Below, in pieces: positions 1 through 35,184 of a stretch of DNA of 35,184 bases. Source of the DNA: Chloroflexota bacterium (GTDB taxonomy: Bacteria > Chloroflexota > Limnocylindria > P2-11E > CF-107); assembly GCA_005881435.1 (NCBI GenBank), contig VBHP01000090.1, forward strand, positions 1 through 35,184. The letters run 5' to 3'. A model generated the notes under the pieces. The model made no database searches, was not told the origin of the DNA, and saw only the letters and a program-made list of their open reading frames with translations. Made by a program: the position numbers and the translations under genes. The stretch's first letter is position 1, and each line of letters starts with the position of its first letter.

Positions 1-669
1 TAGGTCCGCGATCTCAGGCGTGACCGGGCAATTCGTAGCTCTGCCACCCTGCGCCGTGTTCGTGATCCAGTGCGCGCTGCTGCGGTAGATGGCGCAGATG
101 CATTCGTCGCCGACGACGAACGAGCGGATGTCACGTTGCGGCTTGGGGATGTATTCCTGGATGTAGTAGATCGCGTGCAGGTAGCTGCCCAGCGTCTCTT
201 TGTGCTCGAGCAACGCCTCGGCGGCGTCGCGGTCGTTGACCTTCGAGAGCAACCGCCCCCATGAGCCGATGATCGGCTTCAGCACCACCGGATAGCCCAG
301 CTCTTCGACGGCTCGCAGCGCCGATTCCTGCGTGAACGCGATGCGCGTCCGCGGCGTCGGTACGCCGTCGCGCAGCAGCGCCACCGTGGTGAGGAACTTG
401 TTACCGCAGGTATCGGCGACCTGGTAGGTGTTGACGGTGGGGATGCCCCATTGTTCGAAGATCTTCAGCGCGTAGAGCGCTCGCGAGTGCTGGATCGCGC
501 GTTCGAGCACGACATCGATGGCCAGGTCGGGCGGATCCTCGAGGGCGAAGACCAGCGTGCGGTCGTCGAGGATCACCGGTTCGATGCCGCGCCGGCCCAG
601 CTCCTCGAACAGGAGCTTCTCCTCGAGGCGAACGCGTGACATCAGCACGCCGACGCGCGGGACGGTCAC
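1..669 (-). CDS. lysX: LysW-dependent ligase LysX (3' end cut by the window)
   Basis: ATP-grasp ligase of the alpha-aminoadipate lysine pathway. The family joins the amino group of alpha-aminoadipate to the C-terminal glutamate of carrier LysW in the cytoplasm. I read 223 codons from a GTG at 669 before the frame leaves the window. Recognisable blocks are [12 protein letters not shown] near the N-terminus, [55 protein letters not shown] (ATP-grasp core), [26 protein letters not shown] and [12 protein letters not shown], all strongly like Thermus LysX. The GTG overlaps the lysW stop (GTGA), so the two are translationally coupled. An arginine-branch ArgX role or a bifunctional enzyme cannot be excluded, because specificity residues and later pathway genes lie off-window. 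Confidence 0.92.
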
Positions 670-833
670 TCGCCCCAGTCCTCTTCTTCGGCGGGCGCGA
701 CGGCGAGCTCGAGCGGCTGCAGGTTCTTGACTTCCAGCTCGGTGCCGCAGTCCGGACATTGCACGATCTCGCCGGCCATCGGCTTGTTGCCGACCCCCAC
801 GTTCGCGCCGCATTCGGGACAACTCGAAGCCAT
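666..833 (-). CDS. lysW: Amino-group carrier protein LysW
   Basis: Small acidic zinc-ribbon carrier (55 aa). Pathway intermediates are attached to its C-terminal glutamate, which protects the alpha-amino group during lysine (or arginine) synthesis. The sequence shows two Cys pairs, CPEC near residues 5-8 and CPDC near 27-30, an acidic tail, and the family-defining ending EDWGE, where the last Glu is the attachment site. An in-frame GTG at 848 exists, but ATG at 833 is preceded by GGGGAGGG five bases upstream and gives the usual family length, so I chose it. The gene ends inside the GTGA shared with lysX. Confidence 0.95.
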
Positions 834-871
834 GGGATCCCTCCCCACAAAAGCGGAAGCGCCGTTCGAGA

Positions 872-1408
872 TTAGGGCATGGCGTCGCCGCGGTCGACGT
901 GCACGACGACCCCGCGGCCGAGGAAGGTCGCCCCGGGCCAGGTGTCGCGCGGCGGCGCCGTGGCGACGTGGACGAACGCCTCCGTGCGATCGCTCGCCCG
1001 CAGCCGCGTGAGGAACGCGGTCTGCTGGCCAGGGATCGGCGGCGGCGGATCCGACAGGCCGGCGCCCACGAGGGCCGGCATCCCAAAGGCCGGCGCGTTG
1101 ACGCGGATCGCACCCAGCACCGTTCCAGTGAGATCGACGACGCGGCGAAACTCGCCGAAGGAACGCATCGTCGGCTCGAGCTCGGCATGCAGCGGCGACA
1201 GACGCTCCTCGGCCAGCGTCGCGTCCCGCTCCCCTTCGAAGAACGTCAGCACCGCGCCGAACGCGAGGCCGTCGCCTTCGATCACCAGCCGCGAGGTACC
1301 GCGCATAGCCTCCAGCGAGCGCCGTGCGAGGTCACCGCTGTAGAACGCGCGTCGCGCCTCCCAATCCGGTCGGACCGCCTCCGCGACGCGGAGATGAAAG
1401 GCGCGCAC
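872..1408 (-). CDS. Hypothetical protein, 178 aa
   Basis: I do not recognise this protein. It is soluble-looking, with no signal peptide, transmembrane segment or cysteine pair. It has alternating helical and beta-like stretches, a Pro-rich loop ([10 protein letters not shown]) near the middle, and a C-terminal segment [20 protein letters not shown] that looks like beta strands. The GTG start at 1408 lies one base after the TAA of the upstream Rdx-like gene, so it is probably co-transcribed with it. It ends 38 bases before lysW. Its place between redox proteins and the lysW-lysX pair may be accidental operon packing; I infer no function. Confidence 0.7.
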
Positions 1409-1409
1409 G

Positions 1410-1664
1410 TTATGCGCTCGCCTTCGCCGCCAAACGCTCGCGCACCGCGAGCGACACCGCGTCGGGGTCGGCGAATCCGCCGTCGCGGCGCATGGAATGG
1501 ACCAACTCGCCGTCGACCGAGACCTCGAAGGTCCCGTCGAACCACGGGATGAGCTCGATGGCCGACAGCTTGGAGCCGAATGTACGCATCAGCGAGTCGG
1601 CGAGCGCGAGCGTTTGCGGCTCGTAGCCGCACTCCGCGCAGTAGGAGATCGCGACCTTGACCAT
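1410..1664 (-). CDS. Rdx/SelW-like thioredoxin-fold protein
   Basis: Small protein (84 aa) of the SelT/SelW/SelH (Rdx) family, usually assigned to thiol redox chemistry, though the bacterial members have no settled substrate. The N-terminus VKVAISYCAECGYEPQTLAL has the family signature: a beta strand, then CxxC (CAEC) and GY. GTFEVSVDGELVHSM fits the next two strands and EVSVDGE is typical. Both redox cysteines are Cys, with no selenocysteine codon. ATG at 1664 was chosen over a GTG at 1673 because it gives the canonical short N-terminus and sits one base after the TAG of the thioredoxin-like gene. A weak ribosome site suggests coupling to that gene. Confidence 0.85.
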   Translation of the reverse strand: MVKVAISYCAECGYEPQTLALADSLMRTFGSKLSAIELIPWFDGTFEVSVDGELVHSMRRDGGFADPDAVSLAVRERLAAKASA

Positions 1665-1665
1665 G

Positions 1666-2274
1666 CTAGCCACGTCCGGCCGGCGCGCGCGTGACGAGCT
1701 CCCGCAGCTGCCGCACGACCTCGCGGTCGGCGAATGACTTCGTCTCGGTCCGCATCTTCACGAGCGCGTCGTGGAGGCGTTGCCGCACGTCTTCCGGCAG
1801 CGCATCGATCGGATCCGCCGGCGAGCCGAATCCTGCGTCGCTGGCGTAGATCTCGCGGCGCTTCCGATCGCGCAGCTCGGTGACGCTTCGCGGACGCTCG
1901 ATGAACACCGCGATCTCGCGGAACTCGTCGTCGAAGAACGCGAACACCGGTATCGACCGGTAGGTGCCCTCATTCAGGTACTGATCCATCAGGTCGAGAT
2001 TCTGGTCGCGCAGGAAGACGCGAAGGTCGAGCTTCCTCGTCTCGCCCGCGATGCGTCCGAGGAGCGGCAGGTTGGCCACCACGTCCCCGCACCAATCCTC
2101 GGCCAGGACCATGACGTGGAGTGGACGCGGCAGTGCGCGGAAGGCCGCCAGGTCCTGCTCCGTGAGCGGCGCATCGCGCTCGTTCTCCTCGAACCGCTCC
2201 CGGTTCCGAGTCATCTGCGCCTTCCACGCTTCGTAGCTCAGGCCTTGCTGAAAACGGTCCGGCGTAATCCCCAT
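1666..2274 (-). CDS. Thioredoxin-fold protein with single-cysteine WCGD motif
   Basis: About 202 aa, cytoplasmic. The core HVMVLAEDWCGDVVANLPLL, about 55-75 residues in, matches thioredoxin-family proteins in which the usual WCGPC is replaced by DWCGD, leaving only the N-terminal active-site Cys. RSIPVFAFFDDEF supplies the cis-Pro strand of the fold. Related bacterial proteins are annotated only as thioredoxin family, so the reaction is unknown. One cysteine argues against classical disulphide exchange and for a mixed disulphide or glutathione or bacillithiol-type role. ATG at 2274 is preceded by AAGGAG six bases upstream and is preferred to ATG at 2289, which would swallow that site. It heads the leftward run that continues into the Rdx-like gene. 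Confidence 0.85.
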   Translation of the reverse strand: MGITPDRFQQGLSYEAWKAQMTRNRERFEENERDAPLTEQDLAAFRALPRPLHVMVLAEDWCGDVVANLPLLGRIAGETRKLDLRVFLRDQNLDLMDQYLNEGTYRSIPVFAFFDDEFREIAVFIERPRSVTELRDRKRREIYASDAGFGSPADPIDALPEDVRQRLHDALVKMRTETKSFADREVVRQLRELVTRAPAGRG

Positions 2275-2369
2275 TCGATGCTCCTTCACGTTCGATGTCT
2301 CAGGTACCTAACAGCCGCCGCCCCGGCGCATATGCCCCGGGTGGCACCGGCGTTGCACGAACCGGCACC
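2275..2369. promoter_or_regulatory. Divergent intergenic region
   Basis: This gap separates the leftward thioredoxin-like operon from the rightward BON-domain gene and must hold both promoters unless the BON gene starts at the upstream ATG (2295). I see the AAGGAG site for the leftward gene but no convincing -35/-10 pair. Confidence 0.35.
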
Positions 2370-2801
2370 ATGGACGATATGCAGCATCCTGACCCGGACG
2401 AGCCGGCCGACGCCGGCGGTGTCGCCGAGCACGACCCGATGAGCGCCGTGGACGAGAACGAGACCTACCTGCCGCCGATGGATCCGGTGGAGAAGCCCGA
2501 CGCCCACGGAAACCCCCAGATCGTCGGCGGGTTCAGCGCCGATTCGATGAGCGACGAGCTGCCGATGCCGCGCCCGGTGACCGGCGGCTCGCCCGACGAG
2601 GCGCTCGCCGAGCGCGTCCGGCGCGAGCTGCTCGAGGATGCGGCCACGACGGACCTGGATATCGAGGTCGAGGTCGTCGATGGGACCGCGTTCGTCCGAG
2701 GGCGCGTCAGTGATCTCGTCGACGTCGACAACGTGATAGCCGTCGCCGGTCGCGTCCCGGGGATCGTCGACGTCATCGACGAGCTCGCCGTCGGCGACTA
2801 G
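2370..2801 (+). CDS. BON-domain protein
   Basis: About 143 aa. The N-terminal 60-70 residues are acidic, Pro-rich and likely disordered (HPDPDEPADAGG, PPMDPVEKPDAHGNPQ). The C-terminal 70 residues form a BON domain: LAERVRRELLEDAATTDLDIEVEV, then GTAFVRGRVSDLVDVDNV and AGRVPGIVDVIDEL, the usual helix-strand-strand-helix-strand pattern with the conserved glycine before the V-rich strand. BON domains often bind membranes or other envelope components, but no signal peptide or TM is visible, so location is open. The start is uncertain: ATG at 2295, 2370 or 2379 all lack a good ribosome site. I chose 2370 because the residues before it are compositionally unlike protein. Confidence 0.8.
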   Translation: MDDMQHPDPDEPADAGGVAEHDPMSAVDENETYLPPMDPVEKPDAHGNPQIVGGFSADSMSDELPMPRPVTGGSPDEALAERVRRELLEDAATTDLDIEVEVVDGTAFVRGRVSDLVDVDNVIAVAGRVPGIVDVIDELAVGD

Positions 2802-2808
2802 TACCGCT

Positions 2809-3189
2809 TTACGTCTCTGAGACTTCGAAAGCCTCGTCGGCCTTCGAGACTTCCTCGAGGATCTTCGTCTCTTCCTCGGTGCGGCGGACCTCGCGCTTCA
2901 GCAGGCCGGTGACTTCATTGAACACGCGGCCACCGAAGGCGATCGCGAATCCCTCCGCGACGGTCGAGATGCCCGGCATCCCCGAAACGAGTCGTGGGCG
3001 GAACAGCGCCGCGAGGACGAACCCCACCCACGAGCCCAGGCACAGGTGGCAGGAGACGAGCTCGCCGGCGTAACTCGAGCGCTCCGCGATACGCTCGCGC
3101 ACCGGCTTGAACAGCAGCGATTCGGTCACGATCGTGGTGATCTGGTTGCACGCAGCGGCAAGGGTCAGCCAGCGGATCAACGCGCTCAT
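2809..3189 (-). CDS. DUF1360-like small membrane protein
   Basis: 126 aa. The N-terminal half has a hydrophobic stretch (LIRWLTLAAACNQITTIV), then the motif VSCHLCLGSWVGFVLAALF near residues 45-63. This resembles the cysteine-containing C-x-x-C-x-S-W-x-G motif of DUF1360 proteins, here reading CHLCLGSWVG. A second hydrophobic stretch follows (ISTVAEGFAIAFGG), and then a charged tail KREVRRTEEETKILEEVSKADEAFEV likely to form a helix. Family function is unknown. Its ATG overlaps the stop of the zinc-ribbon gene (ATGA), so the two are coupled. It converges with the BON gene, only seven bases apart, and no terminator is evident. Confidence 0.7.
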   Translation of the reverse strand: MSALIRWLTLAAACNQITTIVTESLLFKPVRERIAERSSYAGELVSCHLCLGSWVGFVLAALFRPRLVSGMPGISTVAEGFAIAFGGRVFNEVTGLLKREVRRTEEETKILEEVSKADEAFEVSET

Positions 3190-3473
3190 GCGGCGAGCCG
3201 GAACAGCCGCTCCGGCGGTCCATCGAATGAGTCGAGGATGTCGTGCGCGTCGAGGACGTCGTCATTCGTGAGCGGCACGCCCTCCGGCGCATCTTCGACG
3301 ACTTGCTCCACGATCGCGAGCGTCGTCTCGCCGCAGCCGGCGCAGGCGATCCGGATCAGCAAGCGACTTTCCTCGGTCGACAGGCCACGGACCATGCCCT
3401 CGGAAAGCTGGGCGGTGCACGACGGGCAGCGCAGCTGCTCGATCTGCTCCAGGATCGAACCCATCCAGTCCAT
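3186..3473 (-). CDS. Small zinc-ribbon-like protein
   Basis: 95 aa starting MDWMGSILEQIEQ. Two CxxC knuckles, CPSC near residues 16-19 and CAGC near 44-47, separated by about 25 residues, suggest a single structural zinc ribbon. The C-terminal half is acidic and helical (IVEQVVEDAPEGVPLTNDDVLDAHDILDSF). No specific family is recognised. It is transcribed with the DUF1360-like gene through an ATGA overlap. The frame stays open further upstream across the start of the GH38 gene on the other strand, but that part is a high-GC shadow. ATG at 3473 is the first plausible start. Confidence 0.7.
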   Translation of the reverse strand: MDWMGSILEQIEQLRCPSCTAQLSEGMVRGLSTEESRLLIRIACAGCGETTLAIVEQVVEDAPEGVPLTNDDVLDAHDILDSFDGPPERLFRLAA

Positions 3474-3635
3474 GACGGCCACCCGTGCAGAGCCGCTGCC
3501 AGCGCGTCCAGATCGTGGGGCTGGACGACCGCCCGCCGTGCGGACGACCGAGACGACACCCTCGCGCCGATGCGTTACCACAGTGCGACGTATCGCGCCT
3601 TTTGGCGCATCGTTCGTACTCTCTAGAGGAGCAAG
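3474..3635. promoter_or_regulatory. Divergent intergenic region upstream of the GH38 gene
   Basis: About 160 bases between divergent starts. Near the GH38 gene there is a short perfect inverted repeat GCGCC-TTTT-GGCGC (3595-3608), followed by AGAGGA just before the GH38 ATG. The repeat is the right size for a small operator half-site pair or simply a hairpin. No convincing promoter hexamers were found. Confidence 0.3.
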
Positions 3636-6380
3636 ATGGGAATGGCCGTAGCGCAGTCGCGCGACGCCGACACCGCCACGCGCACACAACAGCTCGTCGG
3701 CATGGTCGTGTCGCACACGCACTGGGATCGCGAGTGGTACCTGACCTTCGAGCGATTCCGCATGCGCATGGTCGACATGCTCGACACCGTCCTCGACATC
3801 CTCGATACCCGTTCCGACTTCCGCGCCTTCACGCTCGATGGCCAGACGGTCCTGTTGGAGGACTACCTCGAGATGCGCCCGGGCGAGGAGGCTCGCGTCA
3901 GGCGTCACGTGCGCGAGGGTCGCTTATTGATCGGCCCGCACTACGTGCTGGCCGACGGCTTCCTCTCCTCCGGCGAGACGATGGTGAGAAACCTGTTGAT
4001 CGGCGGCCAGGTCGCCGAGCGATTCGGTCGCGTGATGAAGGCGGGTTACCTGCCGGATAACTTCGGTCATCCGTCCCAGATCCCGCAGCTGCTCGCCGGT
4101 TTCGACATCAACACCGCGGTCATCTACCGGGGCGTGCGTCACGACAAGTCTGAGTTCCTGTGGCAGTCGCCCGACGGCACGAACGTCTTCACCGCGTTTC
4201 TGCCCGAGGGTTACTGCAACGCCAACGTGCTGTCGACATCGCCGCAGCTCTTCGCCGAGAGCACCAGGGAGACCATCGAGAGGCTCCGCGCCTACGCCAC
4301 CACGCCGTACGTCCTGATCATGAACGGCTGTGACCACATGTCGCCGCGCGGAGACCTCGAAGACGCCATCCGTTCGATCAACAAGGAGGTCGACGACACC
4401 ATTCGGCTGGAGCAGGGAACCTTCGAGGAGTTCGCCGTCTTCGTCCGCGAAAAGGCGCCGCACCTCGACGTCGTGGCGCGTGAATTCCGCGCCGGGCGTC
4501 CGGGACGGATCACGCCCGGCGTCATCAGCACGCGGATGTATCTGAAGCAGACGAATTTCCGCGCCTTCACCATGCTGGAGCGCGCGGCGGAGCCGCTCAG
4601 CGCGATGGCTTCACTCCTGGGCGAACGGTATCCCGCGACGTACCTGGCGTACGCCTGGCGAAAGCTCTTGCAGAACATGCCGCACGATTCGATCACCGGC
4701 TGCAGCACCGACGCGGTGCATCGCGACATGATGGCCCGGTTCGGCAGCGTGCTTGATGTCGGCGAGGAGCTGGCGCACCGCGGGGCGCTGGCCATCGCGG
4801 ACCGCGCGGCGCGAGGCCGCCCCGAGGGACCGGCGGGATTCCTCACCTACAACGTCCTGCCCGCGCTGCGCCGCGAGCTGGTGCGTCAGCGATTGCATTT
4901 TCTCGAGTCCGGCGCGGAGTTCCACGTCGTCGACGCCGGCGGCCGGACGGTGGCGACCCAAGTTCTCGGCCGGAAGCCGATCAAGATCGACTACTCCGCG
5001 CGCTTCGAGACTTTCGACGCGGACGGCAAACCGTATCCCGTCGTGCTCGCCGCGGACAAGGCGCAGCGGGCGGCGATCCGGTCAGAGAAGCGGTGGCAGC
5101 GCTGGGTTGGCGAAGAGGTCGAGCTGTTGTTCGCGGCGGACCTGCCGGGCATGGGATACGCCACATACGAGGTGATTCCGGGGCCGAGCGCGGCGCCGAC
5201 GACGGACCTGCGATCGGGCGCGGACTGGGCCGAGAACGCGCGGCTGCGGGTCCAGGTGCACCGGGACGGCACGTTCGACGTCGTGGACAAGCGCACCGGC
5301 GGCAGCTATCGCGGCCTGGGCGCGCTCGAATCGGGCGGCGATCGCGGCGACGAATACACCTTCGCCGCGCCGCAGCAGGATCGGATCGCGACGACGCGCG
5401 GTGCCCGCGGCGACGTGCGCGTCGCGGAGTCTGGTCCGCTTCGTGTCACCTTCGAGGTCCGCGTGGCGCTCGACGTCCCGCTCGAGCTCGCGCCGGAGCG
5501 GGTTCGACGCTCCGACAAGCGGGTGGCGCTACCGATCGTCACTCGTATCAGCCTGGCCGCGGGAGGCGAGCGCGTCGAGGTGTCGACCACCGTCGAGAAC
5601 AGCGCCAAGGACCATCGTCTGCGAGCCGTCTTCCCCGCGCCGGTCCGCACCGACGTGGCGCACGCGCACGGCCAGTTCACGGTCGACGTCCGGCCGATCG
5701 AGCTGACGTCGGAAGAGCGCGAGCGCGAGCTGCTGAAGGACGAGGAGCGCGAGGAGACGACGCAGCCGCATCGTTTCTTCGTCGACGTCAACGACGGCAG
5801 CTCGGGCCTGGCGGTGCTGAATCGCGGTCTCACCGAATACGAGGTCGAGCGCACCGGCGACGGCGTGCGCATCTGCCTGACGCTGCTGCGGTGCGTCGGC
5901 TTTCTCTCGCGCGACGACTTCCACACCCGGGCCGGCGGCGCCGGCCCGTACCTCGCGACGCCCGACGCGCAGTGCCAGGGCACGCACCAGTTCGACTACG
6001 CCGTGGTGCCGCATGCCGGTGGCTGGGTCGAAGCGAACGTGCACGGGCAGGCCGAGTCGTTCGTCACGCCGGTCCACTCCGCGGCGATCGCCACCGCGAT
6101 CGATACGCCGGTGCGCAGCTTCGTCTCGATCGACGCTCCGGAGATCGTCTTCAGCGCCTTCAAGCTCGCGGAGAATTCCGACGACTTCGTCCTCCGTGTC
6201 TACAACATCGCGCCGCGCGAGGCCCAGGGGCGAGTGCGCTTCGGTTGGAAGCCGGCATCGGTCCGGCTGGCGAAGCTGTCGGAGCAGCCGCTCCAGGAGC
6301 TCGCTGCACACGACGATTCGGTCCGGCTCACGCTGCGGCCGAGCGAGATCTGCACGCTGCTCGTCAGCCGCCCGGCGTGA
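3636..6380 (+). CDS. GH38 alpha-mannosidase
   Basis: 914 aa, near-usual family length, no signal peptide, so probably cytoplasmic. GH38 enzymes release alpha-linked mannose by a retaining, zinc-dependent mechanism. Family landmarks are SHTHWDREW near 26-34 (zinc ligand His/Asp), YLPDNFGHPSQIPQL near 139-153 with predicted nucleophile D141, NGCDH at 230-234, and PHDSITGCSTDAVHRDM from 349. After about residue 400 come the central helical part and the C-terminal beta domains (LRVQVHRDGTFDVVDKRTGG, TVENSAKDHRLRAVFP). AGAGGAGCAAG precedes the ATG. Its stop overlaps the GTG of the next hydrolase (GTGA). Bond specificity (alpha-1,2, -1,3 or -1,6) cannot be read from sequence. Confidence 0.95.
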   Translation: MGMAVAQSRDADTATRTQQLVGMVVSHTHWDREWYLTFERFRMRMVDMLDTVLDILDTRSDFRAFTLDGQTVLLEDYLEMRPGEEARVRRHVREGRLLIGPHYVLADGFLSSGETMVRNLLIGGQVAERFGRVMKAGYLPDNFGHPSQIPQLLAGFDINTAVIYRGVRHDKSEFLWQSPDGTNVFTAFLPEGYCNANVLSTSPQLFAESTRETIERLRAYATTPYVLIMNGCDHMSPRGDLEDAIRSINKEVDDTIRLEQGTFEEFAVFVREKAPHLDVVAREFRAGRPGRITPGVISTRMYLKQTNFRAFTMLERAAEPLSAMASLLGERYPATYLAYAWRKLLQNMPHDSITGCSTDAVHRDMMARFGSVLDVGEELAHRGALAIADRAARGRPEGPAGFLTYNVLPALRRELVRQRLHFLESGAEFHVVDAGGRTVATQVLGRKPIKIDYSARFETFDADGKPYPVVLAADKAQRAAIRSEKRWQRWVGEEVELLFAADLPGMGYATYEVIPGPSAAPTTDLRSGADWAENARLRVQVHRDGTFDVVDKRTGGSYRGLGALESGGDRGDEYTFAAPQQDRIATTRGARGDVRVAESGPLRVTFEVRVALDVPLELAPERVRRSDKRVALPIVTRISLAAGGERVEVSTTVENSAKDHRLRAVFPAPVRTDVAHAHGQFTVDVRPIELTSEERERELLKDEEREETTQPHRFFVDVNDGSSGLAVLNRGLTEYEVERTGDGVRICLTLLRCVGFLSRDDFHTRAGGAGPYLATPDAQCQGTHQFDYAVVPHAGGWVEANVHGQAESFVTPVHSAAIATAIDTPVRSFVSIDAPEIVFSAFKLAENSDDFVLRVYNIAPREAQGRVRFGWKPASVRLAKLSEQPLQELAAHDDSVRLTLRPSEICTLLVSRPA

Positions 6381-8110
6381 CCGCGATCACGCACTTCTTC
6401 GGCGACGCCTACGACGCGGAGATCAGCGCTGGAGAACGACCGGAGCTCCGCGTCCGGGTACGCGGCCGCGAGCTCCTGGCCCTGCGCGTGGCGTCCGCGG
6501 TGGATGCCGGGGGCAAGCTCGACGTCGCCGGGGCCCTGGACGCGCCAGAGGTCCGCGAGCCGGCGGCGGGGCTCGAGCTGGTGTGGCGCGGTCGCACCGC
6601 GTTGTGGGACGAGATCGTGCTGCGAGCACACTTCGATCGCGATGCCATTCGGTTCGGCTACACCATCCGCGGCCGCGGCGACATCGATCGCGCGCATTTC
6701 GGCGCGGACGCGAAAGGCCGCTCGCGAGCGGTCCATCAAGTGCTGTGGTCGCCCGAGCCGACGGGCGATCAGACCATCCGCTTCGCGCTGGGTGAGCGCG
6801 CGCTCATCAGCGTCTCCAGCGACAAGACCTTCCACCTCGGGCATTGGTTCTTCACGCCGCCACCCTTCGCGTTCGCGCTCGGATCCGGCGACGAGGACGC
6901 GTGGCTGGTCGCCGGCGTACTGTCGCGCGCGGAGGACTCCAACTTCACCGCGTTCGAGGTCGGTCCCGGCGACGGGCTTTCACTCTCGCTGCGGTACGAC
7001 GGTCACGAGCGGGTCGACGGCACGTGGCACTCCCCTGACCTCGTTCTGCTCCCCGCGCCGGACCCGTATCCGGGCCTGTCGGCGTATTGCGAGCTGCTGC
7101 GGCGCGAGTCCTTCGCTCCACTCCTGCCTTCGGTCGCGTCGCGACCCGGCTGGTGGAGCGAGCCGATGTTCTGCGGGTGGGGCGAGCAGTGCGTCGTCGC
7201 CGACGCGAACGCGACGCAGACCCTCACGGCACGCGCCACGGACTACGCCACCGAGACGCAGTACGAGACCTTCGTGTCGCGGCTCGAGGCGCATGGCATC
7301 GCCCCCGGCACGATCGTGATCGACGACAAATGGCAGCGCGCCTACGGCACCAACGAGCCCGACCCGGAGAAGTGGCCGCACCTGTCGCGCTTCATCGCGG
7401 CGCAGCACCGCCGCGGTCGCCGGGTGCTGCTGTGGCTGAAGGCGTGGGATCCCGAAGGTCTCGACGCCGCGACCGAGTGCATCCTCGCCGACGACGGCAC
7501 GCCGCTGTCGGCGGATCCGACCGCGCCCCCATACGCGGCGCGGTTGCGGTCGTCGGTCCGGCGCATGCTCGTCGAGCTCGGCTCCGACGGCTTCAAGCTC
7601 GACTTCACGCACCTGATCCCGACCGGACGCGGCGGCCGTTCGCGCGACGGTCTCTGGGGTCTGGCGCTGATGCGCGCGTACCTGTCATTGCTCCACGACG
7701 CGATGCGGAGCGTCCGCGCCGACGCGTTGCTCATCGCCCACAACGCCAATCCGGCCTTCGCCGATGTCGTGGACATGCTCCGGCTCAACGACGTGCCGCA
7801 GGTGCTGGGACAGCCGAAGAGCTACGTCGCGGCGATGGAGCATCGCGCCCGGATCGCCCGTGCCGCATCGCCGCTGTGGCTGCTCGACACCGACAATTGG
7901 CCGAGCCCCGATCGCGCCTCTTTTCGTGAGTACCTCGAGCACCAGGCCCGGCTCGGCGTCCCGTCGCTGTACTACGCCAGCCGCATCCGCTGGCGCACCG
8001 ACGACGAGCCCTGGGTCGACGAGGAGCTGCGCGAGGAGGACTTCGCCGCCCTGCGCCACGCCTGGGCCGAGTATCGGTCGCGCTTGACGCCCATCGCCGC
8101 CGTCACCTAG
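6377..8110 (+). CDS. Clan GH-D type glycoside hydrolase (alpha-galactosidase/melibiase-like)
   Basis: 577 aa from a GTG that overlaps the GH38 stop. The frame is open much further upstream, but that part lies over GH38 and is a shadow. The first ~250 residues are a beta-rich domain (LRVRVRGRELLALRV, IRFGYTIRGRGDIDRAHF). A TIM barrel follows with IVIDDKWQRAYGTNEPD near 313-329, RRVLLWLKAWDPEGL near 348-362, DGFKLDFTHLIP near 404-415 and IAHNANPAF. The KLDF aspartate (D409) is in the place of the GH36/GH31-type nucleophile, and the W-rich WLKAWDPE resembles the substrate pocket of GH36. The exact family is not certain. The substrate may be an alpha-galactoside or another alpha-linked sugar capping the mannosidase target. 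No signal peptide. Confidence 0.8.
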   Translation: MTAITHFFGDAYDAEISAGERPELRVRVRGRELLALRVASAVDAGGKLDVAGALDAPEVREPAAGLELVWRGRTALWDEIVLRAHFDRDAIRFGYTIRGRGDIDRAHFGADAKGRSRAVHQVLWSPEPTGDQTIRFALGERALISVSSDKTFHLGHWFFTPPPFAFALGSGDEDAWLVAGVLSRAEDSNFTAFEVGPGDGLSLSLRYDGHERVDGTWHSPDLVLLPAPDPYPGLSAYCELLRRESFAPLLPSVASRPGWWSEPMFCGWGEQCVVADANATQTLTARATDYATETQYETFVSRLEAHGIAPGTIVIDDKWQRAYGTNEPDPEKWPHLSRFIAAQHRRGRRVLLWLKAWDPEGLDAATECILADDGTPLSADPTAPPYAARLRSSVRRMLVELGSDGFKLDFTHLIPTGRGGRSRDGLWGLALMRAYLSLLHDAMRSVRADALLIAHNANPAFADVVDMLRLNDVPQVLGQPKSYVAAMEHRARIARAASPLWLLDTDNWPSPDRASFREYLEHQARLGVPSLYYASRIRWRTDDEPWVDEELREEDFAALRHAWAEYRSRLTPIAAVT

Positions 8111-8120
8111 ACCACCGCCA

Positions 8121-8711
8121 GTGACATCCGCTCGCGACGAGCCGGCGATCGTCCGTTCCATGCTCGAGGCGAGCGCGGAGGCGATCCGCGCCTGCGTCGC
8201 GATCACGGACGACATCGCCGCGGCTGCCCGGCGGATCGGCGACGCGCTCGAGGGCGGCCACAAAGTGCTGATCTGCGGCAACGGCGGCTCCGCTGCCGAC
8301 GCGCAGCATTTCGCCGGTGAGCTGCTCGGCCGCTTTCGCTCGTCGACGCGCCCCCCGCTGGCCGGGCTCGCGCTTTCCGCCGACGCCGCGGTGATCACGT
8401 GCATCGCCAACGATTTCGACTACGACGACGTCTTCGCTCGCCAGGTGCGGGCCCTGGCGCAGCCGGGCGATGTCTTGATCGGCATCAGCACCAGCGCCAA
8501 GAGCGAGAACGTGCTGCGCGCCTTCGCGGCCTCGCCCGACGGAACGCTCCGCATCGCCCTGGTCGGGCCGGGCGGAGCGCTCGCCGATCGGGCCGACATC
8601 GCCCTCCGTGTGCGCGCCGACGCAACCGCCCACATCCAGGCCGGGCACATCGCCGTGCTGCACGCGATCTGCGAAGCGCTGGAGCGCCGATTCGACCGCT
8701 CATTGGACTGA
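8121..8711 (+). CDS. gmhA: SIS-domain phosphosugar isomerase, GmhA-like
   Basis: 196 aa from a GTG ten bases after the upstream stop. The protein matches sedoheptulose-7-phosphate isomerase: ICGNGGSAADAQHFAGELLGRF near 51-72 (phosphate loop and predicted catalytic E67), STSAKSENVLRAF near 123-135 (SIS motif), and HIQAGHIAVLHAICEALE near 171-188 with predicted catalytic H176. Known GmhA converts sedoheptulose-7-phosphate to D-glycero-D-manno-heptose-7-phosphate. No other heptose-pathway gene (hddA, gmhB, hddC) is here, and the location between glycosidases and a sugar importer raises the possibility that it acts on another phosphosugar. The symbol names the family, not a proven substrate. Confidence 0.85.
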   Translation: MTSARDEPAIVRSMLEASAEAIRACVAITDDIAAAARRIGDALEGGHKVLICGNGGSAADAQHFAGELLGRFRSSTRPPLAGLALSADAAVITCIANDFDYDDVFARQVRALAQPGDVLIGISTSAKSENVLRAFAASPDGTLRIALVGPGGALADRADIALRVRADATAHIQAGHIAVLHAICEALERRFDRSLD

Positions 8712-8798
8712 ACGCGGCACTCGGTATGCGACTACGGATTTGCGGCGGATATAGCTCGGACGCTCGGGCGGGCATCCGTGATGACATTAGGAGGGGAT
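8712..8798. promoter_or_regulatory. Leader of the ABC importer operon
   Basis: 87 bases between the isomerase and the binding-protein gene. It holds the strong site AGGAGGGG just before ATG 8799, an AT-richer patch GGATATAG at 8747-8754, and a dispersed inverted pair ACGGAT (8734-8739) / ATCCGT (8774-8779). A promoter here would let the importer be expressed separately from the upstream glycosidases. This is suggestive only. Confidence 0.3.
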
Positions 8799-10238
8799 AT
8801 GGACACAGGCACCGGCGAAAAAAACCGCACGCTCACCCGGCGCGAGCTGGTGCGCCGCAGCGCGTTGTTCGGCGGCGCGGTGGTCGTGGCGCCGATCATC
8901 GCGGCGTGCCAGCCCGGCGCGACTCCGGGCGCGAGCACGAGTCCGGGCGCGAGTGGTTCGACCGCGGCGCAGAAGGTCACCATCCGCGTCTGGGGCTACG
9001 GCCTCGACGATGCGCGCGCGAAGGCACGGCTCAACGTGTTCAAAGCCGCGAACCCGAACATCGACGTGCAGCCGGTCGGCGGCACGCTCAATACGCAGCA
9101 GTTACTGACGGCCGTCGCATCGGGCGACCCGCCGGAGGTCATCAACACCGACCGCACGCAGGTCGGCTCCTGGGCGGGCCGAAGCGCCATCGACCCGATC
9201 ACCGATCTGATCGACAAAGACAAGTTCGATATGAGTCAGTTCTATCCGGCCACGGTCGAGCAGGTGAAGTACAAGGGACAGACCTACGGCGTTCCGCACT
9301 TCGCGACCATCGACCTCTTCTGGATCAACAACAAGGTGCTCTCCGATGCCGGCACCGATCCCGCTTCGGTCGATCCGGGGAACTGGGACCAGCTGCAGTC
9401 GCTCGGCGAGAAGCTCGCGAAGGTGTCCGGGGGGAAGGTCACGCGCACGGGCTTCGACACCAAAATGCAGGACGGCCGCCTGTACTACTGGACTTGGGCC
9501 AACGGCGGCGACCTCTTCAGCTCGGACGGTTCGAAGGCCCAGTTCACCGACGCGAAGGCCGTGGAGGCGTTGACCTGGGCCCGCGACGCGGTCAAGAAGC
9601 AGGGCGGGGAGAAAGCACGCGCCGCGTTCTCGCAGACCCAGGACTTCTTCTCGCCGAACAACCCGTTCCTCATCGGGCAGACGGCGATGACGATCTTCGA
9701 GCAATGGCTGCTCGGCGTGCTCGCCGACCCGGGTCCGAACTTCGCGTTCACCGTGCTGCCGCCGCGCAAGCGGAACTCCAAGGATCCGCTCACGACGGTC
9801 ACCGGCGGCGCGTTCGCGATCCCGAAGGGCGTCAAGGCCGACAAGCGGCTCGCAGCCTGGGAGTTCATCAAGGGCATGGTCTCGACCGACGCCTGGATCG
9901 CCGGCCAGAAGGCCACGTTCATGGACAAGCAGTCCAAGAACCAGAAGTACACGCCGACGATCACCGGCAACATCAAGGCCGACCAGGAAGACATGAACAC
10001 GGTCTACAAGTCCATCGGTCCCTCCTACGACGCGGCCATCAAGACCTGGCAGACCGCGCTGAACGCCGGGAAGTATCCGTACTCCGGCCCGGTCGCTCAG
10101 CAGATCAGCGACCTGGTCACGGCCAACGTGAACGACGCGTTGCAGGAAGCGAAGCAGCCGGCGGACGCGCTGAAGAAACTGAACGACGACGCGCAGAAGG
10201 CCATCGACGATTACGCCAAGGGGCCTGGGAACAAGTAG
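8799..10238 (+). CDS. ABC transporter sugar-binding lipoprotein
   Basis: 479 aa, extracellular, lipid-anchored. The N-terminus has RRELVRRSALFGGAVVVAP (twin Arg, possible Tat export) and the lipobox IIAAC, so Cys would be lipidated. A low-complexity linker PGATPGASTSPGASGST follows. The mature part fits family 1 solute-binding proteins: KVTIRVWGYGLDDARAKARL, ASGDPPEVINTDRTQVGSW, YGVPHFATIDLFWINNKVL, GGAFAIPKGVKADKRLAAWEFIK. ATG 8799, preceded by AGGAGGGG, is preferred to the upstream ATG at 8778. It is followed by two permeases. The ligand is probably an oligosaccharide or sugar released by the upstream hydrolases, by context only. Confidence 0.93.
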   Translation: MDTGTGEKNRTLTRRELVRRSALFGGAVVVAPIIAACQPGATPGASTSPGASGSTAAQKVTIRVWGYGLDDARAKARLNVFKAANPNIDVQPVGGTLNTQQLLTAVASGDPPEVINTDRTQVGSWAGRSAIDPITDLIDKDKFDMSQFYPATVEQVKYKGQTYGVPHFATIDLFWINNKVLSDAGTDPASVDPGNWDQLQSLGEKLAKVSGGKVTRTGFDTKMQDGRLYYWTWANGGDLFSSDGSKAQFTDAKAVEALTWARDAVKKQGGEKARAAFSQTQDFFSPNNPFLIGQTAMTIFEQWLLGVLADPGPNFAFTVLPPRKRNSKDPLTTVTGGAFAIPKGVKADKRLAAWEFIKGMVSTDAWIAGQKATFMDKQSKNQKYTPTITGNIKADQEDMNTVYKSIGPSYDAAIKTWQTALNAGKYPYSGPVAQQISDLVTANVNDALQEAKQPADALKKLNDDAQKAIDDYAKGPGNK

Positions 10239-10270
10239 CTGGCATGTAAGTAGCTGACGCGAGGGAGGCG

Positions 10271-11182
10271 ATGCGGCGGCGCTTTCGGCTGAAGGAAGAA
10301 CAGGTGGCGGGACTCCTCTTCGTGAGTCCCTTCATCGTCGGATTCCTCATCTTCAGCGCCGGTCCTTACATCGCCTCCCTGTATCTCAGCCTCACGACCT
10401 ACGACGTGCTGAACCCGCCGAACTTCGTCGGCCTGCAGAACTACATCGATCTGGCGTCAGACGAGACATTCGGCAAGGCGCTGTACAACACGCTGTACTT
10501 CGTCGTCTTCCACGGACCGACGGCGATCGCCATGGCGTTGATCCTCGCGCTCCTGCTCAATGCGAAGGTCCGCGGGGTCTCGATCTGGCGCACGATCTAT
10601 TACCTGCCGCAGGTCACGCCGGCGGTCGCGCTCGGCGTGTTGTGGCTGCGGATCCTGTCCCCCAACAACGGTCTGCTGAACAGCATCCTCGCCGGCGTCG
10701 GTATCCAGGGCCCGGCCTGGACCGTCGACGCCGATTGGGTGAAACCCTCGCTCATCCTGATCCGGGTCTTCGTCGTCGGGACCTGGATGATCACGTTCCT
10801 CGCGGCCCTGCAAGACGTTCCACAAGAGCTGTACGAGGCCGCCTCCATCGACGGAGCGAACGCCTGGCAGCGCTTCCGGAACGTGACCCTTCCGATGATC
10901 TCCCGCGTGATCTTCTTCGCGGTCATCGCCATCACGATCTTCTCCATGAACGTCTTCGATATCGCGTACTTCATGTTCCCGCCGCAGGTCTTCGGCGGTC
11001 AGCTCGGGCCGCAGGACAGCGCGCTCTTCTACATGGTCTATCTGTTCCAGCAGGCGTTCTCGTACTTCCATATGGGCTACGCCGCCGCACTGGCGTGGAT
11101 CCTGTTCGCGATCACGCTGGCGATCACGCTGATACAGCTGCGGTTGTCGCGGTACTTCGTCTACGCGGAGACGAGCAAGTGA
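10271..11182 (+). CDS. Sugar ABC transporter permease, MalF/UgpA type
   Basis: 303 aa inner-membrane subunit with about six helices. The first is AGLLFVSPFIVGFLIFSAGP at residues 14-33, typical of UgpA/MalF-like permeases lacking the long MalF periplasmic domain. The EAA loop that contacts the ATPase is EAASIDGANAWQRF from about residue 189. GGGAGGCG sits directly before the ATG. The stop overlaps the GTG of the second permease (GTGA). The usual N-terminal basic segment RRRFRLKEEQ is present. It forms the translocation pore with the next gene. Confidence 0.93.
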   Translation: MRRRFRLKEEQVAGLLFVSPFIVGFLIFSAGPYIASLYLSLTTYDVLNPPNFVGLQNYIDLASDETFGKALYNTLYFVVFHGPTAIAMALILALLLNAKVRGVSIWRTIYYLPQVTPAVALGVLWLRILSPNNGLLNSILAGVGIQGPAWTVDADWVKPSLILIRVFVVGTWMITFLAALQDVPQELYEAASIDGANAWQRFRNVTLPMISRVIFFAVIAITIFSMNVFDIAYFMFPPQVFGGQLGPQDSALFYMVYLFQQAFSYFHMGYAAALAWILFAITLAITLIQLRLSRYFVYAETSK

Positions 11183-12120
11183 CGACGGCCGCGAAGGGCG
11201 AGCGTCGGCAGAAGGCGTTCGAGCGCAGCACCGCATTCCTGGAGGGACGCGGGCTGTTCTGGGTGGCCCAGCGCGCACTGATCTACGGCGCGCTGGTGTT
11301 CTTCGCGATCGTGTTCGTCTTCCCGTTCGTGTGGCTGCTGTCGAACTCGCTGAAGGATCCGCTGCACATCTTCGATGCAAACCTCATCCCGCAGCCGATC
11401 GTGTGGCAGAACTACGTCACGATCTTCCAGGAGACCGAGACGATGGGGACTCCGCTGATATCGATGATCCGGAACAGCGTCATCGTGTCCGTCCTGGGCG
11501 TCACGGCGGTGCTGATCTCGAGCAGCATGATCGGGTTCGCCCTGGCCAAACTGCGCTTCCCCGGCGCCAACGTCGTGTTCTTCCTGGTGCTGATGACGAT
11601 GATGCTGCCGGGCGAGGTGACCATCGTGCCGGTCTACCTGATCTGGCGGAAGCTGGCCGACCTGACCGGCGGTCTCATCGGTACCGGCACGCTGTTCCCG
11701 CTGTGGCTCGGGGGCCTCTTCGGTTCGTCCTTCTACATCTTCATGCTGCGGCAGTTCTTCCTCGGCATCCCGCAGGAGCTCATCGAAGGCGCACGCGTCG
11801 ACGGCGCGTCGTACCTGCGCATCTACTGGCAGATCATGCTGCCGCTGGTGCGGCCGGCGCTCCTCGCCGTCGCCGTGCTCGAGTTCCAGGCCAAGTGGAA
11901 CGACTTCATGGGTCCGCTGATCTACGTCTCGAACAAGCCGGACCTGTGGACCCTCCCGATCGGCCTGTTCCAGCTGAACCAGCACTTCGGCTTCGGCCAG
12001 TTCCGCTACGAGCTCATCTTCGCCGCCGCGGTGCTCATGCTCTTGCCGAGCGTGATCCTGTTCTTCCTGGCGCAGAAGCAGTTCATCAAGGGCCTCTCGG
12101 CCGGAGCGGTGAAGGGATAG
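11179..12120 (+). CDS. Sugar ABC transporter permease, MalG/UgpE type
   Basis: 313 aa from a GTG overlapping the previous stop. The frame runs open upstream over the first permease, which is a shadow. It has six predicted helices, beginning ALIYGALVFFAIVFVFPFVW, the loop LSNSLKDPLHIFDANLIPQP typical of MalG-type subunits, the EAA motif EGARVDGASYLRIYW from about residue 203, and the usual C-terminal ending FIKGLSAGAVKG. No ATPase gene follows; the importer probably uses a shared MsmK/UgpC-type ATPase encoded elsewhere. The TAG stop is part of an ATAG overlap with the dehydrogenase gene. Confidence 0.93.
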   Translation: MTTAAKGERRQKAFERSTAFLEGRGLFWVAQRALIYGALVFFAIVFVFPFVWLLSNSLKDPLHIFDANLIPQPIVWQNYVTIFQETETMGTPLISMIRNSVIVSVLGVTAVLISSSMIGFALAKLRFPGANVVFFLVLMTMMLPGEVTIVPVYLIWRKLADLTGGLIGTGTLFPLWLGGLFGSSFYIFMLRQFFLGIPQELIEGARVDGASYLRIYWQIMLPLVRPALLAVAVLEFQAKWNDFMGPLIYVSNKPDLWTLPIGLFQLNQHFGFGQFRYELIFAAAVLMLLPSVILFFLAQKQFIKGLSAGAVKG

Positions 12121-13190
12121 CCAGGACCCGCGCGGGCATCGTCGGTGCGGGTCAGGTCTCGCCGTACTACCTGTCCTACCTCGCGAGGAGCGACGACGTC
12201 GAGCTTGCCGCGATCGCCGACCGCGACCTCGCACGCGCGCGCGAGCGGGCCCAGGAGTATGGGATCGCGCGCGTGGTCACCGTCGACGAGCTCGTCGCCG
12301 ACGACGCGATCGACTGCGTGCTGAACCTCACGCCGGCGCAGGCCCATGCCGAGCTGACCGGCCGCGCGCTGGACGCGGGCAAGCACGTGTGGAGCGAGAA
12401 GCCGCCCGCGGTCACGCTGCCCGAAGGACGCGAGCTGGCCGCGCGTGCCGCACGCAACGGCCTGCTGCTGTCGTGCGCGCCGGACACGTTCCTCGGCGCG
12501 TCGTTCCAGACGGCGCGGCGCCTCGTCGACGAGGGCGCGATCGGCGCGGTGGTGGGCGCCTCGTGCTCGTTCGTGACGCCGGGCAGCGAGCTGTGGCACC
12601 ACAATCCCGAGATCCTGTTCGGCCCCGGCGCGGGTCCGATCTACGACGAGGGCGTGTACTTCCTGACGGCGCTGGTCGCGCTCCTCGGTCCGATCAGCGC
12701 GGTCCAGGCCCAGGCCGCCACTATCAGAAAGGAGCGGACGATCGCGACCGGCCCGCGAGCGGGCGAACGTTTCGACTCGGAGATGCCGACGCACTACGTC
12801 GCGACGCTCGCCTTCGCCGGCGGCGCGCTGGCGACGATGACCATGAGCTTCGAGGTCCGCACCACGACGCAGCCGCCGCTCGAGCTGTATGGGACGACCG
12901 GGTCGCTGCGTCTGCCGTTCCCCGGCTTCTACGACGGTCCGCTGCGCCTCGGCCGCGTGCACGACACGCCGTGGGAGGAGATCGCCGCGGAGGGACCGTT
13001 CCTCGGCCGCGTCCGCGGTCCGGGCCTCGAGGACCTGGCGCGCGCGATCGGAGAACGGCGCGAGCCGCGCTGCTCGGCCGCTCTCGCCCTGCACGTGCTC
13101 GAAACCATGGAGCTGCTCCATCGCTCGAGCGACTCGGGTCGACGGGAGCGTCTGACGACGACGGTGCGCCGACCGGAGCCGATGCGCTAA
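12117..13190 (+). CDS. Gfo/Idh/MocA family oxidoreductase with apparent ATA start
   Basis: About 357 aa NAD(P)-dependent sugar or polyol dehydrogenase. The Rossmann fold begins almost at once, RAGIVGAGQVSPYYLSYLA, then VELAAIADRD, CVLNLTPAQAHAEL, GKHVWSEKPPAVT (EKP, catalytic Lys region) and GPIYDEGVYFLTALVALLG (catalytic helix). The C-terminal beta-sheet domain follows. There is no in-frame ATG, GTG or TTG near the beginning. The first downstream GTG, near 12273, would delete the dinucleotide-binding motif, and upstream starts lie inside the permease. The only sensible initiation point is ATA at 12117, overlapping the permease TAG as ATAG. The function is probably oxidation of an imported sugar. 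Its stop overlaps that of the response regulator on the other strand. Confidence 0.85.
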   Translation: MARTRAGIVGAGQVSPYYLSYLARSDDVELAAIADRDLARARERAQEYGIARVVTVDELVADDAIDCVLNLTPAQAHAELTGRALDAGKHVWSEKPPAVTLPEGRELAARAARNGLLLSCAPDTFLGASFQTARRLVDEGAIGAVVGASCSFVTPGSELWHHNPEILFGPGAGPIYDEGVYFLTALVALLGPISAVQAQAATIRKERTIATGPRAGERFDSEMPTHYVATLAFAGGALATMTMSFEVRTTTQPPLELYGTTGSLRLPFPGFYDGPLRLGRVHDTPWEEIAAEGPFLGRVRGPGLEDLARAIGERREPRCSAALALHVLETMELLHRSSDSGRRERLTTTVRRPEPMR

Positions 13191-13834
13191 GCATCGAGGC
13201 CGTTGCGGAAGGCGTACGCGACGGCTTGGGTGCGGTCGCGAAGTCCGAGCTTGTCGAAGATGTTGTGCAGGTGCCGTTTCACGGTCGCCTCGCTGATGAA
13301 GAGCTCGCGACCGATCTCGGCGTTGTTCTGACCGCGCGCGGCGAGGCGAAGCACCTCGAGCTCTCGTGCGGTGAGCACGTTCGCGACACGACGCGGCCGC
13401 CGCCGACCTTCCTCGACCGCAGCTGCGAGCCGTCCCTGTACGCGGGGATCGAAGGCCGCGTCTCCGCCGCCGACCGCGGCGATGGCGCGCGCGACCTCGG
13501 TCACGTTCGCATCCTTCGTCAGGTAGCCCCGCGCTCCCGCCTCGATGGCGCTGAAGACGTGCTCGTCATCCTCGTACGCGGTCAACGCGATCACCCGCGC
13601 GCCCGGACACGCCGCCCGAAGCCGGCGCGTCGCTTCGACGCCGCCGATACCGGGCATCACCAGATCCATGGCGACGACATCCGGCTGAAGCCGCGCGGCA
13701 ACCTGCACCGCCTCTTCGCCGCTGGCGGCGACGCCGACGACGTCGACGTCGGCGAGCGAGGACAGCAGCGCCGCGAACGCATCACGGACCAGGCGCTGAT
13801 CGTCGACGACAAGGACGCGCATGCGCGCGGTCAC
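13187..13834 (-). CDS. NarL/LuxR-type response regulator
   Basis: 215 aa transcription factor. The receiver domain starts MRVLVVDDQRLVRDAF, the phosphoacceptor is D57 in VVAMDLVMPGIGG, and ALTAY and GYLTKDA carry the conserved Thr and Lys. The C-terminal LuxR HTH is ANVLTARELEVLRLAARGQNNAEIGRELF, then SEATVKRHLHNIFDKLGLRDRTQAV. GTG at 13834 overlaps the kinase stop (GTGA), while ATG at 13822 is an alternative start. It pairs with the kinase immediately upstream. Likely targets include the divergent secreted genes at 15114-16314, by context. The gene overlaps the dehydrogenase stop by two bases. Confidence 0.93.
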   Translation of the reverse strand: MTARMRVLVVDDQRLVRDAFAALLSSLADVDVVGVAASGEEAVQVAARLQPDVVAMDLVMPGIGGVEATRRLRAACPGARVIALTAYEDDEHVFSAIEAGARGYLTKDANVTEVARAIAAVGGGDAAFDPRVQGRLAAAVEEGRRRPRRVANVLTARELEVLRLAARGQNNAEIGRELFISEATVKRHLHNIFDKLGLRDRTQAVAYAFRNGLDA

Positions 13835-14967
13835 CGCGTCGGGAGCGTGAGACGCACAGTGAAGCCGTCACCGGTGGCGTTCGTGTCGAGGTCGCCTCCG
13901 AGCAGGCTCGCGCGCTCGCGCATTCCCTCCAGTCCGTGGCCATTCGAATCGCGGCGCTCGCGCTCGAGCGGCCGACCGTGGTTTTCGACGAGGAGCTCGA
14001 CTTCACCGGGCGTGAAACGCAGGTCGACGTCGACGCGTCGCGAGATCGTGTGTCTGCGCACGTTGGTCAGCGCTTCTTGTGCCACGCGATAGATCGCAGC
14101 CTGTGTCTCCGACGGCAGCGCCGCGGAGCCTTCCGCCACGCTCAGCACGTACGGCGTGCCGGTCTGCCGCTCGAAGTCGTGCAGCAGCCGCGGCAGCAGC
14201 GCGAGGGCGGGTGTGGATTCTCCGCGCAGCGTCGCGACGGCATCGCCGACTTCGCTCAGTCCCTGGCGAGCCAGGCGCTGCGCGTCCTCGATCAGCGCGG
14301 TCTGCTGCAGATCTGAGCTGGAGCCGCTGCGCGCACGTTCCAGCTGTAAAACGAGCGCCGACAGCGTGTCCGCGAGGATGTCGTGGATTTCGCGCGCAAT
14401 GCGCGCACGCTCCTGCAGCGCTGCGCTTCGCTCACGCTCGGAGCGGATCGATTCAACGAGCACGAGCAGCTGCTCGGCCTGAGCCTTGGCCTGCTGCGCG
14501 AACCGCACGTACCGGCCGAGCAGAAAGGCGAGGATCCAGAACGCCGCGATGAAGAGGGCATGCACAGCCGGGACGGCTGCGCCAAGCGACGCGATCAGCG
14601 CGACGCTCGCGACGGCGGCGACGAGCACGGCGGTAGCGACGGCCGGGCGGCGCGGCAGGGTCAACCCCAGCGCGAGGATGACCGCCGTGATGCCCGCACT
14701 GCCCGACAGGAAGTGTCCGAGCGCGATGAGTCCGATGGAGCTCGCCGCGACCGCGACGCCGGCCCACCAGGCAAAGCGGAATGTCGCGACGAGCCAGCCC
14801 ACCGCGAGCACCGCGGTGCAGATGGCAACCGCCGCCAGACGCGACGGATCCGGACTCTCGAGCTCGCGGCCGGCGATCACCGCGAACGCGGTGAGCAGCG
14901 CAACGACGCTGAACCCGCGCCAACGCGCGCCGGTGATCACATTCACCGTTGTTGTGCGTGCCTGCAT
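13831..14967 (-). CDS. Membrane sensor histidine kinase, NarL-partner (HisKA_3) type
   Basis: About 378 aa. Several hydrophobic helices in the first ~150 residues (FSVVALLTAFAVIAG, LAAVAICTAVLAVGWLV, VHALFIAAFWILAFLLG) form a compact membrane sensor with no large external loop. A coiled linker is followed by the dimerisation and phosphotransfer helix ARIAREIHDILADTLSALVL, where H is the phosphoacceptor. The ATPase domain carries VAQEALTNVRRH (N box) and GHGLEGMRERA (G box). ATG at 14967 was preferred to GTG at 15027, which has no ribosome site and adds an unlikely leader. It is coupled to the response regulator. The stimulus is unknown; a cell-envelope or membrane signal is plausible from the architecture. 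Confidence 0.9.
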   Translation of the reverse strand: MQARTTTVNVITGARWRGFSVVALLTAFAVIAGRELESPDPSRLAAVAICTAVLAVGWLVATFRFAWWAGVAVAASSIGLIALGHFLSGSAGITAVILALGLTLPRRPAVATAVLVAAVASVALIASLGAAVPAVHALFIAAFWILAFLLGRYVRFAQQAKAQAEQLLVLVESIRSERERSAALQERARIAREIHDILADTLSALVLQLERARSGSSSDLQQTALIEDAQRLARQGLSEVGDAVATLRGESTPALALLPRLLHDFERQTGTPYVLSVAEGSAALPSETQAAIYRVAQEALTNVRRHTISRRVDVDLRFTPGEVELLVENHGRPLERERRDSNGHGLEGMRERASLLGGDLDTNATGDGFTVRLTLPTR

Positions 14968-15113
14968 TTCGTGGACCGCTCCAGTGCGCGTGGAGTTGTA
15001 GGTCCGGGCGTCGAGGAATGCAACCACCGGACGATGCCGCCGGGCGATCGGAGCAATACGTTCACGCGCGGCGAACCAGCGCGCGATGCGACAGGCGTCG
15101 CGAAGGAGGGTTC
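14968..15113. promoter_or_regulatory. Divergent region between histidine kinase and secreted protein gene
   Basis: About 146 bases likely hold promoters for both directions. AAGGAGG, four bases before ATG 15114, is a strong ribosome site for the secreted protein. I could not identify convincing operator repeats or promoter hexamers. Confidence 0.3.
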
Positions 15114-15662
15114 ATGCGTAAGCGCGCGATCTGTTCGATCCTCGCCGCAGGCGTCCTGCTGCTGGCGCAGGCGACGGCCGCCATGGCCACCCAACCGACG
15201 GACGCAGCGGTGACACGATCGATGCCGGCGAGCCTCTGCGCCCTGCTGTTGCTGACGCATCCAGGGCACACGAGCGCGGATTGCGTCACGCACCACAGCG
15301 TCCGCATCGAGCGCGAACCCGGCTCGAAAGTCGGATTCGCCTCGCCGCAAGCGGCCACTCTCGCCTTCGCTTACTGCGTCACGATCACCGGCTCGATGTG
15401 GAACATCGGCTGGTCCTCGACGGCGTCGCAGCGGTTCTGCGTGACACCGAATGTGGTCGTTTCAGCGATTCCCGGGACCACCCAGTGCCGCTCGAGCTGG
15501 TGGGTGCAGACCACGTGGTGCGGGGTCGGTGTTGGCGGCGGGTGGTACGCCGACGGTGGCGACAACGTGTACGCGCCGACATCCGGTCGGACGTACTTGC
15601 GCGTCTGGATGAACGCCGCCGGTGCCTGGGGCGTGAAGTGCTGGGGCTATGCGTTCTGCTGA
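15114..15662 (+). CDS. Secreted eight-cysteine protein, copy 1
   Basis: 182 aa, no family recognised. A clear Sec signal peptide, MRKRAICSILAAGVLLLAQ then TAAMA, predicts export. The mature part has eight cysteines (42, 57, 88, 109, 125, 136, 176, 182), compatible with four disulphides. Motifs shared with the next gene are THPGHTSADCVT, NIGWSSTASQRFC, TWC followed by WYADGGDN, and a C-terminal CWGYAFC ending in Cys. It is rich in Trp, Gly and Thr, with a predicted beta fold. ATG 15114 was chosen from its AAGGAGG site; the frame continues upstream but is a shadow. It lies divergent from a two-component system and is followed at once by its paralogue. Confidence 0.8.
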   Translation: MRKRAICSILAAGVLLLAQATAAMATQPTDAAVTRSMPASLCALLLLTHPGHTSADCVTHHSVRIEREPGSKVGFASPQAATLAFAYCVTITGSMWNIGWSSTASQRFCVTPNVVVSAIPGTTQCRSSWWVQTTWCGVGVGGGWYADGGDNVYAPTSGRTYLRVWMNAAGAWGVKCWGYAFC

Positions 15663-15681
15663 TGGAGGTTTCAAAAGGAAG

Positions 15682-16314
15682 ATGCTCACGAAAGCGTTCT
15701 GCGCGATCGCGACCACTGTCGTGTTGCTGCTCTCGACGGCTTCGGCGGCGCTCGCTGCGCCGGATCTGGCGACGTTGACTCGTGCGCCCGCGGCAACGCG
15801 GGAGATCCTGACGCTCGCGCCCGGCGAGACCGAGGCCTCGACCACGATCCGCATGCGCCCAGACGTCTGCGCGGCGTTCCTGCGCGTGTTTCCCGGTCAC
15901 TCCGACGTCGACTGCGTCACGCGTTTCAGGCTCACGGTCAGCGGACTGCCCACGCGCTCGATCAGGGGGGTCGCCGCGCCCATGCCGATGAACGTCGCCT
16001 CCTACTGGTGCGGCATCACGGTCGAGGGCCTGATGGCGAACGTCGGCTGGAACGCGCATGTCTCGCAGACCTTCTGCATCTGGCCGGGTGTGTCGGTGTA
16101 CCCGAAACCCTACGGCACACAGTGCGGGAACTTCTACGGGTTCGGCGCGACGGTGACCGTCACGTGGTGCGGTGGTGGACGCAGCGGCTGGACCGCCGAC
16201 GGTGGAGAAAACGTGACGATCTCGATGTGGCGATTCAACTACGGCGCCGGTCAGCGAGTGTCGCTGTCGGCTGACTGGCGCACCGGGCAGTTTTGCTGGA
16301 ATGCCTTCTGCTGA
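15682..16314 (+). CDS. Secreted eight-cysteine protein, copy 2
   Basis: 210 aa, paralogue of the preceding gene. The signal peptide is MLTKAFCAIATTVVLLLSTA then SAALAA. Mature cysteines at 63, 78, 110, 132, 148, 163, 205 and 210 line up one for one with copy 1; first-pair spacing is identical (15) and fourth-to-fifth spacing is identical (16). Shared motifs are FPGHSDVDCVT, NVGWNAHVSQTFC, TWC, WTADGGEN and the ending CWNAFC. It has a longer Thr/Ala-rich segment before the first Cys. AAAAGGAAG precedes ATG 15682, 19 bases after the copy 1 stop, so the genes form one transcript. Function unknown; possible roles are a surface, adhesive or binding protein. Confidence 0.8.
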   Translation: MLTKAFCAIATTVVLLLSTASAALAAPDLATLTRAPAATREILTLAPGETEASTTIRMRPDVCAAFLRVFPGHSDVDCVTRFRLTVSGLPTRSIRGVAAPMPMNVASYWCGITVEGLMANVGWNAHVSQTFCIWPGVSVYPKPYGTQCGNFYGFGATVTVTWCGGGRSGWTADGGENVTISMWRFNYGAGQRVSLSADWRTGQFCWNAFC

Positions 16315-16326
16315 TCGAGCTTCGCT

Positions 16327-18906
16327 CTAGCGACGCCGCTTACGGGGTGGCGCCGGCGTGTTCGCCGGCTGCGGCACAGAACGGACCGACACGCCGCAGA
16401 TCGGCAGGCCCAGGCGATAGTTCTTGTACGCCTGCGCCCACTTCATCACGTCCGGCAGCCACTCCGGGCGTTCGGCCGCGGCGTTCACGCAGCCGCGGCC
16501 GAAGAAGGCCGAATCGTCCGTCTTCGGCTCGGTGCCGGCGATGTACTTCTCGACGGTGCGCCATGAGGACGGACAGTTCGGTCCCGGCAGTAGACCCGAG
16601 CCCACGCCGCCGGTCAGGCCCGGACGCACGCAGACCGTCTTCTCGATGATGCCGTCAGGACGCGCATACCAGGTCTCGGGAAGCTGCAGCTGGCCGATGG
16701 CCTCCTTCATGAACTCGCGCCACAGCACACCCGGGCCCATCGCCGAGGAGATGCCGTACATCTGCGAGTTGTCGGAGTTGCCCATCCATACCGCCGTCAG
16801 CAGCTGCGGCACGTACCCCACGGCCAGCACGTCGCGCAGGTTGTCGGTCGTGCCGGTCTTGAGCGCCGCGGTCCGGCCGATGTTGGTCCAGGAGCCGAAG
16901 ATCGAGCTCGTGTTCGGATCGGTGATGTCCTTCAGCATGTCCGTCATCAGCCACGACAGCTGCGGCGAGATCGCCTGTGTCCCCTCGGGCTGCGACCAGT
17001 CGCGCACCACGTTGCCGTCCTTGTCCTCGATGCGTGAGATCAGCGTCGGCTCGATACGTACGCCGCCATCGGCGACGACCTGATACGCGCCGGCGAGCTC
17101 GCGCAGCGTCATTCCGCCAGCGCCGATGCCGAAGGGCAGACCGAGCTGAGACGCGTCCCACTCCCGATCGACGCCGAGCTGGCGCGCGGTCTGGACGATC
17201 TCGTCGACGCCGACCAGCGACGTGATCTTGACCGCGGGAACGTTCAGCGATTCGCGGATCGCCTGGCGGATCGTGATCGGACCGTTCTCCGGACCGGCGC
17301 CGGATCCGCTCGGCGAGGCATTCTGCGGGCGGTACTGCGGCTGACCAGCGGCGGCGAAGTTCGTCGACACGTCCCACAGCACGGTCGACGGCGTGTAGCC
17401 CTTGCGCAGCGCGGTCAGATAGGTGAAGAGCTTGAACGTCGATCCGACCTGCCGCTCGCCGAGGCCGGCGACGTCGAACTGACCGCGGACGCGCGGATCC
17501 TGATCGTCGTACTTCACGCTGCCGACGTAGGCGAGGATGTAGCCGTTCCGCGGATCCATCGCGATCAGCGCGGCGTTGTGCACGTTCGCCGACGCGAGCG
17601 CCGCGACGCGATCCTTGACCTGTCGCTCGGCGATGGCCTGCAGCTGCGGATCGATCGTCGTGTACACGCGATAGCCCCCGACGTACGCCGCGCGCTCGCT
17701 GCCGAAGACTTCGGCCAGCTGATCGCGGACGCGGAACACGACGTGTGGCAGCGACAGCGGGGTCTCGGCCGCGTGCACCAGGATCGGTTCGTCAGCGGCC
17801 CGTTCGGCCTCGTCGCGACTGACGAATCCTGCGGCCAACATCGCCGCCAGGACTTCGCTCCGCCGGGCCCGCGCTCCGTCGGGGTTCGTCACCGGGTCGT
17901 AGATCGACGGCCGCTGCGGCAAGCCCGCGAGCAGCGCGGCCTGACCGAGCGTCAGCTGCCGCAGGTCGGTCACGTCGAAATAGGTCTTCGCCGCGGTCTT
18001 CACGCCGTACGAGCGATTCCCGTAATAGACCTGATCCAGGTACAGCTCCAGGATCCGCGCCTTGGGGTAGCGCATCGTGACGCGGATGGCGATGAGCGCC
18101 TCGTTCAGCTTGCGCGCGAGGGTCTGATCGTCGCCGGTGAGACGCGCTTTGACGAGCTGCTGCGTGATCGTCGATCCGCCCTGCGCGACGTAGCCCTCGC
18201 GCCAGTTCGTGACCAACGCACGGAAGATGCCGCCCGGATCGACGCCGAAGTTGGTCCAGAAGCTGCGGTCCTCGATCGCGATCGTCGCCTGCTGCAGGAT
18301 CAGCGGGACGTCAGCGAGCGCGGCGTGCTCGCGGTGCTCCTCTTCGAAGGTGTAGAGCAGCTTGCCATCGCGGTCGTACACGAAGGTCGAATACGGAACC
18401 TCCGCGGTCTCCAGCTGCGACGGGTCGGGCAGCGCGGCCCACACCGCGGTGGCGCCGAGCCATGCGCCGCCGAACGCGATCGCGGCGAGGACCATCCACA
18501 GGCGCGGTCGTGGGATGCGGCGCGGCCGCCGCTCTTGTCCGACGCGCCAGGCGGTCGTCGTCAGCGCGACGGCGCGATCGCGGACGCGGCGAGACCAGCG
18601 CGCCAGCTCCGCGTCGGCTCGGCGCGCCGCCGGGATCGCGCTGCGCTCGCCCCAGCTGTCGATCGCGCGCGACGCCGCGTCGTAGCGGCGCGGCACCTCG
18701 GCGCGGATAGAGATCGCGGCGCGCAGCGCGGCCGTGGCGGCGCGAGGCGCGTCTCGGCGCAGCGACGATGCCGCCGCGACCAGCGCCGTCGCGATCAGCC
18801 ACAGCAGGGCGGCGATGCGCTCGGCCGTCGCGAGCAATCGCGGCAGCGCCACGTCGAGGAGGAAGGTTCGGGCGGCCCGGCGCCCGGTCGGCAGCAGAAC
18901 GCCCAC
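16327..18906 (-). CDS. Class A penicillin-binding protein (GT51 plus transpeptidase)
   Basis: 859 aa bifunctional peptidoglycan synthase, inner membrane with the bulk outside. The glycosyltransferase domain has IEDRSFWTNFGVDPGGIFRA with predicted catalytic E212, QGGSTITQQLVK near 242-253 and LELYLDQVYYGN. The transpeptidase domain has S489 in STFK, SLN at 553-555 and KTGTT at 683-687, the complete active-site triad of motifs. An unusual N-terminus of about 135 residues carries a hydrophobic helix near 31-48 and an Ala/Arg-rich stretch before the main anchor WMVLAAIAFGGAWLGATAVW. The GTG start at 18906 lacks a good ribosome site, so the true start could be internal. The C-terminus is Pro/Arg-rich. 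It converges with the secreted gene pair, 12 bases apart. Confidence 0.93.
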   Translation of the reverse strand: MGVLLPTGRRAARTFLLDVALPRLLATAERIAALLWLIATALVAAASSLRRDAPRAATAALRAAISIRAEVPRRYDAASRAIDSWGERSAIPAARRADAELARWSRRVRDRAVALTTTAWRVGQERRPRRIPRPRLWMVLAAIAFGGAWLGATAVWAALPDPSQLETAEVPYSTFVYDRDGKLLYTFEEEHREHAALADVPLILQQATIAIEDRSFWTNFGVDPGGIFRALVTNWREGYVAQGGSTITQQLVKARLTGDDQTLARKLNEALIAIRVTMRYPKARILELYLDQVYYGNRSYGVKTAAKTYFDVTDLRQLTLGQAALLAGLPQRPSIYDPVTNPDGARARRSEVLAAMLAAGFVSRDEAERAADEPILVHAAETPLSLPHVVFRVRDQLAEVFGSERAAYVGGYRVYTTIDPQLQAIAERQVKDRVAALASANVHNAALIAMDPRNGYILAYVGSVKYDDQDPRVRGQFDVAGLGERQVGSTFKLFTYLTALRKGYTPSTVLWDVSTNFAAAGQPQYRPQNASPSGSGAGPENGPITIRQAIRESLNVPAVKITSLVGVDEIVQTARQLGVDREWDASQLGLPFGIGAGGMTLRELAGAYQVVADGGVRIEPTLISRIEDKDGNVVRDWSQPEGTQAISPQLSWLMTDMLKDITDPNTSSIFGSWTNIGRTAALKTGTTDNLRDVLAVGYVPQLLTAVWMGNSDNSQMYGISSAMGPGVLWREFMKEAIGQLQLPETWYARPDGIIEKTVCVRPGLTGGVGSGLLPGPNCPSSWRTVEKYIAGTEPKTDDSAFFGRGCVNAAAERPEWLPDVMKWAQAYKNYRLGLPICGVSVRSVPQPANTPAPPRKRRR

Positions 18907-18953
18907 CGAAGAGGAGAAACGGAACGGGAGGCCCCCGCGTTCGCTTTGCCGTA

Positions 18954-19031
18954 CTAGCGCGGCGGTACCGCGATGGACGCGGCGACGCCGGCGGGAGTCA
19001 CGCCGAAGACGACGATGTCGACCGCGCTCAG
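18954..19031 (-). pseudogene. Possible N-terminal remnant of an FAD-dependent oxidoreductase
   Basis: A 25-codon frame reads DIVVFGVTPAGVAASIA before VPPR and a TAG. It looks like the opening beta-alpha-beta of FAD-dependent oxidoreductases of the DVVVYGGTPAGVAAAIAAAR type, which begin within a few residues of their start. It begins at a CTG overlapping the TGA of the membrane-protein gene (CTGA), the usual operon junction geometry here. Nothing after the stop, in any frame I read, continues such an enzyme; the class A PBP gene begins 47 bases on. It may be a gene lost by deletion, or chance resemblance. Confidence 0.4.
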
Positions 19032-19039
19032 CGGTCGAC
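19017..19039. repeat. Perfect 9-bp hairpin at the end of the membrane-protein gene
   Basis: GTCGACCGC-GCTCA-GCGGTCGAC forms a nine-base-pair stem with a five-base loop. It encloses the TGA stop of the leftward membrane-protein gene. There is no T tract, so it is not a classical intrinsic terminator. It could stabilise mRNA or be a coincidence of GC-rich coding sequence. Confidence 0.4.
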
Positions 19040-20107
19040 TGCGAGACGCGCTGCGGCGCGGCCGAGCCACACCGCGGCGGCCGCCAGCGGCGTACCGAGC
19101 AGCGCAGCTGCGATCGGCCACGCCGAGAGCCAGGGGCGTGCGGCCGCGGCGTAGTAATAGGTCAGCACCAGACCGCGGAACTGCGGATCCGCCAGCGAGC
19201 CGGCCGAGGGTGGCGGCGGCGTGAACAGCAACAGCCGAGCGCCCTCGGCGAGGACGAACGCCGCGGCGAACGCCGCTCCGATCGCCCACATGCTTCGCGT
19301 GCGGGCGCGAACGAGGTCCATCGCCAGGGCACCGGCGACGACCAGCGGCGGGAACGCCGGCGGCAGCCATCCCAGCACGCGCAGCGCGACGAAGGTCAGG
19401 AGCGCGAAAGCGGTGTACGTGAGCGCGGCCACCGTCGCTGCAAACTTCTGTTGTTGCAGCTCGATGGTGAACGCGAGCGCGAACGGCACGATCGCGCAGA
19501 CCACCAGCGGGAAGAACAACGCTTCGCGCGACCAGCCCATCATGTAGTAGAAGTTCATCCCGAAGATCAGCGTCGAGACCACACCGCTGGCGAAGAACAC
19601 CACCAGCGCGTCACGCAGTCGCGCCGAGAGCACGAACACGTTCGTCGCCGCGGCGACCGTCCATCCGAGGTAGATGAGGATGCCGCCGCCGTAGATCGCA
19701 AAGAGGTGCGGCGGGCTCCACATGTCCACATCCCGACCGAAGGTGCGATGCCAGAACTCGTCGAACGGAGCCGCGGCGATGACGGCGAGCGCGCCGAGGC
19801 CGACGATGGCCATGCCGCGCTCGACGCGCAGCGGGCCGACGGCGAACTCGCGAGCGCGGAGCGGTCGTCCGCGCATGGCCGTGGCGGTCGCGAACAGCGC
19901 CGCGACGCCCGAGAGCATCGTCCCGGCGTAGATCCCGAGGTGCGGTGTGGTCCAGAAGGTATCGCGACCGATCAGGCGATGCCACGAGACGTCCCAGGCC
20001 GAACCTGCCCAGCCGAGCGCCAGCCCGAGGAGCCCGATGAGCAGCGGCGCCAACTCCAGCGCGGGGGCGGTGGAGAACATGGAGCGCCGGAGCGCCAGCA
20101 CGGCCAT
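19028..20107 (-). CDS. Polytopic membrane protein, unknown function
   Basis: 359 aa with about eight to ten predicted helices. The N-terminal part reads ELAPLLIGLLGLALGWAGSAWDVSWHR. Conserved-looking pairs of Asp/His-rich loops are DVSWHRLIGRDTFWTTPHLG and, ~90 residues later, DEFWHRTFGRDVDMWSPPHL. The repeated D...WHR...GRD...W..PH pattern suggests an internal duplication or a metal- or substrate-binding pair in the membrane. No family name is assigned. The long upstream extension (to 20377) is a shadow over the divergent gene. ATG 20107 is the first M followed by a normal membrane N-terminus. Only 24 bases separate it from the divergent start at 20132. Confidence 0.8.
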   Translation of the reverse strand: MAVLALRRSMFSTAPALELAPLLIGLLGLALGWAGSAWDVSWHRLIGRDTFWTTPHLGIYAGTMLSGVAALFATATAMRGRPLRAREFAVGPLRVERGMAIVGLGALAVIAAAPFDEFWHRTFGRDVDMWSPPHLFAIYGGGILIYLGWTVAAATNVFVLSARLRDALVVFFASGVVSTLIFGMNFYYMMGWSREALFFPLVVCAIVPFALAFTIELQQQKFAATVAALTYTAFALLTFVALRVLGWLPPAFPPLVVAGALAMDLVRARTRSMWAIGAAFAAAFVLAEGARLLLFTPPPPSAGSLADPQFRGLVLTYYYAAAARPWLSAWPIAAALLGTPLAAAAVWLGRAAARLAVDR

Positions 20108-20131
20108 GGCCACCGATTCTAGAGTTGCAGG

Positions 20132-21568
20132 ATGAGCGCAGTGGTCACGACGGAGCTCGAGGTCGTCGCGCGATCGCGAGCGGCGGCGATGCCGCGTCTC
20201 GCGCGCCGGGTCGCGTGGGCGCTCTGGCTCGTTGCGGCGCTGCTGGCCGTCGTGTCGATCATTCTGGTGATCGGGAGTCTCTCGCTCGGGATCGCTCAGG
20301 CGGACTACGTTCGCGGATCGGGGGCCCTGCTCGCCCTTGGCTACGCCACGATCGGAGCGCGGATCGCGGCGCGCCATCCGCGAAATGCGGTGGGCTGGCT
20401 GATCATCGCGACCGGCATCGCCTTTGGCGTCATCGGCCTGGCGCAGGACTATATCTTCGTCGCGTCGGTCGGCGGGAATTCCATCCGTCTCTCGGAAGGC
20501 ATCGTCCGGGCCCTCTGGATCTTCAACTTCATCCCGTCATTGACCGGCAGCCTGTTCCTGCTTCTCTTTCCGGATGGGCGCTTCGTTTCGCGCGCGTGGT
20601 CGGCCCTGGCCGCGTTCGCTGTCGCGTCCAACGGCATCGGACTGACGCTCGCGCTGGTGACGCCGCTCCCGACGCTCGCCGACAGCTCCAACCCGATCAG
20701 GGACGCCGGCGTGGCGTTCTCCGCGTCAGGGCTCTTCGAACTTGCGAATGTGGGCAGCACCGTCGCGCTCGCGTTGTGCGCCGGCGCACTGCTGTTCCGG
20801 TTGCTCATCGCGCACGGCGACGAGCGGCAGCAGCTCAAGTGGGTCGCCGCGGCCGGTGTCTTCGCGGTCGGGGCGAATCTGCTGGCGACGATCGCACCGG
20901 GGGATCTGAACTTCCTCGGCTACCTCAACCTGCTTGGCATCCTCTCTTTCCCCGTTGCTGCCGGGATCGCCATGCAGCGGTATCGCCTCTACGACATCGA
21001 CACGATCCTCAATCGGACGCTCGTCTACGTCGTGGTGACCGGGCTGTTGGCGGGCTTGACCGCGGCTCTGCTGGGATCGATCCAGCGGGTCTTCATCGCG
21101 GTCACCGGCCAGAGCTCCGAGGCCGCCATCGTTATCACCACGCTGATCCTGGTCGCGGTCTTCACGCCGCTGCGGGAGCTCGTGCAACGGGCCATCGACG
21201 TGCGCCTGAAGACGACGGCGGCCGGACTCAAAGGCCTGCGGGCCTTCACCGACGAGGTCCGGGACTTCGCGCACTTCAACGATCGCCGCCGTCTCATCCT
21301 GCGGCTGCTGGCCGAGAGCGCGGCATCGCTCGACGCTAGCGGCGGCGCGGCCGAGATCCGCGAACCGAGCGGCCACTGGTCCAGCCATCAGGTCGGACAC
21401 TGGACCGGCGACGGCCAGGTCACGGCGACGATCAACGCTCCCGACGGGATCGCGGCTCGAGTGCGCCTGGGAGCGCGCCGCGACGGAGACGCGTATAACG
21501 AACGGCAGCTGGCGGCCCTGCGCGGCGCGGCGGGCGCCGTCGCCGATGTTCTCGCGCATACGCAATAA
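20132..21568 (+). CDS. Sensor-like polytopic membrane protein lacking a kinase domain
   Basis: 478 aa. About eight helices in the first ~340 residues carry blocks typical of the membrane sensor half of actinobacterial and Chloroflexota NarL-type kinases: IGARIAARHPRNAVGWLI, LLLFPDGRFVSRAW, RYRLYDIDTILNRTLVYVVV and LVAVFTPLRELVQRAIDVRL. In those kinases a His-containing dimerisation helix and ATPase domain follow. Here there is only a ~120-residue tail (FTDEVRDFAHFNDRRRLILRLL, then a small beta domain ending VADVLAHTQ) that resembles a GAF-like fragment. No H box, N box or G box is seen. It could be a signalling receptor acting through a partner. The HTH gene downstream is a candidate partner. 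Confidence 0.75.
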   Translation: MSAVVTTELEVVARSRAAAMPRLARRVAWALWLVAALLAVVSIILVIGSLSLGIAQADYVRGSGALLALGYATIGARIAARHPRNAVGWLIIATGIAFGVIGLAQDYIFVASVGGNSIRLSEGIVRALWIFNFIPSLTGSLFLLLFPDGRFVSRAWSALAAFAVASNGIGLTLALVTPLPTLADSSNPIRDAGVAFSASGLFELANVGSTVALALCAGALLFRLLIAHGDERQQLKWVAAAGVFAVGANLLATIAPGDLNFLGYLNLLGILSFPVAAGIAMQRYRLYDIDTILNRTLVYVVVTGLLAGLTAALLGSIQRVFIAVTGQSSEAAIVITTLILVAVFTPLRELVQRAIDVRLKTTAAGLKGLRAFTDEVRDFAHFNDRRRLILRLLAESAASLDASGGAAEIREPSGHWSSHQVGHWTGDGQVTATINAPDGIAARVRLGARRDGDAYNERQLAALRGAAGAVADVLAHTQ

Positions 21569-21589
21569 CCGGTAGCGAGGAGAAATCGA

Positions 21590-21901
21590 ATGGCGAAACC
21601 GCCCACGCAACAGGCGAAAGCCGCGGCGTCGGACAAGGTCCGGACCACCGATCGCGACTGGCTCTCGGCCAAGGAGCTGGCGACTGCGATCGGTTGGCGA
21701 GCCCATACCCTGCGCGACGCGCTGCGCGGTCGTCGGATCGCCGGCGTGCGCATGACGTCGCACGGCTATTCGATCGACAAGTCCGCAGTGGCCGAGGTCG
21801 CGGCGCTACTGGGTCCGGCGCCGGCGCGTCACCCGAAGGCGAACGGCGCTCAGGGCACTCGCGAAGCGTCGTCCTTGGCGGCCGGGAAGATCACGAGCTG
21901 A
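21590..21901 (+). CDS. Small helix-turn-helix (excisionase/MerR-like) protein
   Basis: 103 aa. Residues about 24-75, DWLSAKELATAIGWRAHTLR then DALRGRRIAGVRMTSHGYSIDKSAVAEV, fit the winged HTH of the HTH_17/excisionase-like group: helix, turn, recognition helix, then a short wing and a stabilising helix. The N- and C-terminal tails are Ala/Lys/Ser-rich and likely disordered. GAGGAG sits eight bases before the ATG. It follows the kinase-less sensor by 21 bases and may be co-transcribed. No integrase or other mobile gene is nearby, so it is probably a transcription regulator or nucleoid-associated protein rather than a true excisionase. Confidence 0.7.
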   Translation: MAKPPTQQAKAAASDKVRTTDRDWLSAKELATAIGWRAHTLRDALRGRRIAGVRMTSHGYSIDKSAVAEVAALLGPAPARHPKANGAQGTREASSLAAGKITS

Positions 21902-22089
21902 CCGCGAGGCTTGTCCTTGGCCTTGCCACGCTGCGCCCGCTTGCGACCGACGCGCGCCCGTAGGCCGCCGTCGATCACGGGATCAAGAACTTGCGGATCG
22001 TGCTCCAGCGCCTGCAATAGCCGCTGATCTGCTTGTGCCACCCGCGCCGCTGCCCGCGTACGGAAATCCTGGTGCTCGACAGCTTCCAT
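21850..22089 (-). CDS. Small basic protein, uncertain
   Basis: 79 aa from ATG 22089 (GTG 22098 also in frame), starting MEAVEHQDFRTRAAARVAQA. The composition is basic (RARVGRKRAQRGKAKDKPRG), with high G/C at third positions and no hydrophobic segment. No family recognised. The last 17 codons lie antisense to the end of the HTH gene, so one of the two tails may be wrong. A purine-rich stretch with GGGGACG precedes the ATG. I include it because this region otherwise has no gene and the frame has coding-like codon use, but it could be a shadow. Confidence 0.4.
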   Translation of the reverse strand: MEAVEHQDFRTRAAARVAQADQRLLQALEHDPQVLDPVIDGGLRARVGRKRAQRGKAKDKPRGQLVIFPAAKDDASRVP

Positions 22090-22139
22090 CGTCCCCACCG
22101 TCCCCTCGAGGAAGCATCCCCGTTCGCTACAACGCAGGT

Positions 22140-22162
22140 AGTGCCGTTTCGGTCACGGCATT
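22140..22162 (-). terminator. Stem-loop after the double-MBL gene
   Basis: TGCCGT-TTCGGTC-ACGGCA with flanking A/T and G/T pairs lies just downstream of the MBL gene stop, read on the minus strand. The position suits a terminator, but there is no T run, so it would be Rho-assisted or only an RNA-stabilising hairpin. Confidence 0.3.
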
Positions 22163-22167
22163 GCGCG

Positions 22168-24024
22168 CTAATTTACGTCCAGCAGCGCCTCCGCGACTTG
22201 GCCGAAGCGCCGTCCATCGATCGTGACGTCGACAGCAATCCGGGCGCGCCGCACGTTTCCGCCGCGTGGCACGATCGTGGCGCGCACCCGCCGCGTGCCG
22301 CCTGGCGGCAGAGGGACGTCCGCGAGCACCGACGCCGAGCGCCAGCCGCGCGGCAGCACCAGCCGAAGGCGCGCCACGGCCGGCCGCCGGAAGGGGTTCC
22401 GGACCTCGATGCCGACGTCGTGCGGCTCGCCGGCGGTGGCCCTGGAGCGGTAGGGACGGATCCACGCCAGCGCCCCTTCGGCGTCGAGATCGACCTCGTC
22501 TAGCGGCAGCAGCTCGCGATGCAGCCGCGCCAGTTCCCTACCCTTCACCCGAAGCTCCTCCAGGAAGGCGTCGTCCACCCACACCGGGGGCGTGTGCCCG
22601 AAGAGCATCAGGTCGGGATGGAGGCGCGCGTACAGCGCCGACGAATCCACGTAGTCGTCGAGGCGGAACCGATTGCGGTAGACGTAGTTGGAGAGCCGCG
22701 GCGGGCCCCCCTGCTGGTCGCCGACGACCAGCACGCGCTTGCCGTCGACGGCGAAGCTGATCGCGACGGCGTGCAGCGTGTGTCCCGGCAGCTGATACGG
22801 CGTCAGCTCGTACTCCTCACACCGCACCGGCTGCTCCAGCGCCAGGGTGCGGTCGACCCGGATCGGGTCGTACCACATGCAGGGCAGGTCGTAGCGCTCG
22901 GGGTCGCCGAGCGGCTCGGCCACGATCGGCGCGGACCAGATCTCGGTTCCCTCGGTCTCGCGCAGCAGGTTGAATCCGGCGACGTGGTCGTCGTGATAGT
23001 GCGTCGGGATGGCCACGTCGATCTCGGTCACGCCGAAATCGCGTTTCAGCGCCGGAACGGTGTAGAGCCACGGCCGGCGCGAGGCGCGGTCCGAGCCGTC
23101 GGCTGCGCCGAAGGCGAAGTCGTAGCCGAAGTCGAAGAGGAGTGCCTTGCCGCTCTCGGACAGCAGCACGTGGGAGTTCGCGACAGAGGTCCGGTTCGCC
23201 AGCAGATGCGGGGTGAGGGCCTCGTACGGGCGTGCGCGGAGTTCCAGGAGGCGCGGGTTGTGCTCGCGGAGCGTGATCAGCGCCTGCAGCCGGGCGACGG
23301 TCAGGTCGATGGCCGCGATCGGATCGGCGATCGGCTCGCCGTGCGAGGGATAGACCGCGGCGGGCCCGCGGTCGCGGAGGTCCAGCAGCGACAGCACGCT
23401 CCCCGCGAGCCCCTCACCACCGTTGTAGGTCCACTGCGTCGCGGCGAGCGACCACACTTTGCCGGCCGCGTAGATGAGATCGCCGGTGAAGGCGACGCGA
23501 TTGCCGTCGATCTCCGCCAGCAGAGACACCGAACCCGTCGTGTGTCCGGGCGTCGGGAGCACGAAGAAGCGATACGCGCCCGAACGCAGCTCGCGGTACT
23601 CGGGCAGCACGCCGGCGACCTCGACCGACTCCAGCAGGGAGAAACGATCTTCGCGGACGTTGTAGTTGGCCGCGATCTCGCGCGCCTGCCAGTGCGCCTC
23701 GACCTCGCCGAAGAGATCGCTCTCGACTGGCGGCACCCACACCCGCGCTCCGATGGCGTTGGCCCTGGCCAGACCCTGACCCTGGTCGCGATGGTGGTGC
23801 GTCATCACCACGTCGCCGACCTTCGCGATGCCGAGCGACGGAAGCTCCGGGAGCACGTCTCCGTCGCCGAAATCGACCAGCGTCGCGCGCGTTCCGCTTT
23901 TGACGACGTAGACGTTGCAGGTGTCGGCGAACGACCACAGGTTGGTGGAGATGCGACGAAGGCGGCTCGAGACTGGCTGTGCGGCTGGCGCACGGACAAT
24001 GCTGGCTCTGGCCGCTCGACTCAC
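22168..24024 (-). CDS. Tandem metallo-beta-lactamase-fold protein with C-terminal beta domain
   Basis: 618 aa with two MBL folds. Fold 1 (about 25-250) has THHHRDQ at 75-81, where the last His of HxHxDH is Gln, plus PTPGH at 157-161, TGDLIY at 180-185 and SHGEP at 227-231. Fold 2 (about 280-485) has the canonical THYHDDHVAG at 341-350, LPGH at 412-415, GDQQ at 435-438 and FGHTPP at 475-480. Residues ~520-618 form an Ig-like domain (HDVGIEVRNPFRRPAVARL, then LPPGGTRRVRATIVP) resembling NEW3/NPCBM-associated domains of glycosidases. GTG 24024 is preceded immediately by an in-frame TGA, so no earlier start is possible. The reaction is unknown; a sugar lactone or ester substrate is a guess from context. 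Confidence 0.85.
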   Translation of the reverse strand: MSRAARASIVRAPAAQPVSSRLRRISTNLWSFADTCNVYVVKSGTRATLVDFGDGDVLPELPSLGIAKVGDVVMTHHHRDQGQGLARANAIGARVWVPPVESDLFGEVEAHWQAREIAANYNVREDRFSLLESVEVAGVLPEYRELRSGAYRFFVLPTPGHTTGSVSLLAEIDGNRVAFTGDLIYAAGKVWSLAATQWTYNGGEGLAGSVLSLLDLRDRGPAAVYPSHGEPIADPIAAIDLTVARLQALITLREHNPRLLELRARPYEALTPHLLANRTSVANSHVLLSESGKALLFDFGYDFAFGAADGSDRASRRPWLYTVPALKRDFGVTEIDVAIPTHYHDDHVAGFNLLRETEGTEIWSAPIVAEPLGDPERYDLPCMWYDPIRVDRTLALEQPVRCEEYELTPYQLPGHTLHAVAISFAVDGKRVLVVGDQQGGPPRLSNYVYRNRFRLDDYVDSSALYARLHPDLMLFGHTPPVWVDDAFLEELRVKGRELARLHRELLPLDEVDLDAEGALAWIRPYRSRATAGEPHDVGIEVRNPFRRPAVARLRLVLPRGWRSASVLADVPLPPGGTRRVRATIVPRGGNVRRARIAVDVTIDGRRFGQVAEALLDVN

Positions 24025-24029
24025 TCAGG

Positions 24030-24061
24030 CGTCTAACGGCCGGATGCTCGTTTCTTAGACG
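24030..24061. repeat. Inverted repeat between GH35 and MBL genes
   Basis: CGTCTAA (24030-24036) and TTAGACG (24055-24061) are perfect reverse complements separated by 18 bases, in the 50-base gap. This is the AT-richest patch in the area. It could be an operator for the MBL gene or an attenuating hairpin. Confidence 0.35.
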
Positions 24062-24074
24062 GTCTGACGCGCAG

Positions 24075-26102
24075 CTATGTCAGCTCGACGACCGTGCCGT
24101 TCTTGCGACCGAGGCGCAGGTGCAGCTCGTTGCCCGCCGGCGTGCTGGTGGCGCCGGTGCGAAGGTCTCGCGCCTCGATCGCCGCGTCTGCGAGCAAGAC
24201 CGGCTCGTCGAGATCGGCGTCAGTGGTGTTGACCGCGATGAGGAAACGCTTGTCGCCGCGTCGGAACAGCGCGGTCGACACGCCCGGTGTCCGCGCTCGG
24301 CTCGCGATCGGCACGCCGAGCCACTGCTGCACCGCGACCACGAGCTGCGGCGTCGGCGACACGCCGAGCACGACCACGCTGCCCTTGCCTCGTGTCTCGC
24401 GGTACCCGACGACGTGCCGCTCGCCCTTGGTCAGAGTGGCGTGCAGGTGCAGGCCCTCCTGTTGCTGCGGCCAGGGCTCGCACTCCGCGTGCAGCGCCGC
24501 GCCCGGCACGTCGGCGTACGAGGCGAAGGGCGTCGCCGGCAGCGGCAGGCGCCGTTCGCCGAGCAGGACCACGACGCGGCGGAGGTTGCCGGAGCCGAGG
24601 ACGGCGTCCGGCGGCCGGAGCCCAAGCGGATTCGCCGCGCGAAGCTGCTCGTCGAAGCGAGGCAGCCGCTGCACGAAAACAAGCTGTCCGCCGGCCTCGA
24701 CATACGCCGCGAGGCGCTCCGCCGCCGCCCGCGACAGCCACTCGCCACCGGCGTAGAACAGCAGCGGCTTGGCGATCGCGCCGGTCTCCACGTCGCAGCA
24801 CTCGTGGTCGATGTCGGCCTGATGCAGCGCCGTCAGGACCGGGTGGTCCGGATCCAGTTTCGCGCCCTGCTCGACAACGTCGACGGTGACGGCCGTGTCG
24901 GTGATCTTCTCCAGGGACGGCACGTCGATCTCGCGGAAAAGCCGGATGATCTCGCCGAACGCCGGCGCGAGGTCCGGCCGGGCGCGGGCGACGCCGCTGA
25001 TCGGCGTGCCGTACCAGTTGTCGCGTTCGACGAGCATGTACCAGTTCCATCCGGCGATGCCGGCGACGAGCGCCGACAGCGACGACAGCGTGTAGTGGTT
25101 CGCGGTGTGAACGCCGGTCCAGTAATGCCACCCGTGCCAGATGCCGGCGCCGAATTCGGGGATGTAGGGCAGCTTCGAGTAGGTGCGGGTGAAGCGAAGA
25201 CGATCGAGGAAGCGTCGATGCTCTTCGGCGCCGGCGCGGAACTCCTGACTCGGATACAGGTCCGGACCGGCGAGATCGCTCGCCGTCTCCAGTGCGCGCC
25301 AGTCCTGCGCGCCGAAGCCGGAGTAGGCGTTGGCGTAGATCGGGACGTCGACGCCGAGCTGCCGCAGCGTCCTCACCGTCCACGACACGATGTCGGTGGC
25401 GTAGTGCTGCCGGAAACGAATGCCGTCGAGATAGCGCACGCGTTCGCCGCGATCGACGGAGACGGGCTCGAGCACCGCGCCGCGCGCGTCGGCGAAATCG
25501 CGATGTGAGGTACCCCAGGCGCCATTGAGCGCTTCGATCGAGCGGTAACGCTCGCGAAGAAAATCCTGGAACGGCCCGGGCTTGTCGAAGAGACCGAGCT
25601 CTCTGGCGTAGGCCTCGGTCCAGGCGTCGGGCTCGTTGTCGGCTTGGACCATGACGATCGGTCCGCCGTTCGTCGCCAGGAACGGTCGCGCCGCTCGCAG
25701 GACCGCCTCGAGCCAGCCGCGCGCGGCTTCTCGGAACTCGCTCGACGTGCGGTGATATTTCACCACGCGCTCGGGCACGCCGGAGTTGCGCCACTCGCTG
25801 TAGATGTACGGACCCGGTCGCAGGATGATCGCGAGCCGCATGTCCTTCACCAGCTGCAGAAACCCGACGAGGTCGCGCGAGGGATCACTGTCCCCCTTCA
25901 GGTCGAAGCGACCGGCTGCGAGCTCGTGATGGTCCCAGCACGCGTATGACGCGATAATCTCGAGGCCGAGATCCTTCGCGCGCGCCAGTGCGTCGCGCCA
26001 GTAGAGCTTCGGCGTACGCCAGTAATGGATCTCGCCGGAGAGCAGCGCGTACGAGCGCTCCCCCACCCAGATGCGGCGATCACGGATCTGAACGTCGGCT
26101 AT
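24075..26102 (-). CDS. GH35-type beta-galactosidase-like enzyme with apparent ATA start
   Basis: About 675 aa. It matches GH35: LLSGEIHYWR at the barrel start, ILRPGPYIYSEWRNSGVPE, VQADNEPDAW with predicted acid/base Glu (about E157) and YIPEFGAGIW with predicted nucleophile Glu (about E316). A C-terminal beta domain follows. There is no signal peptide. The first in-frame GTG is at 26066. However, the 12 codons above it read ADVQIRDRRIWVGERSY, the expected first beta strand of GH35 proteins, and extend exactly to an ATA overlapping the stop of the upstream GH2 gene (ATAG). No ATG, GTG or TTG lies in that stretch. It probably cleaves beta-galactose or a related terminal residue. If GTG 26066 is used, the first strand is lost. 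Confidence 0.88.
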   Translation of the reverse strand: MADVQIRDRRIWVGERSYALLSGEIHYWRTPKLYWRDALARAKDLGLEIIASYACWDHHELAAGRFDLKGDSDPSRDLVGFLQLVKDMRLAIILRPGPYIYSEWRNSGVPERVVKYHRTSSEFREAARGWLEAVLRAARPFLATNGGPIVMVQADNEPDAWTEAYARELGLFDKPGPFQDFLRERYRSIEALNGAWGTSHRDFADARGAVLEPVSVDRGERVRYLDGIRFRQHYATDIVSWTVRTLRQLGVDVPIYANAYSGFGAQDWRALETASDLAGPDLYPSQEFRAGAEEHRRFLDRLRFTRTYSKLPYIPEFGAGIWHGWHYWTGVHTANHYTLSSLSALVAGIAGWNWYMLVERDNWYGTPISGVARARPDLAPAFGEIIRLFREIDVPSLEKITDTAVTVDVVEQGAKLDPDHPVLTALHQADIDHECCDVETGAIAKPLLFYAGGEWLSRAAAERLAAYVEAGGQLVFVQRLPRFDEQLRAANPLGLRPPDAVLGSGNLRRVVVLLGERRLPLPATPFASYADVPGAALHAECEPWPQQQEGLHLHATLTKGERHVVGYRETRGKGSVVVLGVSPTPQLVVAVQQWLGVPIASRARTPGVSTALFRRGDKRFLIAVNTTDADLDEPVLLADAAIEARDLRTGATSTPAGNELHLRLGRKNGTVVELT

Positions 26103-28609
26103 GGCCGGACGAGCCTACCAGCGAGATCGACGACGACATCGGGCGCGTTCCAAACTCTCGCGCCGAGACGCCGCTCGCGCTCCGGAACATCCCACCACTC
26201 GACGCGGCAGTTCATCTGCTCGCCCGGCAACAGCGAGAGATAGTTCGGTTCGACAAAGAGGAAGCCCGCCGCCCGCGCCGGACGTGCGTCGTACAGCTCG
26301 ATGCCGATGGCCGCGGTTCTGCCGCGATTGCTGACGAGCGCGTCCTCGCCGCTGACACGCACCGCGATCGAGGTCAGCGGTAGCCGCAGCAGCGGCGCCA
26401 GGTCGGTGGTTGGGCTGAAGATGTAGCGCGACGGCGCGAGCAGCAGATCGCCAACGTGCAGCTCGAGGTCGAGAAAGAAGACCTCGTCGATCGCCAACGG
26501 ATGCTCGATCTCCAGCAACCGCGTCGCGGCCGGCGCGGGGATGTCGATCGTGTCGCCGCCGCGGGCGTGGACCGTGCCGAGGGCATCGGTGAGACGCCAC
26601 TCCAGTCGCGCCGCCGTGAGATCGGTCCCAGCGTTGCTGGCCCACGCCACCGCGGTGAAACGGTCGCGACCGCCCCACGCTAGCGTCGGAAAGGACGCCG
26701 ACAGCAGCATCGGCGCGTACGCATGCTGCACCGCGTGGTAGGCCGGCTTCGGTCTTCCGAAATAGTCCACCGCCGAGGTGCACCAGCCGTTGGGATAGGG
26801 CTCGTCGAATTGCCATGGGATCGAGCCGGAGTTGCGCCACTGGCGCCGCCGGTTCGACTCGACCGCATATGCGAGCCCTTGCGCCTGCAAGTACTGGCTG
26901 CAACGACGAAGGGTCTCGAGATCGTCGATCGGCCCGAACAGTGTCCGGAGCAGCGGTTCGTTGATCCACCAGTCGCCGCGATGCGCCCACATCGGGTTCT
27001 GCCGCGTCACCGGCCAACGCTGCTCCCGCGGCAGGGTCGCCTCGATCGCCTCGCGGTTGGTCATTCCTTCGGCGCCGAACTCGGAGTGGAACAGCGAGGT
27101 GCCGGCGTCGTACAGCGCGCTCTGCCCCTCGAGGCCCTGGTGCTCCCAGGGCCCGTGGACGTCGTGCAGCGCGTCTGGATGTGCCGTGATATTCGCCGCC
27201 GAATTCGCGAACGTCGGCCCCGAGGGCGACGAGGGGAACCAGGCCCGATCCGGATCGAGCGACCGGACGACGTCGCGTAACGCCGCCAGCACGGGCGAGC
27301 GATCTTCGGTCAGCGGCGAATCGTTGTCCGCGAGCTCGTTCCCACCACACCACGCCACGAGCGAGGGGTGGTTCCGCTTGCGCGGCACGATCACCTCGGC
27401 TTCGCGGCGCAGCATCTCGACGAACGCGGGGTCGCGCGAGGGCTGGCTCGAGAGACCGGAGGAGGACTGGACGAATTCCTGCCAGACCATGATGCCGGCG
27501 CGGTCGCAGGCCTCGTAGAACGCCTCGCGCTCGATGAGGCCGCCGCCCCAGACGCGAAACAGGTTCACGTGCGCGCGGCGCGCCAGCTCGATCAGTCGCG
27601 CCAGCTGCTGCGGTCGTTCGGGGCCGTAGAGCGCGTCCAGCGGCACCCAGTTCCAGCCGTTCACGTACACGCGCCGTCGATTCACCACGAACACATATGG
27701 ACGGGCCGAACGGTCAGGCGTGTCATTCGCGGCGAGCTCCACCTGGCGAATCCCGAACGTGACGCGACGCTCGTCGGAACCCCCGGCTCGAACGACGCAC
27801 TGGTAGAGCGGTTGCGCGCCGTGGCCATTCGGCCACCACAGCTCGGGTCGATCGATACGCACTCGCGCATCGGCGCCGGCGCCGGAGGTCACGACGACGC
27901 CCTCTCGTTGGATCTCGAGCGCGACGCCGATGTCGGGTCCGTCGAGGGTCGTGCGCACCTCGATGTCCGCGCAGGAGTGGTCCTCCGTGACGATCGGTCG
28001 GACCCACACGTCGGCGACGCGCGTCGGTCCGGTGAATTCGAGCCGCGCATCGTCCCACAACCCCTGATGCACGAGGCGCGGGCAGAAATCCCAGCCGTAA
28101 TTCATGCGAGCCTTGTGCGTGCGGACCCGCTCCGTCCGACCGACCTGTGGCTCCTCTTCCGGCGCCGGCGCGATCGCGACGACAAGCACGTTCTCGCGAT
28201 CGAGGCGCAGGCGGTCCGTCACGTCGAAGATCGCCGGCGTGAACATGCCGCGGTGCGTGCCGATCACTTCGCCGTTGAGAAAGACCTCGGCCTCGTAGTC
28301 GATGCCCTCGAACACCAGCGTCGCGCGGCGTCTCGCCAGTGATGCGTCGACGCGAAAGGTGCGCCGATAGACCCAGGTGCGTTGGGGCACCCACTCGACC
28401 TGCAGCGAATTGCGGTCGTAGTACGGATCGGCGACGGCGCCCGCGCGCGCGAGATCATCGATGACGCTGCCCGGCACTCGCGCCGCATGCCAGATGATGT
28501 TCGCGCTCGGCTCGTCGTCCGTCAGCTTTTTCCAGCGCCATTCGTCCCCGACGAAACCCGCGATGCGCCAGTCCTCGCCGGCGAGCGGCAGCACCGCGCG
28601 CCAGTTCAT
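26099..28609 (-). CDS. GH2 beta-mannosidase-like enzyme
   Basis: 836 aa, cytoplasmic (no signal peptide). Domains in order are sugar-binding beta sandwich (DDLARAGAVADPYYDRNSLQ, WVYRRTFRVD, LNGEVIGTHRGMFTP), immunoglobulin-like domain, TIM barrel, and C-terminal beta domains. The barrel shows FRVWGGGLIEREAFYEACDR, then IMVWQEFVQSSSG, WCGGNELAD with predicted acid/base E425, and SLFHSEFGAEGM with predicted nucleophile E510. The QVEWVPQRTW and WGGG-E-FYEACD patterns favour beta-mannosidase over beta-galactosidase. Its ATG overlaps the MFS stop (ATGA), and its TAG overlaps the ATA of the GH35 gene. With GH35 it could trim beta-linked mannose and galactose from a glycan core. The long upstream open frame over the MFS gene is a shadow. 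Confidence 0.92.
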   Translation of the reverse strand: MNWRAVLPLAGEDWRIAGFVGDEWRWKKLTDDEPSANIIWHAARVPGSVIDDLARAGAVADPYYDRNSLQVEWVPQRTWVYRRTFRVDASLARRRATLVFEGIDYEAEVFLNGEVIGTHRGMFTPAIFDVTDRLRLDRENVLVVAIAPAPEEEPQVGRTERVRTHKARMNYGWDFCPRLVHQGLWDDARLEFTGPTRVADVWVRPIVTEDHSCADIEVRTTLDGPDIGVALEIQREGVVVTSGAGADARVRIDRPELWWPNGHGAQPLYQCVVRAGGSDERRVTFGIRQVELAANDTPDRSARPYVFVVNRRRVYVNGWNWVPLDALYGPERPQQLARLIELARRAHVNLFRVWGGGLIEREAFYEACDRAGIMVWQEFVQSSSGLSSQPSRDPAFVEMLRREAEVIVPRKRNHPSLVAWCGGNELADNDSPLTEDRSPVLAALRDVVRSLDPDRAWFPSSPSGPTFANSAANITAHPDALHDVHGPWEHQGLEGQSALYDAGTSLFHSEFGAEGMTNREAIEATLPREQRWPVTRQNPMWAHRGDWWINEPLLRTLFGPIDDLETLRRCSQYLQAQGLAYAVESNRRRQWRNSGSIPWQFDEPYPNGWCTSAVDYFGRPKPAYHAVQHAYAPMLLSASFPTLAWGGRDRFTAVAWASNAGTDLTAARLEWRLTDALGTVHARGGDTIDIPAPAATRLLEIEHPLAIDEVFFLDLELHVGDLLLAPSRYIFSPTTDLAPLLRLPLTSIAVRVSGEDALVSNRGRTAAIGIELYDARPARAAGFLFVEPNYLSLLPGEQMNCRVEWWDVPERERRLGARVWNAPDVVVDLAGRLVRP

Positions 28610-29823
28610 GCGATGGCGGGCTCGGCGCGTCGGAGCGCGACCCGCCACACCGTCGCCAGCGATGCCGCCAGCAGGACCGCGCTGAAGAGGAATGCCGCGC
28701 CCGGCAGCAGGTACGCGCGCAAATCCGCTACGGCCAGCGCGAATGTCTGCGTGAAGAGCAGCGGGGCGATGACGGCGGCAACGGCATGCAGGCTGCCGAA
28801 TGTGCCCTGCAGCCGGCCCTGCTCCGTCGCGGCTACGTGGCGTGTCGCCAATCCCATGAGCGACGGCGAGACCAGCCCGAAGAAGGACCACACCGGGATC
28901 CCGACCAGGAACAGCGATGTGTTCGGCGCGAGAGCGAAGATCAGCTGCGCCGAGATGCCGACCACGAGACCGACGACCAGCGCGCCGCGCTCACCGAGGC
29001 GTGCGACCGCGCGCCCGACCACCAGGCCCTGAACGACCATCGACGACACGCCGACCAGGGCGAGCGCGAGACCGACCGCGCGTTCATCCCAGGCGAAGCG
29101 GTACTGGGTGTAGAGGACGAAGGTCGCCGGCAGAGAGTCGTGGGCGACGTACGCGAAGAAGGCCGCGAGCGCGAGCGTCGACAGGCCCGGATGCGCACGC
29201 ACGAAGTGGAGTGCACCGATCGGATTCGCCGTCTGGAACTGGAACGCGGCCCGCCGCTCGCGCGGCAGCGACTCCGGAAGGATGAAGAAGCCGTAGGCGA
29301 AGTTCGCGAGGCTCAGCGCCGCGGCGGCCCAGAACGGCGCCCGCAGATCGATCGCTCCCAGTGCGCCACCGACAGCGGGCCCGACGATGAAGCCGACGCC
29401 GAATGCGACACCGAGCATGGCGAATCGTCCGGCGCGCTTCTCCGGCGGCGTCACGTCCGCGATGTAGGCGCCGGCCGCGGAGAAGCTCGATGAGGTGATG
29501 CCGGAGGCGAGTCGACCGATGAACAGCCACGCCAGGTTCGGCGCGAGCGCCATGACGATGTAATCGAGCCCCAGACCGAGATTCGACAGCAGGATCACCG
29601 GTCGACGGCCGAAGCGGTCCGAGAGCGCACCGAGCACCGGCTGGAAGAAGAACTGCATCACCGCCCAGGCCGCGGCGAACACGCCGAAGGCGGAGGCTCC
29701 GGCCGCGGCGTCGCCGCCCTCGAGTCGAACGATCAGCCCGGGGAAGACAGGCACGACGAGTCCGAACGCGAGCATGTCCAGGAGGACCGTGATGAAGACG
29801 AACGCGAAGGCCGCGCGGCTCAT
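28606..29823 (-). CDS. MFS transporter, TetA-like
   Basis: 405 aa, 12 predicted helices. VFITVLLDMLAFGLVVPVFP is the first helix, with the D...G...P pattern of TetA-like antiporters. GALSDRFGRRPVILLSN is motif A after helix 2. IADVTPPEKRAGRFAMLGVAFGVGFIVGP is the motif C-like helix region. ATG 29823 was preferred to 29880, which reaches into the upstream gene. Located seven bases after the MBL gene and overlapping GH2 (ATGA), it is in a sugar-degradation operon, so it may carry a sugar or sugar acid rather than a drug. The TetA likeness is to fold, not proof of substrate. Confidence 0.9.
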   Translation of the reverse strand: MSRAAFAFVFITVLLDMLAFGLVVPVFPGLIVRLEGGDAAAGASAFGVFAAAWAVMQFFFQPVLGALSDRFGRRPVILLSNLGLGLDYIVMALAPNLAWLFIGRLASGITSSSFSAAGAYIADVTPPEKRAGRFAMLGVAFGVGFIVGPAVGGALGAIDLRAPFWAAAALSLANFAYGFFILPESLPRERRAAFQFQTANPIGALHFVRAHPGLSTLALAAFFAYVAHDSLPATFVLYTQYRFAWDERAVGLALALVGVSSMVVQGLVVGRAVARLGERGALVVGLVVGISAQLIFALAPNTSLFLVGIPVWSFFGLVSPSLMGLATRHVAATEQGRLQGTFGSLHAVAAVIAPLLFTQTFALAVADLRAYLLPGAAFLFSAVLLAASLATVWRVALRRAEPAIA

Positions 29824-29830
29824 GCCGAGG

Positions 29831-30562
29831 TCAGGTGCGCAAGTAGAACGGCTTGAACCACGGATTGAAGTACACACCAAACTGCGCGCGCGCGTCGCGA
29901 AGCTTCGCGGTCGCGTCGAGGATCAGCATCGGACGCGAATGTCCGATCGCCAGAGCTGTCGGATCGAGCTCGATGAGCCGATCCAGCGAACGCCGCCAGT
30001 CCTTTGCATCGGAGCCGATGCGCTCGTGGAATCCGCCCCACACCGTATCGCCGGTGATGAGCACGCGCATGTCATCGAGGTCCAGCTGGAACGACGACGA
30101 ACCGGGCGTGTGCCCGGGCGTGTGCACCACACGCAGCTCCATGTCGCCGGCCGGCACGCGAAGGCCGTCGCGCAGCTCGCGGTCGACGCGCAGTTTCGGA
30201 AAAGCGCGGTCATAGAGGAACGCGGAGGTGCGCTCCGGATCGGCCGACTCCACGGCCTCGCGGTCGCCGGCGTGCAGCCAGAGCTCGGCGGCGCTCTCCT
30301 CGCGGAGACGCGCCATTCCCGAGAGATGGTCGAAGTGCCCGTGCGTGACGAGCACGCGGCGGATGTCGTGCGGGGTCACGCCGACGGACAGCAGGTTGCG
30401 CCGCAGCGCGTCGTACCCGTCGAGCGAGCCGCAATCGATGAGCACCGGCTCGCGGCCGGCGATGAGGTACGCATTCGCATCGAAGGGATGGCTGAGGCGA
30501 TCGCCGGACACCGCGTACAGCGGACCCGCGAGCCGGACCGCTCGTTTGCGCGGCACGCGCAC
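29831..30562 (-). CDS. Metallo-beta-lactamase-fold hydrolase
   Basis: About 243 aa single-domain MBL enzyme. It shows VLVTHGHFDHLSGMARL (HxHxDH, full metal-site motif), VVHTPGHTPGSSSF, ITGDTVWGG and AIGHSRP, so both metal sites look intact. Family members include glyoxalase II, lactonases and other hydrolases; the substrate is not predictable. Upstream of the first reasonable GTGs (30562, 30556) there are only non-canonical codons in frame, so the start is uncertain. The frame remains open far upstream over the kinase gene, but that is a shadow. First gene of the leftward MBL-MFS-GH2-GH35 run. Confidence 0.85.
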   Translation of the reverse strand: MRVPRKRAVRLAGPLYAVSGDRLSHPFDANAYLIAGREPVLIDCGSLDGYDALRRNLLSVGVTPHDIRRVLVTHGHFDHLSGMARLREESAAELWLHAGDREAVESADPERTSAFLYDRAFPKLRVDRELRDGLRVPAGDMELRVVHTPGHTPGSSSFQLDLDDMRVLITGDTVWGGFHERIGSDAKDWRRSLDRLIELDPTALAIGHSRPMLILDATAKLRDARAQFGVYFNPWFKPFYLRT

Positions 30563-30772
30563 GACCTTGGCGATCCGGGAGATGAGCCGTGAGTGAGTGA
30601 TCGTGTTGTCTACAGCACCATGGTCCCGCGCGGTGAGAAGCGATGGAAGATTTTCGTTGCGGGCACGTCTTTGTAACGGGACGCTTCCGCCGAGAGGTGC
30701 GCCGGACGGGCATCGGCACGTTCGTTCGCTCTCCGCTCTAACCTGCCGGGCCGGCGTTGGAGAATGCCTCAG
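30563..30772. promoter_or_regulatory. Divergent intergenic region between MBL and FGGY kinase genes
   Basis: About 200 bases, the longest non-coding gap here. An AT-richer patch (GGAAGATTTTCGTTGCGGGC then ACGTCTTTGTAACGGG, 30645-30680) could hold promoters for one or both directions. A short GTGA triple repeat lies near 30590. GGAG ten bases before ATG 30773 serves the kinase. No clear operator palindrome or riboswitch fold was seen. Confidence 0.35.
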
Positions 30773-32224
30773 ATGAAGCAGGCCTTCCTCGGGATCGATT
30801 GCGGGACGCAATCGACGAAGGCCGTGCTGCGCGATCCGCGCAGCGGCGCGGTCCTGGCCGCGGGCCGCGCTCCCCACCGGATCATCGAAGGCGAGGACGG
30901 CACGCGCGAGCAGGATCCGGCCTGGTGGATCGAGGCGTTGCGGATCGCGGTGCGTGACGCCACGCGCGACGGATCCATCGAGGTGGTGGGCGTTGGCGTC
31001 TCGGGACAGCAGCACGGGCTCGTCTGCCTCGACTCGAGTGGTCGGCCGGTGCGAGCGGCGAAGCTGTGGAACGACACCACCACCGCCCGGGAGTGTGACG
31101 AGCTGACGAGGAAGCTCGGCGGAACGGCTCGCGCGCTGGCGCTGACCGGAAACGTCTTCCTCCCCGGATACACCGCTCCCAAGATCGCGTGGCTGCGAGC
31201 GCACGAGCCCGCGGCTTACGCCCGGACCGCCCGGATGTGCCTGCCACACGATTTCCTGAACCTGTGGCTCACCGGAGAGTTCGCCACCGAGCCCGGCGAT
31301 GCTTCCGGCACGGCGTACTTCGACGTGCGCACGCGTCGGTACCGGGACGAAGTGCTGGCCGCGATCGATGACCGCCGCGACTGGGTGGCCACGCTCCCGC
31401 GCCTGGTGCCGTCGCTCGACGTGATCGGCACGCTGCGGCCGGAGGCGGCGGATGCGCTCGGCCTCGCGGCGGGAATTGCAGTCAGCGCCGGCGGCGGCGA
31501 CAACATGTGCGCCGCGATCGGCTGCGACGTCGTGGTCGAAGGGCCCGTCGCGGTAAGTCTCGGGACCTCCGGGACGGCGTTCGCGTATCGCGCCGAGCCG
31601 GCGGTGGATCCGCTCGGCGAAGCGGCCGCGTTCTGCGATTCGACCGGCGGCTGGCTGCCGCTGGCGTGCACGTTGAACTGCACCAGCGCGACCGAGTGGG
31701 CGCGCGATCTCTTCGGGTTGTCGCACGGCGAGGTCGACGCGGCCATCGCCGATGGCGGCGGCGCGGACGAGCCGGCGTTCCTGCCGTATCTCTCGGGCGA
31801 GCGGACGCCGAACCTGCCGCGCGGCGCGGGCGTGTTCGTGGGACTGCGGGCGAATCACGGCCGCGCGTCGATCGTGCGCGCGGTCGTCGAGGGCGTCACC
31901 TTCGGTCTGGCGTATGCGCTCGAAGCGCTGCGGCGGACCGGCGTCACGCCGACGGAGGTGACCCTCGTCGGCGGCGGTGCGTCGTCGGACGCGTGGGCTC
32001 AGCTGTGCGCCGACCTGTTCGACCTGCCGGTGGTGCGGCCGGCGATCGATGAGGCAGCGGCGTCCGGCGCCGCGCGTCAGGCGCAGTGGGTCGTCGAGGG
32101 CGCTCGGCCTTCGCTCGCGCCCGCCGCGTCGCGGCGCTTCGAGCCACGGCCGCGTCCGGAGCTGCACGCCGCCGCCGGGCGGATGGCCGCGCTTCGCGAG
32201 CTGGCCGAGGCGAACCGGCTGTGA
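30773..32224 (+). CDS. xylB: FGGY-family carbohydrate kinase (xylulokinase-like)
   Basis: 483 aa. The N-terminal phosphate loop is FLGIDCGTQSTKAVLRD. GVGVSGQQHGLVCLD and AKLWNDTTTARECDEL match xylulokinase. GYTAPKIAWLRAHEP and AVSAGGGDNMCAAIGC follow, where the GGGDN Asp is the predicted catalytic base. VSLGTSGT is the second nucleotide motif. LSGERTPNLPRGAGVFVGL and VTLVGGGASSDAWAQL complete the fold. ATG 30773 has GGAG ten bases upstream; ATG 30764 lies too close to that site. The gene is coupled to the phosphomannose isomerase-like gene. The likely substrate is D-xylulose, but other ketoses are possible, and no xylose isomerase is in the window. Confidence 0.9.
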   Translation: MKQAFLGIDCGTQSTKAVLRDPRSGAVLAAGRAPHRIIEGEDGTREQDPAWWIEALRIAVRDATRDGSIEVVGVGVSGQQHGLVCLDSSGRPVRAAKLWNDTTTARECDELTRKLGGTARALALTGNVFLPGYTAPKIAWLRAHEPAAYARTARMCLPHDFLNLWLTGEFATEPGDASGTAYFDVRTRRYRDEVLAAIDDRRDWVATLPRLVPSLDVIGTLRPEAADALGLAAGIAVSAGGGDNMCAAIGCDVVVEGPVAVSLGTSGTAFAYRAEPAVDPLGEAAAFCDSTGGWLPLACTLNCTSATEWARDLFGLSHGEVDAAIADGGGADEPAFLPYLSGERTPNLPRGAGVFVGLRANHGRASIVRAVVEGVTFGLAYALEALRRTGVTPTEVTLVGGGASSDAWAQLCADLFDLPVVRPAIDEAAASGAARQAQWVVEGARPSLAPAASRRFEPRPRPELHAAAGRMAALRELAEANRL

Positions 32225-33285
32225 TGCGGTTGGGGGCGCCGATCCCGCTGGGACCGAATCGCATGCGCCTCTTCTATCAGGGCGGCGCGCTCATCGACGA
32301 GCTGCGCGGCGCGAAGGATCCGGCCGACGGCGACTACCCCGAGGACTGGATCGGCTCGGTCACCGCGTTCGGCGGCGATCGCCCGCCCACGGAAGGCCTC
32401 TCGCGGGTGCGCGTCGACGGCTGGGAAGGCTTCCTCCGCGATCTGGTCCGCGAGCGTGCCGACGAGCTCGTCGGGCGCGACCTCGCCCATCGCTACGGCG
32501 CGACGACGGGTCTGCTGGTGAAGCTGCTCGATACCTCGGTGCGCCTGCCGGTGCACTGCCATCCGACGCGCGACTTCGCGCGCCGAAAGCTTGGCTCCGT
32601 CTTCGGCAAGACCGAAGCCTGGATCGTAGTCGCGACGCGGCGCGGCGGCGCGGAAGAGCCGTACGCCCGCGTCGGTTTCCAAGAGGCGATCCCGCGCGAG
32701 CGATTGCTGGAGTGGACGGCGCGGCAGGACGTCGGGGCGATCGTGGCCGCGACGCACAAGTTCGCGGTCCGTGCCGGCGACGTGGTGCTGATCGCGGCCG
32801 GGCTGCCGCATGCGATCGGACCCGGCGTGTTCATGGTCGAGGTGCAGGAGCCGACGAACTATTCGATCCTTCTCGAGCACGCCGGCTTTCCGATCGCGTC
32901 CGACGCGGCGCACCTCGGCCTCGGGTGGGAGGCGGCGATCGATGCCGTCGATCGACACGGCTACGCGCGTGAGGAGCTCGTCTCCCGCTTCGTCCGCCGC
33001 GTCGACCTGCAGCGCGAAGGCGAATCGCCGCTCGTCGGCGACGAGTTCGCCGAATTCTTTCGCGCCACCCGCGTGCACCTCGGAGCGAACGGTTCGCGCG
33101 ATATTCCTGCCGGATACTGGGTCGGGGTGGTGCTCGAGGGCTCGGGCGAGATCGAGTACGGCGCCGGGCGCGCCGCGATCAGGCGCGGCGACACGTTCTG
33201 CGTGCCCTTTGCCCTCGGATCGCATCGCCTCCGCGGCGGGCGCGACGGGATCGCCGTCGTGCGGTGCCTGCCACCGGCGCGTTAG
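32224..33285 (+). CDS. Class I mannose-6-phosphate isomerase-like protein
   Basis: 353 aa cupin-fold metalloenzyme. Predicted zinc ligands are H111 and H113 (PVHCHPTRDFA), E131 (GKTEAW) and H196 (LPHAIGPGVFMVEVQEPTN), the usual ManA set. Classical ManA interconverts mannose-6-P and fructose-6-P, which suits a locus releasing mannose. The GKTEAW and HAIGPG blocks are strongly conserved, but the N-terminus differs from classical ManA and the CHPT metal loop is atypical, so a different aldose is possible. The start codon shares the kinase stop: GTGATG contains both a GTG (32221) and ATG (32224) in frame, so coupling is certain but the exact start is not. Confidence 0.85.
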   Translation: MRLGAPIPLGPNRMRLFYQGGALIDELRGAKDPADGDYPEDWIGSVTAFGGDRPPTEGLSRVRVDGWEGFLRDLVRERADELVGRDLAHRYGATTGLLVKLLDTSVRLPVHCHPTRDFARRKLGSVFGKTEAWIVVATRRGGAEEPYARVGFQEAIPRERLLEWTARQDVGAIVAATHKFAVRAGDVVLIAAGLPHAIGPGVFMVEVQEPTNYSILLEHAGFPIASDAAHLGLGWEAAIDAVDRHGYAREELVSRFVRRVDLQREGESPLVGDEFAEFFRATRVHLGANGSRDIPAGYWVGVVLEGSGEIEYGAGRAAIRRGDTFCVPFALGSHRLRGGRDGIAVVRCLPPAR

Positions 33286-33361
33286 TCCCGCCGGGAACGA
33301 CTAAAGATTCCGGCACGTCTAGGACTCTTTAGGGCAGCCACGCGAAACAAGGAGGCACTCG
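33286..33361. promoter_or_regulatory. Intergenic region with CTAAAG/CTTTAG inverted repeat
   Basis: CTAAAG (33301-33306) and CTTTAG (33327-33332) are exact reverse complements, 20 bases apart, just upstream of the AAGGAGG ribosome site of the lipoprotein. It may be a hairpin ending the kinase-isomerase transcript or a regulator site. No T run follows. Confidence 0.3.
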
Positions 33362-33979
33362 ATGCCACGCGCCCTCATCCTCCGCGTCATCTTCGCCGCG
33401 CCGCTTCTTCTCGCCGCCTGCGGCACCACCGGCGCGCCCGGCGGCCAGCCTTCGGCGGTCGCCGCGACCCCGACCGCGCGACCCACCGGCACGGCGTCGC
33501 CCGCGGCGACTTCCTCGCCGGCGCCGAGCGCGGCCGCCTGCGACACCACGGTCTCCGGGAAGGGCACCGTCGGCCAGGCGCAGATCGTCGCCGTCCGTGT
33601 CGCATCGCATGGCGATTTCGATCGCATCGTCTTCGAGTTCGATGGACGCGGCGGCCCCGCCGGCGTCCCCGATTACGAGATCAAGTCCGCCCCGCGTCCG
33701 ATTTACAAGGATCCCAGCGGTCTGCCGCTGACGGTCTCCGGCGAGCCCGTCATCGGCATCACGCTTCGCGGCGGCACGCGCATGGGCTTCGACGGTGGCG
33801 CCGTGTACAAAGGCACGACCGACTTCAAGACCGCTTATCCGACGCTGACCGAGCTCATCGAGGGCGGCGACTTCGAAGCCATCGCCACCTGGTATGCCGG
33901 ACTCTCGGGCAGCTCCTGCGTCAGCGCTGCGGTCCTCGCGAACCCCGCACGCCTGGTCATCGACGTCGCGCGCCGCTAA
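33362..33979 (+). CDS. AMIN-like domain lipoprotein
   Basis: 205 aa, exported and lipid-anchored: MPRALILRVIFAAPLLLAAC ends in the lipobox LLAAC. A low-complexity linker of Ala/Thr/Pro/Ser (PTARPTGTASPAATSSPAPS) spans about residues 35-58. The domain contains IVAVRVASHGDFDRIVFEFDG, YEIKSAPRPIYKDPSG and LVIDVARR, which fit the AMIN-like all-beta domain found in Actinobacteria and Chloroflexota lipoproteins. AMIN domains often bind peptidoglycan or other envelope polymers. AAGGAGG precedes the ATG. Its TAA overlaps the TAG of the converging GH38 gene by two bases. Confidence 0.85.
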   Translation: MPRALILRVIFAAPLLLAACGTTGAPGGQPSAVAATPTARPTGTASPAATSSPAPSAAACDTTVSGKGTVGQAQIVAVRVASHGDFDRIVFEFDGRGGPAGVPDYEIKSAPRPIYKDPSGLPLTVSGEPVIGITLRGGTRMGFDGGAVYKGTTDFKTAYPTLTELIEGGDFEAIATWYAGLSGSSCVSAAVLANPARLVIDVARR

Positions 33980-35184
33980 CGCGCGAGGATGAAGCGGACC
34001 GTGGCCAGCATCCACGGTCCCACTGAGACACGGAGCTCACCACTTTCTCCCCGGGTGAGCTCCGCGATCTCGTTCTCGAGATGGTCCACGCGCCACGCCT
34101 GCGCGACGCGAAGGCCGGGGAACGTGATCCGCGCCGTCTGCTCGCGACCCGCGAGCTCTTGCACGCGCGCGATCCAGCCCTCGCCGTGGCGTGCCGAGAG
34201 CAGCGTCGACAGCGCGACGGAATCGGGTTCGACCTTCGCCAGCGTGATCGTCGATCGCGCGTCGTACGGTGCCTCGGGTTCGCGGAAATCCTGAAAGCTG
34301 ATGCGGTGACCGTAGAGCGGTCGTCGCGCCTCCCATCCGATGCGATGGGCGCGTGGCGCGTCGATCGCGGCGTCGCTGACCAGGCGATAGCGCACCACGA
34401 TCTCGCCCGACTGCGCGGCGCGATAGTTCGTGTGCCAGTAGTTGTTCAGCACGTACGAGAAGAGGCGCCCGCCGCGGAGCCGCGCGTCCGCGGCCCACGT
34501 GCCGCGCACGATGTCGCCGACGCAGAACAGCGGGACGTCGGGGGAGGCGAGGACGACGCCGACGCCCGGCGTCTCCAGACGCACCACGGTCTGCAGCGGC
34601 AACCACTCCACGCACGCCCCCGGTAGCCGGTCGCGATCCCAATCGATCCATCCCAGTTGCGAATCGGATCGCACCACGGCGTCGGACAGCGCGAAGGGGA
34701 ACGCGACGTACGCCGCCTCCTTCTCCAAGGTCGCGCGCTTCTCGAACCGGCAGGTCAGCTCGACCCACTCGCCCTGTCGCGGCAACGACCACTCGATGAC
34801 GGCCGGGCCGAACGGCACCTCGCCCTCGAGGTGTGCGCGGTCGCCGATGGCGCTGCGCTCGAGGTGCGCCGCCGAAAGCCGGAAGTCGTCGTTGAGCGCG
34901 AGCTCCGGCAGTGGCAGCGCTGGGTCGCTGCGCACGATGCGCGTGCCCTCGCCGCCGGTCACGTACAGCACCTGCCCAAGGCCGTACCGATCCTCGGCCA
35001 CGAGTTCGCGATCGAGTCGCTTGTCCCACCAGCTCACGGCGCAGCCGCGCGCGGGATCGATGGCGACGCGGTGGCGTTCGTTCTCGAGGGTGATCGAGCG
35101 GCGCGCCGGCTCGGTGCTCTGTCGCGGCGTCGCGCCCGCGCGAAGAGCGAAGCGACGGAACGACAGCCCGGGGAGGTCGTCGAC
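33976..35184 (-). CDS. GH38-type alpha-mannosidase-like protein, C-terminal part (cut by window)
   Basis: 402 residues are visible and the frame stays open to the window edge, so the N-terminal catalytic half is off-window. An apparent start at 35037 is not used: in-frame sequence above it, RRSITLENERHRVAIDPARG, is the GH38 signature linker to the beta domain, as is SWWDKRLDRELVAEDRYG. Later, LFSYVLNNYWHTNYRAAQSG and VRYRLVSDA match the GH38 C-terminal domains. It is a second GH38-like enzyme in the locus and shows only weak resemblance in this part to the one at 3636-6380. Whether its zinc and nucleophile residues are present cannot be seen. Confidence 0.85.
   Translation of the reverse strand, partial: VDDLPGLSFRRFALRAGATPRQSTEPARRSITLENERHRVAIDPARGCAVSWWDKRLDRELVAEDRYGLGQVLYVTGGEGTRIVRSDPALPLPELALNDDFRLSAAHLERSAIGDRAHLEGEVPFGPAVIEWSLPRQGEWVELTCRFEKRATLEKEAAYVAFPFALSDAVVRSDSQLGWIDWDRDRLPGACVEWLPLQTVVRLETPGVGVVLASPDVPLFCVGDIVRGTWAADARLRGGRLFSYVLNNYWHTNYRAAQSGEIVVRYRLVSDAAIDAPRAHRIGWEARRPLYGHRISFQDFREPEAPYDARSTITLAKVEPDSVALSTLLSARHGEGWIARVQELAGREQTARITFPGLRVAQAWRVDHLENEIAELTRGESGELRVSVGPWMLATVRFILAR

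Follow-up and report, generated by a model that had tools for sequence, protein, structure and literature searches.

A tandem MBL-fold protein family with an Ig-like C-terminal domain, linked to GH38-type glycan loci in several bacterial phyla

Genes of the locus

The window, the whole stretch of 35,184 nucleotides analysed from a Chloroflexota bacterium (contig VBHP01000090.1), carries a sugar-uptake operon headed by a GH38-type alpha-mannosidase gene and, about 9 kb or more from this run and on the opposite strand, the gene of a tandem MBL-fold protein. The tandem-MBL gene is accompanied by two co-directional glycosidase genes, and a carbohydrate kinase gene lies further along the contig. 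The genes discussed here are as follows.

3636–6380 (+): GH38-type alpha-mannosidase, at the head of the uptake operon, with an "HTHWDREW" start read from the sequence
6377–8110 (+): GH31-like protein (start approximate) with a weak GH31 match, probable counterpart of the neighbour cluster c4, which has the same weak match
8121–8711 (+): SIS-domain isomerase-like protein (Pfam), clustering with the SIS neighbours of other loci
8778–10238 (+): ABC sugar-binding lipoprotein (neighbour cluster 9, with SBP_bac_1 in its representative)
10271–11182 (+): ABC transporter permease (Pfam)
11179–12120 (+): second ABC transporter permease, a reading frame assigned by sequence
12120–13190 (+): Gfo/Idh/MocA oxidoreductase (Pfam; start approximate)
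22168–24024 (-): tandem-MBL protein, an ORF of 618 aa with a GTG start, identified by its homologues and an AlphaFold2 model
24075–26066 (-): GH35/GH42-type glycosidase (Pfam), upstream of and co-directional with the tandem-MBL gene, and near this gene in other loci too
26099–28891 (-): GH2 glycosidase (Pfam), co-directional, with its true start probably further in; present in 8 listed loci
30764–32224 (+): FGGY-type carbohydrate kinase (neighbour cluster 8)

No obvious signal peptide was seen by eye in the MBL protein or the GH38 enzyme of the window, which suggests a cytoplasmic location for both.

Several other genes were observed in the window. A pair encoding a LuxR-type response regulator and a histidine kinase (13187–15027, -) lies beside the sugar-uptake operon, and a class A penicillin-binding protein gene (16327–18906, -) sits inside the glycan region, with one half of it on either side. 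A second GH38-type protein is represented at 33976–35184 (-) by its C-terminal part, which has a Glyco_hydro38C2 match at E 1.5e-9; the contig end cuts off the rest. Additionally, a 778-aa ORF at 29831–32167 (-) carries an MBL domain at its C-terminus; since its N-terminal part is antisense to the FGGY kinase gene, this ORF is probably a false fusion, the real gene likely encoding a single-domain MBL protein at about 29831–30649. An MFS transporter gene (28606–29880, -) lies directly downstream of this single-domain MBL gene.

Domain architecture and predicted metal sites

A chance ORF at 22168–24024 was ruled out by the presence of full-length homologues across dozens of genera. The Pfam scan of the 618-aa protein detected Lactamase_B (PF00753) in two separate stretches (E 2.6e-26), with a score of 93.2 bits against a gathering threshold of 22.7 that makes it a member of the MBL-fold superfamily; no other Pfam family exceeded its cut-off. 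The AlphaFold2 model, built from a 72-sequence alignment, reached a mean pLDDT of 94.3 and a pTM of 0.91, and comprises two MBL domains (approximately residues 22–255 and 266–506) followed by a beta-sandwich (approximately residues 515–618). Values of pLDDT below 50 were restricted to residues 1–19, and therefore the real start may be slightly downstream of the called GTG. In a profile comparison, fold 1 matched fold 2 with a probability of 99.8 at 23% identity, which fits an internal duplication; the two folds look like such a duplication, and a fusion of two related MBL genes would also be compatible. The first-pass annotation had claimed two full-length MBL folds in one chain, a description borne out by Pfam, the model and the profile comparison alike. 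The domains and the predicted ligand positions, with their conservation among 108 aligned sequences, are listed below.

23260–23961 (-): MBL fold 1, residues 22–255 (Pfam, model, profile comparison)
23782–23799 (-): HHHRDQ motif, residues 76–81, with ligand positions H76, H78 and D80 and with Gln81 replacing the usual His; kept in 105–108 of 108
23542–23544 (-): H161, fold-1 ligand position; 107/108
23479–23481 (-): D182, fold-1 bridging ligand position; 106/108
23341–23343 (-): H228, fold-1 ligand position; 107/108
22507–23229 (-): MBL fold 2, residues 266–506 (Pfam, model)
22984–23001 (-): HYHDDH motif, residues 342–347, a canonical HxHxDH; H342, H344, D346 and H347 in 108/108
22780–22782 (-): H415, fold-2 ligand position; His in 89 and Gln in 19 of 108, the Gln occurring in some distant members
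22717–22719 (-): D436, fold-2 bridging ligand position; 108/108
22594–22596 (-): H477, fold-2 ligand position; 108/108
22171–22482 (-): C-terminal Ig-like beta-sandwich, NPCBM_assoc/NEW3-like, residues 515–618 (weak Pfam match, models, Foldseek)

Metal binding by the window protein is predicted from these positions. Fold 2 presents the complete set of an HxHxDH motif with downstream His, Asp and His (H342, H344, D346, H347, H415, D436, H477), and fold 1 presents the same set apart from Gln81, which stands where the motif would end in His. An altered HHHRDQ motif in one fold and a canonical one in the other had already been recognised in the first-pass annotation, and the conservation check that it had proposed for HHHRDQ gave a clear outcome. 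The positions H76, H78, D80, H161, D182 and H228 are each kept in at least 106 of the 108 sequences and Gln81 in 105; because of this, HHHRDQ is, as judged from the alignment, a conserved family signature and not a decayed motif. A degenerate fold 1 in the window protein was accordingly rejected. In the 60-sequence GH38-linked subfamily, positions conserved at 95% or more numbered 58 of 234 in fold 1, 54 of 255 in fold 2 and 11 of 108 in the tail, so that near-invariant residues are slightly more numerous in fold 1 than in fold 2.

A second ligand table covered 78 sequences. The fold-2 site was present in all of them, as HHDH followed by His or Gln and then Asp and His, with His415 replaced by Gln in 8, and no loss of this site was found among the 78. 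Losses were observed in fold 1 of a few relatives, each with an intact fold 2. Two Deinococcus proteins (L153, 9019–10830, and L158, 9010–10764) carry HHHRDV in place of the signature and have both H161 and D182 replaced, with H228 also lost in L158, while a Chloroflexota protein (L052) lacks several fold-1 ligands, H228 among them. In L090 and L097, the sole fold-1 change is at Gln81. Fold 2 is therefore inferred to be the centre that the family cannot dispense with, and fold 1 a second predicted metal centre that most members retain. The earlier suggestion that fold 1 had lost one metal ligand and become regulatory or structural does not apply to the window protein, in which the first-site histidines (H76, H78, H161) are kept together with D80, D182 and H228 and the usual second-site His is a conserved Gln; it does describe the two Deinococcus proteins and the one Chloroflexota protein.

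The tail gave a weak match to NPCBM_assoc/NEW3 (PF10633), with 18.1 bits against a gathering threshold of 24.4 (E 0.003). This match was consistent in four members of the family (E 0.0009 to 0.02), all below the curated cut-off. When modelled alone, the tail reached a pLDDT of 94.1, and the Foldseek search with the isolated domain returned Ig-like sandwiches that include domains of lacto-N-biosidase, amylopullulanase and sialidase, as well as complement proteins. The description "Ig-like, glycosidase-associated type" is therefore a reasonable one for a fold that is not exclusive to glycosidases, and the first-pass view of an Ig-like domain usually attached to glycosidases was a fair one, with the qualification that unrelated proteins match too.

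Distribution and gene neighbourhoods of the family

Matches at E 1e-20 or better were found in 29 of 400 sampled Chloroflexota genomes, and one relative from the window's own class shares 52% identity. At least 80 loci in named genomes encode relatives at about 48–59% identity, distributed across Bacillota, Chloroflexota, Actinomycetota and one Steroidobacteraceae MAG, and Deinococcus relatives on plasmid records show 45–46%. More distant relatives (about 30–38%) were identified in other Chloroflexota, rhizobia and haloarchaea, those of the last two groups coming from plasmid records at 30–36%. In the tree, the clade of about 50% identity is set apart from the distant members with a support of 0.95. 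A phage origin of the tandem-MBL gene was rejected, as no match was found among phage records. Where annotation was seen, members were labelled just "MBL fold metallo-hydrolase". The tandem-MBL protein represents a real and widespread bacterial family that is apparently unstudied.

For the neighbourhood analysis, genes within 10 kb were called by a simple codon-based script and then clustered, so that the counts are approximate, and many of the loci are cut by contig ends. The counts refer to 80 listed loci in named genomes, corresponding to 49 genus-level units with the window included. A GH38 alpha-mannosidase was present in 51 of the 80 loci and 34 of the 49 units, and rarely on the opposite strand. 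ABC permeases, a ROK kinase, a GH31-like protein, LacI, a SIS isomerase and an FGGY kinase were each observed in 25–42 listed loci. Rarer neighbours include an Asp/Glu racemase-family protein, class II aldolases, GH84, DeoR and a four-carbon acid-sugar kinase; acid-sugar genes occur in about 9–11 listed loci and Gfo/Idh in 11. Most of this recurrent neighbourhood is found as one co-directional run in two annotated Deinococcus plasmids, where the MBL gene is accompanied by GH38, GH2, GH84, GH100-like, class II aldolase, four-carbon acid sugar kinase and Gfo/Idh genes.

Two further neighbour clusters are without a confident Pfam family: c4 (622 aa; L115, 11794–13662), weakly GH31-like and present in 31 listed loci, and c14 (632 aa; L128, 17180–19078), weakly GH127-like and present in 12. 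Both are possible unrecognised glycosidases.

The distant members have other neighbours, including binding proteins, CoA-transferase-like proteins (assigned by sequence), carnitine-like, fatty-acid or sugar-acid genes and a relative of mandelate racemase. The GH38 link is therefore a property of the clade of about 50% identity and not of the whole family, and a single universal operon for the entire family was rejected. The combination had initially been regarded as unusual for a glycan locus. The glycan context stands; the combination is unusual in being unstudied but is not rare, recurring as a neighbourhood over several phyla.

Proposed function and comparison with known families

We propose that the window protein is a putative cytoplasmic hydrolase with two metal centres, from an uncharacterised family, whose substrate would arise in GH38-type glycan catabolism; this reading we regard as reasonably probable. 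In the scheme that we envisage, an ancestral MBL fold would have been duplicated within one gene, with the Ig-like domain gained or kept as the C-terminal part. In the catabolic operons of the window protein's subfamily, the ABC transporter would import an oligosaccharide, the GH38 alpha-mannosidase and its partner glycosidases would break it down inside the cell, and the products would feed the kinases, isomerase and aldolases. Fold 2, with its canonical two-metal site, would be the constant catalytic centre. Fold 1 would provide a second metal site, with Gln replacing one ligand, that is probably functional in the window protein and dispensable in some lineages.

As for the specific chemistry, our leading guess is that the substrate is a sugar or sugar acid in lactone or ester form, which the enzyme would hydrolyse; this is a tentative view drawn entirely from gene context. 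The sugar-lactone or ester hydrolase hinted at in the first-pass annotation is plausible on that basis. Neighbouring acid-sugar kinase and aldolase genes point to aldonate-type intermediates and thereby fit a lactonase, and an aldonate or lactone intermediate is likely in the loci with an acid-sugar kinase, aldolases and Gfo/Idh. The number of loci carrying such genes implies that the operon does not always require a lactone step, and the unrelated contexts of the distant members mean that the reaction may be more general. The distance of the window's MBL gene from the GH38 run, and its opposite strand, also count against the proposed role. It is also conceivable, if unlikely, that both MBL sites are active and perform two successive or different steps on the GH38-type product, e.g., lactone opening and cleavage of an ester or another substituent. 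The Ig-like domain would then assist in holding the glycan, and the protein would be an as yet unrecognised two-centre enzyme of a pathway common to several phyla.

Three other readings of the protein were considered. A non-catalytic fold 1 of regulatory or structural role, with fold 2 as the sole enzyme, would agree with the loss of fold-1 ligands in Deinococcus and L052 and with the absence of any such loss in fold 2, and it has a precedent in yeast Trz1, where one of two tandem MBL domains is dead (PMC7785958). However, the six ligand positions and the Gln are kept in the window protein and in at least 105 of 108 relatives, and conservation is slightly higher in fold 1 than in fold 2; a metal-free role is disfavoured because such a domain is not expected to keep its ligand positions, and we hold this reading to be improbable. 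The protein might instead be a phosphodiesterase or phosphoesterase on phosphorylated glycans, such as mannosyl-phosphate diesters, freeing chains for GH38. Phosphodiester cleavage is common among MBL-fold enzymes, and the constant GH38 partner and a weak PhnP profile match speak for this reading. The PhnP match (25.8 bits) is far under its cut-off of 272, however, and no recurring phosphate-specific neighbours were found among the clustered genes of the loci, which leaves it with a rather slim chance.

A generic housekeeping or detoxifying esterase or thioesterase, glyoxalase II-like and merely riding in sugar operons, would account for the distant members in non-sugar contexts and for the THHHxD motif of fold 1, which is like that of glyoxalase II. 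Against this, the gloB score of 45 bits is well under the cut-off of 200.8 (TIGR03413), and the clade of about 50% identity stands separately with its GH38 neighbourhood in most genus-level units; such an esterase seems to us quite unlikely. The hydrolase with two metal centres thus remains our preferred reading.

Many genera across Bacillota, Actinomycetota, Chloroflexota and Deinococcota have members of the family under generic annotation, and the steady partnership with GH38, SIS and ROK proteins suggests that current pathway maps lack a step in the breakdown of a common soil or host glycan. Furthermore, members that have lost the fold-1 site beside members with two sites offer a test case for the keeping or losing of a duplicated catalytic domain.

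The domain-architecture search proposed in the first-pass annotation returned the two Lactamase_B stretches, and none of the named MBL families compared reached its cut-off. Besides PhnP and gloB, the candidates rejected by score were subclass B3 metallo-beta-lactamase (43.4 vs an NCBIfam equivalog cut-off of 240 bits), the HARLDQ-motif MBL-fold protein (18 vs 350 bits, NF000405), the N-acyl homoserine lactonase AidB (28.8 vs 360 bits, NCBIfam), 4-pyridoxolactonase (30.3 vs 325 bits, NCBIfam) and RNase Z (18.4 vs 315 bits, NF002558). As for a solved tandem relative, a single-sequence search of PDB sequences gave no match at E 0.001, and a profile search gave matches to single folds only. Similarly, none of the best 50 Foldseek structure matches covered both folds (query TM-score of at most 0.31, one fold each), and tRNase Z was not among them. 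A search of open-licence papers for tandem MBL proteins in glycan operons yielded no description of this family. A characterised family with the same architecture, which the first-pass annotation had named as a refutation of its reading, was thus not found in these profile, PDB, Foldseek and literature searches.

Among known systems, the best fold matches to a single MBL domain were B3 metallo-beta-lactamases and HARLDQ proteins (Cronobacter, PDB 6dn4/6dr8). HARLDQ proteins carry a Gln at the second-site His position (6dr8 title, mutant Q121H), as does fold 1 of the window protein. They are also altered at positions 118 and 254 according to the PDB title, whereas fold 1 keeps H78 and H228, and the B3 and HARLDQ proteins are single-domain, in contrast to the tandem window protein. 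Glyoxalase II, human LACTB2 and TTHA1429-type hydrolases share the MBL fold, a THHHxD-type motif and fold matches, but have one MBL domain without duplication or Ig-like tail. The resemblance to the NPCBM_assoc/NEW3 domain of alpha-galactosidases and other glycosidases lies in the C-terminal sandwich, by weak profile and fold match; the tail differs in falling below the curated cut-off and in being joined to MBL folds instead of a glycosidase. Finally, long-form tRNase Z (ELAC2, yeast Trz1) likewise has two MBL domains per chain (PMC7785958, PMC11649783). In tandem proteins of this type, such as yeast Trz1, one domain is dead and its metal site lost (PMC7785958), a pattern rejected for the window protein, both of whose folds keep their metal motifs and predicted sites.
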